From Deltaproteobacteria bacterium (GTDB taxonomy: Bacteria > Desulfobacterota > Binatia > Binatales > Binataceae), in the NCBI GenBank assembly GCA_021801125.1, contig JAJYYI010000020.1, positions 1-52,410 of the forward strand: a stretch of DNA of 52,410 nt, given 5' to 3'. The notes under the pieces were generated by a model. That model ran no database searches, was not told the origin of the DNA, and worked only from the letters and a program-made list of their open reading frames with translations. Below are positions 1-52,410 of this stretch, piece by piece. Within the stretch, counting starts at the first letter, position 1. The number at the start of each line of letters is the position of its first letter. A program made the translations under genes and the position numbers.

Positions 1-383
1 TTGATCACTGGCCTGAACTCATCGCTCTCGAACATCTGCCCAACGCAAGCCCCGGTTTTGAACCACCCCAAACTTCAGACCGCGGCTGGAAATCCACTAT
101 GACTCCGCCTTTTTCCGCACCCTGCTAGGTTTGAGGAGGGTGTCCGCGCGTCGCGCTTTTCATGCGAGAGACTGCGCGGACGGGCCTACTTAGCGGCAGG
201 CGCGAGCCAAAGGGGAGACGTTGCGCGGTGAATGGCTAAAGGGGCGGATGTCGCTTAGGAGCATCGACGGCGACGCCTCGCATCCTAGGTTAATTACCCG
301 ACGTTTTCGTCGGAGCACGTGTGCTGTAATGCGAAATGCGGAGCGCACGATCGCGGCCGAATTTTTTGACCACTTCGCCGCTT
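1..383. other. Left edge, no confident gene
   Basis: One forward frame is open from base 3 to a TAG at 126-128 (41 codons) and could be the C-terminus of a gene entering from the left, but it is too short to recognise. Nothing else between there and the end of the SDR gene looks coding. Confidence 0.3.
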
Positions 384-1214
384 TCAGCGCTTGAACGACG
401 GACCCGCGTAGATACTTTGCGCAAGTTGCCCGGAGACCGCTGGAAGATTCGGCCCCACGGTCAGTCCGCCGTCCACGATCATCGCCGTGCCCGTCACCCA
501 TTGCGATTCGTCACTCGCCAAATACAACACCATTGACGCGACATCTTCGGGGCGGCCGACCCGCGGGATGGTCTGCGCATGGCCCAGTAGCTGCTCGACT
601 GCCGAGGGGTCTGAAAGAGCAGGCACAACTCCCCATATGGGCGTGTTAATAACGCCGGGGCAGATACAATTTACGCGGATGCGGTCGGGTCCAAGTTGAA
701 GCGCAGCCGCGCGCGTCAAGCTAATAACGCCGCCCTTGGCCGCCGCATACGCCGCCCCATATCGCAACGGAAGAAACGCGGCAACCGACGAGGTCGAGAT
801 GATGGATCCCCCGCCAGCCTTGCGCATCGGTTCGACCGCGTACTTGATACCCAAAAAAACACCGCGCAGCATGACGGCGATAGTCTTGTCCCAGTCGCTG
901 GATGAGACAGCTTCGATGGGACCAATTGCGCCCGCCAAGCCGGCATTATTGAACATCACGTCGAGCCGACCGTACTCGTGTACCGCGCGCTCGACCAATG
1001 CGCTTATGGCTTGCTCGTTGGCCACATCAGTGTGCTGAAACGTCGCGCGTCCACCCGCCGCCGCGATTTCGCCGACGACTCGCTCGCCGTCTTCAGAGTT
1101 CAAATCCGCAACTACCACGCACGCACCTTCTTTCGCCAGGCACAGCGCTGACGCACGGCCGATCCCGCTCGCGGCACCGGTGACAATCGCGACCTTTTCC
1201 TGAAGTCTGCCCAT
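384..1214 (-). CDS. SDR family NAD(P)-dependent oxidoreductase
   Basis: A 276-residue classical short-chain dehydrogenase/reductase. The Rossmann glycine motif TGAASGIG is at residues 12-19, D37 suggests NAD preference, NNAG is at 89-92, and the catalytic Ser142, Tyr156 and Lys160 (YAAAK) are in order. The usual C-terminal VTG..MIVDGG segment is present, with about 20 further residues. These enzymes interconvert alcohols and ketones in the cytosol; the substrate cannot be read from the sequence. The gene stands alone: the next gene to the right starts about 880 bases away on the other strand. Confidence 0.93.
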   Translation of the reverse strand: MGRLQEKVAIVTGAASGIGRASALCLAKEGACVVVADLNSEDGERVVGEIAAAGGRATFQHTDVANEQAISALVERAVHEYGRLDVMFNNAGLAGAIGPIEAVSSSDWDKTIAVMLRGVFLGIKYAVEPMRKAGGGSIISTSSVAAFLPLRYGAAYAAAKGGVISLTRAAALQLGPDRIRVNCICPGVINTPIWGVVPALSDPSAVEQLLGHAQTIPRVGRPEDVASMVLYLASDESQWVTGTAMIVDGGLTVGPNLPAVSGQLAQSIYAGPSFKR

Positions 1215-1936
1215 CGAGGTAATTTCCCTTTGGTAGTGTGCGGCCGGCGTGACGAGTAGATTTTAGGTGAAATCATTTCTATTCGTTCGGACTCGAACCT
1301 GGGGAAAAGTTATCAGGTTGGCGTGCAGTTGAAAAGCTGGTGAGACGGCGTGAGGGCGTAGATGCGAAGCAACAAGCGCGTGGTCGGGGCATCGCACCAA
1401 GCTTGCTCTGAGCCCGGACGACGTCCACATTCCCGTACGCTGAGCGACGGTCGTCCGTCCGACGCTTGGCCGCGCACGGTTACGCCGCGTGTACGAGGGA
1501 TGAGGCTCGGTATTGGTCGTTCGACCGAGTTGCTTCCTGAGCTTTCATCTCGAACCAAAGAGATCCTCGTTTCGCGTTCAGGCGTTCGCACCGAGCCGAT
1601 TCTCCGCGAGGCCAAAGGCCTGCACTACAACATTGGCGGAGCGCTCTGGTATAGCGGGATCCAAATCGAGGGCTTAGCGGGCGGAGGCGGTTGAAGGTGG
1701 CCGACGGGGCGCCGCCAGGGCGCGGCGGCGACCTTGAAGCGAGGTTTTTCCGCCCTCGCTAGATCGGTTCGAGACATCGGTTTGAGAGATTGGTTCGGGT
1801 GCGAGGCCGTCATGAACGGGAAAAATGCCACGTCGTTGCAGAAAACGTCCACGGTTGGGGGCTGAGCATCGTGGCTCGTACCACCCGGAGGACCGGCAAC
1901 GCGTGATCTCATCGGCGGTCTGGATGCGGCGCGGTT

Positions 1937-1952
1937 AGGCAACGAAATTGCA
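1937..1952 (+). promoter_or_regulatory. Predicted sigma-54 promoter for the kinase/regulator operon
   Basis: AGGCAACGAAATTGCA has GG and GC separated by exactly 10 bases with a full TTGCA -12 element, matching the RpoN consensus TGGCAC-N5-TTGCA except the first T and the variable positions. Transcription would start near 1963 and run into the histidine kinase at 2092. Because the operon encodes a sigma-54 activator, this suggests autoregulation (inference). Confidence 0.55.
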
Positions 1953-2043
1953 GGCTATAAGACGGAAAAAGCTCAAGCCTGGCGCAATTCTGCCTCATTG
2001 AAGCTGACGCTGAGAAGCCGTGCGAGAAGCCGTGGTTGATCGG

Positions 2044-2089
2044 AGCGAAGGTAATACCTGCACCCTGTATAGCGAAGCTAATACCTGTA
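2044..2089 (+). repeat. Tandem 19-bp direct repeat before the histidine kinase
   Basis: AGCGAAGGTAATACCTGCA (2044-2062) and AGCGAAGCTAATACCTGTA (2071-2089) match at 17 of 19 positions with a 27-bp period, ending two bases before the chosen ATG. They would lie in the 5' leader of the sigma-54 transcript. A protein-binding site or translational control element is possible. The repeat is also open in frame with the kinase. Confidence 0.5.
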
Positions 2090-2091
2090 TA

Positions 2092-3582
2092 ATGACGCGC
2101 GTGCGAATCGGCAGAAGACTCACCATAGTACTGTGGCTGGTCGTTACGCCGGTGCTCGCGACGCATGCCTATTGGAGCATCCACCATTCGGTCAAGACCT
2201 ACGTCGGCGGGTTGAAACGCGAAACCCGTGCTGCGAGCCGCGGGTTGGTCCCGGCCCTCGAAAACGACATCGGAGCCGGGGAATGGGACCAGGTGCGCGA
2301 CATAATGCAACGCAGCAGCGTGCACGGCACGGTCAGCGCGATTTTTAGCGCGGACGGCAGCCTGCGGTCCGGTCTTCAGGCGTTGCCGGCGGAGTTGCTG
2401 GCGGGCGTAGCGGCGTATCGGCTCGAGCACCCTGAGCATTACGTCGAATTCGAGACGACCGCGGGTGGGCGACACTGGTTTTGCCATCTCGCGCCGTTGC
2501 GGGGCAAAGATCATCAGTTCATTGGGTACCTGCTGCTGGCGAGGGATTGGACGGAACTGACCGAGGACCTCAGAGCTCGCGAGATCGGCTCGATGATTGC
2601 GGCCTTGACTGTTATGGCCGTGGTGGCCGGAACGATCTCGTTTTTCGTGCGCCGTTATGTTTCGGAGCCGCTCGCCACGCTTTCGCGCAAGGTCATGCGC
2701 TTTTCCACCGAAGCCGAGATCGATCGGCACCATGGTGGTGACGAGGTAAACGCGCTGACCGAGGAGTTCCGGCGGCTGGACGTGCAGCTCACGCAGGCGC
2801 GCGCCGACCTACTCGAACGCCATCGCCGTGAACTCGAGCTCGAGCGCGGCCTTGAGCGGGCAGACCGGCTGGCCACGATCGGGATGCTCGCCGCCGGGCT
2901 CGCGCACGAGATCGGCACTCCTATGGGCGTGATTCGCGCGCGCGCCGAACATTTGTTGCGAAGCGAATCGCACAGCCCGTCGGCGCGCAAGGCGCTGCAA
3001 ATTATCATCGCGCAGATCGACCGCATTTCACGTGTTGTGAGGCTTCTCCTTGATTACGGGCGCGGGCGCGAATCGCGCCGTGTCTGTTGCGACGCCAGAG
3101 CGGTAATCGAAGACGCCCTAGCGCTGGTGGAAACCGAGGCGCAGCGGCGCAAAGTGGGCATAATAAAGGAACTCGGCGAAGTGCCGCTGATGGTTGAGTG
3201 CGACTGCGACCAACTCCAACAGGTGTTCGTAAATCTGGCGATGAACGCACTGGACGCGATGGCCCCCGACGGTGGCACTCTACGCATCATGGCTAAAATC
3301 AATGAAGCGCAGAACGGTCCGCGCTTGAGTTTAGCCTTCGAGGACACTGGCCCGGGCGTTCCTACCCAGGATCAAGCCCGCGTGTTTGATCCGTTTTTTA
3401 CGACCAAGGAGCCTGGCCGGGGCACAGGTATGGGGCTTTCGGTAAGCCAGTCGATAATTCGCGACCATGACGGTGACATAGCGCTAATCAGCGGGATGGC
3501 TGGTGCACGGTTCGTCGTCACATTGCCGATCACGGTGAACGAAGGCCAAGCTCTGGGCGCTGCTGCTGAGGTCGGCTCGTGA
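2092..3582 (+). CDS. Membrane sensor histidine kinase (NtrB-like partner)
   Basis: A 496-residue sensor kinase from the ATG at 2092; the frame stays open to 2020, but the membrane helix (residues 6-25) starts just after this ATG. Order: N-terminal helix, periplasmic sensor of about 150 residues, second helix, HAMP domain, HisKA with phospho-acceptor H272 in the HEIGTPMG motif, then HATPase_c with N-box (NLAMNALDAM), G1 (DTGPGVP), F (FDPFFTTKEPG) and G2 (GTGMGLSVS). It phosphorylates the response regulator whose GTG start overlaps its TGA by four bases. The signal is unknown. Confidence 0.93.
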   Translation: MTRVRIGRRLTIVLWLVVTPVLATHAYWSIHHSVKTYVGGLKRETRAASRGLVPALENDIGAGEWDQVRDIMQRSSVHGTVSAIFSADGSLRSGLQALPAELLAGVAAYRLEHPEHYVEFETTAGGRHWFCHLAPLRGKDHQFIGYLLLARDWTELTEDLRAREIGSMIAALTVMAVVAGTISFFVRRYVSEPLATLSRKVMRFSTEAEIDRHHGGDEVNALTEEFRRLDVQLTQARADLLERHRRELELERGLERADRLATIGMLAAGLAHEIGTPMGVIRARAEHLLRSESHSPSARKALQIIIAQIDRISRVVRLLLDYGRGRESRRVCCDARAVIEDALALVETEAQRRKVGIIKELGEVPLMVECDCDQLQQVFVNLAMNALDAMAPDGGTLRIMAKINEAQNGPRLSLAFEDTGPGVPTQDQARVFDPFFTTKEPGRGTGMGLSVSQSIIRDHDGDIALISGMAGARFVVTLPITVNEGQALGAAAEVGS

Positions 3583-4973
3583 GCGTTCGTCCGGCGACCG
3601 TCGTGGTGGTGGATGACGAGCGCGAGATGGTCGAAGTTCTCCGCGATGTCTTGCAATCCGCTGGATACCACGTGATTAGCGCCGGGTCGGGCGCTGAAGC
3701 CCTGGAGTGCGTTCAAAGAGAGGAGCCCGATCTGCTTATCTCGGACCTGCGCATGGCGGAGATGGGAGGCCATCAACTGCAGATGGAGCTCAAGCGCCTC
3801 GCTCCCAGTCTGCCGGTGATTATCATCACCGCCTTTGGTTCAATTCAGAGCGCGGTTGAATCGATGAAGCTTGGGGCCGTTGACTACATCACGAAGCCCT
3901 TCGCAAACGACGAGCTTCTGTTCGTGGTGGGACGCGCGCTCGAGAATCGTCAACTGCGCCAGGAAGTGAAGCGACTTCGCACCGAACTCGCCCGCAGCTA
4001 CGGCTTGCCCAATATCATCACCGCCAGTCCCAAAATGTTGGCAGTGATCGAGATGGTGGAACAAGTGGCCGACTGCGCGGCCAGCGTGCTGATCACCGGC
4101 GAAAGCGGCACCGGCAAGGATCTGCTCGCGCACGGGCTGCATTTTTTGAGCAGTCGGCGCGATGGTCCTTTCGTTCCTATAAACTGCGCCGCGCTTCCGG
4201 AAAATCTGATCGAAAGCGAACTATTCGGTTACGTAAAGGGAGCGTTCACTGACGCGCGGCAAAGCAAGACCGGTCTGTTTGCCGCCGCGAATGGCGGCAC
4301 GCTGTTCCTCGATGAGATCGGCGATATGCCTTTGGCGTTGCAAGCGAAACTGCTGCGCACGATAGAAGACAAGCGGGTGCGACCGCTCGGGGCGACTGAG
4401 GAAACGCCGGTTAACGTGCGCGTCGTCGCGGCGACCAATTCCGACCTGGAGAAGGCCGTAGGGGAAGGAAAGTTTCGTTCCGATCTGTATTACAGGCTGG
4501 CTACGATGACGATTGCGGTGCCGCCTGTGCGCGAGCGCCCGGAGGACATCCCGCTGCTCGTCAAGCATTTTCTCTCTCGCGCCAGCGCGGAGGCCGGCAA
4601 GCCTGCGCCCGAAGTGGAGCCGGAGGCGATGACGTATCTGATGCGCTACGGATGGCCGGGCAACGTTCGTGAACTCCAAAGCGCCGTTCATCGAGCGCTG
4701 ATCCTGTGCCGCGGCAGCAAGCTCCAGCTCAAGGATCTCCCGCCGCGCGTCGTTGACGGGCGTACGAGCGGGCTCAACGGCCTTGAGGAAGCCGTGGCGC
4801 GGCGCATGAGTCTTGAGCGACTTGAGACCGAGTACGTGCGCGCGGTGTTGGAGTCAGTGAACGGCAACAAGACCGAAGCAGCGGCGATTTTGCGGATCGA
4901 TCGAAAAACGCTGTACCGCAAGCTGGAAGGGAGCCAAACAAACGCCGCGTTCGCTTCCGACGACACCAACTAA
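3579..4973 (+). CDS. Sigma-54-dependent response regulator (NtrC family)
   Basis: A 464-residue activator. The receiver domain has acidic pocket D12-D13, phospho-acceptor D56 and K106. The AAA+ domain has Walker A GESGTGK (174-180), a sigma-54 contact loop GAFTDA (221-226) in place of the commoner GAFTGA, and Walker B at 241-249 (LFLDEIGD). A Fis-type helix-turn-helix (NKTEAAAILRIDRKTLYRKL) is at the C-terminus. The GTG start overlaps the kinase stop (GTGA), so the two are translationally coupled. Sigma-54 promoter matches before this operon and before the gene at 5196-5477 are candidate targets. Confidence 0.96.
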   Translation: MSVRPATVVVVDDEREMVEVLRDVLQSAGYHVISAGSGAEALECVQREEPDLLISDLRMAEMGGHQLQMELKRLAPSLPVIIITAFGSIQSAVESMKLGAVDYITKPFANDELLFVVGRALENRQLRQEVKRLRTELARSYGLPNIITASPKMLAVIEMVEQVADCAASVLITGESGTGKDLLAHGLHFLSSRRDGPFVPINCAALPENLIESELFGYVKGAFTDARQSKTGLFAAANGGTLFLDEIGDMPLALQAKLLRTIEDKRVRPLGATEETPVNVRVVAATNSDLEKAVGEGKFRSDLYYRLATMTIAVPPVRERPEDIPLLVKHFLSRASAEAGKPAPEVEPEAMTYLMRYGWPGNVRELQSAVHRALILCRGSKLQLKDLPPRVVDGRTSGLNGLEEAVARRMSLERLETEYVRAVLESVNGNKTEAAAILRIDRKTLYRKLEGSQTNAAFASDDTN

Positions 4974-4984
4974 CATTGCCCGCC

Positions 4985-5005
4985 AGGGCGGATTCATCCC
5001 GCCCT
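4985..5005 (+). terminator. Possible terminator hairpin after the regulator
   Basis: AGGGCGG and CCGCCCT form a perfect 7-bp stem with a 7-base loop, starting 12 bases after the regulator stop. There is no clear run of T after it, so intrinsic termination is uncertain. Confidence 0.4.
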
Positions 5006-5105
5006 TGTAGATCTAATCCTCTCTGCGCGGCGGTCCGCATGAGACCAGCATAAGCTAACCTTCGAATCACGCGATACGTTCTCGTTGTCTGCCCTCAGGA
5101 GGAGG

Positions 5106-5139
5106 GCCATACGGACGTTGTGGGGAACGTCCGTATGGC
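5106..5139. repeat. Perfect 14-bp inverted repeat (hairpin)
   Basis: GCCATACGGACGTT (5106-5119) and AACGTCCGTATGGC (5126-5139) are perfect complements around a 6-base loop. The repeat lies between two convergent genes. Neither side has a T-tract, so it may be a bidirectional transcript-end hairpin or a REP-like element. Confidence 0.7.
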
Positions 5140-5195
5140 TGCGCTTGGTGAATCTCCCAAGCCGAGTTGAGGCATGTGGGTTTTTTCCAAAGAGG

Positions 5196-5477
5196 CTAAT
5201 CGGTGGTGTCGAGCGCCTCCGGCGACTGATTGACGGGCGCTTTATCTGGTGCTCTCGCTTGCATCGCGAGCATGGCATCCCTTATCTCCGCGGTCCAGTT
5301 GGCTCCGAACTGCGCGCCATATTTGAGGATTTCATCCTGATGTTCGGCGTGAAATTCATAGTTTTCCTGGTCGTCGGCACCCCACTGCCACGCGTGGCTC
5401 GGTGTTGCGGTAAAGCCCAAGCCGACCGTCAAACAGAAAACACTGGCGACCACGCGTAGGATTCCGAAGCTTTTCAT
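5196..5477 (-). CDS. Small secreted protein, predicted sigma-54 controlled
   Basis: A 93-residue protein with a clear signal peptide: Met-Lys start, hydrophobic core to about residue 23, and a SHA-like cleavage site near residue 29. The mature part is short, hydrophilic and acidic (His/Glu/Asp-rich then Ala/Pro), with no family I recognise. A strong ribosome site (AGGAGG) precedes the ATG by 7 bases. A good sigma-54 promoter match lies 78-92 bases upstream. It converges on the NtrC-type regulator gene and is a likely target of it (inference). Confidence 0.75.
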   Translation of the reverse strand: MKSFGILRVVASVFCLTVGLGFTATPSHAWQWGADDQENYEFHAEHQDEILKYGAQFGANWTAEIRDAMLAMQARAPDKAPVNQSPEALDTTD

Positions 5478-5554
5478 CTACGTTCCTCCTTGTGCTCTCG
5501 TCGTACGGCAACCGTCGCTCGCCTTTCGCGATGACGCGTACGTCACGAGATAAC

Positions 5555-5569
5555 GCAAGGGTGATGCCA
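5555..5569 (-). promoter_or_regulatory. Predicted sigma-54 promoter for the secreted protein
   Basis: On the minus strand this reads TGGCATCACCCTTGC: TGGCA, correct spacing (GG-N10-GC) and TTGC, an excellent match to the RpoN consensus. The predicted start is near 5543, giving a leader of about 65 bases before the ATG at 5477. Confidence 0.65.
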
Positions 5570-5737
5570 TCGGAAGTCGGAATCCGTTTCATCGCTTTCG
5601 TGCTGTCCGGCGGGGACAATCGCCTCGACAGATCAAAATCGATGTGGATGTGCTCCCCAATCGGTCGAGGTTCAAGCGCGTAAGGCGCTGAAAAAGGGGT
5701 ATGGTGAAAAACCTCACTCCGGAATTTTAAAATTGCC

Positions 5738-5753
5738 TGGCAGCTAAAATGCA
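5738..5753 (+). promoter_or_regulatory. Weak divergent sigma-54-like site
   Basis: TGGCAGCTAAAATGCA keeps GG-N10-GC and TGGCA but has ATGC instead of TTGC. No convincing gene follows, so it may be chance or drive a small transcript. Confidence 0.25.
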
Positions 5754-6029
5754 CTAACTTAAATGAAATAACATGAATCGCGAGCTATTGGAGGCCGCGC
5801 CTTTCGCGGAACGGAGATTTCCGCGTCAAAGAGCTGCTTGTTCGAGCGGCACTCGCCGTGGCGAGGAATTGAGGCGCAACGGTGTGCGGCGCGGCCTGTC
5901 CCTTGGCGGGGTCGACTGCGCACCGAGCGACATCATTGACCGTCGCCCGACAAGGCGTAGCACCGGATTCGCTATAGCGGCTGAACAGGAGCTGAGCTGA
6001 TTTACGGGTAAGAGGGAAACATCGAGCCC

Positions 6030-6067
6030 AGTCCAGGGGGGCGGACTTCTGTCCATCCCCCTGGACT
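6030..6067. terminator. Nested hairpin after the 6098-6928 gene
   Basis: AGTCCAGGGGG (6030-6040) and CCCCCTGGACT (6057-6067) form a perfect 11-bp stem whose loop contains a second stem (GGAC/GTCC). It sits 30 bases beyond the stop of the minus-strand gene at 6098, a terminator position, but lacks a T-run. Confidence 0.45.
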
Positions 6068-6097
6068 GCGATAAGCTCCTAAAGAAGGGGCCTCTTT

Positions 6098-6928
6098 TCA
6101 GCCCGCGGTCGAAAGCTCCGCCATCGCCTCGGGCATCGACCGGCCCAACATGTCCACGGCATCGGACATGCCTGAAGGCCGCTCTTCGCCGTAGGTTCGC
6201 GAGAACGGTCTCTCGAGAACGTCGGAATCGAAACCGCGCACGGTGGGCAGTCCGTCGGAACGCCTGAGACCTAATCTCGTCTCCACGTGGATTATCGCGA
6301 ACGGGTTTTCAATTCGCAGCCAACTATAGGCGCTATCCGTAGCGAGCCGTAGTGTGCTCAGTTGCGCAAACACCTCGGCCAAGGCGTGCCCCTGGAGCAC
6401 TAGAGGCTGCACGTAGACCGGTCCCCCATCGAGAGTTTCCAGGTAAGGATAGACAATTGGGGCGCCGACGGCTTCGAACTCCGGGTATACTGTGGTCATG
6501 TCCCAGCGCCGGGTCACGGCATAGATGAACAGCGCTCGCGCGCCTTTGAGACCCGGAATAAGGACGCACCCGGCTCGCGCAGTCACGAGCGCGCGTGCCG
6601 AGCGAAGGGAGAGACCGTTTCCTTTAACCGCCGACCATAGCTCCCCAATCTCGTAGACAGTTTCGGGCGGTAAGTGAGAAAGGTCAGGCCTCGCGCAACT
6701 AGGTCCGAATTGGGCGAGATTGTGCATCGCGAAACCGCCGATCATTCGGTCGGGTGCTGGACCATTTTCGTCGTACACTCCGTAAAGGTCGGCAAAGGCT
6801 AGATGAGCCTGGGCCAGCCGCGATGCCTTTTTCTCGCGAAAGCCACGTCCCTTAAGTGCCCGTGCTTGCATGAGTCCGTCCACGAATTGCTTGCGCTCTT
6901 CCACAGTCGATATAAGCCGCAGTTCCAT
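6098..6928 (-). CDS. Uncharacterised protein, possibly GNAT-like acyltransferase
   Basis: A 276-residue soluble protein from an ATG with GGAG 9 bases upstream. I do not recognise the family with confidence. The middle (VYEIGELWSAVKG, then LVTARAGCVLIPGLKGARALFIYAVT, then YPEFEAVG) resembles the strand-helix-strand pattern of GNAT-fold acyltransferases, including acyl-amino-acid and autoinducer synthase relatives, but no diagnostic residue set is visible. No signal peptide or membrane segment. It stands alone with long flanking gaps. Confidence 0.6.
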   Translation of the reverse strand: MELRLISTVEERKQFVDGLMQARALKGRGFREKKASRLAQAHLAFADLYGVYDENGPAPDRMIGGFAMHNLAQFGPSCARPDLSHLPPETVYEIGELWSAVKGNGLSLRSARALVTARAGCVLIPGLKGARALFIYAVTRRWDMTTVYPEFEAVGAPIVYPYLETLDGGPVYVQPLVLQGHALAEVFAQLSTLRLATDSAYSWLRIENPFAIIHVETRLGLRRSDGLPTVRGFDSDVLERPFSRTYGEERPSGMSDAVDMLGRSMPEAMAELSTAG

Positions 6929-7882
6929 TTTTTCGTACTCCGGTTAATTCTTTTTTTGGGCACGCGACTTTGGCTTTCTCGTAGCTGAGAATCGGGTACC
7001 GTACCGCGTGACGAAGTCATAAGGGTGAAGGACTACATTGAAAGGGGGTCAAGGTAAGGTTACGGTGGTCGGGGTCGCGCCGGGGAACCGCGCCAAGTTG
7101 CGGTGATTTCAGGGCGAGACGTTACGTCTAACGAAAGGCAGCGTCCACGTGGAGATACGCTCGTCAGGCGGTAGGCGGTTAGGAACGTCGAAATATGCGG
7201 TCGCCGGCGATGGGCGCGGGTGGCAAGCGTATGCGGCTCCTGATTTATCGCTTTGGTAGTCGGCGGATAACGCCCGGTCATCGTGGGCTCCGATTGCGCT
7301 TGCGATGCTCGCAAACTATGTGAGAAAGCGGTATTCTTGCTGTATCCATCATTGTGCGGCACTGCGGATAGTCTTGTCGTAGGTGGAGCAAGGAAAACAG
7401 GGTCACCGGAGGGGCCAGAGAAGATGGGTAGGCGAGGGCTTGGCCGGTAAGTCCTGGGTGAAATTGTGCCGAAGACTGGAAAAGGGGTGGGGAAGGTATC
7501 GAAGGCCGAAACGGCGTTTCTCATGGCTGACCAACAGTGGTCGGCCCCAGCTTTACGGCAGGCCAGAAAAAGGGCCGACAGAACATCAGCACTCTAACGT
7601 CCCCGGGTTGCGTTGCTCAAAGCGGTTTCTACATGACAGCCCCGAGCAAGCAGCATAAAAATTGCTGTTAGCTAGCGCGTTGGGTTTCTGGGTTTCACCT
7701 CCCGTTTAGAACCAACTTCTCAGTCCAAGGCTGCCAGCGAAGGTTTTCCTATAAAGTGCTGATTGCTCGTTACCAGTTACTGAGGCTTGAGCGGATCTTA
7801 GCCACTAGCGCGCTCCCCCTCTTCACCGTGCACGGCCTGTTCGACTGGTTGCGGTGACCAAAGTTCGCTTTAACGGCTGCTC
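6929..7882. other. 954-bp region with no supported gene
   Basis: Open frames here (7060-7524 minus, 7383-7658 plus) give low-complexity Pro/Arg/Thr-rich translations without ribosome sites. Base composition is like the neighbours. It could hold a decayed gene or an RNA, but I cannot support either. Confidence 0.4.
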
Positions 7883-10597
7883 GTGATGATTTCCGAGAAC
7901 GCTCCTTCTAATCCCAGGGGCGAGGCTATGTCGGATAATGCCGGCCGAAGCCGCGAGACCGTGCGGGTGCGAACCACTCCCGGCCAACAGATGCCCCAAA
8001 ACGAGCCCGATGAAGTTGCCGTCTCCCTTCGCCTAGTCAGGATAGCAGCGTTCATCCTTCTAATATCCCAGCCGATACGCCTTCTTTCTCAAATTAACTT
8101 AAAATGGCACTATCCGCCCAACATAGTCTTTCTTTATCACTTTTGCAATTCTGGCGTTACTGTTCTATTCCTCGCATCGACTTGGACCCAGTGGTTTAGG
8201 CGTTGGTGGCAAGCGGCTAGTTTTGCCCTTTGCTTTTCCATAGTTATCAGCGCAAGCGTGACCAGCATATTGAGCGCAAGCCGCACGGAAGCGCTGTTTG
8301 CTTCATTATTGTTGCTGGTTTTTGGGACCGCGCTGCTCGTGCCCTGGGCGCCGCGATGGCAGGCAGCGCTAAATATAACCGCGATATTGGACATGGCGGT
8401 TACCGACACGCTGGTCGCGACCAAGGACCCGCTGCTTTCACTCCACTGGTTCGCGCTACTGGTAGCGGTGGCCTTGGCGCAGAGCGCTTCATGGTTTATG
8501 CGGCGCTCGCGTGAACAACGCCTCGATATCAGGCGGTTAACCGAAAGCGAGGAGCGCTTGCAGCGCGAAGTGGTCCAGCGCGAACTTGCACAACAACAGC
8601 TCAACGAAAGCTTGCGCGAACTTACACAGATTCAGAGTGACCTCATCGATGCGCGCGAGCAAGCGATGGCGGCGCTGCAGGCCAAGTCAGAGTTTCTGTC
8701 GAGCATATCGCATGAGATTCGCACGCCGATGAACGTCATTCTCGGGATGGCGGACGTGCTCAGCGAGACGCCCCTTAACCGCGATCAACGGCGCTATCTC
8801 GAAACGATGCGCGCAAACGGTAGGCTGCTGCTCGGGCTCATCAATAGCGTTCTGGACTTGGCGCTAATCGAAAGCGGCCACCTGGTGCTCGAGCAGATTG
8901 GGTTTGACCTTGTCGAACTCGCCGAGAGGGCCGCCGAAACGATGGCGATCTCGGCTCACGGTAAGGGGCTTGAGTTGGTTGTTCGAATCATTCCGGACGT
9001 GCCGACCAAATTGATAGGGGATCCACTGCGCCTGCATCAGATATTGCTAAACCTTCTCAGCAACGCCCTCAAGTTTACCCATCGCGGTGAGGTCCTACTG
9101 ACGATAACGCGGAAGTCCGACGTAGAGAACGGAAAATGTATGCTTCACTTCTCGATCGCCGACACCGGCATCGGTATACCGTCCAATAAGCAGGAGGCCA
9201 TCTTTTCTCACTTCACCCAAGTAGATTCATCGACCACGCGCGAATACGGTGGCAGCGGACTCGGCCTTGCGATCGTCAAGCGGTTGGTTGAGCTGATGAA
9301 GGGGACCCTGTGGGTGGAAAGCGAGGTGGGCAAAGGCAGCGTTTTTCACTTCAGAATCACCCTGGCCGTGGAACAGCGGCCGGACCACCTCGGGGAGGAC
9401 CGTGGTCTCGGCGGCGTTAGGATTTTAATCGCGGATGGGACCGCGACCAACCGGCTCGCTATGGGTGAATTCCTGAGCTATCGCGGCGGCGACGTGGACG
9501 CAGCCGGCAGCGTCGATGAGGTTATGGAGAAACTCGCTAGCGCCGCATCATCTGGGCGCCCTTATCAGTGCTTGTTGGTCGACTTCCAGATGCCCGAGGC
9601 GGCAACGATCCTATGCAGTCAGGCGCGGTCAGAGGGAGGGGGCGCGCCTCTGTGGGACAACAGCGTTCCGGTGATCCCTATGCTTACGACGGCCGAATTG
9701 AACGCGAAGCTGGCTCGGTTACGCGCGGCGGGATTCAGGAACTGGCTCCTGAAACCGGTTAAGCGCGCCGATCTGATGAGCGCGATAGCTGATCTTCTCG
9801 GTATAGTTCAGCTTCGGTCGCTGCCCGTCGATCAGGTTGCTGCCCGCCAGGAAGTGACCGTCACGAAACCGCTGCATATCCTGTTGGCCGAGGACTCGAC
9901 TGACAACCAAGTACTGATTCAGGCTTACCTGAAAAACACCGGTCATCGGCTCGACTTCGCCGAGAACGGCAAAGTCGCTCTGGATAAATTCATGGCGTCG
10001 CGTTATGACGTCGTCCTAATGGACCATCAGATGCCCGTGCTTGACGGATATGCCGCCGTCAGGGCCATCCGCCGCTGGGAACGCCAACATGACCGCCCGC
10101 GCACGCCTATCATCGCCCTTACCGCCTCGGCATTCGCCGAGGACGTTCGCGCCGGTCTTGAGGCGGGGTGCGATGCTCACATAAGCAAGCCGGTGAGAAA
10201 GGATATTCTGCTCCAAGCTTTGCGCGCGGCAGGGGATTTCAATCTCAAAGGGGAGGTTTCCTCAGCCTCGGCGTCGCCGACGCTTTCGCCAACGCTCGAG
10301 GAGGCGCCCGTGGTCGAGGTGGCGATGGAACTCAAGGAAATCACGCCAGGGTTTCTCGCCAACAAGCGTGCTGACGTCGCGGTGCTGCGGGCGGCGCTCA
10401 AAGAGCGCGACTACGAGCGCTTGCAGCGCCTGGGTCACATGCTTAAGGGCGAAGGCGGAAGCTACGGCTTCGATGCAATAACTCAGCTTGGCGCTGGGGT
10501 CGAGCAAGCGGCGAGCCAGAAGGACAAGGCGGCTCTCGAAAACCTAATCGCCACGCTGACGCGCTATCTCGACACCGTTTCGGTGGTCTTTCGTTAG
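7883..10597 (+). CDS. Hybrid sensor histidine kinase, six membrane helices, two receivers, Hpt
   Basis: A 904-residue phosphorelay kinase. About six membrane helices fill residues 50-205 with almost no periplasmic loop, suggesting a membrane-embedded sensor. A coiled coil follows, then HisKA (H277 in SHEIRTPMN), HATPase_c, receiver 1 (D567, partly degenerate: the usual acidic pair is reduced to IADG), receiver 2 (acidic pair ED, D714, KP near 768) and a C-terminal Hpt domain (H852 in GHMLKGEGGSYGF). It probably relays phosphate to a separate regulator encoded elsewhere. An ATG at 7928 with GGGGCGAGG just upstream is an alternative start. Confidence 0.92.
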   Translation: MMISENAPSNPRGEAMSDNAGRSRETVRVRTTPGQQMPQNEPDEVAVSLRLVRIAAFILLISQPIRLLSQINLKWHYPPNIVFLYHFCNSGVTVLFLASTWTQWFRRWWQAASFALCFSIVISASVTSILSASRTEALFASLLLLVFGTALLVPWAPRWQAALNITAILDMAVTDTLVATKDPLLSLHWFALLVAVALAQSASWFMRRSREQRLDIRRLTESEERLQREVVQRELAQQQLNESLRELTQIQSDLIDAREQAMAALQAKSEFLSSISHEIRTPMNVILGMADVLSETPLNRDQRRYLETMRANGRLLLGLINSVLDLALIESGHLVLEQIGFDLVELAERAAETMAISAHGKGLELVVRIIPDVPTKLIGDPLRLHQILLNLLSNALKFTHRGEVLLTITRKSDVENGKCMLHFSIADTGIGIPSNKQEAIFSHFTQVDSSTTREYGGSGLGLAIVKRLVELMKGTLWVESEVGKGSVFHFRITLAVEQRPDHLGEDRGLGGVRILIADGTATNRLAMGEFLSYRGGDVDAAGSVDEVMEKLASAASSGRPYQCLLVDFQMPEAATILCSQARSEGGGAPLWDNSVPVIPMLTTAELNAKLARLRAAGFRNWLLKPVKRADLMSAIADLLGIVQLRSLPVDQVAARQEVTVTKPLHILLAEDSTDNQVLIQAYLKNTGHRLDFAENGKVALDKFMASRYDVVLMDHQMPVLDGYAAVRAIRRWERQHDRPRTPIIALTASAFAEDVRAGLEAGCDAHISKPVRKDILLQALRAAGDFNLKGEVSSASASPTLSPTLEEAPVVEVAMELKEITPGFLANKRADVAVLRAALKERDYERLQRLGHMLKGEGGSYGFDAITQLGAGVEQAASQKDKAALENLIATLTRYLDTVSVVFR

Positions 10598-10925
10598 ACG
10601 CGTTCGCAACGCGTTAAAGGCTTTGCCTCCGTCTCCACGCTTCGCTCACCAGTCGGTCGCGCAGGGCTCTCGGCGCGTTGCTGCGATACGCTGGCGGTTG
10701 TAAAGCTCACTGCCTATGACCTTTTGGGCAACGTGGCCGATGCCGCGGCAATTTATGGGACTATCCGAGAAGTCGTGTAATATAAAAGGACGCGTTGTGG
10801 ATGGGCTGATGGTTGGGCGTCGCGCGCGGCGCGAGACGTGACGCCGCGCAGCGAGTAGCGAGCCGATCTGAACGCCCCCGATTCACGGGAGTGTCCTTAG
10901 TGATAACGGACATTAGGGTTGAGCA
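10598..10925. other. Intergenic region with a stem right after the kinase
   Basis: A 7-bp stem ACGCGTT/AACGCGT with a 3-base loop begins at 10598, just after the stop, without a T-run. An AT-rich stretch near 10778-10792 could hold the promoter of the following ABC operon, but no clean pair of hexamers stands out. Confidence 0.35.
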
Positions 10926-11930
10926 ATGCTGGAAGGGGTCGGCACCGAAAGCGCGATAGATAACAGCGGAGAATACCTATTACGCGTGCGCGGGCTCCGT
11001 ACGTCGTTTTTTACCGAGGAGGGGGAAGTGCGCGCGGTTGATAACGTGAGCTTCACCGTTAAGCCGGGGCAGCTCGTGTCAATCGTAGGCGAGTCGGGCT
11101 CGGGCAAAACGGTTACCGCGCTGTCAATCATGCGGCTTTTACCTGAGCGCGCCAGAATCGTCGCTGGCGAGGTCTGGTTTGAAGGGGTGAATCTTTGCCA
11201 CCTGAGCGAAGCCGAGATGCGTCGGTTGCGCGGGGCGAAGATCGCGATGGTATTCCAGGAACCGATGACCTCTCTGAACCCGGTGTTCACCGTGGGAAGC
11301 CAAATCGGCGAGGCGATTCGGCTCCATCAACGCGCCACGCGAAAGCAGGCTCGTGAACGCGCGATCGAGATGCTCAAGCTCGTTAAGATCGCCGACCCCG
11401 AGCGGCGCGTCGACGACTACCCGCATCAGCTGTCGGGCGGGATGCGCCAACGGGTGATGATCGCGATGGCGTTATCGTGTAATCCGCGGCTGCTGATCGC
11501 CGACGAGCCGACCACGGCGCTGGACGTGACGATACAGGCGCAGATTCTCGACTTGATCAGCGAGCTTAAGCAGCGTCTGGGCCTATCGGTAATTTTGGTA
11601 ACCCATGATCTCGGTCTCGTTGCCGAGTATGCGGACGACGTAACGATCCTTTACGCCGCACGCGTGATGGAACGAGCGGCGGCGGACGAGCTGTTCAGCA
11701 ATCCGCTCAACCCGTACACGCGCGCCTTGCTCGACTCGATCCCTACAATGGGTGGGGCTGTCGGAGCAAGGTTGCGCGCTATTTCGGGCGCGGTGCCAAG
11801 TCCGCTAAAACCGCCGCCCGGCTGCCGCTTCCATCCGCGCTGCCCCATCGCGATCGACGACTGTGCTCGGATCGAACCCCCCTTGGAGGCGAAGGCCCCG
11901 AATCATTATGTCGCCTGCATCCGCGTATAG
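10926..11930 (+). CDS. Oligopeptide/dipeptide ABC transporter ATPase (OppD/DppD type)
   Basis: A 334-residue ATPase of a peptide importer. It has Walker [10 protein letters not shown]-loop, signature LSGGMRQR, Walker [13 protein letters not shown] and the His switch VTHD. The C-terminal extension [10 protein letters not shown]...C is typical of the Opp/Dpp/Nik subfamily and often binds an Fe-S cluster. It sits at the membrane with its OppF-type partner, whose start overlaps its end. No permease or binding-protein gene is in the window, so these subunits are encoded elsewhere or the pair is split from its operon. Confidence 0.94.
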
Positions 11931-12936
11931 CGCTCCGGTCGAAAACCGCGTTACTTCAGCGCCTGCGCCCCTGGTAAGGACTCTTCGACTGCGCAAGGAA
12001 TTTCCCGCGGGCGCCGTAGGTTTACTTAAGCGCATCCGGTTAACCGTTAAGGCCGTGGACGACGTTAACCTCGACATTTATCCGGGTGAAACATTAGGCT
12101 TGGTCGGTGAGTCGGGTTCCGGCAAGTCAACCCTAGGACGTCTGATTCTGGGTCTGATTAAGCCGTCCAGCGGCGAGGTGTTCTTTGACGGCCAGGAACT
12201 CGGCGCCTTAAGCCGGCGTGCGTTGCGCCGATTGCGCCGCCAGATGCAACTGGTGTTTCAAGATCCCTATTCGTCGCTCAACCCGCGCATGCGCGTTCAA
12301 TCCATCGTCGGCGAAGGCCTCGAAATTCATAAGCTTAAACGGGGCGACGAAAAACGCGCACGGATTATCGAGCTGCTGCAGATGGTGGGGCTCGACGCAC
12401 AGGCGCTTGGGCGCTACCCGCACGAATTTTCCGGTGGCCAGCGCCAGCGCATAGGTATCGCCCGCGCTCTGGCAGTGGAGCCGCAATTCATCGTGCTCGA
12501 CGAGCCGGTGTCGGCCCTTGACGTTTCAATTCAAGCTCAGATTATAAACCTGCTTCAGGATCTTCAGGCGCGCCTCAACCTGACCTATCTGTTCATAGCC
12601 CATGATTTGCGTGTAGTGGAACACGTGAGCCGGCGTGTTGCTATCATGTACGTAGGGAAAATCGTGGAGATAGCCGACCGCGACGAGATTTATCGCAACC
12701 CTCGTCATCCGTATACGCGCGCGCTGCTCTCCGCGGTGCCCACAGTGAAGGTCGATGAGCGCACCGAGCGGATTCGCCTGCCTGGGGAGATGCCAAGCCC
12801 GCTAAATCCTCCGCCCGGATGCCGCTTCCATCCGCGATGCCCCTATGCGATCGATATTTGCAAGAGAGTCGAGCCGGCACTCGAGGCGAATCAAAGCGGC
12901 CACGCGGTGGCTTGCCACGTTTTCCCGGCGTCTTGA
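11908..12936 (+). CDS. Oligopeptide ABC transporter ATPase (OppF/DppF type)
   Basis: The second ATPase of the importer, about 342 residues from the ATG at 11908, which overlaps the preceding gene by 23 bases; an in-frame codon at 11863 would add 15 unlikely residues. Motifs: GESGSGKST, FSGGQRQRIGIARAL, FIVLDEPVSALD, IAHD, and the Cys-rich C-terminal [16 protein letters not shown]. It forms a heterodimer with the OppD-type subunit. The bactofilin gene follows after 29 bases. Confidence 0.94.
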   Translation: MSPASAYSAPVENRVTSAPAPLVRTLRLRKEFPAGAVGLLKRIRLTVKAVDDVNLDIYPGETLGLVGESGSGKSTLGRLILGLIKPSSGEVFFDGQELGALSRRALRRLRRQMQLVFQDPYSSLNPRMRVQSIVGEGLEIHKLKRGDEKRARIIELLQMVGLDAQALGRYPHEFSGGQRQRIGIARALAVEPQFIVLDEPVSALDVSIQAQIINLLQDLQARLNLTYLFIAHDLRVVEHVSRRVAIMYVGKIVEIADRDEIYRNPRHPYTRALLSAVPTVKVDERTERIRLPGEMPSPLNPPPGCRFHPRCPYAIDICKRVEPALEANQSGHAVACHVFPAS

Positions 12937-12965
12937 AAAACCAGGGGTCGCAGCATGGAGCGCCG

Positions 12966-13409
12966 ATGACGCGTGATTGGACAAATCGCGAAGCGGGCTC
13001 GGTTAGCGGCGCCGAACGGCAAGGCCACGAAACGGACCCGACGCTGCTCAGCGACGACCTGGGGCCGCTGACCACCCGCAGACCTAGACTGGCGGTCGGG
13101 CCCGACGTTACCGTGTCGGGCCATCTGGCTTTTACCGAGCCGGTGCGTATCGAAGGGCGTTTTCGCGGCGAGGTCAGCTCGGCGCACCTGGTGGTTGTGG
13201 AGTCAAAAGGAAGCGTTGAAGGAAATATCAGGGCACCCAGGCTAATCGTGCTCGGTGAGCTGCGCGGAAACGTCACCGGAGCCCGAGAGGTGGTAGTCGG
13301 GCCGCTCGCCAAAGTTAGCGGCCGCATCGCCGCGGCTTCTCTGCGGATTTACGAAGGCGCGTTGGTGAACGGTGACCTCGATATAATCCCAGAGACCATA
13401 ACCCTATAA
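12966..13409 (+). CDS. Bactofilin family polymer-forming cytoskeletal protein
   Basis: About 147 residues from the ATG at 12966 with GGAG 6 bases upstream; the frame is open further left but that part overlaps the OppF gene. After a disordered N-terminus, the core from residue 43 shows the right-handed beta-helix repeats of bactofilins (VGPDVTVSGHLAFTEPVRIEGRFRGEVSS, then repeated GxVxGxI/LxxxxLxV steps). Bactofilins polymerise without nucleotide and scaffold cell-envelope proteins. Co-transcription with the ABC ATPases is plausible but may be incidental. Confidence 0.88.
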   Translation: MTRDWTNREAGSVSGAERQGHETDPTLLSDDLGPLTTRRPRLAVGPDVTVSGHLAFTEPVRIEGRFRGEVSSAHLVVVESKGSVEGNIRAPRLIVLGELRGNVTGAREVVVGPLAKVSGRIAAASLRIYEGALVNGDLDIIPETITL

Positions 13410-13503
13410 CCCGTGATCGCGGGCAATGCGCATGTTCAGCCGCGAGCTGTCTGGGGATGAGCAAACGCGGCGCTCGGCGCGCCGCGAAGCTATGACAGAT
13501 GCC

Positions 13504-13848
13504 CTAGCTGGTGGCCTGGATTCGCGCGGCCTTGCCTGAGAGCTTGCGGATATAGTACAAGCGCGCACGGCGGACGCGGCCGCGGCTTACGACCTCGATT
13601 CGCTCAAGATGGGGTGAATGGAGTGGAAAAATGCGCTCGACACCGACTCCGTAAGAGATTTTTCGAACGGTAAAGCGCGTCCGGCTCGCCCCACGGTTAA
13701 TTTTTATCACCGTTCCGGCGAAGGTTTGCGTGCGTTCTCTTTCGCCCTCAACTACCTTGACCTGCACCCGCACGGTGTCACCCACGCGAAAAGCCGGCAA
13801 GCCTTCGCGTAGTTGTTGCTGCTCGAGTTTGTCGACCAGGTTGGACAT
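13504..13848 (-). CDS. rplS: 50S ribosomal protein L19
   Basis: A 114-residue full-length L19: [28 protein letters not shown]-like [14 protein letters not shown] and the C-terminal [20 protein letters not shown] are all present. It lies at the interface of the ribosomal subunits near L14. In most bacteria it ends the rpsP-rimM-trmD-rplS operon; here no partner is adjacent, so it is a stand-alone gene, with lexA 189 bases upstream on the same strand. Confidence 0.98.
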
Positions 13849-14037
13849 TGTCAGAATCTCACGTTGGAGCCATCATTATAATGACTTTTCCGCGCGGCTC
13901 AAGTCCAAATCAACTGCTGCCAGTCGGAACGAAACACCCCCTGCGCTTCAAAGCTGAAGCGCCCGACAGATTGTGAGAGTGGGGAACCGGCGTAGTCGGC
14001 GGAATGCCTCGCGCTCATGGGCGACGCCGTGGGGCAG

Positions 14038-14640
14038 TTATCGATACCGTCGCATCAAGCCAACTACTACGCCGCGCACGGTAAGGTCTTCTTGAGCGAC
14101 GAATATCGGGCTCATCGTCGCGTTGGCGGGCTCTAGCCTTATTCTACCGTCGTCGGCGCGGAAGAACTTCTTGACCGTGGCCTGTCCGTCAATCAAGGCT
14201 ACTATCGTCTCGCCCTCGTTGGCAGTCTCGCGCCCCTCGACGATTATGTAGTCGCCATCGCGAATGCCCTCGTCAACCATCGAATCGCCGCGAACCCTCA
14301 GGCAAAACGTCGGCTGACGGCGAATGAACTCCTCGGGTACCGCGATTGTCTCCGGGTTTTCGATGGCCTCAATCGGCACGCCCGCGGCGACTTGGCCCAA
14401 CAAAGGAACTACTGAAGCGCCCGCAGCCCCGCTGGCGCCGACTACCTCCAGCGCGCGGCTATGGTTCCACTGGCGGCGTATGTACCCCTTGCGCTCCAGG
14501 TTCTTCAGATGCTTGTGCACCGTCGCGAGGGACGAGAGACCAAAGAAGTCGCCGATTTCCTGTAGCGTAGGCGCGTACCCCTGTTCCCCGATGTATCGGC
14601 CAACGAAGTCGATAATCTGCTTCTGGCGCTTTGTAAGCAT
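14038..14640 (-). CDS. lexA: LexA SOS repressor
   Basis: A 200-residue LexA. The winged HTH covers residues 1-65 (APTLQEIGDFFGLSSLATVHKHLKNLERKGYI). The cleavage site is A86-G87 and the self-cleavage dyad is S120 (RGDSMVDEGI) and K157 (ATVKKFF). RecA-ssDNA triggers autocleavage and SOS induction. I find neither the E. coli type (CTG-N10-CAG) nor the Gram-positive type (GAAC...GTTC) operator just upstream, so its box may be lineage-specific. A sigma-70-like promoter is seen at 14673-14700. Confidence 0.97.
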   Translation of the reverse strand: MLTKRQKQIIDFVGRYIGEQGYAPTLQEIGDFFGLSSLATVHKHLKNLERKGYIRRQWNHSRALEVVGASGAAGASVVPLLGQVAAGVPIEAIENPETIAVPEEFIRRQPTFCLRVRGDSMVDEGIRDGDYIIVEGRETANEGETIVALIDGQATVKKFFRADDGRIRLEPANATMSPIFVAQEDLTVRGVVVGLMRRYR

Positions 14641-14672
14641 ACGACACCCAGCCGACGACGGGCGCCGGCCTC

Positions 14673-14700
14673 GTTATAATGAGCTACTATGCCGAAACAA
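14673..14700 (-). promoter_or_regulatory. Putative lexA promoter
   Basis: On the minus strand TTGTTT (14700-14695) and TATAAC (14678-14673) are separated by 16 bases, about 33 bases upstream of the lexA ATG. A LexA operator would be expected to overlap this region if the gene is autoregulated. Confidence 0.4.
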
Positions 14701-14938
14701 TAGCGAAAACGCAATACTCGCTTCGTCCAGATTCATTTACAAAGAGCTTTATTAACGCTGGTTGCCGCCGGTCTGACGTCGCCGCCTAGCAAAGCTCCTG
14801 GCGATGGCGCCTGAGGACCGACAACGAAGCCTCTTCTCCGCCGCGCGCAGCAAAGGCCGCGCCGGTTGATCATTGCGCCAAGTGGGGAGGCCGTGTCCGC
14901 TCCGACCGAAGCTTCACGCGGGGCCGTTAGCGGCCGAG

Positions 14939-16063
14939 TCAGTCCGCTCGCAGGCCTGCCTGCTTCATCAAAGGGACGACCGCTCGTCCGAAGAATTGCA
15001 GGTCGGGAAGATAATCGAAGAAATTGACCTGGATGCCGTCGCAGCCAGCGCGGCCCAGCTTCTCTATCCACTCCACCACCTGTGCGGGTGAGCCGACGAG
15101 ATGCACGTTGCCGCCGATGACCCATTGCGAGCGGCTGTGTGATCGCCACGAGGCCGTATCACCGGACGCGAAAGTACGCACGAAATTGTCGGCCGCTACC
15201 GGGTCTTCATTTTCGAGGATCGCACGATAGGCCTCCTTGGCTTCTCGTTCTGTCTCACGGCAAATCACGTGCGGGTTGATGAGAGTTCTGACTTCGCGCC
15301 CTTGCCGGCGGGCCAACTCCTTGATTCGCCTGTTATGGTCCACCAACGCCTCGCACGCCTGCGCCGGGTCGGCGCCAGCGGGGCTGGTGATGAAAATCAA
15401 GTCGGAATAACGTGCCGCGTACTCCAATCCGGCTCCGGAAGAAGCGGCGTTGACCAAAACGGGTCTGCCATGCACCGGCTTGGGCGTCACAAAGGCGTCT
15501 TCCGTTTTCCAGAAACGGCCGGTGAAGGTCAGGTTTTCGTTCTCGCTCCACAAACGCTCCATGATGGTGGTGAATTCGGCCGCCATTTCGTAACGCAGGT
15601 CGTGCGCTATCGGGTGCATGCCGAACATCCGGTATTCGCTCGCCTTATAGCCGGTGACGACGTTCAACCCCCATCGCCCGCCGCTGATATGGTCCACGCA
15701 GGCGCCGAATTTTGCCAGGTGCAGCGGATGCCATCCGTAAAGAATGTGAACGGTGCTGACCAGCAAGACGCGTCGGGTAAGCGGGGCCAGCGCGGTGGTG
15801 GTGACAAACGGGTCAATCTCATTCTCGCGGAAGCGAACTTCACCACCGTAACCGCCCTTGCCCAGCCATTGTGCGAGGCCAAAGACCAAGTCGAAGCCCA
15901 TCTCCTCGGCCATCGTCGCGCATCGGGCGTTATATTCGAATGTCCACGACGTTCCCCTCGGCGCCTTCGACGGACTCCAAGCCCCCTGCTGCAGTGGCAG
16001 GAACAGACCGAGCATCATCTTGTTTCGGCTGGCCCGCTCGATGGCCGGATGTGGCGATTCCAT
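14939..16063 (-). CDS. LLM class flavin-dependent monooxygenase
   Basis: About 374 residues from the ATG at 16063, which has AAAGG 9 bases upstream; the frame is open to 16093. The bacterial-luciferase-like barrel shows the FMNH2 monooxygenase signatures FGACVDHISGGRWGLNVVTGYKASEYRMFG and VNAASSGAGLEYAARYSD. It resembles the RutA/SfnG/SsuD group, which oxygenates pyrimidines, sulfones or sulfonates with reduced flavin. The FMN reductase at 17531-18103 on the same strand could supply FMNH2, and the class III CoA-transferase between them suggests a catabolic route. The substrate is unknown. Confidence 0.88.
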   Translation of the reverse strand: MESPHPAIERASRNKMMLGLFLPLQQGAWSPSKAPRGTSWTFEYNARCATMAEEMGFDLVFGLAQWLGKGGYGGEVRFRENEIDPFVTTTALAPLTRRVLLVSTVHILYGWHPLHLAKFGACVDHISGGRWGLNVVTGYKASEYRMFGMHPIAHDLRYEMAAEFTTIMERLWSENENLTFTGRFWKTEDAFVTPKPVHGRPVLVNAASSGAGLEYAARYSDLIFITSPAGADPAQACEALVDHNRRIKELARRQGREVRTLINPHVICRETEREAKEAYRAILENEDPVAADNFVRTFASGDTASWRSHSRSQWVIGGNVHLVGSPAQVVEWIEKLGRAGCDGIQVNFFDYLPDLQFFGRAVVPLMKQAGLRAD

Positions 16064-16194
16064 GGTGTTCGACCTTTCTTGAGGGCTACCCAAACTTCCG
16101 CAGCCTCGCTCTGGTTTTATTTTAAAGGTTCGTTGGATGCGAATTTGCCGGAGTCATCGTGGGACAAGGCGCACCGTGCCGCCATAGAGTACCG

Positions 16195-17370
16195 CTAAGG
16201 TCCCCCGGCTCGTTGGCCGAGCCATTCCGACACGACCTCGCGCGTATTTGCTCCGATGTCGGGTGGGTCGCGAAACACCGTCCCGGGCGCTCCATCCACG
16301 AGCACGGGAAATTTCACGGTGTGTATAGCCAGGCCGTTAGGCAAATTCAATTCGCCCACCAGCCCCAACGTCGCCACCTGCTGTTCCGCCAGCGCCTCGC
16401 CGTAATCGTTTATCGGCGCGCACGGAATTCCGTACCGGTCGAGGGCTTCGAGCCAATGCTGTGCGGTTTGAGTGGCAAATCTCTCCTGGAGAATTTCCGC
16501 AAGCGCCTCCTGATGAAGGACACGCTTTTCCTGCGTGTCGAACCTCGGGTCGAAAACCAGCTCCTTGACTCCGAGCACTTCGCAGAGATTGCGCCATAGC
16601 TTTTCGGTGCCTGCAGCGACTATGAACGACTTGTCTTTAGCGCGAAACGCCTGGTAGGGCGCGTTATGGGCATGTGCGGTCCCGAGCCGTCCCGGTGGCT
16701 TATTGGTGGCGAAAAACCCACTGGTCTGCAAAGCCGAGATGCCCAGGAGCGAGGCGAACATCGAGCAGTCGATGCGACATCCTTCGCCCGTGCGCCGGCG
16801 CGCTTCTAAGGCGGCGCATATCGTGGAGACGGCGTATAAGGCAGCGACCAAGTCGGCCACAGGCACGCCGCATTTCACCGGCGAGCCGTTTTTCTCGCCC
16901 GTCACGCTCATCAAGCCGCTGGCGCCCTGAACCGTTACGTCAAAAGCGCTTCGTCTGGCCAGCGGCCCATCCTGGCCGTACCCGCTGATCGAGCAATAGA
17001 TGAGACGCGGTCGAGAGGCGCGCAGCGCCTGATGACCTAGGCCGTAGCGCGCCAGCGTGCCAGGTCTGAAATTCTCAATTACGACATCCGCGGTCAAACA
17101 GAGATCGATTGCGATTTTGTTCTGCTCCGGGTTCTTGAGGTCCAGGGCGACGCTGCGTTTGTTGCGATTGAGCGCGGCGAAGTTGGCGCCGTACTCCCGG
17201 TTGTCGCGCCCGCGCAAAATCGGAGGCCACAACCGCATGCGATCGCCGCCATCAGGATCCTCCACTTTGACCACATCAGCTCCGAGGTCGGCGAGTAGGA
17301 GGCCGGCGAAAGGGCCGGCCACTATCTGCCCGAACTCAACCACCTTGATTCCTGACAAAAGCATCGCCAT
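16195..17370 (-). CDS. CaiB/BaiF family (class III) CoA-transferase
   Basis: About 391 residues from the ATG at 17370, which has GGAGG 5 bases upstream (a second ATG lies two codons later). Features: MLLSGIKVVEFGQIVAGPFAGLLLADLGADVVKVEDPDGGD, the catalytic Asp region (SAFDVTVQGASGLMSVTG) and NDYGEALAEQQVATLG. It transfers CoA between carboxylic acids. It lies between the FMN reductase and the LLM monooxygenase on one strand, so the three may form a degradation operon. Confidence 0.92.
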   Translation of the reverse strand: MAMLLSGIKVVEFGQIVAGPFAGLLLADLGADVVKVEDPDGGDRMRLWPPILRGRDNREYGANFAALNRNKRSVALDLKNPEQNKIAIDLCLTADVVIENFRPGTLARYGLGHQALRASRPRLIYCSISGYGQDGPLARRSAFDVTVQGASGLMSVTGEKNGSPVKCGVPVADLVAALYAVSTICAALEARRRTGEGCRIDCSMFASLLGISALQTSGFFATNKPPGRLGTAHAHNAPYQAFRAKDKSFIVAAGTEKLWRNLCEVLGVKELVFDPRFDTQEKRVLHQEALAEILQERFATQTAQHWLEALDRYGIPCAPINDYGEALAEQQVATLGLVGELNLPNGLAIHTVKFPVLVDGAPGTVFRDPPDIGANTREVVSEWLGQRAGGP

Positions 17371-17530
17371 CGCAACCTCCAGGCCCTGACTCTGGCATCG
17401 TATCGGCGTTTTCCCGGCACGATAAGCTGGCGCAGTGAACCATCGAGCCGCCGCGCTAGGCGCGCCCCGGTCAGCCCAATTCAACCCGCATGCTTATCGG
17501 TAAGCTAGCTGATCGGGGCGCTTGCAACAT

Positions 17531-18103
17531 TCAGCCGCGGCGTGCCGCAAGCGGCGGCGGACCGAGCTTGTCGCCGGCCAGAACGCGCAGTTTCAGCACG
17601 CTACTGACAAGCTCGCGAAGCTGCTCGCGGGCCTGCTCGCTCGGTTTGCCCTCGACGAAGTCGGCCGCGCAAAGATATACGCTCACGGGCGCTATCAGCG
17701 CTCCGAACCACGCCAACACGTCGCGCATGTGCCAATCGACTCCGAGAAAATGGTGATGCGTCGCGCCGACGGCAATCACCCCGCAAGGCTTGCCGTGCAG
17801 CGCTTCGATCGGCACTAGATCGAGGAAGTTCTTAAGCACGCCAGAAAACGAGCCTCGGTAAACCGGGCTCATGAACAGCACAGCGCCGGCCGCGTGAATC
17901 TCGTTAACGAGCTTGCCGGTATCGTCATCAAACTGTTCCGGCTGCCGACCGTCGGCGAAAGAAACCCGATAATCGGCGAGATTCAGCAGACGGCAATCCA
18001 GGCCGCCTTCCAGATCGCGCGCCGCGTCGAGCGCGAAGGCCAGTGCCTTAAGCGAGCGGCCCGGTGGAGTGACACTGCCCAACAGTCCAACTAGCGTCGC
18101 CAT
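17531..18103 (-). CDS. NAD(P)H-dependent FMN reductase (SsuE/MsuE-like)
   Basis: A 190-residue flavodoxin-fold reductase. GSVTPPGRS (9-17) is the FMN-phosphate loop, SPVYRGSFSGVLKNFLDLVP is the flavin-ring segment and GATHHHFLGVDWHMRDVLAWFGA is the characteristic second half. It would provide reduced FMN to a two-component monooxygenase, most simply the LLM enzyme at 14939-16063. It is first in the minus-strand cluster. Confidence 0.9.
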   Translation of the reverse strand: MATLVGLLGSVTPPGRSLKALAFALDAARDLEGGLDCRLLNLADYRVSFADGRQPEQFDDDTGKLVNEIHAAGAVLFMSPVYRGSFSGVLKNFLDLVPIEALHGKPCGVIAVGATHHHFLGVDWHMRDVLAWFGALIAPVSVYLCAADFVEGKPSEQAREQLRELVSSVLKLRVLAGDKLGPPPLAARRG

Positions 18104-18524
18104 TATACCCCATATTATCCGTTTTAGAGGTCGTTTAACTCCCTCGAAGCCCGTCGCGCCGTGAAGCGCCTTTTGCGCGACTTAAGCGGGCGTCGTTATC
18201 AGAGCTTGTCGATTAATTTCTCTATAGTCTAGACAACCCGGTCAAGCCCGCTCGAATCAGGGCAAGCCGGAAAAGGATGAGCAGCAGCCGCACGTGGCGC
18301 GGGCGCCGGCCGCCGCTCTCGCTCTAGCCTGCTGGTCGCTGATACATTCTTGTGGCGTGATGGGGACGGGGCGCTTTCTACCCGGCCACGCGCGTGTGGG
18401 AACAGCCGCGGTCCGTGGAGCGCGGCGCGCCCGCCGGAGAGGTTATCGTCACCGTATCCTTGCGGCGCTTTGTGCCCAAGCCTCGACGCCAGGATCGCCG
18501 ACGAACTGGGGAGAAATGACGCCA
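18104..18524. other. Divergent intergenic region
   Basis: Lies between the divergent FMN reductase and deacylase genes. The deacylase frame stays open to 18294, but this part lacks family similarity and its translation is Arg/Ala-rich, so it is read here as leader. An AT-rich stretch at 18206-18232 is the most promoter-like part. Confidence 0.4.
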
Positions 18525-19697
18525 ATGGAAGTTGACGTATCCGCAATTGCGTTCTTGCGCAGGCTCATTCGACTGAGATCGATAAATCCGCCGGGCGATG
18601 AACGCCAGGTCGCGCTCGCAATTCGCGAATTGCTTGACCAAAACGGCATAAGCACCGAGTTGATCGATTTGGGCTCGGAGCGGGCCAATCTTGTGGCCTG
18701 GATCCCTGCCGCCAACGGTGGCTCATCCCAACGCACGTTGGGCATTTCGGGCCATATGGATGTCGTACCGACCGGAGAGCTTAAGTGGAAGCATGATCCG
18801 TTCGGAGCCGTGGAGGAAGACGGCAAGCTTTACGGTCGCGGCGCTTCAGACATGAAGGGCGGCCTGGTGGCGTTGATCTTCGCGATGCTCGCGCTCAAGC
18901 GCGATGGAATCAAGCTGGGGGGCAATCTCAAACTGCTGGCGACCGCGGGCGAAGAGGCCGGCGCGGTAGGAGCAAAGCACCTGGCGGAGACGGGGAATGT
19001 CGAGGAGCTGAGCGCGCTGCTTATCGGCGAGCCGACCAACGGCCGAATCTGCGTCGCGCACAAAGGCGCCCTGTGGTTGGAAATTACCTGCTACGGAAAG
19101 ACTGCGCACGGATCGAGGCCCGATATGGGAATCAACGCGATCGCGCATCTGACGCAGGTTTTGAGCGTTCTTTTAAGCGACCAGTTTCGGTTTCGTTACG
19201 TCGAGGATCCGATGCTCGGCGGCCCGACGATGAGTGTTGGAGTGATCGCAGGCGGCGTCAAAACCAACGTCGTCCCCGACCGCTGTTACGCCGAGCTGGA
19301 CCTTCGCACCGTGCCGTCGCAGACCCACGAGACTGTCCTCAAGGAGGTCATCGCCGCGATTGATTCGGTGAAGGCGCGCACGCCTGGGGTCAAGGCTGAG
19401 GTTCGTGTGATCAACGATCTCCCAGGGATCAAAACGCCCGAGGATAACCCGTTCGTGGGGTTGGTCCGCGAAGAAGTTTCCAAGCTGCCCGGTCTGTCGC
19501 ATCGCGTATGTGGGATGTCTGGCTATACCGACGCGAGCAGGTTTGTGCCGGCGAAAAAGGGTCTACCTACAGTGATTCTTGGCCCGGGCGACTACAAACT
19601 TGCCCATCAACGTGACGAATATATCGAGATTGAGCAGTTTCTTCGCTTCATCCCGTTATACAAGTCGATCATCACCAAGTACTTGGGGATGTTGTAA
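18525..19697 (+). CDS. M20 family deacylase (ArgE/DapE type)
   Basis: About 390 residues from the ATG at 18525 (GGGGAGAA 9 bases upstream; ATG 18516 is the alternative). Metal and catalytic residues are in order: H and D in GHMDVVPTGE, the bridging D in GRGASDMKGG, the catalytic Glu pair in TAGEEAG, E in IGEPTN, and the last His near GPGDYKLAHQRDEY. The dimerisation domain starts at CYGKTAHGSRPDMG. It hydrolyses an N-acyl amino acid (acetylornithine, succinyl-diaminopimelate or a related amide); the exact substrate is not determined. Confidence 0.93.
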   Translation: MEVDVSAIAFLRRLIRLRSINPPGDERQVALAIRELLDQNGISTELIDLGSERANLVAWIPAANGGSSQRTLGISGHMDVVPTGELKWKHDPFGAVEEDGKLYGRGASDMKGGLVALIFAMLALKRDGIKLGGNLKLLATAGEEAGAVGAKHLAETGNVEELSALLIGEPTNGRICVAHKGALWLEITCYGKTAHGSRPDMGINAIAHLTQVLSVLLSDQFRFRYVEDPMLGGPTMSVGVIAGGVKTNVVPDRCYAELDLRTVPSQTHETVLKEVIAAIDSVKARTPGVKAEVRVINDLPGIKTPEDNPFVGLVREEVSKLPGLSHRVCGMSGYTDASRFVPAKKGLPTVILGPGDYKLAHQRDEYIEIEQFLRFIPLYKSIITKYLGML

Positions 19698-19759
19698 AAG
19701 CGCGAAAGCGAATTGACGAGTCGAGATGGGGCCGTTCGCTGGAGCGCCGGATGGCGGCG

Positions 19760-22597
19760 CTAATTCACCGACTCGCTCGGGCCGGGCTGATAGTTGAAGC
19801 GATGGAACCGCATCGCGGAGCGGCGCGCGCATCTGAGGACTAAGCCGGTCCAGCCGGTTTGATGGCTCGCTCCGAGGCCGCGTCCGGTCTCTCCGTGAAA
19901 GTACTCGTGAAACAGCGCCAGGTCCTTCCAGTGCGGGTCGCTCGCGAAACGGCTGTCCGCGCCGTGACAGGGACGGTGGCCCGTCGCGTCGGGGACGAAT
20001 AGCCGCGAGAGGCGAGTTGCGATCTCGCGGGCAACCTCGGCCAGGTTCATCATTCGTCCCGAACCGGTCGGACATTCCACCTTCAACTGCTCTCCGTAAA
20101 AAACGTTGTAAGCTTCCAACGCCTCGATCAACAGGTAATTAATCGGGAACCACACCGGACCGCGCCAATTCGAGTTGCCGCCGAACATGCCGCTATCGGA
20201 TTCTCCGGGCGTGTAAACGACGCGATACTCGGCGCCGCCGGAAGAAAAGACGCTCGGATGTTCCCCGTGATAGCGCGAGAGCGAGCGAACGCCGTAAGGC
20301 GAAAGGAACTCCGCTTCATCCAGAACGTAGCGCAAGACCCGAGCCAATCGCTGCGCTGGCGGCAGGGCCAGAAGCGCCATCGGAGCCCCATCGACGCTCT
20401 GACCGAAGCTCAGATGCCTCGCGAGGTTGGGCCTATGGCGCATAAACCAGCTCACGCGTTTGAACAAGTCGGGCATCCTGCTCAGCATGTTGGAGTCGAT
20501 CACGGCGGCGGCGAGGACCGGAATCAAACCCACCATCGAGCGCGAGCGCACCGGTACGGGACGGCCATCAACATGGAGCTGGTCGTAATAAAAGCCGTCC
20601 TCTTCGTTCCACAATCCGGTGCCGCCCAAAGTATTGATCGCGTCAACGATCGCGCTGAAATGCTCGAAGAATTTGTACGCGATGTCCTCGTAGGCTCGGT
20701 CGTGATAGGCCAATTCAAGCGCGATATCAAGCATGCTGGCGCAGTAGAATGCCATCCACGCCGTACCGTCAGCTTGCTCCAAACGCCCGCCGGTCGGCGA
20801 GGGACGGGAGCGATCGAAAACGCCGATATTATCCAACCCCAAAAAACCGCCCCCAAAGATGTTTCTGCCTTCGGGGTCTTTGCGGTTAACCCACCATGAG
20901 AAGTTGAGCAGCAGCTTCTGGAACACCCTGGCCAGGAAGACGCGGTCCGCCGCGCCTTTCACCAACGCCTCGGTTTTGTAAATGCGAAACGCCGCCCAGG
21001 CTTGGACCGGCGGGTTGACGTCGGAGAAGTTAAATTCATAAGCGGGAATCTGGCCGTTGGGATGCATGTAGTTGTCATGGAGCACCAGTTCCACTTGCCG
21101 CTTGGAAAAGTCCGGGTCGACCGACGCAAGGGCTAGAGCGTGGAAAGCCAGGTCCCAACTGCAAAAATATGGATATTCCCATTTGTCCGGCATCAAAATC
21201 AGGTCTTTGCAATGCAGATGCTGCCAGTCGCCGTTTCTGATTCGTGCGTGTTCCGGCGGTGGTGGCGGATAGGCGGGATCGCCTTCAAGCCACTCTTTGC
21301 CGTCGAGATGATAAAATTGAGTAGTCCAATACATTCCGGCGAGCGCCTGCCGCATCATTGCCAGCTGCGCCGCGCCCCATGGCGCCTGCTGAGGCAGAAC
21401 ACCGGAGCATGCCGCACCTCCTTCGACGTAAATTCGCTCTATCTCCTCGCGCAAATCGTTGTAGAACTTATCGCACTCAGCGAAGCGCTGAGCCACGATG
21501 CGATCGAATTCCGCGCCGAAGGGTTGCTCGCTCGCGGCGCTCGCCTCGGTCAACCTGAGTCGTACCTGGCACTGTCCACCCCCGGGAACGACGAACTGAT
21601 AATGAGCGGCCATCCGCGTTCCGACCTCGGCCGGGTTGACCGCGTCTTTTTTTCCGTCGATTATGTACCGATGGAAGGCGTCCTTTACATAAGGTTGTGC
21701 GTTGGGCAGACCGTAGAGGCGCTCGGCGTTGGTCTCGTTCTCGGCAAATAGTATTTCTGGCCCACCGTCCGCGCCAGATTCGACGCAAAAGAGATAATCG
21801 CCCAGGGTTTCATGCTCCGCTCTGACCTGGCCGGGTGCGACGCGCTTAAGGCGTGGCTTCGCGGCGTAATCTTCTCCTTTTCGGCCCCAGGCCCAGGTGT
21901 TGCGAAACCATAGCATCGGCAAGATATGCAGCGGAGCAGCCTCGGACCCCCGATTAGCCGCGGTAATCCTGATCAATATATCTTCCGGTGCCGCCTTTGC
22001 GTATTCGACGAAGACGTCGAAGTAGCGATTCGCGTCGAAGACGCCGGTGTCGAGCAACTCGAACTCCGGGTCGTTGCGGCCTCGGCGCCGGTTCTCGTCC
22101 ACTAGACGATCATAGGGGAAAGGCGTTTGCGGATACTTGTAAAGCGCTTTGAGATACGAATTGGTAGGCAGAGCTTCAAGGTAGAAGTAGCATTCCTTGA
22201 CGTCCTCGCCATGGTTGCCCTCGTTGCCGGTCAATCCGAACAAGCGTTCCTTGAGGATCGGGTCGCGTCCGTTCCATAAGACGAGCGAGAAGCATAGCCG
22301 ACACTGGCGGTCGCATATTCCGAGCAAGCCGTCTTCGCCCCAGCGATAGGCCTTGCTGCGCGCGTGGTCGTGGACGAAGCTGCTCCAGGTGTTGCCGTCC
22401 GCCGAGTAGTCTTCGCGGACGGTGCCCCATTGTCGCTCGGAAAGGTAAGGCCCCCAGCGCCTCCAGTTACCGCGCCGCGCGCGATCCTCCTCCATCCTGA
22501 TTTGCTCGGGGTTACGCGCGGTGTTTGGTCGGGATTTCGCCGAACTCTTACCCCTGACGCTTGACGACCGCTTGGAGCCGGAACGCGGAATTTCCAT
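19760..22597 (-). CDS. Glycoside hydrolase family 63-like glucosidase (MGH1 type)
   Basis: About 945 residues from the ATG at 22597 (GGGAG 6 bases upstream; a TTG at 22609 is possible). The basic N-terminus of about 30 residues is followed by a conserved block ([31 protein letters not shown]-like) and a C-terminal (alpha/alpha)6 barrel ([49 protein letters not shown]) typical of bacterial GH63/mannosyl-oligosaccharide glucosidase-like proteins. No signal peptide, so likely cytosolic. Bacterial members act on glucosylglycerate, mannosylglycerate or alpha-glucans; the substrate here is open. Confidence 0.88.
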
Positions 22598-22866
22598 TGG
22601 GACTCCCAACTTTGGTGCCTCCTTATAGATCGCCGACCATCGCTATGCAAGATTTTTTTTGAGTCTGGGTAGGGTGAGCTTGCGGCACAGCCGTTGGAAC
22701 GGCTGAAAGCGCCGGCGTTCTCGACCGGGCTTATTGCGGCGCCTATCCCTCGACGCTTGAACTTGTCATTGCACCGCCCGGGCGCGCCGTTGGCCGCTCG
22801 GCAGGCGCGGTCTCGACGCTGACGTCAGAGGCTGGATCGAACGCGGCTTTTATGCCGGTTCCACAA

Positions 22867-23931
22867 TCAGACGTGCGGCCCCCGTGGAGTGCTATCTTTT
22901 CGCCCTTTGCCGTCGGGTGGCTTCCGGAAATCCAGGAGATACTCGAATGTCACACCCATCGTGATGTAATTGCTCGGCCAGCCGAAAATGCCGATTCGGT
23001 TCACGATATTGGTCCGGTCCCAGATGATGATATTCCGCAGTTCGTAGCCCCGGCGGCGCAATTCTTCCACGAGCGCGATATGAATCGTAATCCGCTCGTC
23101 TTCCCACCACATATCCGGCACGTTAATCACGCAGTGAGCGCGTGGTTTGAGCAGCGGCAAAAGGCGCTCGAAGATCGCGCCCATCTCACTGGTGTACTCC
23201 TCGAGCGCGAGCGTTCCGAGGTCGCGCGGGTCCTGCGAATACTGCTCGATTTTACCAAGCTGGCCGTTATCCCTGTATCGGCGCGATTTATTCTTGCGCT
23301 TGCGGTTCAGCAGGTTGGCGTAGGGTGGCGAGGTGAAGATCAGGGTTGTCGATTCCGGACGCAGGTACGAGGGAATCGAGCGGGCGTCGTCGCAGATCGC
23401 TGCTTGTTGAGTGTGGCCAAAAGGAGGTTGTTCTCCCAGCCGCGACAGCGATAAATCCACGTACCTTTGCTGCAGGTCGAACCCGACCGCGTTGCGATCC
23501 TCGTCGCGTGCCGCAAGCAGCGTAGTGCCGCTGCCAACGAACGGGTCCAGCACGAGCTCTCCACGATGGCTTAAGAGCCTGATCACGTGGCGCGCCAGCG
23601 AAATCGGGAATGTTGCCGGATGCTCCGTCTTGTCGCGGATGTCCCGCCCCTCGTAAAAGAACTGCCAGACTCCAAGCTGTGACTTGAGCCACTCCTTCGC
23701 CGTCATGCAGTTGATGTGCGAGGGCGGGCAGGCGCATAGGCGCTGACCGCTGATCTCCAAGAAGCCGGCGGACGGGCCAGGAGTTAAGTGCTGCTCCCGA
23801 CCTTTACCGGTTAAATTCGATTCGCTGTTATCCTGCAAGGTAAGCCGTATGAACTCATCGAGCGACTGCGTCAGCCGCCGTGTCGAGCGTGACCATAAGC
23901 GGACCAACCGTTGAGCGTCGTCATACCTCAA
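22867..23931 (-). CDS. Site-specific DNA methyltransferase (N4/N6 type), orphan
   Basis: A 354-residue methylase. AdoMet motif I DPFVGSGTTLLAA is near residue 129 and catalytic motif IV TSPPY near 204, an S-P-P-Y form common in N4-cytosine methylases; motif I precedes IV, unlike the beta-class mod gene at 43548. A conserved EHPATFPISLARHVIRLLS segment lies before motif I. The first codon is TTG; a stop lies just upstream in frame, so the N-terminus may be shifted or truncated. No restriction enzyme gene is recognisable next to it. Confidence 0.88.
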   Translation of the reverse strand: MRYDDAQRLVRLWSRSTRRLTQSLDEFIRLTLQDNSESNLTGKGREQHLTPGPSAGFLEISGQRLCACPPSHINCMTAKEWLKSQLGVWQFFYEGRDIRDKTEHPATFPISLARHVIRLLSHRGELVLDPFVGSGTTLLAARDEDRNAVGFDLQQRYVDLSLSRLGEQPPFGHTQQAAICDDARSIPSYLRPESTTLIFTSPPYANLLNRKRKNKSRRYRDNGQLGKIEQYSQDPRDLGTLALEEYTSEMGAIFERLLPLLKPRAHCVINVPDMWWEDERITIHIALVEELRRRGYELRNIIIWDRTNIVNRIGIFGWPSNYITMGVTFEYLLDFRKPPDGKGRKDSTPRGPHV

Positions 23932-24088
23932 GCGAGCTGGCCTTCAAGTGTTGCCTCAATTCCCCACGTCTCGCCGTCGCAACCCACGGCGCAAACTTGG
24001 TAAGCTCGATTGGGTTCTCGTAAGAGATCGCGTGACGCCACGTTATCTCGTGGCTTTCCCAGCAACACGAGATTAGCCAGCCACCCAG
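23921..24088 (-). pseudogene. Short reading frame abutting the methyltransferase
   Basis: A protein-like frame (WESHEITWRHAISYENP, then LTKFAPWVATARRGELRQHL) ends in a TGA that overlaps the methyltransferase start by 11 bases. Its own start is not identifiable; further upstream it becomes the antisense of the small gene at 24114. It could be the last part of a lost partner gene, or the true N-terminus of the methyltransferase separated by a frameshift. Confidence 0.25.
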
Positions 24089-24113
24089 GCTTGGGCAATT
24101 AGGAGAATGCGTG

Positions 24114-24290
24114 ATGGACGACCGAACTAACGAAATGTGCGTGGAGTGGGCGCAGGTGCTGGAACGGCTGATCCAACTAACCGCCGACCTCGACGTGCCC
24201 GAGAGCATCAAGCGTTCCGAACGGCTGATTATCGCGGCGGCGATAATCGCTGCCGCTGCCAAGCAGCACGTTACGATAGTCAACGGGTAG
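24114..24290 (+). CDS. 58-residue hypothetical protein
   Basis: An ATG with a strong ribosome site (AGGAG, 8 bases upstream) opens a 58-codon frame. The product starts acidic (MDDRTNE), has an amphipathic helix (VLERLIQLTADLDVPESI) and an alanine/isoleucine-rich stretch (LIIAAAIIAAAAK) near the C-terminus that could be a short membrane helix. No family is recognised. It lies between the methyltransferase and the YchF-like gene, convergent with the latter. Confidence 0.55.
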   Translation: MDDRTNEMCVEWAQVLERLIQLTADLDVPESIKRSERLIIAAAIIAAAAKQHVTIVNG

Positions 24291-24342
24291 CAAGCGTCCC
24301 GGACTTGGCCGCGGCCGGTTTCACGCACCTGAGCGGTGAGGT

Positions 24343-25389
24343 TCAGGCCTTGAAGCGGACGTGGATGATATCGCCGTCCTTAATCACGTAATCGCGCGAT
24401 TCAAGTCTGAGGCGGCCTGCCTCACGGACCTTGGCCTCCGAGCCCAACCGCTCGAGGTCCTCGAAGCTGATGACCTCGGCGCGAATAAAGCCGCGGGCGA
24501 TGTCGCTATGAATCTCTGCGGCCGCCTCCAGCGCTGTCGCGCCTTTGGCCAGCGACCAGGCGCGCGATTCGGAAGGCCCCGCCGTATAGAACGTTATCAA
24601 GCCGAGGCATCGGTACAACGCTCGGATTAACCGCGCTCCGGCTGGAAGTTCAAGGCCTGCGGCCTTGAGCATGTCGAGCTGTTGCGATGGATCGAGTTCC
24701 CAAAGCTCGGACTCCAGGAGGGCGTCAAGGGCAAACAGTTCAAGCCCGTGAACTCGTGCGCTTTCAGTCGCGGCCGCGGAAAATTCGACTGGTCCTCCCT
24801 GCGCCTCGTAGTTGACCACCGCGAGCGCCGGTTTTTGAGAGGCGAAACCGAAGCTGGAGATGGTCTTGATTTCTTGGGCGGTTAAATCCAAGGTTCTGAG
24901 GGGGCAGCCGGCGTCGAAGCAGGCGTGGCATTTCTTCAACGTCGCGCGCTCGAAATCGCCGCCGCGTCCTTCCTTGGCGAGGCGTTGCAGCCGGCGTTCC
25001 ACCTGATCGAGGTCAACGAAGACCAGTTCGGCGTCAACGTCCTCGATAACCCGGGCGACTTCGACGGATGGCGAACTGAAGCGCGGGATCACGATCAGCA
25101 GAGCATCGATGTCGCGGATCAGCGGCACCAGGCTTGCGTCCAGCGCGGCTTTTGCGGCCTGTTCCTTGGGATTGGGCGCAAAGTCGAGCAAGTTAATCTC
25201 GGTCTGGATCTTCTTCTCGGAATTGTAGAGAACGTTGAGAAAGTCAAGCCGCGGATCGGGAACCTTGATTTGACCGACTCTGGCGCGCCCTTTCTGTCCG
25301 GCGTGCGCCTCCAGCGGGGGAAGCCCGGTGAGCGCACGAAATACGGTTGACTTGCCCGCGCCGCGGGCGCCGATAATACCTGCCTTCAC
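24343..25389 (-). CDS. YchF/Obg-like GTPase (TGS-domain type)
   Basis: A 348-residue P-loop NTPase. Walker A GARGAGKST (7-15) opens the G domain, and the C-terminus (ITFYTAGPSESRAWSLAKGATALEAAAEIHSDIARGFIRAEVI, then YVIKDGDIIHVRF) is the DUF933/TGS module of YchF. Canonical YchF begins GLPNVGKST and has NxxE where other GTPases have NKxD; here VVNYE fits NxxE. Family members bind ATP or GTP and ribosomes. The variant P-loop and shorter middle suggest a paralogue rather than the housekeeping YchF. Confidence 0.85.
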   Translation of the reverse strand: MKAGIIGARGAGKSTVFRALTGLPPLEAHAGQKGRARVGQIKVPDPRLDFLNVLYNSEKKIQTEINLLDFAPNPKEQAAKAALDASLVPLIRDIDALLIVIPRFSSPSVEVARVIEDVDAELVFVDLDQVERRLQRLAKEGRGGDFERATLKKCHACFDAGCPLRTLDLTAQEIKTISSFGFASQKPALAVVNYEAQGGPVEFSAAATESARVHGLELFALDALLESELWELDPSQQLDMLKAAGLELPAGARLIRALYRCLGLITFYTAGPSESRAWSLAKGATALEAAAEIHSDIARGFIRAEVISFEDLERLGSEAKVREAGRLRLESRDYVIKDGDIIHVRFKA

Positions 25390-25528
25390 GGTTGAATCGC
25401 CTTACTTCTTTGCTGATGGAGTTGGCACGCGCAGTGTACGGCGACGCGCCTGGTCGACCAGCTCGCCGGTTCGGCTCGCGTAATCGAGATAACCGAGCAC
25501 AGAGCCTGAATCTGCGGGGCGTTCCTGT

Positions 25529-26134
25529 TCAGCCGGAAGGGAAGGTAGCCACCAACTCCTCAAGCCTTTCGCGTGCGCCGCTTAAGATTGACTCGCCGTC
25601 GCCCAGGATTAACACGTCGATGTCCAGATCCGCGAGGGCGCGGACGCTCTTGCGCAGACGCGGGGGATCGTCAACCACCCTGTCCGGCAGCAGCTTAAGG
25701 CGGCCCGGCGGGGCTCCGACCACGGCGTCGCCGACGATCACCATGCGGCGCTCAGGCCAGTGCAGACCGACCTCTCCAGGCGACTTGCCGGCAAGGGAGA
25801 TTACGGTGAGCGGCCCAATCTTTTGGCCCGGCTCAAGGTCGCTATCAAGTTGAGCGCCTTGGGCTCGCGCATGCGGAGCGTCAGCGCGATTAATTGCGAC
25901 CGAGGCGCCACAGCGAGCCTTGACGCGGTTGGCGGCGCGAACGTGGTTGCGATTGGTCAACAAGATGCGGGAGACGCCCAAGGCGGCGATCTCCTCCAGC
26001 GTCTGGTCATTCATCTCGACCGGGTCTACGCAGATGCCGCCTCCTCTATCAACGACGAGAAAGCCGTTGAAGTTATACTGATGAGGCGGCGAGAACCACG
26101 ACCACGTGTAAATTCCTTCGACTATCTCTTTCAC
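25529..26134 (-). CDS. Metallo-beta-lactamase-fold protein lacking metal ligands
   Basis: A 201-residue protein with the MBL fold: N-terminal strand pair, GGGICVDPVEM, the loop after ILLTN, then the GDAVVGAPPG segment. The canonical THxHxDH is replaced by TNRNHVR, the next metal His (PGHSPG) by GKSPGE, and the late GHG by GDG, so the zinc site is absent. Similar substituted MBL proteins occur in other genomes; their activity is not established. No signal peptide. It lies between the YchF-like and DsbA-like genes on the same strand. Confidence 0.8.
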   Translation of the reverse strand: MKEIVEGIYTWSWFSPPHQYNFNGFLVVDRGGGICVDPVEMNDQTLEEIAALGVSRILLTNRNHVRAANRVKARCGASVAINRADAPHARAQGAQLDSDLEPGQKIGPLTVISLAGKSPGEVGLHWPERRMVIVGDAVVGAPPGRLKLLPDRVVDDPPRLRKSVRALADLDIDVLILGDGESILSGARERLEELVATFPSG

Positions 26135-26289
26135 CTACAAGCCTCCGTGCGGGGCGATCTCCATGGACGGCGCGACCGGGCGCCGTGAAACGTGGCGATT
26201 CGCGGCCCGGTGTGCTGACTCGGCTTCCCGCAAACATCATTTCCCTTGCAGCGAGCCGGATGATTCGCGCCCAAGCGGGTCTCGCGCGC

Positions 26290-26916
26290 TTAGGCAGACG
26301 CTACTCTGTCCTGGACGCGCTTGAGAATCTCGCGCATCGTCTGCTCGCTCTGTGCCCCGACGATCGGAAAACCACGCACGAAGAACGTCGGGACTCCGGT
26401 AACGCCGTATTGATGGGCTAAATCGGCATTGCTCATTAGCTTGTCGCGATATTTCTCGGCTGATAGCGCGCTGCGAAGCTCGCCTGTCTCAACTCCGACT
26501 TCCTCGCCCAGCGCGGCAAGAACGCCGACGTCACCGATATCAGCGCCCTGCTCGAAGTACGCGCTGAAGACGCGTTTCTCGAAAGGCTGCTCCACGCCGC
26601 GCTCTCGGGCGAGTTCGGCCGCCTGCAGCGCGAGTCGCGAGCTGCTCATCCTTTCGCGAGGCTTTATTGCAAGACCGGCGTCGCCTGCAAGCCGCGCAAT
26701 ACGCTCCCACGCCGAGCGCCATTGACCTTCGTTTAGCCCCTGGCTCGCGTAAAAGTCCTTTGCGCTGATTCCCGCGGCTGGCCAGTCAGGGTGGATCTCA
26801 TATCCGATGCATTCGAGCTCGAGATCGAGTTCACGGGCAAGCTTGCGCGTGGTGGTAAGGCCGATATAACAAAAAGGACAGATGAAGTCAGAAAACGCAA
26901 CGACTCTCAGGCGCAT
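26290..26916 (-). CDS. DsbA family oxidoreductase (FrnE-like)
   Basis: A 208-residue thioredoxin-fold protein with an inserted helical domain. The active site CPFC is at about residues 15-18 (DFICPFCYIG) and the cis-proline loop is GVTGVPTFFV near 178. This layout matches FrnE/2-hydroxychromene-2-carboxylate isomerase-like DsbA proteins, which are cytosolic disulfide oxidoreductases. No signal peptide is seen. The gene is divergent from tusA. Confidence 0.9.
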   Translation of the reverse strand: MRLRVVAFSDFICPFCYIGLTTTRKLARELDLELECIGYEIHPDWPAAGISAKDFYASQGLNEGQWRSAWERIARLAGDAGLAIKPRERMSSSRLALQAAELARERGVEQPFEKRVFSAYFEQGADIGDVGVLAALGEEVGVETGELRSALSAEKYRDKLMSNADLAHQYGVTGVPTFFVRGFPIVGAQSEQTMREILKRVQDRVASA

Positions 26917-27061
26917 CGCTCGACTCGTACGAAGCTGATAGATAGCGACGAGTATACAACCCCCGCTCGTGTGGGGTCAAAACTGTTCACCGCTCGCCTT
27001 GATTAGCGCCGGCCGGCGCGCGCACGTGCTCGCCACCGGTTATAATCGTCAAAGAACCACA

Positions 27062-27295
27062 ATGAAGCCGACAACCAAACTCTTTCGTCTCGATTTGCGC
27101 GGCGTCAAATGTCCGCTTAACTGGGCGCGCTCTAAGGTACGGCTTGAGCAGATGCAGCGCGGGGAAATGCTGGAGTTAGTCCTAGACGATCCGCGCGCGC
27201 TGCGTGACATCCCTCAGGCTGCCGAAGCCGAGGGATACTCCGTGGTCGCTGTCGAATCGCACAACGGGGTCTGTTATTTGACGATAGAAAAGTAG
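27062..27295 (+). CDS. TusA/SirA family sulfur carrier
   Basis: 77 residues from the ATG at 27062; the open frame further left is non-coding. LDLRGVKCPLNWARSKVRLEQM holds the CP motif whose cysteine carries persulfide sulfur, and the rest follows the two-layer fold (LELVLDDPRALRDIPQAAEAEGY). It probably serves tRNA thiolation or sulfur trafficking. It lies between dsbA-like and carboxypeptidase genes with no sulfur genes near. Confidence 0.88.
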   Translation: MKPTTKLFRLDLRGVKCPLNWARSKVRLEQMQRGEMLELVLDDPRALRDIPQAAEAEGYSVVAVESHNGVCYLTIEK

Positions 27296-27372
27296 GCCTT
27301 TATCCGAGAAGCGAGAGCGCCACGGGCGAACCGGCCAGCCTGTGTCCTTAGCAAGCCGCAGCAGGCGGCCGA

Positions 27373-28659
27373 TCAAAGCGCCGAACCGATAGATCTCAGG
27401 ATTCGCCGCAACAAGCTGCCGATACCGCCGAGAATCACGGCCAGCAGAAGTTCGAGTCGGCCAAGCATAACCTTGATAAAGCCGCCTCTCGGGACCGCGC
27501 CTTGCGTGACGAGCGGGATCTGGTTGATAACGGTATCTCCGCGCGACAGCGTGAGCATGCCGACCTTAGTTTGTTGCTTAACCGGCGCTACGAGGTAAGA
27601 AGAATCGAGCGTGGCAGAGAGCTTTACGCTTTTTACCTCTTCCCTGAATACGACGGCGACCGGCGCCGACGCGGGCCCGATCTCTACCGAACCTGCCCTT
27701 CCCTCGTAAACGTCGATTTTGCTCGGTGCGACCTGCCGCCAATCCGGGCTAGCCGGAGCGAACGTGCGGAAACCCCAGTCCAGCAGCTTTTCGGTTTCGA
27801 GTCGGCGACGCTCCGCGTTGGGTGCTCCCATCACCACGGCTATCAGGCCCAGGTTGTTCGCGTGCGCCGAGGCGACAAGATGGAAGCCCGCCTCTTCGAC
27901 GTGTCCGGTCTTGAGCCCGTCTACCCGCGAATCGTAAAAGAGCAACGTATTCCAGTTGCGCTGGGTGATCGCGTGAAACGTGAATTCCTTGGTCGCCGTG
28001 TACGTGAGCGCCTCAGGGAAGCGGCTTAGAATTATCGAGCCCAGCTTGGCCATATCAGCCGCCGTCGTGTACTGCTCAGGCGCCGGCAGGCCGTCCGGGT
28101 TCTCGAAATGGGTCTCGTTAAGGCCGAGCCCGCGGCATTCATCGTTCATCATCACGACAAACGCCTGCGCGCTGCCTCCGATATATTCAGCGATCGCAAA
28201 GGCCGCGTCATTGCCCGACGAAACCATCAAGCCGTAAAGCAGATCGCGGATGGTCACGCGTTGGCCGACCTCCAAAAACATCTTGGAAATCGATCTGCTC
28301 ACCGAAAGTCGCCACGCCGCCTCGCTGATTGTGACCGTTGTGTCGGGCGTGATGCGTCCCTGCTTGAGGGCCTTAAGCGTGATGTAGAACGTCATCAGCT
28401 TTGCCAGGCTCGCCGGCTGCATCCGCTGATGCTCGTTATACGTGTATAAAGGCGTGCTGTAGTCGGCCGGCACCAAGATCGCCGCCTTCGCGTTCAGCGC
28501 GAACGGCGCGGGACGACCTTCCAAGATGTGAACCTGGGACAGGACGGCCGCTGAATCCGGCGTCTGGTGGTGGCCTCCCACAGCCCAACCATATCGAGAC
28601 AGCAGTGCATCGACCACCAGCGCGGTCAGGAAAATAGCGCGAAGGCCCCAACGCTTCAT
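27373..28659 (-). CDS. D-alanyl-D-alanine carboxypeptidase (PBP5/6 family)
   Basis: A 428-residue low-molecular-mass penicillin-binding protein. It has a signal peptide (hydrophobic residues 8-17), then SxxK (SLAK) in MQPASLAKLMTFY, SxN (SGN) in MVSSGNDAAFAIAEY and KTG in DGLKTGHVEEAGFHLV, followed by a PBP5-type C-terminal beta domain and a terminal hydrophobic/amphipathic helix that would anchor it to the inner membrane. It trims the terminal D-Ala of peptidoglycan pentapeptides in the periplasm. Confidence 0.95.
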   Translation of the reverse strand: MKRWGLRAIFLTALVVDALLSRYGWAVGGHHQTPDSAAVLSQVHILEGRPAPFALNAKAAILVPADYSTPLYTYNEHQRMQPASLAKLMTFYITLKALKQGRITPDTTVTISEAAWRLSVSRSISKMFLEVGQRVTIRDLLYGLMVSSGNDAAFAIAEYIGGSAQAFVVMMNDECRGLGLNETHFENPDGLPAPEQYTTAADMAKLGSIILSRFPEALTYTATKEFTFHAITQRNWNTLLFYDSRVDGLKTGHVEEAGFHLVASAHANNLGLIAVVMGAPNAERRRLETEKLLDWGFRTFAPASPDWRQVAPSKIDVYEGRAGSVEIGPASAPVAVVFREEVKSVKLSATLDSSYLVAPVKQQTKVGMLTLSRGDTVINQIPLVTQGAVPRGGFIKVMLGRLELLLAVILGGIGSLLRRILRSIGSAL

Positions 28660-28807
28660 AGTGCAATCACAAGATAGGAGTCGGATGGTCTATTGGCAAG
28701 TTTGCCGTTAAAGTTAATTGCCGATGGAGGATTCGGCGCTGTCGCGCGGTGGCTCGCGACAACCGCCCAGTAGTGGTCGCAGCGCGGCCTAAGGACGTTA
28801 CGTTAGG

Positions 28808-30139
28808 ATGGACCTTTCTGTAGTATTGCCGGTGCTGAACGAGAGTGAGAATTTGCGCCGGCTTTTGCCACGCTTGGGTCAGCTTTTGCGCGAGCTTGGC
28901 CTCGAGTTCGAGACGATCATCGTCGACGGCGGGTCGATCGATGGCACTCCGGACGTCGCTCGACAGATGAGGGCGCGGGTGATCACCCAAGACCGCCCGG
29001 GCTATGCCGCGGCGCTGGTCTGCGGTTTTGCCGCGGCCCGCGGCCGCTACGTTCTGACGCTCGACGCGGACATGTCGCATGACCCGGAATACGTCGCGAA
29101 AATGTGGCGGGCGCGCACGCGCGCCGATATCGTCATCGCCTCTCGCTACGTCCGCGGCGGCGTGGCTTACACGTCGCTGCTGCGCCGCGGCCTAAGCCGC
29201 ATCCTCAACACGACGCTGCGGTTGGTACTGGCGATTCCGGTGTACGATTTGTCGAGCGGCTTTCGCCTGTACCGGCGTGAGGCGCTCGACAATCTAAGCC
29301 TTCAGGCCGCCAACTTCGAGGTGCTCGAAGAAATCTTGATCAAGGCATGTTGCCGCGGCTTCACGATAACCGAGGTTCCGTTTACTTATTTTCCGCGGGG
29401 CGCAGGCCGCTCGCATGCGCGGCTGATTCAATTCGGCCTGGACCTTGTCCTCAGCACGGTTAAGCTCTGGCGGCTGCGCAACTCAATCGAGTCCGCCGAT
29501 TACGACGAGCGCGCTTTTTACAGCCTAATCCCAACGCAGCGCTTCCGGCATCGCCGTCGCCATCGCATTATCGTCGGATGGGCTCGGGGCGCGGGACGCA
29601 CCTTGGACATTGGCTGCGGTTCGAGCCTGATCATTCAGAGTCTTAACAACGCCTTTGCCGTCGAGATTGACAGCGACAAAACGCGCCTCCTGTCGCGCCG
29701 CGGAGTCCCAGTGGTGAGAGGTTCGGCTTTTGCGCTTCCGTTTCGGGATAAAACCTTCGAGTGCGTAATCAGCTCCCACGTTATCGAACATATCCCGTTC
29801 TCCGAAAGTCTGTTCGTCGAGATGCGCCGAGTTCTGAGCGATAACGGCACGTTGATAATCGGAACGCCCGACTACGCCACGTTGTCCGGACGGATTATCG
29901 AGCCGATTTACACTGCGGTCGCTCCCCGCGGTTACAACCATGAGCATGTCTCCCATTACACCCGTCAGGGTCTAAGCCGCATCCTTGAATGCGCCGGATT
30001 TGCTCATGAGGAGACCTTCTATGTCGGCGGCAGCGAGCTAATCATGCGCTGGCGGGCGGTCGCGCCGGCCGATTTCCGCGGTTTAGAGTCCGGTGACCGG
30101 CCTCAGGAGCCGTTTGCACCAAGTGCGGCTTCAGCTTGA
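28808..30139 (+). CDS. GT2 glycosyltransferase fused to a SAM methyltransferase
   Basis: A 443-residue two-domain protein. Residues 1-230 are a GT-A glycosyltransferase of the dolichol-phosphate-mannose synthase type (VVLPVLNESENL, IIVDGGSIDGTPDVA, LDADMSHDPEY with the DxD motif, SSGFRLYRREAL). Residues 255-410 are a class I methyltransferase (LDIGCGSS, FECVISSHVIEHI). No polytopic membrane region follows the GT domain, unlike GtrB-type enzymes. It could glycosylate a polyprenyl phosphate and methylate the sugar or lipid product; this coupling is inference. Confidence 0.88.
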   Translation: MDLSVVLPVLNESENLRRLLPRLGQLLRELGLEFETIIVDGGSIDGTPDVARQMRARVITQDRPGYAAALVCGFAAARGRYVLTLDADMSHDPEYVAKMWRARTRADIVIASRYVRGGVAYTSLLRRGLSRILNTTLRLVLAIPVYDLSSGFRLYRREALDNLSLQAANFEVLEEILIKACCRGFTITEVPFTYFPRGAGRSHARLIQFGLDLVLSTVKLWRLRNSIESADYDERAFYSLIPTQRFRHRRRHRIIVGWARGAGRTLDIGCGSSLIIQSLNNAFAVEIDSDKTRLLSRRGVPVVRGSAFALPFRDKTFECVISSHVIEHIPFSESLFVEMRRVLSDNGTLIIGTPDYATLSGRIIEPIYTAVAPRGYNHEHVSHYTRQGLSRILECAGFAHEETFYVGGSELIMRWRAVAPADFRGLESGDRPQEPFAPSAASA

Positions 30140-30334
30140 GCCAATGCGACTGAACTTCTCAAGCTCCATGCTGCTTGTCACCGCGATGAAGGACCTTCGC
30201 GGCGAGCATGAGACCGCCGACCTTTTCGCTGGATGACTGCTTAGCAGCCGGCCGGCGCTTGCCGCGTAGCGCTGGCGGCTGTGCGAGTCGCTTCGCTGGT
30301 TTAGCCCGGTGCCAGAGGCTAACTTGTATGGCTG

Positions 30335-32011
30335 ATGGCGTCGTTTTGCGAGTTAGCGCGGTTATGCGACGCATTGTCGCAGACTGCAAGCAGGCTTCAA
30401 CGGGTTCGGCTGGTCGCCGACTTCTTGAGCGCGCTTTCGCCGCAGGAGGCGGAAATCGCGGCACGCTTTCTCGCCGGGCGGACGGTCGCACAGGGAGACG
30501 ACGCCAGGCTCAAGCTTAGTGTGCGTGCGGTTTGGAAGGTCGCGGCTGAATTGGTGGCCGGAGCGGCGCCCGATGAGGGGATATTCGAGACCGCCGCTGA
30601 CTTCGGTGAGGCCGTTGAAATTCTGATGCGGATGCGCGGGGAGCCATCGGGAACGCCGCTGACGCTGCTTGATGTCGAGCGGGGCTTTGAGGCGATCTCC
30701 GTTATTGAAGGCCGCGCCGCCCGTCAAGCGAAGCTCGCCGGTCTCCGCGAGCTTTTTGCGCGCTCCTCGTCGCTGGAAGGCAAGCTGCTGGCGCGCATTG
30801 TCGTCGGAGAAATGCGCCAAGGAGTGGGCGAAGGACTGATCGTCGAGGCGGTCGCCAGCATGACCGCGCGGCCGATCGCCGAGGTTCAGCGGGCCTTCAT
30901 GCTGGAGGGCGACGTCGGCCGTCTGGCGCGAGCCGCGCGGCAGGGCAGCCTGACGTTGGCGCCGACGACCGGTCTGCTTTCGCGGCCGAGGCCGTTGAGG
31001 CCGATGCTGGCTCAGCCCGCGCCTGACGTCGCGCAAGCCTTTGCCTTGCTCAACCGTCCCTTTGCCCTGGAGCATAAGCTTGACGGGGCGCGAGTGCAGA
31101 TCCATCGATTTGGCGACGAGGTGAAAATATTTTCGCGCCGTCTGAATGAAGTTACGCGAAGCTTGCCTGAGGTGGCCGCGATGATGCGGGAGCGTCTCAA
31201 GGATGACGGCGTAATCATGGACGGAGAGGTGATTGCGCTGGGCGTCGACGGCAGGCCGCGGTCGTTTCAGGATTTGATGCGCCGCTTCGGACGCGTTCGC
31301 GACGTCGACCGGCTGTTGCGCGAACAGCCCACGGCGCTTTTCCTGTTCGACCTGATGGCGCGGGACGGCCGGCTTTTGGTCGACATGCCGTATCATAGCC
31401 GGTGGGATTCCCTAAGCGAGGTCGCGCAGCGCGCGAACCTGACGCTGGCGCGCAGAATCATCCCCGGCTCGGTCGAAGAAGCCGAAGCCTTTTTCGAAGA
31501 CGCGATCGCTGCGGGGTACGAAGGAGTGATGGCCAAGGCGCTCGACAGCATTTATACACCCGGCGCGCGCGGGGGCGGATGGCTTAAAATCAAGCGGGCG
31601 CATACGCTCGACCTCGTGGTCGTCGCCGCTGATTGGGGTTACGGGCGCCGGCGCGGATGGCTCTCCAACTACCATCTGGCCGCACGCGGAGAAAGCCCGG
31701 GCGAATTGCTCGAAGTCGGCAAAACTTTCAAAGGCCCGAGCGATGAGGAATTCGAGGCGATTACGGAGCAGCTCCTTGCGCTTAAGCGGGACGAGCAAGA
31801 CGGCACCGTCTTCGTCCGACCGGAGCTCGTGGTCGAGGTAGCCTACAGCGATGTTCAGCGAAGCCCTCGCTACCCCTGCGGCTTCGCGCTGCGCTTTGCG
31901 CGTGTCGTGCGGGTCCGCGAGGATAAAACCGTATCCGACGTCGATACAGTGGCGACTATCGCACAACGCTTCGCCGAGCAGAGCACGCCGGCGATGATCA
32001 GGCGTGGGTAG
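30335..32011 (+). CDS. ATP-dependent DNA ligase
   Basis: A 558-residue ligase with the three domains of archaeal/LigB-like enzymes: N-terminal DNA-binding domain (1-215), adenylation domain with K248 in motif I (EHKLDGAR), motifs III (VIMDGEV), IV (YEGVMAK) and V (GGWLKIK), and C-terminal OB fold ending RFARVVRVREDKTVSDVDTV. The lysine is adenylylated by ATP before nick sealing. It supplements the NAD-dependent LigA; no Ku or LigD domains are adjacent. Confidence 0.95.
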   Translation: MASFCELARLCDALSQTASRLQRVRLVADFLSALSPQEAEIAARFLAGRTVAQGDDARLKLSVRAVWKVAAELVAGAAPDEGIFETAADFGEAVEILMRMRGEPSGTPLTLLDVERGFEAISVIEGRAARQAKLAGLRELFARSSSLEGKLLARIVVGEMRQGVGEGLIVEAVASMTARPIAEVQRAFMLEGDVGRLARAARQGSLTLAPTTGLLSRPRPLRPMLAQPAPDVAQAFALLNRPFALEHKLDGARVQIHRFGDEVKIFSRRLNEVTRSLPEVAAMMRERLKDDGVIMDGEVIALGVDGRPRSFQDLMRRFGRVRDVDRLLREQPTALFLFDLMARDGRLLVDMPYHSRWDSLSEVAQRANLTLARRIIPGSVEEAEAFFEDAIAAGYEGVMAKALDSIYTPGARGGGWLKIKRAHTLDLVVVAADWGYGRRRGWLSNYHLAARGESPGELLEVGKTFKGPSDEEFEAITEQLLALKRDEQDGTVFVRPELVVEVAYSDVQRSPRYPCGFALRFARVVRVREDKTVSDVDTVATIAQRFAEQSTPAMIRRG

Positions 32012-32061
32012 GCATAGGCTTAAGGACGGGTCGATTTACCTAACGGCGTTGGTGAAACTCA

Positions 32062-32559
32062 ATGGCAAACCTAAACCTTACGTTGTCGCTTGACGAGAAA
32101 GCGCTGCGCAAACTCGAACAGTTCGCCGCCCGCGAGAATAAGGACTTGGGCGGTCTGGTTGAGCGTTACTCGTTGTCCCTGGCGGACGAAATGCAAGAGA
32201 GAAGCGCGCAAAGCCAGCCGGCGGTCGGCGCGAAGCCTTCCGACCAAGCTGTGGCGAAAGAGAGTTACTCAATCGAAATCCTGGCCAAAAGTGACACGCT
32301 TCGGATGGTGACGATAGCAATCCCGTCGGGTGGTTGCGTACCCTGGCATTTCCATACAAACGTTCGTGACACCTTCTTTTGCCTCAACCAGCCGATAGTG
32401 ATCGAGACTAAAGGGCCGGAAAGTCGCGTGGAACTGCGGCCGGGGCAAACGTTCTCGGTCGCACCCCGCCAACCCCATCGCGTAAGCTCTGCGACTGGTG
32501 ATGCATGCAGGTTTGCCCTGCTTCAAGGCGTGGGCGTCTACGACTTCGTGCCGCTTTGA
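32062..32559 (+). CDS. RHH-like N-terminus fused to a cupin domain
   Basis: A 165-residue protein. Residues 4-45 (LTLSLDEKALRKLEQFAARENKDLGGLVERYS) resemble a strand plus two helices as in ribbon-helix-helix DNA-binding proteins. Residues 70-165 form a small cupin with HxH (WHFHTN) and a later RQPHRV histidine, so a metal site is likely. It may be a ligand-sensing regulator. The start lies 50 bases after the ligase stop, possibly one transcript. Confidence 0.75.
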   Translation: MANLNLTLSLDEKALRKLEQFAARENKDLGGLVERYSLSLADEMQERSAQSQPAVGAKPSDQAVAKESYSIEILAKSDTLRMVTIAIPSGGCVPWHFHTNVRDTFFCLNQPIVIETKGPESRVELRPGQTFSVAPRQPHRVSSATGDACRFALLQGVGVYDFVPL

Positions 32560-32714
32560 CCAACAGCCGCGTCGCGCGGGCGCGGATGCGCCGAATCGAC
32601 GCACGGCATGGCACTGGCGCTGGCGCGGTCTCGCGCTGTGGCGGCTGAGGGCTGTGGGCTCGTTTCGCGGGTTTTCGCGATTTTCGCCTTTTCTGTTGAC
32701 CCCACCGGCTGAGT

Positions 32715-33620
32715 CTACCAGCGGCTCGCCCCGTCCGCCGGCGTTGCTGTTGAGGGACGCTGCGCTTGTGCGATCGCTGCAAAGTTGGTCAACGTAACGC
32801 CGGCCTTTGCGATCGCGTCCTGGACTCGCGGGCTGGTAAGAATCTCGGTTTCGTGATTAGCTGGTTTGTCCTTCCCGCCCGCGCTTCCGTTGGCCTCGCC
32901 GACTGGATGGAAATAGAACTCGGTGAACGAGCCAGGAGGTAGCGCCGCGATTACCGAACAGACGTAGCTTTCGTTAAGACGACCGGTCTGTAGGAAGCCG
33001 AAGAGGCTGTCAGTGAAACCAACGCCGCGCGCCTTGAGCCGGCGCGCCGCGCGGGCGGACAGCAGGCTGAAGAATGTCGCGTCGATAAGCTTGAATCCCA
33101 GCCGATCGCGCGCATACGCAAGCGTCGTCGCAAGCGGCTCGCGAACCACGCGGACGTAAGGCACGCGATACTCCGGAGCCAACTCGCCGAGAATATCGAT
33201 CAACACCGGATGGAGATGTAGGTTGCGATGGCCGTCGATATGGTTGAGATAGCCAACGAGCCTAAGATGAGTCTCAATCTGCGCGCGGCACTCGTCGCGC
33301 AAAGCGTCGCGCAGCCTTGGGTTGAGCCAATAGCGAAACCCTGCCGGCACTTCATGGCCGGCGAAGCGGCCGGCGCTATCCACCACGCCACGCAAGCGCT
33401 CGGCGGGCAATACGCTTAAGCCATCGCAAAAAACGAGATGCAGGCCTACGTCCAACGAAGGGTACTGTTGCGCCGCCGTGAGCGCCTCGTTGCGGGCCTC
33501 GCCGGTTACCATCAGGCTCGTCGCCGTGAGCACACCCTCGGTGTGCGCTCGCACGATGCCGGCGTTGGTTGCGGCGGAGAGTCCGAAGTCATCACCGTTG
33601 ATGATCAGCGTTTTGCGCAT
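32715..33620 (-). CDS. hpnK: YdjC-like deacetylase, HpnK type
   Basis: About 301 residues from the ATG at 33620; the frame is open to 33809 but that part is not family-like. LIINGDDFGLSAATNAGIVRAHTEGVLTATSLMV carries the DD metal site, and GLHLVF and HIDGHRNLHLHP carry further ligands. This pattern fits the ChbG/YdjC carbohydrate deacetylases and the HpnK subgroup found with hopanoid genes. No other hopanoid gene is in the window, so the role in hopanoid side-chain work is inferred from the subgroup only. Confidence 0.8.
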   Translation of the reverse strand: MRKTLIINGDDFGLSAATNAGIVRAHTEGVLTATSLMVTGEARNEALTAAQQYPSLDVGLHLVFCDGLSVLPAERLRGVVDSAGRFAGHEVPAGFRYWLNPRLRDALRDECRAQIETHLRLVGYLNHIDGHRNLHLHPVLIDILGELAPEYRVPYVRVVREPLATTLAYARDRLGFKLIDATFFSLLSARAARRLKARGVGFTDSLFGFLQTGRLNESYVCSVIAALPPGSFTEFYFHPVGEANGSAGGKDKPANHETEILTSPRVQDAIAKAGVTLTNFAAIAQAQRPSTATPADGASRW

Positions 33621-33937
33621 CAGCGTACGCGCGCTATTTCGTCTGGAGATGTTCTCGCGCTGCCCAGAGGCAGGCAATGGCGCTTTTTTGAGTGAGCGAC
33701 TGCTTTCCCAACACACGTCTGGAGCCAGCGGCCCGCCGCCGCGACGTTTGCGCGAGCTGCGAATGTTCCTTGGTGAGCATTCCCAGGACAACGTCGCCCT
33801 GCCTGGCAAATGGTTGACGGCCTGTCTCCTGTTTGGACTTGAAGTGAGAAAGCCGGCATGGTTGGCCGGTCACAATCAGATCGTCGTCCATACACACAAA
33901 CACCTTGTCCGCGTATACGGCCCTTAGAGCGTTACAG
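33621..33937. other. Intergenic region at the left flank of the element
   Basis: No gene supported; several overlapping short frames on both strands are shadows. It separates the hpnK start from the tRNA-Phe fragment and is the last chromosomal stretch before the predicted junction. Confidence 0.4.
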
Positions 33938-33979
33938 TGGTGGGCAGGGGCAGAATCGAACTGCCGACACGAGGATTTT
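33938..33979 (-). repeat. 3' fragment of tRNA-Phe (predicted att site)
   Basis: Read on the minus strand, this is the 3' part of a tRNA: AAAATCCTC (anticodon loop and 3' stem), GTGTC (5-base variable loop), T arm GGCAG-TTCGATT-CTGCC, acceptor strand CCTGCCC, discriminator A and CCA. The order matches bacterial tRNA-Phe(GAA). The expected 5' half (beginning GGGCAGG) is missing, and the base for the first anticodon position is absent (GGATT-AAAATCC instead of GGATTGAAAATCC). A 3' tRNA fragment of this extent is the usual att duplication left by tyrosine integrases. Confidence 0.75.
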
Positions 33980-33997
33980 AATCCGCTTCATCGCAGG

Positions 33998-34040
33998 ACG
34001 AAAAAGGCCAGCAAAGATAAGCTCCGCTACGAAAAAGCCT
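33998..34040 (+). repeat. Direct repeats beside the att site
   Basis: ACGAAAAAGGCC (33998-34009) and ACGAAAAAGCCT (34029-34040) are 31 bases apart, within 60 bases of the att fragment. Integrase arm sites or excisionase sites often look like this, but the repeat is short. Confidence 0.35.
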
Positions 34041-34143
34041 TTAATTTCAGGTAGTTAGCCGATTTCCCTGTCCCCTATAAAACCTCGCTCACCCGCCCTA
34101 AAACGGGCAAAACCGCGTTGAGACTGCAGCGAATTGCAGCGCG

Positions 34144-34171
34144 TTGACCGTGGGGAATCACACGCTAAAAT
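34144..34171 (+). promoter_or_regulatory. Promoter of the excisionase-like gene, possibly leaderless
   Basis: TTGACC (34144-34149) and TAAAAT (34166-34171) are separated by 16 bases. Transcription would begin around 34178, the first base of the first ATG, so the message may be leaderless. No ribosome site precedes that ATG. Confidence 0.5.
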
Positions 34172-34177
34172 GCGCTC

Positions 34178-34564
34178 ATGACCGAAGCTATGAGCACTCA
34201 ACAGAGCGAGGCGTGGCTCGCACGGCTTTGCAAAAAACCCTCCTTTCGCCTTCTGAATTGGTGCGGTCGCTTGACCAACCGCGAATCACGGAAAAAACGC
34301 TGGAAGCCTGGCGGCGCAATCGGCGCTACCAACGCAGCGGCGAGCATGGCCCGCGGTTACATTCGCCGCGGCAGACATATCCTTCACCCGTTAGCTGCGG
34401 TCCGCGATTGGTTCCACGGTGATCTAATGTCCCGGTCGCTTCCCCAAGACGTGATATTTTGCCTGGCGTCTAGTCGGGTTTTCCAACCTCAACATAAATT
34501 ACCGTTACTCGACAATTCCCGCCTGCGTGCCGTGCGCGCGTTACTCAAGGAAGCTTTGAAATGA
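34178..34564 (+). pseudogene. Excisionase/AlpA-like HTH protein with two compensating frameshifts
   Basis: The frame from ATG 34178 encodes 128 residues, but its residues 19-62 are out of frame. In the -1 frame the same bases read LLSPSELVRSLDQPRITEKTLEAWRR, a HTH_17/MerR-like recognition motif. The original frame resumes with YIRRGRHILHPLAAVRDWF, the second half of the same domain. The simplest reading is a one-base loss in the A-run near 34232 and a one-base gain near 34360. Such small HTH proteins control excision or transcription of integrated elements. Sequencing indels would give the same picture. Confidence 0.6.
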
Positions 34565-35496
34565 CCACGGAAAGTGGGCTGCCCGCCATGAGCGTACGGC
34601 GCGGACTTTTGATTTGAGCCCGTTGCACCGATAGACTCCGCGCGATTAGTTCGTGTAGCAATTGCCTGGGTCGCAGTCACATCCTCGTCGTCGAACGAAC
34701 TCAGGAGTGTCGTCTCGAACGTAGCCGTAAGCATATCATACCGTTACCTCACCGCAAACGGTTAGAGGTCGCACTGCCGCTTCTCGCCGGCGTCGAGTGT
34801 GCCTAACCAGACGTAGAATTGGCCGCCGTTCAACCACAGCAAGACGAGCTCGCGAACGACCGGAACAACCGCCTGGAAGCTGGCCAGCGCTCGTGCCGTT
34901 CCACCATCCTTGCAGCGCTGCCCCTCCCCTCTTCGACCCGTCGCTGATTAGCTACAGCGTAAGCGCGTAGATGCGCAACCTTGCGGTGGTGGCCTTGAAC
35001 GATACGTGCGCGGCTAGACCCATGACGGCTGACTCCCGATATATATATATTTAATATGTTAGATATATACGCATACCGAAACGCCAAGCGCTTTCGCCTT
35101 ATTACACGCCATTGACGACCCCAGCGCCTCACCGGTGAATTACTTGAAGCCGGCAAACCGCCGGTTTTGAGTTTGTTCGCAAAAACCCGGGGAGTATCGG
35201 CACAGACGAGCGAAAAGCCAGTGTGGGCGAGTACGAAGGCGCACTCGTCGCCAGCTCCTCGTGGGGCATTGTGGTTGCGGCGCTGAAGGAGAACCACACA
35301 ATCCAGCTCTGCATTCACTAGCCAAAGCCTTCGAGAATATCACTTCAGCGAATAAGTGCCTGCTCGATGATTACAACGGTAGTCATCAGCTACTGCCGGG
35401 CTGAGCGATTATGAATCGCGAAGTATGCTCAGTGTTTCGATCAGCAATAAGGCACAAGAAACAACTAGTGTGAATACACCTAGCTAACTGAGCACT
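34565..35496. other. AT-rich intergenic region with a decayed minus-strand remnant
   Basis: No intact gene is convincing. On the minus strand, 34762-34930 reads a protein-like end (ALASFQAVVPVVRELVLLWL, then GGQFYVWLGTLDAG, stop) that cannot be extended in frame; other pieces appear in the other two frames up to 35318, suggesting a decayed gene. At 35038-35072 there is a run of almost only A and T, unusual here. GAGAATATCA occurs at 35333-35342 and 35499-35508, and GCGATT-ATG-AATCGC at 35405-35419. This is the best place for a replication origin of the element (inference). Confidence 0.35.
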
Positions 35497-35528
35497 TGAG
35501 AATATCAACATGCGTTGTTATATAACAG
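35497..35528 (+). promoter_or_regulatory. Promoter with palindromic operator before the RHH gene
   Basis: TTGAGA (35497-35502) and TATATA (35520-35525) are 17 bases apart. The perfect palindrome TGTTATATAACA (35517-35528) covers the -10 element, 17 bases before the RHH start. The layout is that of an autorepressed operon controlled by its first gene. Confidence 0.6.
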
Positions 35529-35545
35529 AATATAGGGGAAACAAT

Positions 35546-35833
35546 ATGTCAACACGAAATAACCGACTACGTCTCATGGCATTTTATGTTTCCGAGCGAG
35601 TCGCCGAACGGATTAGACGAGTCGCCCAGGAAAGCGAGACCAGTATCAGCGCTGTGGTGCGGGTGGCTGTGCGCAGATATCTCGCTGAGTATAAATCGCC
35701 GTCGGCAGCCGAAGACACTGCAGTTGGGAGTTACATCGCGGATGAAGCGGCAACAAACAAAGGGCCAGGCGGCAACCTGGCCCTTACAGAAGCTTTCCGG
35801 CCGTCTCACCCGGCCAGAGAACAGGCGCTTTAG
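35546..35833 (+). CDS. Ribbon-helix-helix (CopG-like) regulator
   Basis: 95 residues from the ATG at 35546 (AGGGG 7 bases upstream). The N-terminus RLRLMAFYVSERVAERIRRVAQESETSISAVVRVAVRRYL is a strand followed by two helices, as in CopG/Arc proteins; the C-terminal half is low complexity. It heads the replication operon and probably binds the palindrome overlapping its own promoter, limiting expression of the replication protein as CopG does in plasmids (inference by analogy). Confidence 0.75.
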   Translation: MSTRNNRLRLMAFYVSERVAERIRRVAQESETSISAVVRVAVRRYLAEYKSPSAAEDTAVGSYIADEAATNKGPGGNLALTEAFRPSHPAREQAL

Positions 35834-35847
35834 GAGGTGCGCCAGAG

Positions 35848-36447
35848 ATGCTGTCAAAGTTCTTTTCTTGCCTAAAGCAACGTGCGTCAACTAGCTCCAG
35901 TGGTCTAGACCCAAATACCCTCGGCTATGGCCGAGGCCTCTGCTCGTACAAGGAGCTGCGTGGCAAAGCCGACCGATACCTGCCGGAAATCATGAGGCAC
36001 ATCGCTGCTGCGCTGCGCGTACCGCTGAGCGCAGTTCAGACCACCAGCCTCTTTGAGGACAAAAACAAAAGCGTCGACCTGCGGGTTAAGCATTACCTAA
36101 TACACGTGCGCATCCGATTTTCGAGATTCGAGCCGGACGTTTTTACGCTCACCACCCTAGAGCAGAGTGGCCAGGCGGCCGAACTTACACGCGTTATTTA
36201 CGAACGGGCAGAAACGAATACAAACCGTGAACGGCTGCTCTTTTATGCGTGGGTGCGCAACGGGGCGCTCTACTGTTGGCGCCTGGTAACTCTGCGTCCA
36301 CTTCAAAATGCCCATCTACTCGGCACGACGATACGCAACCTCATCGATGGCGGGTCATTATACGTGGAAATTCCTTGGAATGTGCTCGGACCCTCCGCCA
36401 TTATTGCTGAAGATTGGCCGGTAGAGGAGATGCAAAATGCAGCATAA
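35848..36447 (+). CDS. Hypothetical protein of the replication operon
   Basis: 199 residues behind a very strong ribosome site (AGGAGGTG, 7 bases before the ATG), 14 bases after the RHH stop. The product is a soluble alpha/beta-looking protein (YLPEIMRHIAAALRVPLSAVQTTSLF, VDLRVKHYLIHVRIRF). I do not recognise a family. Its end overlaps the next gene by 11 bases, so they are translationally coupled. Confidence 0.75.
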   Translation: MLSKFFSCLKQRASTSSSGLDPNTLGYGRGLCSYKELRGKADRYLPEIMRHIAAALRVPLSAVQTTSLFEDKNKSVDLRVKHYLIHVRIRFSRFEPDVFTLTTLEQSGQAAELTRVIYERAETNTNRERLLFYAWVRNGALYCWRLVTLRPLQNAHLLGTTIRNLIDGGSLYVEIPWNVLGPSAIIAEDWPVEEMQNAA

Positions 36448-36928
36448 GAAAAACCCTTTGAAATATGAGCTTTTCGCTTTTGGTGCCCTGTTGTTAAGCG
36501 GGCTTGCGGCGCCCAGTCCGGTTCTACGGTGGGCTGGCCCGCTTGCTCTGCTGGGCGTGATGGCCGCGGCTGTTGTGTACACGTGGCTGGCTGAGGGTCC
36601 GACGCGCGGGCGCGAGGCCGCTCACGTGGCTGCTGGGGTTCTCAGCGCCCCGCTGCGCGCGCCTGGGGTTGTGGGCCGGGCCGCGTGGCGGTCACGCAGG
36701 GTGTGGGCGGTGCGCCTACCTATGCAGCGCCGGACTTACAGGGTGTTGCGCGCGGCGTGGGTAAGGCGACGCGGCGCCTTGCGCGCGCGTACCGGGCGCT
36801 GGAGGCGGGTCAACACGCCGCGGGCTCCAAGCTGCGATGGTGGCGAGTGCGAGCCGCCGTGGCCGCGCGTAGCTGTACTCGCGCTCTTGTCTGGGGAGGC
36901 CGCGCCAGTCGCGTGGGTACTGCAATGA
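36437..36928 (+). CDS. Small membrane protein of the replication operon
   Basis: 163 residues; two hydrophobic helices at about 11-28 and 32-51 (ALLLSGLAAPSPVLRWAG, ALLGVMAAAVVYTWLAEG) followed by a very arginine-rich cytoplasmic tail that could touch nucleic acid or lipid. Its ATG overlaps the end of the preceding gene and its TGA overlaps the next ATG (ATGA at 36925-36928), so the three are translated in series. No family recognised. Confidence 0.65.
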   Translation: MQHKKNPLKYELFAFGALLLSGLAAPSPVLRWAGPLALLGVMAAAVVYTWLAEGPTRGREAAHVAAGVLSAPLRAPGVVGRAAWRSRRVWAVRLPMQRRTYRVLRAAWVRRRGALRARTGRWRRVNTPRAPSCDGGECEPPWPRVAVLALLSGEAAPVAWVLQ

Positions 36929-37272
36929 ATACTGTTGCAGAACTTGCGCAACAGGACCTCGCCCGCAGCGGCCTGACGTGGGAGGATGCTCAAGCCGCAG
37001 GAATAGAGGCACTCCCCGCAGACGAAATCGAACGCCGGCTGGGATTTGAGCTAAAGGCCAAACCCTCTGGCGGTCTTTACATCCCATATCGCTCTCTCTT
37101 AGGTGAGCCCGTCACAGACTCCCTGAATCCAGACCAGCAGATTTTCCGCATCCGGCTATTGGCGCGCCACCCGAGCTGCCAAAATACTTGGCGCGCAAAG
37201 AGAGCGGCTGGGGTCTCTACATCCCGCCAAAGCTTGCCGACGTTTTTAAACCCGAGCTCCCGCTCGTCCTAA
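36925..37272 (+). pseudogene. N-terminal part of the fused replication protein (frameshifted)
   Basis: Starts at the coupled ATGA. The first 75 residues (MNTVAELAQQDLARSGLTWE, then RRLGFELKAKPSGGLYIPYRS) are in this frame. Near 37158 similarity moves to the -1 frame (APPELPKYLARKESGWGLYIP, then LVLTEGEKK), and at the A5 run 37284-37288 it moves by -1 again into the frame of the large ORF (AVAAVKAGIPTVAIAG). The TOPRIM/DUF3854-like domain is therefore spread over three frames. Two single-base deletions explain this; sequencing error, decay or frameshifting remain possible. Confidence 0.65.
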
Positions 37273-37342
37273 CTGAGGGCGAGAAAAAGCCGTTGCCGCG
37301 GTAAAAGCCGGAATTCCCACCGTCGCTATCGCCGGTTGTTGG

Positions 37343-40300
37343 ATGTTCGCCGACCCGGTAGCGCGTAACAAAGAGAAGAATGAGGCCATCGCGCGCGGCG
37401 AAGAAAAACCGCGGATTACGGCCGACACACCCATTCTTCCCCAAATCAAAGAGATAGTCACTCAGCTTGGCGTCACAAGCATTATCGTGCTGGCCGACGC
37501 CGATGCCGAAACTAAGCTGGACGTTCGGCGAGCCTTCGGCCTGCTGGCTCAGGCTATCGAAAAACAATGTGGGATTAAAACCTACGCCATCCGCGTTCCA
37601 GGCAACGGAGAGTTTAAAGGCCTCGACGACTGGTTAGTAGCGGCCGGCGCGCAGACGGTGAAATCGGCTTTGGCCTCAGCGGCGAGCTTTCCGCCACTAA
37701 CACGTAAACGGCCACAAAAACCAAGCCAACAAACCGGCACGGCTGTTGGGCTTCCGCCGTGCCCCGATACCGACCTCGCTAATGCTCGGCGGCTGCGTGA
37801 CGCTATAGGCAAAGACGTGTGTTACTGCAGCGCTTTGGGTTGGTTCATATACGACGGGAGGCGTTGGGTGCCCAATAAAGACCGCGTCTATCAGCTTTGC
37901 ACGCAAGTTGCCGACCTCGTTGGCAAAGAGGCATTAAAAGTCGCCAATTCGAGCTGCTATAACAAGCTCATTTCTTGGCGGCGTGAAAGCCACATGGCCG
38001 CGCGTATCCGCGCCGCATTTGAGCTGCTTCAATATGAGGTTCTGGTTGAGCCGGAGCAATTTGAGCAAAAGCCCTGGTTGTTGAACTGCTTAAATGGCAC
38101 CTTAGACCTGCGCAGCGGAGAGCTGCGGCCGCATAAACGCGAAGATTTTATCACCCATCTGGCGCCGGTTGTTTATGACCCGAAAGCGCGCGCGCCGCTT
38201 TGGGAGAAATTCTTAGCGCGCGTCATGCCCGACGCTGAAATTCGGGCTTTTCTGCGACGCCTTATTGGTTATGCGCTCACCGGGTGCGCTGACGAGCATA
38301 TCTTCCCCATAGCGTGGGGCTCGGGAAATAACGGAAAATCCACATTCACCAACACAATTCTGCAACTCTTGGGTACCTACGGCTTGACGGGCACCGTAAG
38401 CGTTCTCGCCCAAGTCCGGCCCGAGCAAATCAGAAACGACATAGCCGACCTCGCCGGAGCGCGATTTGTTTCCATCGCCGAGACCGACGAGCAATTTAAA
38501 CTCAACGAGGGAACCGTCAAACACATAACCGGCGGCGGAAAAATCCGCGCCCGCCAACTCTACGCAAAGAATTTTGAATTCTCACGCACGTGGCTAATTT
38601 GGCTCGAGACCAATAGTAAACCGGTTATCCGAGGCACCGACCAGGGGATATGGAGGCGTGTGGTTCTGATTCCGTGGCTTGTCTCTATCCCCAAGCCTGA
38701 GATTGACCCGCAATTGGGAAAGAAACTCCGCGACGAGCTTCCGGGCATACTCAACTGGGCCGTCGACGGAGTCAAAGAATATCTTGAGCGCGGCTTAGAT
38801 ATTCCCGACGCCGTTAGGGCGGCGACCGATGAATACCGCGCCGATTCGGATGATGTAGCCCGCTGGCTCCAATCCAAGTGTATCCAAGACCCAGCCGCCA
38901 TCGCGGCACATAAGGAGCTCTACAACTCGTTCCTCTCTTGGGCACGCGGTGAGAATATAAACTATCTGCCTAGCAGCAAAAGCTTTGCCGCCCGCCTTGA
39001 GGGTAGAGGTTTCGTCCGCGCCATACGAAGCGGACAAATCTACTGGCGCGGCCTTGCGCTTCAAAGCGCTAGTAATAATAGCGGCGGTTCGGAAAAAAGT
39101 TTCCCACCATTATCACCATCATCACCATCGTCACCTGCCGAGCCAAAAAATGTAGATAATTCGCGGCTTTCTTGCGGTGATGAACATCCTACCGAGGCCC
39201 AAAAATCGTCACCAAATCATCACCAAGGCGAGGTTGCCAATATAGGCGAGGTGAGGCACGATGGTGGCGGCGGCGCTTTCCTGACGACCTATAATGATGA
39301 GCTCAAAGCGGCCGCCGAGACCCTCGTTCTCGATATAGAGACGACCTCGCTTACTCCGTTTGCGCAAAAAGCCAGAGCTAAGAAGGGCGTTAATGATAGT
39401 CAACGGGTCCGGGTGATAACCGTCGGCGACCTCAACGGCAATGTCATGGCCTGGGATTTAGACCAGCTAAATGATGAACAAAAAGCACGACTCGCTTTTG
39501 ATGCGGTGAATGGCAGGGTGCTTGTCGGACACAACTTGACGTTCGATTTGTCTTGGCTCGCTTGGCTCGCTCCCGAGGCAAAACCAAAGCGCGTCGTTGA
39601 CTCGATGCTAGTCGTTCGGGTCTTTGACCACGGCGCCAGGTTTAACGTTCACGAACTGGCGGTAAACGACGAGACACTCCAGGCACTGCTAAAAAAGGCG
39701 CCAAACCAACTTGCCGGAGTATCGCTTGAGCACTGTTGCGCCGCCTACAACCTACCCCTGCCCGACAAGAGCTACCAAAAACCCGAGAATTGGGTCGAAG
39801 AGCTCACGCCCGCGCATTATAGCTACGTGGCCGACGACGTCACGCTGCCGCTTCAAATCGTGCGCAAAGCGCTGAGACTGCCCGACACCGCGAGTATAGA
39901 CGATATCCTCGCTCACATCGATGGCACGTTTTACGCCCAAAGGATTGAGCCTGCCATAGTTCAATTGGCTCAAGTACATCGTCGCGGCCTGCCAATAGAC
40001 AGCGTCGGCATGGCTGAGCTGCGCGAAAAGCTTTTGGCCCAGGCCCAGGAAGCCGCCGAAGAAGTGGTTAAAGTCGCGCCACAATTAGAGCCGGTAAAGG
40101 GCGAAATCGCGCGGGGCACCGAAACTAACGCCTTGCGCAACGCAATCGCTAGTTACCTCGCAGAGACCGGCCGAGAGCTGCCAACAACGGCCAAGGGGGT
40201 CGTAAGCCTAAGCGGCCCAGCTCTTAAGCAAGCCGGGCTTGATAATGACCCGGTAATTGCCGGGTTTAATAAGTCCAAAGCGGCCGCAAAGCGCATTGAA

Positions 40301-41446
40301 ATGCTCGACGAGTGGCAAGCCCGGCTCGGCAGCGACGGTAGGATTCACGGCGCCATCGGCATCGCGGCCGTTACTAATAGGCTCACCTCCGCCGCGCCCA
40401 ACATCCAAAATCTGCCGCGTGATGCCGAATGGCGAGCTATCGTTCGAGCGCGGCCGGGTCACAAGATAATCTCTATTGACTTCGGCCAAATCGAATTGCG
40501 TATAGCCGCCGGAATAGCTGTCGATACCTTTAATCAACTTGAGCGAGAGCTCAGCGAGCCGACCGGCAAGTTGCCCAAATGGTTGCGCGAGCCGTTGCTA
40601 GCAGTTCGCGACGATGAGCAGCCTAACATCATCACGCCCGAGAACAAATTCGAGGAGTACCGCGCCCGCGAGGCGGCAATAATGGCTCGCGCGTATCGCC
40701 ACGTCCGCCAGCACGGCATGGCCTTAGTTTCCGCCTTCCGCGACAACATTGACCCGCACTTGTTGACCGCGCTTATTATGGCCGCGCGCGCCGGAATAAT
40801 CGACCTCGGCGGTAAATCGCCAATCGAGTTTATCAAAGCGGCTGACCAGGCCGAGCTTAAGAAAAAGCTGGCGGCTCAACGGCAAGCTGCAAAAGCTCTT
40901 AACTTTGGCCTCTTATATGGTATGTCGGCCGGCGGGCTTTGGCGTTATGGGAAAACCGGCTATGGCTTGAGTTGGTCGGAGCAAGATGCCGAAGCGGCGC
41001 GCCAACAATGGTTTGATGCCTACCAGGAAATTACTTTATGGCACGCTTGGGTAAGGCACGCTTGTATAGCGCGCAAAGTCCCTATGTACGCGCCAAAGTA
41101 TGATGGTCAACTTATGACCGAGGAGAGACGCGTCTGGCGCGTAAAAACGTTGACCGGCCGCACTCTTGAAGCAATAGAGCTCAGAGACGCGTTGAATTAC
41201 TCCGACCAATCTACCGGCGCTGACCTGTTACTTATGGCCCTAACAAGCCTGCCCAAGCCGGCTGCTGATTATCTCATCGATTTGGTACATGACGAGCTGC
41301 TGTTCGAGGTGCCTGACAACGAGGTCGAGGCCGTGACTGCGGCGGCCAAAGAGGCCATGTTGGGGGCGGGCAGGCAAATTCTGACTCAGCCGTTCGGCAT
41401 CCCAGTAGACTGCGAGGTGGCCCTCGCGCCAGTCTGGCAGCACTAA
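37343..41446 (+). CDS. TOPRIM/DUF3854-SF3 helicase-exonuclease-family A polymerase fusion
   Basis: The intact part of a replication protein that would exceed 1500 residues if the upstream frameshifts were repaired. In numbering from 37343: end of the TOPRIM-like domain (IIVLADADAE, residue 50); D5_N-like region and SF3 helicase with Walker A GSGNNGKST at 326; an acidic/Ser-Pro linker near 590-640; 3'-5' exonuclease with D664 and E666 (DIETT), HNLTFDLSWL and YVADD; and polymerase motifs A (D1046, DFGQIELR), B (K1184...NFGLLYG) and C (VHDE, D1317). It could unwind, extend and proofread its own template. It is last in a coupled operon with an RHH regulator. Confidence 0.85.
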   Translation: MFADPVARNKEKNEAIARGEEKPRITADTPILPQIKEIVTQLGVTSIIVLADADAETKLDVRRAFGLLAQAIEKQCGIKTYAIRVPGNGEFKGLDDWLVAAGAQTVKSALASAASFPPLTRKRPQKPSQQTGTAVGLPPCPDTDLANARRLRDAIGKDVCYCSALGWFIYDGRRWVPNKDRVYQLCTQVADLVGKEALKVANSSCYNKLISWRRESHMAARIRAAFELLQYEVLVEPEQFEQKPWLLNCLNGTLDLRSGELRPHKREDFITHLAPVVYDPKARAPLWEKFLARVMPDAEIRAFLRRLIGYALTGCADEHIFPIAWGSGNNGKSTFTNTILQLLGTYGLTGTVSVLAQVRPEQIRNDIADLAGARFVSIAETDEQFKLNEGTVKHITGGGKIRARQLYAKNFEFSRTWLIWLETNSKPVIRGTDQGIWRRVVLIPWLVSIPKPEIDPQLGKKLRDELPGILNWAVDGVKEYLERGLDIPDAVRAATDEYRADSDDVARWLQSKCIQDPAAIAAHKELYNSFLSWARGENINYLPSSKSFAARLEGRGFVRAIRSGQIYWRGLALQSASNNSGGSEKSFPPLSPSSPSSPAEPKNVDNSRLSCGDEHPTEAQKSSPNHHQGEVANIGEVRHDGGGGAFLTTYNDELKAAAETLVLDIETTSLTPFAQKARAKKGVNDSQRVRVITVGDLNGNVMAWDLDQLNDEQKARLAFDAVNGRVLVGHNLTFDLSWLAWLAPEAKPKRVVDSMLVVRVFDHGARFNVHELAVNDETLQALLKKAPNQLAGVSLEHCCAAYNLPLPDKSYQKPENWVEELTPAHYSYVADDVTLPLQIVRKALRLPDTASIDDILAHIDGTFYAQRIEPAIVQLAQVHRRGLPIDSVGMAELREKLLAQAQEAAEEVVKVAPQLEPVKGEIARGTETNALRNAIASYLAETGRELPTTAKGVVSLSGPALKQAGLDNDPVIAGFNKSKAAAKRIEMLDEWQARLGSDGRIHGAIGIAAVTNRLTSAAPNIQNLPRDAEWRAIVRARPGHKIISIDFGQIELRIAAGIAVDTFNQLERELSEPTGKLPKWLREPLLAVRDDEQPNIITPENKFEEYRAREAAIMARAYRHVRQHGMALVSAFRDNIDPHLLTALIMAARAGIIDLGGKSPIEFIKAADQAELKKKLAAQRQAAKALNFGLLYGMSAGGLWRYGKTGYGLSWSEQDAEAARQQWFDAYQEITLWHAWVRHACIARKVPMYAPKYDGQLMTEERRVWRVKTLTGRTLEAIELRDALNYSDQSTGADLLLMALTSLPKPAADYLIDLVHDELLFEVPDNEVEAVTAAAKEAMLGAGRQILTQPFGIPVDCEVALAPVWQH

Positions 41447-41657
41447 GTAAGCGCTTCCAGCTTGCAAAGCGGCGCGCCATAGGCAGGTGTCATTGTGCCA
41501 GCGTTTGCCTAAAATTGCTTAAGCTTTCTGGCGGGCAGACATGAGCGGAGCGCCGCAAGGCGGAGTAGACCGGGGTGATAGACCCGCCCCTGGGAAGGGC
41601 GATAAACGGTAGCGCTTCGGCTATGAAGATGCGGCGGTGCGTGTTACTATGTCGCAC

Positions 41658-41879
41658 ATGAAAGGCGACACTATAACCGTCCGGCTCGACGACGACCTGG
41701 CTCCGCTCCTCGACGAGGTGTGCCGGCGTTCGGGACGGACGCGCAGCGAGGTGATGCGCGAAGCGCTAAGGCGCCATCTGGCGCAGCTTCGGTTCGAGCA
41801 GTTGCGCCGGCGCGTGATGCCGTTTGCGGAGGCGCGCGGCTATCTGACCGATGAGGACGTGTTCAACCAGGTGTCGTGA
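41658..41879 (+). CDS. RHH antitoxin of a PIN-type toxin-antitoxin pair
   Basis: 73 residues from the ATG at 41658 (ATG 41649 is an alternative). ITVRLDDDLAPLLDEVCRRSGRTRSEVMREALRRHL is a clear ribbon-helix-helix domain, and the C-terminal tail (FAEARGYLTDEDVFNQVS) would wrap the toxin. The TGA overlaps the toxin GTG (GTGA). The dimer should repress its own promoter and neutralise the PIN toxin. Confidence 0.88.
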   Translation: MKGDTITVRLDDDLAPLLDEVCRRSGRTRSEVMREALRRHLAQLRFEQLRRRVMPFAEARGYLTDEDVFNQVS

Positions 41880-42307
41880 GGGTTTTTCCCGACACCAACG
41901 TGCTCGCCAGCGCGCTGGGCACGCGCGGGCTCTGCGCCGACGTGCTGCGGCTTGTCCTGGCGGAGCACGAACTAGTGACCGGCGAGGTGGTGCTCGAGGA
42001 GCTGCGCACCGTGTTGAAGGGGAAATTCCGCGTTCCTACCGCCGCCATCGAGGATATCGAGTGGTTCCTGCGCGGCTATCACGTGCAAGGAAGACCTCGC
42101 GAGCTGCCGGAGCTGAAACTTGCCGACCGCAACGACCTGCTGGTGGTGGGCTCGGCGCTCGGGGCAAAGGCGGAGATACTAATTACGGGAGACCGGGAAA
42201 TAGTCGACCTCAAGGAGAAGCCCCAAGGCTTGCGAATCGTAAGTCCGCGCGAGTTTTGGAACCTGGCCGCTCGCAAAGAGAAGAGCAAGCCAAAGGCAGA
42301 GGGATAG
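41876..42307 (+). CDS. PIN domain toxin (VapC-like)
   Basis: 143 residues from a GTG overlapping the antitoxin stop. The PIN acidic residues are D6 (FPDTNVL), E41/E42 (VVLEEL), D84/D87 (DRNDLLV) and D106 (ITGDREI). PIN toxins cleave RNA with Mg2+, commonly tRNA or rRNA. A lysine-rich C-terminal tail (KEKSKPKAEG) is extra. This pair forms the left side of the defence island and may stabilise the element. Confidence 0.9.
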   Translation: MRVFPDTNVLASALGTRGLCADVLRLVLAEHELVTGEVVLEELRTVLKGKFRVPTAAIEDIEWFLRGYHVQGRPRELPELKLADRNDLLVVGSALGAKAEILITGDREIVDLKEKPQGLRIVSPREFWNLAARKEKSKPKAEG

Positions 42308-42347
42308 TTTCGATAGCTAGGTGTGATTCCTGTCAGAAGGAGAAGCC

Positions 42348-42515
42348 GTGAAGCCGATCAGCGTCACGCTGGAGAAAAGCAAAGAGACCAAGGGCACGTA
42401 CCGGTTCGATTCGCCGGACCCGAACGCGGCGATCACCAGTGTGTATATTAGGAAAAGTGCTTTCCAGAGCGGTGCAGTGCCTGAACGCATTACGCTTACG
42501 GTGCAGGAGGCGTAG
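42348..42515 (+). CDS. 55-residue conserved-looking small protein
   Basis: A GTG start with AGGAG 6 bases upstream opens a 55-codon frame: ISVTLEKSKETKGTYRFDS, a short loop, then VYIRKSAF and RITLTVQEA. The beta-rich, charged pattern resembles small hypothetical proteins I recall from other bacterial genomes, without a known function. It lies between the PIN toxin and the HEPN-like gene, whose ATG follows after 7 bases. Confidence 0.65.
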   Translation: MKPISVTLEKSKETKGTYRFDSPDPNAAITSVYIRKSAFQSGAVPERITLTVQEA

Positions 42516-42522
42516 GCGGCGA

Positions 42523-43518
42523 ATGGACGGCAACCCGAACGATTTTCAAATCAAAGCGGGTGAGGACTTCGCCTGCATTTGCTTCAGCGGCGCCGAGTTC
42601 AGCGCCGGGCAACTGCCAGACCCTTTCGAAGCGGAGCCAGGCCTCTGGGTTTCGCGTAAGCCCCCGTCCGGCTTGCCCGAGGCTCTCCCTCAAAACTGGC
42701 TTGCACTGCACGTTCCACTGGTCATTTTGCAATGCGTTGATCTCGTGATAACGGCCAAGAAGGTGGCATTTCCCGAACAACCAGCGACACCGCTGGTGAG
42801 ACGCGCGGAAAATCTCTTCTGGGGCATCTGCGTAGTAGCGGGAATCATACAATTCCGCTCGTGCTACGCTATTAGTGCGAAGGCAAGTACGCCGTCCATT
42901 TGGACCAATTTGCCCAGGGTGTACCAGATTCAGGGGGCAACGCTTCCTCTTTTGTCCTGTGAAAAGCTGAGCGAAGCTGCGAAATTCGCTCAGCGCGTAG
43001 AGCAGATGATAGAAGAGTGGGAGAGTCCGCCTAGTAAAAACTCCTTGACTGGCTTATACCTCCGACCTATCAGTGGCTTCGCCGCTTTCCAGATTGGCGC
43101 GCAACAGAGAGAACCGGCCTATCGCCTGCATCAATTTGTGCGAACCGTCGAGGCGTTCATGCCCGCGTCCGTTCGCGGCTCGGACGATTTTGTAAAACGT
43201 GGTTCCTCATTACTCCAGCGGGATTCAAGGAACGCCAACGGGCTGAAACAGATGTACGACCTCCGAAGCGCGACGGAACACCATCGGCCGTTTGATCAAC
43301 GAGCGCTCCCCGGCGTAAGCAATCCCAACGACATCGCGATGCAAAGGGCGCGGCAGGCCGAAACTCTGGCCCGCGAGGTGTTGCGCCGATTTGTTGCCGG
43401 ACCGAAGGATCTTCTGGCGCATTTTAAGGATGAAACATCGCTGGAGAACTTCTGGGCGAGTTCGCGAGAAGTGTCTCAGGCTTGGGGCGCACCGATGGAC
43501 ATCAACGCGGGGCCCTGA
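42523..43518 (+). CDS. HEPN-like protein in the type III RM locus
   Basis: 331 residues from the ATG at 42523. I recognise no family over the first 200 residues. The C-terminal third is helical and has R248-S-A-T-E-H253 (R-x4-H) followed by a long helix with ARQAETLAREVLRRF, the arrangement of Apea-like HEPN ribonuclease domains. HEPN proteins in defence loci are often RNases. It precedes mod by 29 bases and could be an abortive-infection guard of the type III system (inference). Confidence 0.65.
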   Translation: MDGNPNDFQIKAGEDFACICFSGAEFSAGQLPDPFEAEPGLWVSRKPPSGLPEALPQNWLALHVPLVILQCVDLVITAKKVAFPEQPATPLVRRAENLFWGICVVAGIIQFRSCYAISAKASTPSIWTNLPRVYQIQGATLPLLSCEKLSEAAKFAQRVEQMIEEWESPPSKNSLTGLYLRPISGFAAFQIGAQQREPAYRLHQFVRTVEAFMPASVRGSDDFVKRGSSLLQRDSRNANGLKQMYDLRSATEHHRPFDQRALPGVSNPNDIAMQRARQAETLAREVLRRFVAGPKDLLAHFKDETSLENFWASSREVSQAWGAPMDINAGP

Positions 43519-43547
43519 TTGATTCACCAGGGGGAGTCGTGGCGAGA

Positions 43548-46283
43548 ATGAGAAGGCCGGCGAGGCCGCCGGCGGCTGAAACCTACCGGCATCGCGAGGC
43601 CGAAAGCCCGCTTCGGCCGGATGTTGGAACTCAGGCGCAGTTTCGCAAGAAAAAGCCGCCGGCCACCTATCGCTACGATTCGTCGCTCGCGCCAGAGTTG
43701 AATTGGGACGGGCAGAATCCGGCGCGCGAGCGCGGCGAAGCGCTGATCGCGCGGATTCTCGAAGCCGAATCGCTCGAGGAGGCCAAAAGCGCGGCAGCCG
43801 AGCTCAAGGCGCTGAGCAAGCCGTTCCTGAATTGGGTGGGGAAGGCCGAGCGGCTCTCGTTCGACGTGCTGACGCTGCCGCTCTTCATCCATGAGCGGCT
43901 TTCAACCAAGGCGATAATCGAGACGCTCAAGGGCCATCGGCGCGACCCGCAGATGGAACTTGAGCTGTTCGCCGACCCGCAGCATTCGATCGCCGACCAG
44001 GTGCTGCGCGCCTATGAGCATCGCGACAGGTGGGTCAACCGGATGATTCTCGGCGACTCGCTCGTGGTGATGAATTCGCTGCTCCATTTCGAGGGGCTGG
44101 GCGGGCAGGTGCAGATGATCTACATGGACCCGCCCTACGGCGTTAAGTTCGGCTCGAACTTCCAGCCCTTCGTCCGCAAGCGCGATGTCGACCACAACGA
44201 CGACGAGGACATGACACGCGAGCCGGAGATGGTGAAGGCCTATCGCGACACGTGGGAACTGGGACTCCATTCCTATCTGACCTACCTGCGTGACCGCCTG
44301 CTTCTCTGCCGCGAATTGCTCACACCAAGCGGAAGCATTTTCGTGCAGATTAGCGACGAAAACCTGCGTCACGTCCGCGAGGTTATGGATGAAGTGTTCG
44401 GCGGCGATAACTTCGTGAGCGTTATTACCTTCGCGAAGACGACGGGCTTTTCCGGGAAAGTTCTCTCTTCCGTATCAGACTATATACTTTGGTATGCAAG
44501 AGACGTTGATCGACTGAAATATTTTCAACTCTACCGACCAAAAGAAGCAGGTGATGAAGGCGCGACTAAGTACCGCCCTGTAGAAACGATATCTGCCATT
44601 CCGCCGGGTAGATTCGCTGTCGGTCGCCTTGCGACGTCAGCTGATCTGACGTCGCAAGGCGCACTGCAAAACTCGCCCCAAGAGTTCGAATTCGAGGGTC
44701 GCACCTGGCTTCCTCCTCCAGGCTTGCATTGGAAGACAACGGTTGACGGGCTCCAACGCCTCGCGAATGCAGGACGCATCGTCGTCGAGGGAAATTCCCT
44801 ACGGTATATAAGGTTCCTGGATGACTTTTCGGTCTTTCCCCTTTCAAACATCTGGGCCGACGTCGGAGGAATTCAGAATCGATCGGAGGGGAAGCTTTAC
44901 GTCGTGCAGACTGCCGCGCTCGCAATCCAGCGTTGCATGCTGATGACCACCGATCCGGGCGATCTGGTACTCGATCCGACGTGCGGCAGCGGCACCACGG
45001 CCTATGTCGCCGAGCAATGGGGACGGCGCTGGATTACAACTGATGTTTCACGCGTGCCGCTGGCGCTCGCGCGCCAGCGCCTGCTCACCGCGACGTTTCC
45101 ATACTACGAGCTTAAAGACGAGGCGCGCGGCCCGTCGGGCGGCTTCGTTTACAAGCGCAAGCAGAACGCCAAGGGCGAGGAAGTGGGCGGCATCGTGCCG
45201 CACATCACGCTTGAATCGATCGCCAACGATCAGCCGCCCAGGGAAGAAATTCTCGTTGACCGTCCCGAGGTCGTAGGCGGAGTCACCCGCGTGACCGGGC
45301 CGTTCGTGGTCGAAGCGACCATACCCACGCCGATGGATTTCGAACCCGCCGAACGCGACGGTGCGGGCGAGCAGCAACCCGCGGCGGACTACGCCTCGTT
45401 CACCGAGCGGATGCTCGAAGTGCTGCGCAAGTCGCCGGTCCTGCATGTCGGCGGCGGCAAGGCGGTAAATCTCAAGAACATCCGCCCGCCCGCGAAAACC
45501 TTAGCGCTGTCGGCTGAAGCGGTCGTGGCGAATGGCGGCCGGGACCCTCACCCTCGCCCTCTCCCAGAGGGGGAGGGAAAAAAGACAGGGGCCGAAGCGC
45601 AGGTCGTAAACGGCAACGGCAATGGCAAAACCGTCGCGATCGTGTTCGGCCCCGAAAATGGCGCGGTCAGCGAAAAGCTGGTCTACGAGGCGGCGCGCGA
45701 GGCGCACGCTAAAGGCTATGTGCATCTCTACGTGATCGGCTTCGCGATCCAGCCGAACGCGCGCAACCTGATCCACAATGCCGAGGCGGCGGTCGGCGTG
45801 CCCGCAACCTACGTGCAGGCGACGCTCGATCTGAGGATGGGCGACCTGCTCAAGAACATGCGCTCAAGCCAGATCTTCAGCGTATGCGGCCTGCCGGAAG
45901 TCGCGGTCCGGAAGTCCACGGCGAAGAGCGGCAACGGCAATCCGATGTATGAAGTCGAACTGCTCGGCCTCGATGTGTTCGACCCGATAACGATGCAAAC
46001 TGAGCATCGGCGCGGCGACGACGTGCCCGCGTGGTTTCTCGACACCGACTACAACGGCCTCAGCTTCCACGTTTCGCAGGCTTTCTTTCCTCGGACCGGC
46101 GCCTGGGAGAATCTGAAGCGCGCGTTGCGCGGCGTATATGAAGATACGGTCTGGGACCATCTGGCGGGTACCGTGAGCGCGCCGTTCGAAGCGGGCGAGC
46201 ACGGCCAGATCGCGGTCAAGGTGATCGACGACCGCGGCAACGAACTGATGGTGGTCAAGGACCTGAAGGATTTGCGAAAATAA
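43548..46283 (+). CDS. mod: Type III restriction-modification methyltransferase (Mod)
   Basis: About 911 residues from the ATG at 43548 (GTG 43539 behind GGGGGAG is an alternative). A long N-terminal region precedes catalytic motif IV DPPY (D194), the recognition domain, and AdoMet motif I DPTCGSGTT (476), the beta-class order of type III Mod subunits. The C-terminal third binds Res. A perfect 16-bp inverted repeat lies inside the recognition-domain coding region and a REP-like repeat is inserted in frame in the linker at 45557. Mod alone methylates adenine on one strand and gives the complex its specificity. Confidence 0.94.
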   Translation: MRRPARPPAAETYRHREAESPLRPDVGTQAQFRKKKPPATYRYDSSLAPELNWDGQNPARERGEALIARILEAESLEEAKSAAAELKALSKPFLNWVGKAERLSFDVLTLPLFIHERLSTKAIIETLKGHRRDPQMELELFADPQHSIADQVLRAYEHRDRWVNRMILGDSLVVMNSLLHFEGLGGQVQMIYMDPPYGVKFGSNFQPFVRKRDVDHNDDEDMTREPEMVKAYRDTWELGLHSYLTYLRDRLLLCRELLTPSGSIFVQISDENLRHVREVMDEVFGGDNFVSVITFAKTTGFSGKVLSSVSDYILWYARDVDRLKYFQLYRPKEAGDEGATKYRPVETISAIPPGRFAVGRLATSADLTSQGALQNSPQEFEFEGRTWLPPPGLHWKTTVDGLQRLANAGRIVVEGNSLRYIRFLDDFSVFPLSNIWADVGGIQNRSEGKLYVVQTAALAIQRCMLMTTDPGDLVLDPTCGSGTTAYVAEQWGRRWITTDVSRVPLALARQRLLTATFPYYELKDEARGPSGGFVYKRKQNAKGEEVGGIVPHITLESIANDQPPREEILVDRPEVVGGVTRVTGPFVVEATIPTPMDFEPAERDGAGEQQPAADYASFTERMLEVLRKSPVLHVGGGKAVNLKNIRPPAKTLALSAEAVVANGGRDPHPRPLPEGEGKKTGAEAQVVNGNGNGKTVAIVFGPENGAVSEKLVYEAAREAHAKGYVHLYVIGFAIQPNARNLIHNAEAAVGVPATYVQATLDLRMGDLLKNMRSSQIFSVCGLPEVAVRKSTAKSGNGNPMYEVELLGLDVFDPITMQTEHRRGDDVPAWFLDTDYNGLSFHVSQAFFPRTGAWENLKRALRGVYEDTVWDHLAGTVSAPFEAGEHGQIAVKVIDDRGNELMVVKDLKDLRK
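44625..44661. repeat. Perfect 16-bp inverted repeat within mod
   Basis: CGCCTTGCGACGTCAG (44625-44640) and CTGACGTCGCAAGGCG (44646-44661) are exact complements around CTGAT. It encodes RLATSADLTSQGA in frame, in the region between motifs IV and I where the target recognition domain lies. Such a long perfect palindrome is unexpected in coding sequence. Confidence 0.85.
45557..45577. repeat. REP-like palindrome translated in frame
   Basis: CCCTCTCCC-AGA-GGGGGAGGG, with CCCTCACCCTCG just before it, is the palindromic unit usually seen between genes. Here it is read through as PHPRPLPEGEG within the Mod linker. Confidence 0.7.
46199..46260 (+). repeat. Copy 1 of the 62-bp mod-end repeat
   Basis: The last codons of mod (HGQIAVKVIDDRGNELMVVK). 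It matches 47121-47182 at about 56 of 62 positions; the copies flank the MNT and HEPN genes. Confidence 0.85.
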
Positions 46284-46298
46284 GCGCGGGAAACCGGT

Positions 46299-46649
46299 AT
46301 GACGGAGCAAATCGACGGCGACCTGGTCGCGCGCGACGCGAATCTGGCCGAGATCGTGCGGCGGTTGGTCGACGCCTACCATCCCCTTGCCATCTACCTG
46401 TTCGGCTCGAAAGCGCGCGGCGACGCCGGCCCTGACAGCGACTACGACCTGCTGCTGGTGGTGCCCGACGACGCTCCGGCCGAGCGGCGCCGCAGCCGGC
46501 TTGCGTATGAGACTCTGTGGCGTTGCGGAACGACGGGCGCGGTCGACGCTCTGGTTTGCACGCAGTCCTACTTCGACGCCCGCCGCCATCTTAAAGCGTC
46601 GTTGCCCGGAACCGTCCTGCGCGAGGGAAAGCTGCTCTATGCCGCATGA
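46299..46649 (+). CDS. MNT-type nucleotidyltransferase (antitoxin)
   Basis: A 116-residue minimal nucleotidyltransferase. GS at residues 36-37 and D48, D50 (FGSKARGDAGPDSDYDLLLVV) form the conserved GS-x9-DxD motif. Members such as MntA add AMP to their HEPN toxin partner. Its stop overlaps the HEPN gene by 11 bases, so the two are coupled. The pair is inserted between the mod and res subunits of the type III system. Confidence 0.92.
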   Translation: MTEQIDGDLVARDANLAEIVRRLVDAYHPLAIYLFGSKARGDAGPDSDYDLLLVVPDDAPAERRRSRLAYETLWRCGTTGAVDALVCTQSYFDARRHLKASLPGTVLREGKLLYAA

Positions 46650-47052
46650 CCCGGCCCTAGTTGCGGATACGGCGGCCTGGCTGCGAAAGGCGGAAGAAGA
46701 CCTGGCTATCGCGGAGGAACTGTTGAAGCCTGCAAAAGCTCTTTGCGGCGGCGCGGTGTTTCACTGCCAGCAGGCCGCCGAGAAGGCGTTGAAAGCGTTC
46801 CTGGTCTGGCACGATGTGCCTTTCCGCAAGACTCATGACCTGAGAGAGCTGGGCAATGCTTGCATCAGGATCGAGGCGACTCTGAAAGAAGCGATCGCGG
46901 ACGCGATTCCGCTTACCGAGTACGCATGGAGGTTTCGATATCCGGGCGAGCCGGCGCAGCCCACAAAGCGCGAGGCGCGGGCCGCCTTGGCGGCGGCGCG
47001 CAATCTTTACGGCGCGATCAAGTCGCGCCTGCCGAAGGACGTAAAGCCGTGA
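46639..47052 (+). CDS. HEPN domain toxin, partner of MNT
   Basis: 137 residues from the ATG at 46639, overlapping the MNT gene. The four-helix HEPN fold is clear (WLRKAEEDLAIAEELLKP, AVFHCQQAAEKALKAFLVW, RKTHDLRELG). Together with MNT this is a HEPN/MNT toxin-antitoxin pair in which the HEPN protein is an RNase controlled by AMPylation or by binding. The strict R-x4-6-H motif is not obvious; the conserved THDL stands in that part. Confidence 0.88.
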   Translation: MPHDPALVADTAAWLRKAEEDLAIAEELLKPAKALCGGAVFHCQQAAEKALKAFLVWHDVPFRKTHDLRELGNACIRIEATLKEAIADAIPLTEYAWRFRYPGEPAQPTKREARAALAAARNLYGAIKSRLPKDVKP

Positions 47053-47120
47053 ACTGCGAGAAGCAGCCGAGTACGAAGTTCAGGAATCAACGCTGAGCGC
47101 GAGGCCGCTCCAAGCGGGGT

Positions 47121-47199
47121 GCATGGCCGGATCGCGGTCAAGGTGATCGACGACCGCGGCAACGAATTGATGGTGGTGAAAGGCTTCGTTCGAATCTGA
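47121..47199 (+). pseudogene. Relic of the 3' end of a second mod gene
   Basis: The frame HGRIAVKVIDDRGNELMVVKGFVRI-stop repeats the C-terminus of the Mod protein, 860 bases after the real one. Most of the differences from copy 1 are synonymous (CAC/CAT, CTG/TTG, GTC/GTG, AAG/AAA), so the copies diverged while under coding selection and are not a fresh duplication. Confidence 0.7.
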
Positions 47200-47229
47200 T
47201 GGCGAGCCGGTTACTTGAGGAGAAAGGAC

Positions 47230-47826
47230 GTGCCCGCAATCAAGAACTTTGGGTATCTTTGGGACCGGGATCGAGTGTTTTGGGGACGACCTAAAGTAGA
47301 GGGGACTCTGCTCGGCTACAACCCCAGCTTCGGTAAGATTGACTTCCGCGACCAGAGGGGCGTTTACCTTCTGCACACATCAGAACTTAAGGTCGTTTAT
47401 GTGGGTCAAGTGGGCGCCGGCAACCAAACTCTTTTTGATCGCCTCAAAGCCCATACGAGAAGCGACAAGCTTTGGAATCGGTGGCGTTATTTCAGTTGGT
47501 TCGGCTGGCGAGGCGTCAACAAAGGCAACCACAAGCTAGCGAACTATGGTGGTGGTGCGCCGAACGTTAATGGAAGCAGCGAAGAATTCCTAGACGAGAT
47601 CGAAGCTGTACTCCTTCAGGTCGTCGAGCCGCCGCTAAATAGCCAAGGTCCAAAGTGGAAGGATACTGTCCATTTCGAGCAGTTCGACGACGATCAGCTG
47701 CGACGCTCAGACTTGCCGAGTATAGCGGAGAAGCAGGCCGAGCTAGCGACGCAGCTTGAACAAGTACAGAAGACGTTGAGCAGGCTCAAGAAGGGATTAA
47801 AAAAAGGAAAGTCTGGCGATGCCTGA
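47230..47826 (+). CDS. GIY-YIG nuclease family protein between mod and res
   Basis: 198 residues from the GTG at 47230 (AGGAGAAAGG just upstream). GVYLLHTSELKVVYVGQVGAGNQTLFDRLKAH shows the GIY...YVG signature and following Arg helix of GIY-YIG endonucleases; the C-terminus is a lysine-rich coiled coil. It overlaps the res start by 8 bases, so it is produced together with Res. Such a nuclease is not a usual subunit of type III systems; an added restriction activity is possible. Confidence 0.78.
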   Translation: MPAIKNFGYLWDRDRVFWGRPKVEGTLLGYNPSFGKIDFRDQRGVYLLHTSELKVVYVGQVGAGNQTLFDRLKAHTRSDKLWNRWRYFSWFGWRGVNKGNHKLANYGGGAPNVNGSSEEFLDEIEAVLLQVVEPPLNSQGPKWKDTVHFEQFDDDQLRRSDLPSIAEKQAELATQLEQVQKTLSRLKKGLKKGKSGDA

Positions 47827-50800
47827 CTACGAAGTGCCAGAACCGATTCTCAACACGCCATTCGAGGAGCCGGCTTGGCACTGGAACATCGAGGAGGGCA
47901 AGCAGCCCGAGAGGCGCGAGGGCCGGCGCGAGGCAGGCTACTTCTATCGCGATCCGAAAGCGCCCCCGGCAGATGGCGAGCACGAAGCGCGCGGCGTCTG
48001 GACGCCGCTTGAATTGGTCAATCGCATCCGCGCCGAGATCAAGAAATGGCGCGAAGCCGGCTATCCCGGCGTGACCCGCACCACGCTCGACCTGCTCAAC
48101 TACTGGCGCGGCGACGGCCGCCAGCATCGCTTGTTCTTTGCCCAGCTCGAAGCCGCCGAGACGATAATTTTCCTGACCGAAGCGCGCGCGGACTTCCGCC
48201 AGGGAATCGACGTACCCCTCGATTCACCGAGCGAGGAGCGCCAGGGCGACGGCTTCAAAGCGTTCGTGCGTTACGCGCTCAAGATGGCGACCGGTACGGG
48301 CAAGACCACGGTTATGGGGATGCTCGCCGCGTGGAGCATCCTCAACAAGGTCGCCGACAAGAGCGACGCCCGATTCTCGGATACCGTGCTCGTGGTCTGT
48401 CCCAACGTTACGATCCGCAACCGCCTCGGAGAACTCCATCCCGAGGATGGTGAGGCGAGCCTGTATCGCACGCGCGATCTGGTTCCGGAACACCTGATGC
48501 CCGACCTGACGAAGGGGCGCGTCGTTATCACGAACTGGCACGTGTTCGAACCCCAGGCGGTGCAGAGCGGCGGCGCGGGCGCCAAGGTGATAAAAGCGGG
48601 CGAGCGCGTGGAAGTGCGCGAGACCATCACGATCGAGCCGAAGACGACGGTGGCGCGCGGTCGGCGATATCTTACACCGGAAGAATTCGAGCGGCAGAAA
48701 GCGCTCGGCCTGATCGAGGTCCTAAGCGAGGAGCGCGACAAGCAGGGTAACTTGAAGCGCGCCCAGATTCGCTCCTACAGGTATGTCGAAAGCGCGACGG
48801 CGCTGGTCAACCGCGTGCTGGGAGAAGATCTCCGCGGCAAGCAGAACCTCCTGGTATTTAACGACGAAGGCCATCACGCGTATCGCATTCGGCGGCCGGA
48901 ACCCGATGAGTCAGAGCGCGAGGAATTTGGCGAAGAGGAGGAGGCCGAAGAATTCTTCAAGGAAGCCACCGTCTGGATCGACGGCCTGGACAAGATTCAC
49001 AAGCTTCGCGGAATCAACTTCTGCGTCGACCTTTCCGCGACGCCCTATTTCCTGGGACGGGTTGGGCAGCAAACCAACCGCATCTTTCCGTGGACGGTGA
49101 GCGACTTCGGCCTTACCGACGCGATTGAATCAGGGCTGACGAAAATCCCGCAGCTCGTGGTGCGCGACCCGAGCGGCTCGGAGGTGCCAAGCTACTTTAA
49201 TATCTGGCGCTGGATTTTGACGAAGCTTACCCCAGCCGAGCGCGGCGGAAAGCGAAGCGACGCCAAGCCGGAAGCGGTCGTCAAGTGGGCGAGTCATCCG
49301 CTACTGATGCTCGCCGGAATGTGGGAGGAGCAGCGCCGGCAGTGGGAGCGTGAGCGCGAAGACCCGCGTCCGCCGGTGTTCATCATCGTTTGCAAGAACA
49401 CGCGGATCGCGAAAGTCATCTACGAATGGCTTGCCAAGGGCGAAACGCCGACCGGAATTCCACCGGCTCAGATTGAGGCCCTTCGAGACACGGACAGCCG
49501 GATTAACACGATCCGGGTTGATTCGAAGGTCGTGCAGGAAACCGACCGTGGCGGTGCCGCGATAAGCGATGAAACCGCCTGGATGCGGGTGACGCTGGAT
49601 ACGGTCGGCAAAATGGAATGGCCCAGGGATCGGCAGGGCCGTCCGATCTATCCCGAGGGTTTCGAGGATCTCGCGAAAAAGCTCGGCAAGCCGTTGCATC
49701 CGCCGGGGCGTGACTTGCGCTGCATCGTGAGCGTCGGAATGCTGACCGAAGGCTGGGACTGCAACACGGTCACGCATATCGTCGGGCTGAGACCCTTCAT
49801 GTCGCAGCTACTCTGCGAGCAGGTCGTGGGTCGAGGACTCCGGCGGGCGAGTTACGAAGTTGGCGGCGACGGCAAACTAACCGAGGAAGTAGCCAAGGTT
49901 TTCGGAGTACCCTTTGAAGTCGTGCCGTTCAAGGCAAGCAAAGGGGCGGCGCGCCCGTCGGAGAAGCGTCATCACGTCTATCCGGTACCCGGGAAGGCGC
50001 GATTCGAGATCAGATATCCGCGGGTTCAGGGCTATCGGCAGGCAATTCGTAACCGGGTTACGATCAACTGGAACTCGATCGCGCCGCTGGTCCTCGATCC
50101 ACTCAATATTCCCCCGGAAGCAGAAATGAAAGCAGCGTTGCCGAACAACCAAGGGAGACACACGCTTTCCGGGCCGGGCGGTCTTGAGCGCGTCGACCTG
50201 AATCCGTATCGGAAGACACTCCGATTTCAGCAACTGGTTTTCGAGATGGCGGCGGCGCTGACGCGCGATTACGTCGCACAGCCGTCGTGCGAAGCGCCGG
50301 CGCAGGTTCTGTTTCCCCAGCTCCGCGCGATCGTCGAACGGTACCTGAATGAAAAAGTGCGCCCGGTCCCGCCGGCAGAAACCCTCGACGTGGCGCTGTC
50401 GCCATACTACGGATGGGTCGTCGAGCGGCTGGTTGAAGCGATCAAGCCGGACGTGTCGCAGGGGGAAGCGCCGTTACTGCCGATTTATGAAGGTCGGCGC
50501 GGTCCGGGCAGCACGGCCGAAGTTGATTTCTGGACGAGTCGAGACGTGCGCGAAGTCGCGCGCAGCCATCTGAATTACGTTGTCGCCGATACGGCGCAAT
50601 GGGAGCAATCGGCGGCGTACTTCATCGATACGCACCCTTCTGTCGAAGCGTTCGTCAAGAACGATGGGCTCGGCTTCGCGATTCCATACTTCCATAATGG
50701 GCAGCCGCACGACTACATGCCCGACTTCATCGTGAGATTGAAGACCGAGCCGCCGACCCATCTCATCCTTGAGGTCAAGGGTTTCGACCCGCTGAAGGAA

Positions 50801-50962
50801 GTCAAGAAGCAGGCCGCCGAGCGCTGGATCGAGGCGGTCAACGCAGACGGCACCTACGGTCGATGGGATTATGTGCTTGTCGCGAGACCGGTGGATATCA
50901 TAACGGTTCTCAACACCGTAGGCGGAACCGGACATCAACCTGTTCCGAGTGCCGCCGTGTAG
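47819..50962 (+). CDS. res: Type III restriction endonuclease subunit (Res)
   Basis: 1047 residues. SF2 helicase motifs: Walker A ATGTGKT (157-163), DEGHH (349-353, in place of DEAH), SATPYF, and motif VI QVVGRGLRR. The C-terminal PD-(D/E)xK nuclease has D969 (YMPDFIV) and E985/K987 (LEVKG). Res with Mod translocates or slides along DNA using ATP and cuts about 25-27 bp from the site when two inversely oriented sites are met (family knowledge). The gene is intact, so the system is likely active. Confidence 0.95.
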   Translation: MPDYEVPEPILNTPFEEPAWHWNIEEGKQPERREGRREAGYFYRDPKAPPADGEHEARGVWTPLELVNRIRAEIKKWREAGYPGVTRTTLDLLNYWRGDGRQHRLFFAQLEAAETIIFLTEARADFRQGIDVPLDSPSEERQGDGFKAFVRYALKMATGTGKTTVMGMLAAWSILNKVADKSDARFSDTVLVVCPNVTIRNRLGELHPEDGEASLYRTRDLVPEHLMPDLTKGRVVITNWHVFEPQAVQSGGAGAKVIKAGERVEVRETITIEPKTTVARGRRYLTPEEFERQKALGLIEVLSEERDKQGNLKRAQIRSYRYVESATALVNRVLGEDLRGKQNLLVFNDEGHHAYRIRRPEPDESEREEFGEEEEAEEFFKEATVWIDGLDKIHKLRGINFCVDLSATPYFLGRVGQQTNRIFPWTVSDFGLTDAIESGLTKIPQLVVRDPSGSEVPSYFNIWRWILTKLTPAERGGKRSDAKPEAVVKWASHPLLMLAGMWEEQRRQWEREREDPRPPVFIIVCKNTRIAKVIYEWLAKGETPTGIPPAQIEALRDTDSRINTIRVDSKVVQETDRGGAAISDETAWMRVTLDTVGKMEWPRDRQGRPIYPEGFEDLAKKLGKPLHPPGRDLRCIVSVGMLTEGWDCNTVTHIVGLRPFMSQLLCEQVVGRGLRRASYEVGGDGKLTEEVAKVFGVPFEVVPFKASKGAARPSEKRHHVYPVPGKARFEIRYPRVQGYRQAIRNRVTINWNSIAPLVLDPLNIPPEAEMKAALPNNQGRHTLSGPGGLERVDLNPYRKTLRFQQLVFEMAAALTRDYVAQPSCEAPAQVLFPQLRAIVERYLNEKVRPVPPAETLDVALSPYYGWVVERLVEAIKPDVSQGEAPLLPIYEGRRGPGSTAEVDFWTSRDVREVARSHLNYVVADTAQWEQSAAYFIDTHPSVEAFVKNDGLGFAIPYFHNGQPHDYMPDFIVRLKTEPPTHLILEVKGFDPLKEVKKQAAERWIEAVNADGTYGRWDYVLVARPVDIITVLNTVGGTGHQPVPSAAV

Positions 50963-50977
50963 GTAATCTTCGTCTTC

Positions 50978-51006
50978 TTGAGTTTCGTCTTAATTTCGCC
51001 TATAAG
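50978..51006 (+). promoter_or_regulatory. Promoter of the DUF5131-TcmP pair, possibly leaderless
   Basis: TTGAGT (50978-50983) and TATAAG (51001-51006) have 17 bases between them. The first ATG is at 51013, where transcription would begin, so translation may be leaderless; AAGG at 51004-51007 could otherwise serve as a short ribosome site. Confidence 0.5.
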
Positions 51007-51012
51007 GTTGTC

Positions 51013-51852
51013 ATGTCGCGTGGATCGGCAATAGAGTGGACAGACGCCACATGGAACCCGGTGCGCGGCTGCTCCAAGGTCAGTCCTGGCTGCAAGCATT
51101 GCTACGCTGAGACTTTTGCCGAGCGCTTTCGTGGGGTGCGAGGCCATCCGTACGAGCGCGGCTTCGATCTTAGACTCGTTCCTGAGAAACTCGATGAGCC
51201 GTTGCGCTGGCGCAAACCGCTTCGGATTTTCGTCAATTCGATGAGCGATTTGTTCCACCCGGATGTCCCCGCAGGCTTCATCGCAGAGGTCGGCCGTACA
51301 ATGCAGCGCGCAGACTGGCACACGTTTCAAATCGTCACGAAGCGCCATCAACGAATGCGCGATCTGCTTTCTGGCCAATTGCGCTGGATGGGTGAACTGC
51401 CAAACGTCTGGCTTGGGGTGAGCGTTGAAAACCGGCGGCATGGCTTGCCGCGAATCGAAGCGCTTCGCGCGACGCCAGCTTTCCTACGATTTCTGTCAAT
51501 CGAGCCATTGTTGGAGGACCTTGGGCCGCTAGACCTTAACGGAATTGATTGGGTGATCGTGGGCGGCGAAAGCGGACGCGGAGCGCGGCCGATTAAGGAG
51601 GGCTGGGTACTATCGATCCTGCGCAGGTGTAAGCAGGCAGGTGTCCCGTTCTTCTTCAAGCAATGGGGCGGATTGCACAAAAGCAAATCAGGCCGGAGCC
51701 TCTGTGGCCGCACATATGACGAAATGCCAGCCACAATTCATACAGCGCCGGCTATATCGCTATGGGCGGCGACGTTAAGGCCGGATACGCAGACGAGAAC
51801 CCATACTATTGGGAGGACTATTCCCCATTTCAGCGTGCCAAGCACGACCTAA
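51013..51852 (+). CDS. DUF5131 (phage Gp37/Gp68) family protein
   Basis: 279 residues from the ATG at 51013. SAIEWTDATWNPVRGC and the cysteines C20, C27, C30 (GC-x6-C-x2-C) are the signature of the Gp37/Gp68 (DUF5131) family, which looks like a radical-SAM relative; IFVNSMSDLFHPDVP, SVENRRHG and FKQWGG also fit. The last 35 residues after TYDEMPA are not family-like and overlap the TcmP gene. Members commonly sit beside tcmP in phages and defence islands; the reaction is unknown. Confidence 0.88.
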   Translation: MSRGSAIEWTDATWNPVRGCSKVSPGCKHCYAETFAERFRGVRGHPYERGFDLRLVPEKLDEPLRWRKPLRIFVNSMSDLFHPDVPAGFIAEVGRTMQRADWHTFQIVTKRHQRMRDLLSGQLRWMGELPNVWLGVSVENRRHGLPRIEALRATPAFLRFLSIEPLLEDLGPLDLNGIDWVIVGGESGRGARPIKEGWVLSILRRCKQAGVPFFFKQWGGLHKSKSGRSLCGRTYDEMPATIHTAPAISLWAATLRPDTQTRTHTIGRTIPHFSVPSTT

Positions 51853-52410
51853 TCCAAAATTATCTCGGCGGCTGGTTTCCAAAGCTCGGAACTTGGGCTA
51901 GCCGCGTAATTTACGTCGACACTCATGCCGGAAAAGGACGGTACGCCAGCGGAGCGACCGGTTCTCCGATCGTCGCGCTCGAAACGCTTCTGAAGCATCG
52001 ATACCGCGAGCAACTTCTGCGAAAATCGGAATTTGTTTTCTGGTTCATCGAGCGGGACGAGCAGAATCTCGCGTCACTTCGGAACCGAATTAGCGCGCTC
52101 GGACCTCTCCCTCAACGGATTACGGTTCATTCACGAGCAGCGAACAGCTTTAAGCTCCTGGAACAGGTGGTCGCGGAGCTTCGCAAGCAGGCTTCGAGAA
52201 TGGCTCCGGCGTTCATCTTCGTCGACCCGTACGGTTTCAAGATACCCGGTCGGCTGCTGCGCGACCTGATGAACGCCGGCAGGGTCGAACTGCTGCTTAC
52301 GTTCATGTGGCGATGGGTCGATATGGCTATTGCTCAAACGCGAAACAATTCACGCGCAACATCACAGCTCGCTGTAACCCTCGACGGACTATTTGACACT
52401 CCCGAGTGGC
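51762..52410 (+). CDS. tcmP: Three-Cys-motif partner protein TcmP (runs off the window)
   Basis: At least 216 residues, cut by the window end, overlapping the DUF5131 gene by 91 bases. DENPYYWEDYSPFQRAKHDLI, VIYVDTHAGKGRYASGATGSPIVAL, FIERDEQN and FIFVDPYGFK are typical of TcmP, a methyltransferase-like protein (Rossmann GxG, VDPYG) that partners the three-Cys-motif family, of which DUF5131 is the likely member here. Function unproven. Confidence 0.82.
   Translation, partial: MGGDVKAGYADENPYYWEDYSPFQRAKHDLIQNYLGGWFPKLGTWASRVIYVDTHAGKGRYASGATGSPIVALETLLKHRYREQLLRKSEFVFWFIERDEQNLASLRNRISALGPLPQRITVHSRAANSFKLLEQVVAELRKQASRMAPAFIFVDPYGFKIPGRLLRDLMNAGRVELLLTFMWRWVDMAIAQTRNNSRATSQLAVTLDGLFDTPEW

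Follow-up and report, generated by a model that had tools for sequence, protein, structure and literature searches.

A candidate single-chain replicase joining an SF3 helicase to a proofreading family A polymerase at a tRNA-Phe island of a Binatales bacterium

The window, meaning the whole 52,410-nucleotide stretch analyzed here (positions 1 to 52,410 of contig JAJYYI010000020.1, assembly GCA_021801125.1, a deltaproteobacterium of the Binatales), contains one border of an island and, on the island side, a long open reading frame in which helicase and DNA polymerase domains are joined. The features relevant to this locus are as follows.

33939-33979, minus strand: island border (att-like), a 41-bp perfect repeat of the tRNA-Phe(GAA) 3' end, 100% identical to the intact tRNA-Phe
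35848-36447, plus strand: upstream ORF of 199 aa; no Pfam, NCBIfam, PHROG or PADLOC match
36925-37160, plus strand: N-terminal DUF3854/TOPRIM piece, frame 1, from the ATG at 36925; searched against nine ORFs, it matches L110 (3e-8), L030 (2e-5) and L112 (only 0.19)
37150-37300, plus strand: middle DUF3854/TOPRIM piece, second frame, with the glutamate motif LTEGEKK; matches L110 (2e-4), L030 (0.005) and L112 (0.017)
37343-41446, plus strand: candidate fused replicase ORF of 1367 aa (from ORF, Pfam, PHROG, TIGR01613 and the exonuclease-polymerase model)
37784-38227, plus strand: D5_N domain, aa 148-295 (PF08706, 1.1e-32)
38075-38986, plus strand: SF3 helicase/P4-type primase C-terminal region, aa 245-548 (TIGR01613, PF19263)
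39074-39262, plus strand: hydrophilic linker coded by simple tandem repeats, aa ~578-640
39305-39892, plus strand: 3'-5' exonuclease domain, aa ~655-850, with boundaries estimated from the alignment; structure model, and PF01612 at 0.006 (below cut-off)
39944-41440, plus strand: family A polymerase domain, aa ~868-1366 (PF00476, 4.5e-34), lower limit judged from the alignment
40514-40753, plus strand: region after polymerase motif A with the clade insert, aa ~1058-1137 (alignment)
41637-42307, plus strand: ribbon-helix-helix and PIN toxin-antitoxin-like pair directly downstream of the replicase (PF01402, 2.4e-12; PF13470, 2.7e-9)
43482-50962, plus strand: restriction-modification block (profile matches)
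43482-46283, plus strand: N6/N4 methyltransferase of this block (profile matches)
46387-47052, plus strand: HEPN protein of this block (profile matches)
47819-50962, plus strand: BPTD_3080-family restriction endonuclease (profile matches)

At the border, the chromosome lies on the lower and the island on the higher coordinates. The intact tRNA-Phe that matches the 41-bp copy resides on contig C10 (L305, 9660-9734), 216 bp from the contig end. The border stretch was matched in all 10 family genomes, and tRNA-Phe in each of the three that were scanned. An initial annotation of this DNA had placed the protein on an element that excises, and the copied tRNA-Phe end supports such a mobile setting. 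The contig ends inside the island, and a search of the organism's own genome with the end of the window revealed no contig that continues it. No integrase was found in the sequenced part, and the only repeats there that could resemble iterons belong to two-copy families.

The 37343-41446 ORF is a single ATG-initiated frame of 1367 codons that encodes, in order, the C-terminal half of a TOPRIM domain, D5_N, an SF3 helicase, a linker, a 3'-5' exonuclease, and a family A polymerase (PolA). Thus, a helicase module, an exonuclease, and PolA follow one another on one chain as they do in the OS3173 and PREX type of replicase. Three Pfam families exceed their cut-offs (D5_N, 1.1e-32; DUF5906, 5e-7; DNA_pol_A, 4.5e-34) and two fall below them (exo1, 0.006; DUF3854, 0.0037), while PHROG profiles cover both halves (phrog_6088, 1.9e-113 at aa 68-576; phrog_17, 8.1e-81 at aa 648-1365). 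The initial annotation had read a Walker A motif, exonuclease motifs I-III, and polymerase motifs A, B, and C in one frame, and all were located here. Its domain calls were also right: D5_N, DUF5906, TIGR01613, and PolA are above cut-off on the one chain, and the domain search on which it had staked its claim matched both SF3 and PolA. For either half, the closest relatives that were recovered are mostly replication proteins of phages and mobile elements.

In the helicase half, D5_N is joined to an SF3 AAA+ core with the Walker A motif GSGNNGKS at aa 326 (given as GSGNNGKST in the initial annotation), and the matches to PF08706, PF19263, and TIGR01613 (5.2e-74; 248.8 bits against a cut-off of 108.7) exceed the curated thresholds, which places the module in the SF3/D5 type. 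No DUF927 or DnaB-type helicase matched the window protein at E 0.01; D5_N-SF3 holds that place. The structure model of this part, built from four sequences, is too poor for use (mean pLDDT 46). In sequence, the TOPRIM-D5_N-SF3 protein of phage Emotion can be aligned with aa 35-616 and gp9a of phiBT1 with aa 35-582. Both phages encode PolA in a gene of its own, 1.2-1.3 kb downstream of the primase/helicase gene, and the corresponding two genes of AvGardian overlap by 4 bp.

The polymerase half carries motif A (DFGQIE) at aa 1046, motif B (RQAAKALNFGLLYG) at 1180, and motif C (HDE) at 1316, with catalytic residues identical in 15 of 15 alignment rows; the PF00476 match is split into two stretches, the better of which spans aa 1174-1366. 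Upstream lie exo I (DIET at 664), exo II (NLTFD, D735), and exo III (YVADD, Y828 and D832), whose residues are kept in 13 or 14 of the 15 rows. Polymerase motifs A, B, and C together with the exonuclease D/E, D, and Y-D residues are those of a proofreading family A enzyme of the Pol I large-fragment type. The exonuclease assignment rests on the alignment and a structure model, the Pfam exo1 match being below its cut-off. This model (pLDDT 89.3, pTM 0.89) has a Klenow-like exonuclease and a thumb, palm, and fingers fold, and its structural matches (Foldseek E 2.2e-27; VIA Z 24-28 among the 50 matches listed) are apPol/PREX, Aquifex, and other Pol I enzymes. The sequence itself shows the domain content, the intact catalytic residues, the continuous frame from helicase to polymerase, and one island border.

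A weak point of the fusion is the linker. Tandem repeats lie within it (39105-39135 and 39203-39226), and codon use across 39074-39262 gives no confirmation of the reading frame, so a lost stop or an indel could lie there. (The genes used for training the codon-use analysis were checked for stops, and two replicase stretches are part of that training set.) The locus might accordingly hold ordinary adjacent primase-helicase and PolA genes that were joined only in the assembly, or the polymerase part might be translated on its own from a start inside the frame, for instance the GTG at 39251. We judge this rather unlikely. It would suit the ambiguous linker, the two frame switches already seen in this gene 2 kb farther upstream, the separate and closely spaced genes of the clade and actinophages examined, and the failure to find a second genome with this fusion among overlapping sets of 193, 395, and 148 genomes. 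Against it stand the unbroken frame from the helicase end through the linker into the exonuclease, the similar simple-repeat coding at both linker ends, the intact state of the large contig genes that were searched, and the repeat-rich linker of an independent fusion on viral contig L230. Repeat-rich tails also occur in L230 and L111.

Upstream of the long ORF, the DUF3854/TOPRIM region runs from the ATG at 36925 through three frames, with switches at ~37.15 and ~37.28 kb. When searched singly, its pieces match successive parts of intact DUF3854 proteins. Codon use favors frame 1 to ~37.12 kb and frame 0 for windows starting at 37140-37260, such that its frame changes coincide with both switches defined by homology. 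The glutamate and DxD motifs of TOPRIM are both encoded, albeit in different frames as assembled, and 37343-41446 itself retains only the DxD half (LADADAE). The frame-1 piece, from 36925 to the first switch, has no cysteine and hence no DnaG-type N-terminal zinc-binding domain. The initial annotation had counted TOPRIM/DUF3854, placed upstream, as part of the single chain; the DNA does encode such a domain there, yet in the assembled sequence the two frame switches separate it from the long ORF. With TOPRIM broken in this way, either the gene may have suffered damage or the assembly may be in error at this place. Programmed frameshifting was considered and is not favored: the second switch is at a run of A, the first lacks a slippery-looking site, and both would need to be efficient. 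Codon use hints at perhaps a third switch at ~36.66 kb in the preceding ORF, without a homologue that confirms it.

If the switches are real mutations, the replication gene could be a decaying remnant on its way out. Two switches within ~140 bp, and perhaps the third in the preceding ORF, are what such decay might leave. However, the used stretches of the three TOPRIM pieces contain no stop codon and 1367 codons have kept their catalytic residues, so any damage would be very recent or a sequencing error, and we consider decay decidedly improbable.

Relatives were gathered by alignment-based scans (A1, A4, and A6) of genome and viral contigs, from which the best 80 of at least 249 loci (at least 600 stretches) and the best 80 of at least 454 loci (at least 589 stretches) were taken; two further scans gave the best 80 of 284 and of 132 loci. 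Some loci are duplicates (L192 of L030; L281 and L325 of L230; L001, L271, L301, and L306 come from the window). Among 395 loci, duplicates included, SF3, exonuclease, and PolA occur in one ORF only in the window and in L230. The L230 chain is unrelated to the window protein and, when used as a query, finds itself and five PolA-only relatives, and its sequence shows that this architecture arose there separately. In the three genome sets mentioned above, with up to three candidates scored per genome in the 193 set and up to two in the 395 set, the window fusion was found in its own genome only. None of 50,697 phage or 72,556 plasmid records covers 80% of the query in one place, and six short patterns from the bare window protein, suited to close kin only, found no relative among genome and viral contigs.

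The polymerase belongs to a distinct PolA clade, most members of which have a long insert after motif A (79 residues in the window protein vs. 15 in ordinary PolA). Within this clade only the window polymerase is fused. For six of nine clade relatives, a DUF3854 protein gene lies within 2 kb of the separate polymerase gene, five being recognized by Pfam and L194 only by a custom HMM built from those five plus L269; the neighboring ORF in Variovorax (L023 1-2283) matches neither a Pfam family nor DUF3854. Because DUF3854 protein and polymerase genes of the same clade are neighboring yet separate, the fusion probably arose from two adjacent genes.

Ten more long PolA chains carry other front modules, nine recognized by Pfam and L058 by similarity, and in seven of the ten the middle part has no named domain. 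Closely related PolAs (45-52% identical) carry three different primase/helicase modules on one chain. From these sequences, single-chain replicases seem to have been built repeatedly from exchangeable parts. Chains combining UDG, PolA, and an intein (L246 and L266) were left out as belonging to another kind.

Several known systems resemble the window protein. The pyrovirus protein OS3173 Pol (Thermocrinis Octopus Spring virus) is described as a 1,606-aa polyprotein whose single chain holds a primase/helicase-like region at the N-terminus, a 3'-5' exonuclease, and PolA; some of its relatives have these parts fused and others have them split, which is the pattern of the window's clade. It differs in that it comes from a hot-spring virus and its helicase is DUF927 rather than D5_N-SF3 (PMC7689252). 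Its PolA is described there as related to Aquificae and PREX polymerases (PMC7689252). In our tree, which was made without PREX and OS3173 sequences, three Aquificota PolAs fall outside the window's clade (100/100). The OS3173 Pol architecture recurs in L269 (DUF3854, weak DUF927, exonuclease, PolA). PREX, known from the plastid of the malaria parasite and with a helicase that is Twinkle/T7 gp4-like (SF4) and not SF3, provides one of the best structural matches of the exonuclease-polymerase model. In this apicomplexan plastid protein, a single polypeptide is reported to contain a primase and a helicase along with a 3'-5' exonuclease and PolA, but it is encoded by a eukaryotic gene and proteolytically processed (PMC8113025). 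TV-Pol/PolA-S3H of Sputnik-type virophages and polinton-like viruses joins a family A-type polymerase to an SF3 (D5-like) helicase on one chain, likewise in a mobile element; that helicase is C-terminal and the exonuclease is missing, whereas the window protein has the helicase first and a full exonuclease-PolA after it (PMC2579912, PMC11071308).

GP55 of lactococcal phage 1706 has been shown biochemically to combine SF3 helicase, primase, exonuclease, and polymerase activities in one protein, but with a family B polymerase and an AEP primase (PMC12205980). The phiC31/phiBT1-type "DNA primase/helicase" (gp9a) is likewise TOPRIM-D5_N-SF3, but the DNA polymerase (gp11) is a separate gene. Pas55 of Actinoplanes phage phiAsp2 (AY576796), annotated as a putative DNA polymerase, is a 1415-aa single ORF with DUF3854 and PolA, but has no D5_N or SF3 match and resembles the window polymerase only weakly and over a short stretch.

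Single-chain helicase-PolA replicases are thus already known, and the combination of SF3 with an exonuclease-positive PolA is what is new; a search covering mostly literature outside subscription found no published description of it. The rarity claimed in the initial annotation holds for SF3 with a complete exonuclease-positive PolA (the window and L230 among 395 loci), but not for helicase-PolA chains in general, given PREX, OS3173 Pol, and Sputnik-type PolA-S3H. It had expected several genomes to show SF3 together with PolA on a single chain, and this is borne out weakly, by two unrelated cases.

We regard it as probable that the fused protein is the replicase of an integrative island in tRNA-Phe, with motor and proofreading PolA joined. 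A flexible linker would tether the family A polymerase, with its proofreading domain, to a phiC31/phiBT1-type TOPRIM-D5_N-SF3 primase-helicase, so that motor and copying enzyme would travel as one molecule. After excision of the island, the SF3 part may assemble as a ring at the island origin and unwind it, and the tethered exonuclease-PolA could copy the strand behind the ring, with no need to borrow a polymerase from the host. An intact TOPRIM domain would make or help make the primer. It is plausible that the island replicates by this predicted protein without a host polymerase. The neighboring toxin-antitoxin and restriction-modification genes bring to mind a role in defense or repair instead, as do a weak PADLOC hit (45 bits) to RTasPolA, the PolA component of a DRT system, and the possibility, raised in PMC10061031, that sets of PolA and helicase carried by mobile elements act in defense. 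This seems very improbable, as the nearest relatives found for the two halves are largely replication proteins of phages and mobile elements and no reverse transcriptase domain was matched in Pfam, PHROG, or NCBIfam.

More tentatively, the island replicase may be a genuine, self-sufficient single-chain replisome of a bacterial integrative element, in which a TOPRIM primase and an SF3 ring helicase are united with a proofreading exonuclease and with a PolA whose clade is new and bears an insert. In eukaryotic viruses, fusions of the PolA-S3H and AEP-S3H types are described as lacking an exonuclease, and helicase and exonuclease are suggested to compensate for one another (PMC11071308). What makes the window fusion interesting is that the exonuclease is said to be absent from published PolA-S3H fusions, and since the window protein and L230 carry both modules, the compensation idea becomes testable. 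If the fused protein is made, motor and proofreading polymerase reside in one molecule, which could allow leading-strand coupling to be studied, and perhaps isothermal DNA copying to be carried out, with one enzyme. If it is a genuine replisome, it would be a direct counter-example to the view of helicase fusion and exonuclease as alternative routes to fidelity (PMC11071308), and would stand for one origin, among several independent ones, of single-chain replicases in which PolA is paired with a swapped helicase module.

The open reading frame at 37343-41446 (+) runs without interruption from an ATG to a stop codon and encodes 1367 aa. The initial annotation placed an SF3 helicase, a 3'-5' exonuclease, and a family A polymerase (PolA) in this single frame, and this is matched by D5_N, TIGR01613, and DNA_pol_A hits together with intact catalytic motifs. 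The features of the protein, all on the + strand, are as follows.

Domains and catalytic residues of the window protein
aa 30-104: DUF3854 (Pfam, 0.0037, below gathering score)
aa 148-295: D5_N (Pfam, 1.1e-32, above gathering score)
aa 326-439: DUF5906 (Pfam, 5e-7, above gathering score)
aa 326: Walker A (sequence and alignment)
exonuclease domain (Pfam model, 0.006, below gathering score)
D664/E666, D735, and Y828/D832: exonuclease residues (alignment)
C-terminus: DNA_pol_A (Pfam, 4.5e-34, above gathering score)
aa 1046, 1180, and 1316: polymerase motifs A, B, and C (alignment)

In NCBIfam, TIGR01613 (the P4-type primase C-terminal family) scores 248.8 bits against a cut-off of 108.7, and PRK14975 exonuclease/polymerase models match below their cut-offs. 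PHROGs primase families cover the front of the protein (best, aa 68-576) and DNA polymerase phrog_17 covers aa 648-1365. The solved structures closest in sequence are primase C962R for aa 239-440 (6e-10) and Pol I chains for the polymerase part. In a 15-polymerase alignment, all rows agree at the polymerase residues that were checked. D664 is kept in 13 of the 15 rows (a gap in L110 and a change in L196), and the remaining exonuclease residues in all rows except L196. Structure prediction, suggested earlier as a check, yielded a Pol I-like fold for the exonuclease-polymerase part: an AlphaFold2 model of aa 639-1367 based on 15 alignment rows reached pLDDT 89.3 and pTM 0.89. In Foldseek, its top solved structure is Aquifex pyrophilus Pol I (E 2.2e-27), followed by the polymerase of the apicoplast replicase PREX (5.5e-24). 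VIA-align against apPol 5dkt gave Z 28.5 and rmsd 4.6 over 505 residues. Because all 50 matches listed fall within Z 24-28.5, this comparison supports the fold and no particular kinship.

For most helicase homologs the alignment stops at about aa 570-580; the exonuclease starts near residue 655. The linker between them is hydrophilic, is encoded by short repeats (39105-39135 and 39203-39226), and has codon use without preference for the frame of the ORF. This codon use either counts against the fusion or merely reflects odd composition. A repeat-rich or low-complexity tail 3' of the helicase also occurs in an independent fusion (L230) and in an unfused locus (L111).

A TOPRIM/DUF3854-like domain had also been claimed upstream, as part of a single chain. 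Homology upholds its presence, but not its membership in the open frame, since it is encoded from an ATG at 36925 and spread over three frames. The three pieces were searched separately against nine ORFs from L023, L030, L110, and L112, and they match successive parts of the L110 and L030 DUF3854 proteins (best E 3e-8, 2e-4, and 2e-22); the values for L112 are 0.19, 0.017, and 6e-6. In a codon-use scan trained with 17 stop-free window stretches, frame 1 gives way to frame 0 at ~37.14 kb and frame 0 to frame 2 at ~37.28 kb, and the used stretch of each piece contains no stops. The domain is thus real yet lies outside the open frame as assembled, where its glutamate motif (TEGEKK) and DxD motif (ADADAE) fall in different frames. 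The breaks may be sequencing or assembly errors or a fresh mutation. Codon use also suggests a candidate third switch at ~36.66 kb in the ORF preceding the replicase (36437-36928 / 36685-37272), for which no homolog was found to check it.

Among 395 collected loci (duplicates included), 126 carry the helicase, 279 the polymerase, and 37 both; only the window and L230, an IMG/VR contig, carry them in one ORF, in keeping with the rarity originally proposed. The L230 chain spans 1546 aa from stop to stop and comprises Prim-Pol, D5_N, SF3, exonuclease, and PolA. Its identity to the window protein is low (helicase 37%, polymerase 26-34%) and its polymerase falls outside the window's clade in a tree of 36 polymerases, and thus the two fusions are separate. 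Searching for relatives of the L230 fusion yielded no close one, and the five loci other than L230 that matched did so only through the polymerase part. Neither chain was covered to at least 80% in one place by any phage or plasmid record (for the window protein, 1119 phage and 447 plasmid records matched), and among related genomes in three overlapping sets (193, 395, and 148 genomes) the fusion occurs only in the window's own.

Ten more long chains carry PolA behind other front modules.

Long chains with other front modules
L174, L186: Prim-Pol-DUF3987 and PolA
L269: DUF3854, weak DUF927, and PolA
L156, L164, L187, L049, L050, L059 (L058 by similarity to L059): Prim-Pol, unnamed middle, and PolA

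The last group (1472-1589 aa, with an exonuclease before PolA) occurs in viral contigs, Verrucomicrobiota, and Methanosarcina. Its middle, roughly 700 residues or more with no Pfam match, is possibly a helicase not yet described. The cultured phage phiAsp2 encodes Pas55 (L314:1457-5701), a 1415-aa chain that runs from DUF3854 to PolA and is annotated only as a putative DNA polymerase. Despite different front modules, the polymerase parts of L230, L269, L174, and L186 are 45-52% identical. On the tree, whose rows were chosen rather than sampled, "fused" versus "alone" needs six changes, some of which may be splits; for the eleven fused rows other than the window, well-supported branches force four. 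Viral chains of uracil-DNA glycosylase, exonuclease, and PolA were also encountered (L246:329-3766 and L266:4547-7936); their polymerase contains an intein and an HNH nuclease.

Alignment-based searches drew on the best 80 of at least 249 and best 80 of 284 viral loci and the best 80 of at least 454 genome loci. In the tree, the window groups on a long branch with L030, L110, L112, L023, L193, L194, L195, L196, and L032 (100/100). Spacing from motif A to the next conserved block, measured in eight clade members (L023 and L032 left out), is 63-125 residues in seven, including the window, and 23 in L196, versus 15 in all seven other PolAs measured. The window is the sole helicase-fused row of this clade; the L032 row is truncated at its front by the end of its contig. 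Six of the nine relatives have a gene for a DUF3854 protein no more than 2 kb from that of the polymerase: five are recognized by Pfam (L030, L110, L112, L195, and L196), and the sixth, L194, solely by an HMM whose training set was those five plus L269. None was found near the L023 polymerase; the contigs of L193 and L032, both close to L030, are short. Where named, the helicase domain of these genes is DUF927 (L030) or DUF5906 (L194). At L194 (6935-10677), the DUF3854-like/DUF5906 SF3 gene lies downstream of, and overlaps, the PolA gene; its parts are those of the window protein in reversed order and in two genes. Actinophage TOPRIM-D5_N-SF3 proteins can be aligned to the N-terminal half of the window protein (Emotion over its aa 35-616; phiBT1 gp9a over its aa 35-582); in these phages PolA is a separate downstream gene.

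When 6.1 kb of the window was compared with ten genomes of the same family, all ten matched a stretch starting at 33936-33939 and ending at 33979. In the three of these genomes that were scanned, this stretch corresponds to the tRNA-Phe(GAA) 3' end. The intact tRNA-Phe of the window's genome lies on another contig (41 bp identical, 216 bp from the contig end) and is upstream-syntenic with a sister genome. Because the fragment points toward lower coordinates, the inserted island is the sequence above 33979. It exceeds 18 kb, and the contig ends inside it, so that one border is seen.

Island cargo
RHH/PIN toxin-antitoxin-like pair
methyltransferase
HEPN protein
BPTD_3080-family restriction endonuclease
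DUF5131 protein

No integrase was found among the ORFs searched. The DUF5131 gene (50863-51852) overlaps the 3' end of the gene for the restriction endonuclease, and its product strongly matches the PADLOC candidates PDC-M41B/PDC-M30B and phrog_2045. The ORFs flanking the replicase (35848-36447 and 42439-43518) have no matches in Pfam, NCBIfam, PHROGs, or PADLOC.

SF3 helicases form rings that move 3'-5' along the leading-strand template. The tethered PolA would copy behind this ring, and the exonuclease would proofread during copying. Priming by TOPRIM would be the least certain step, because such proteins owe the name primase to annotation and no cysteine for a zinc-binding domain occurs in the piece ahead of the first frame switch. 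GP55 of phage 1706 is described as nearly losing helicase activity once its polymerase domain is deleted (PMC12205980). Its set of activities, as presented in that source, is that predicted for the window protein, but its polymerase belongs to family B.

Single-chain helicase-PolA proteins are already known. OS3173 Pol of pyroviruses is described as a 1,606-aa DUF927-exonuclease-PolA chain with fused or split relatives (PMC7689252), and PREX as a primase, helicase, exonuclease, and PolA joined together (PMC8113025). Sputnik-type PolA-S3H is reported to carry a C-terminal helicase without an exonuclease (PMC2579912, PMC11071308), and one of these sources proposes that helicase and exonuclease make up for one another in such polymerases (PMC11071308). 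The window protein and L230, in contrast, possess both. Given these precedents, only the combination is new within the literature and databases searched: an SF3 helicase joined to an exonuclease-positive, insert-clade PolA in a bacterial tRNA island.
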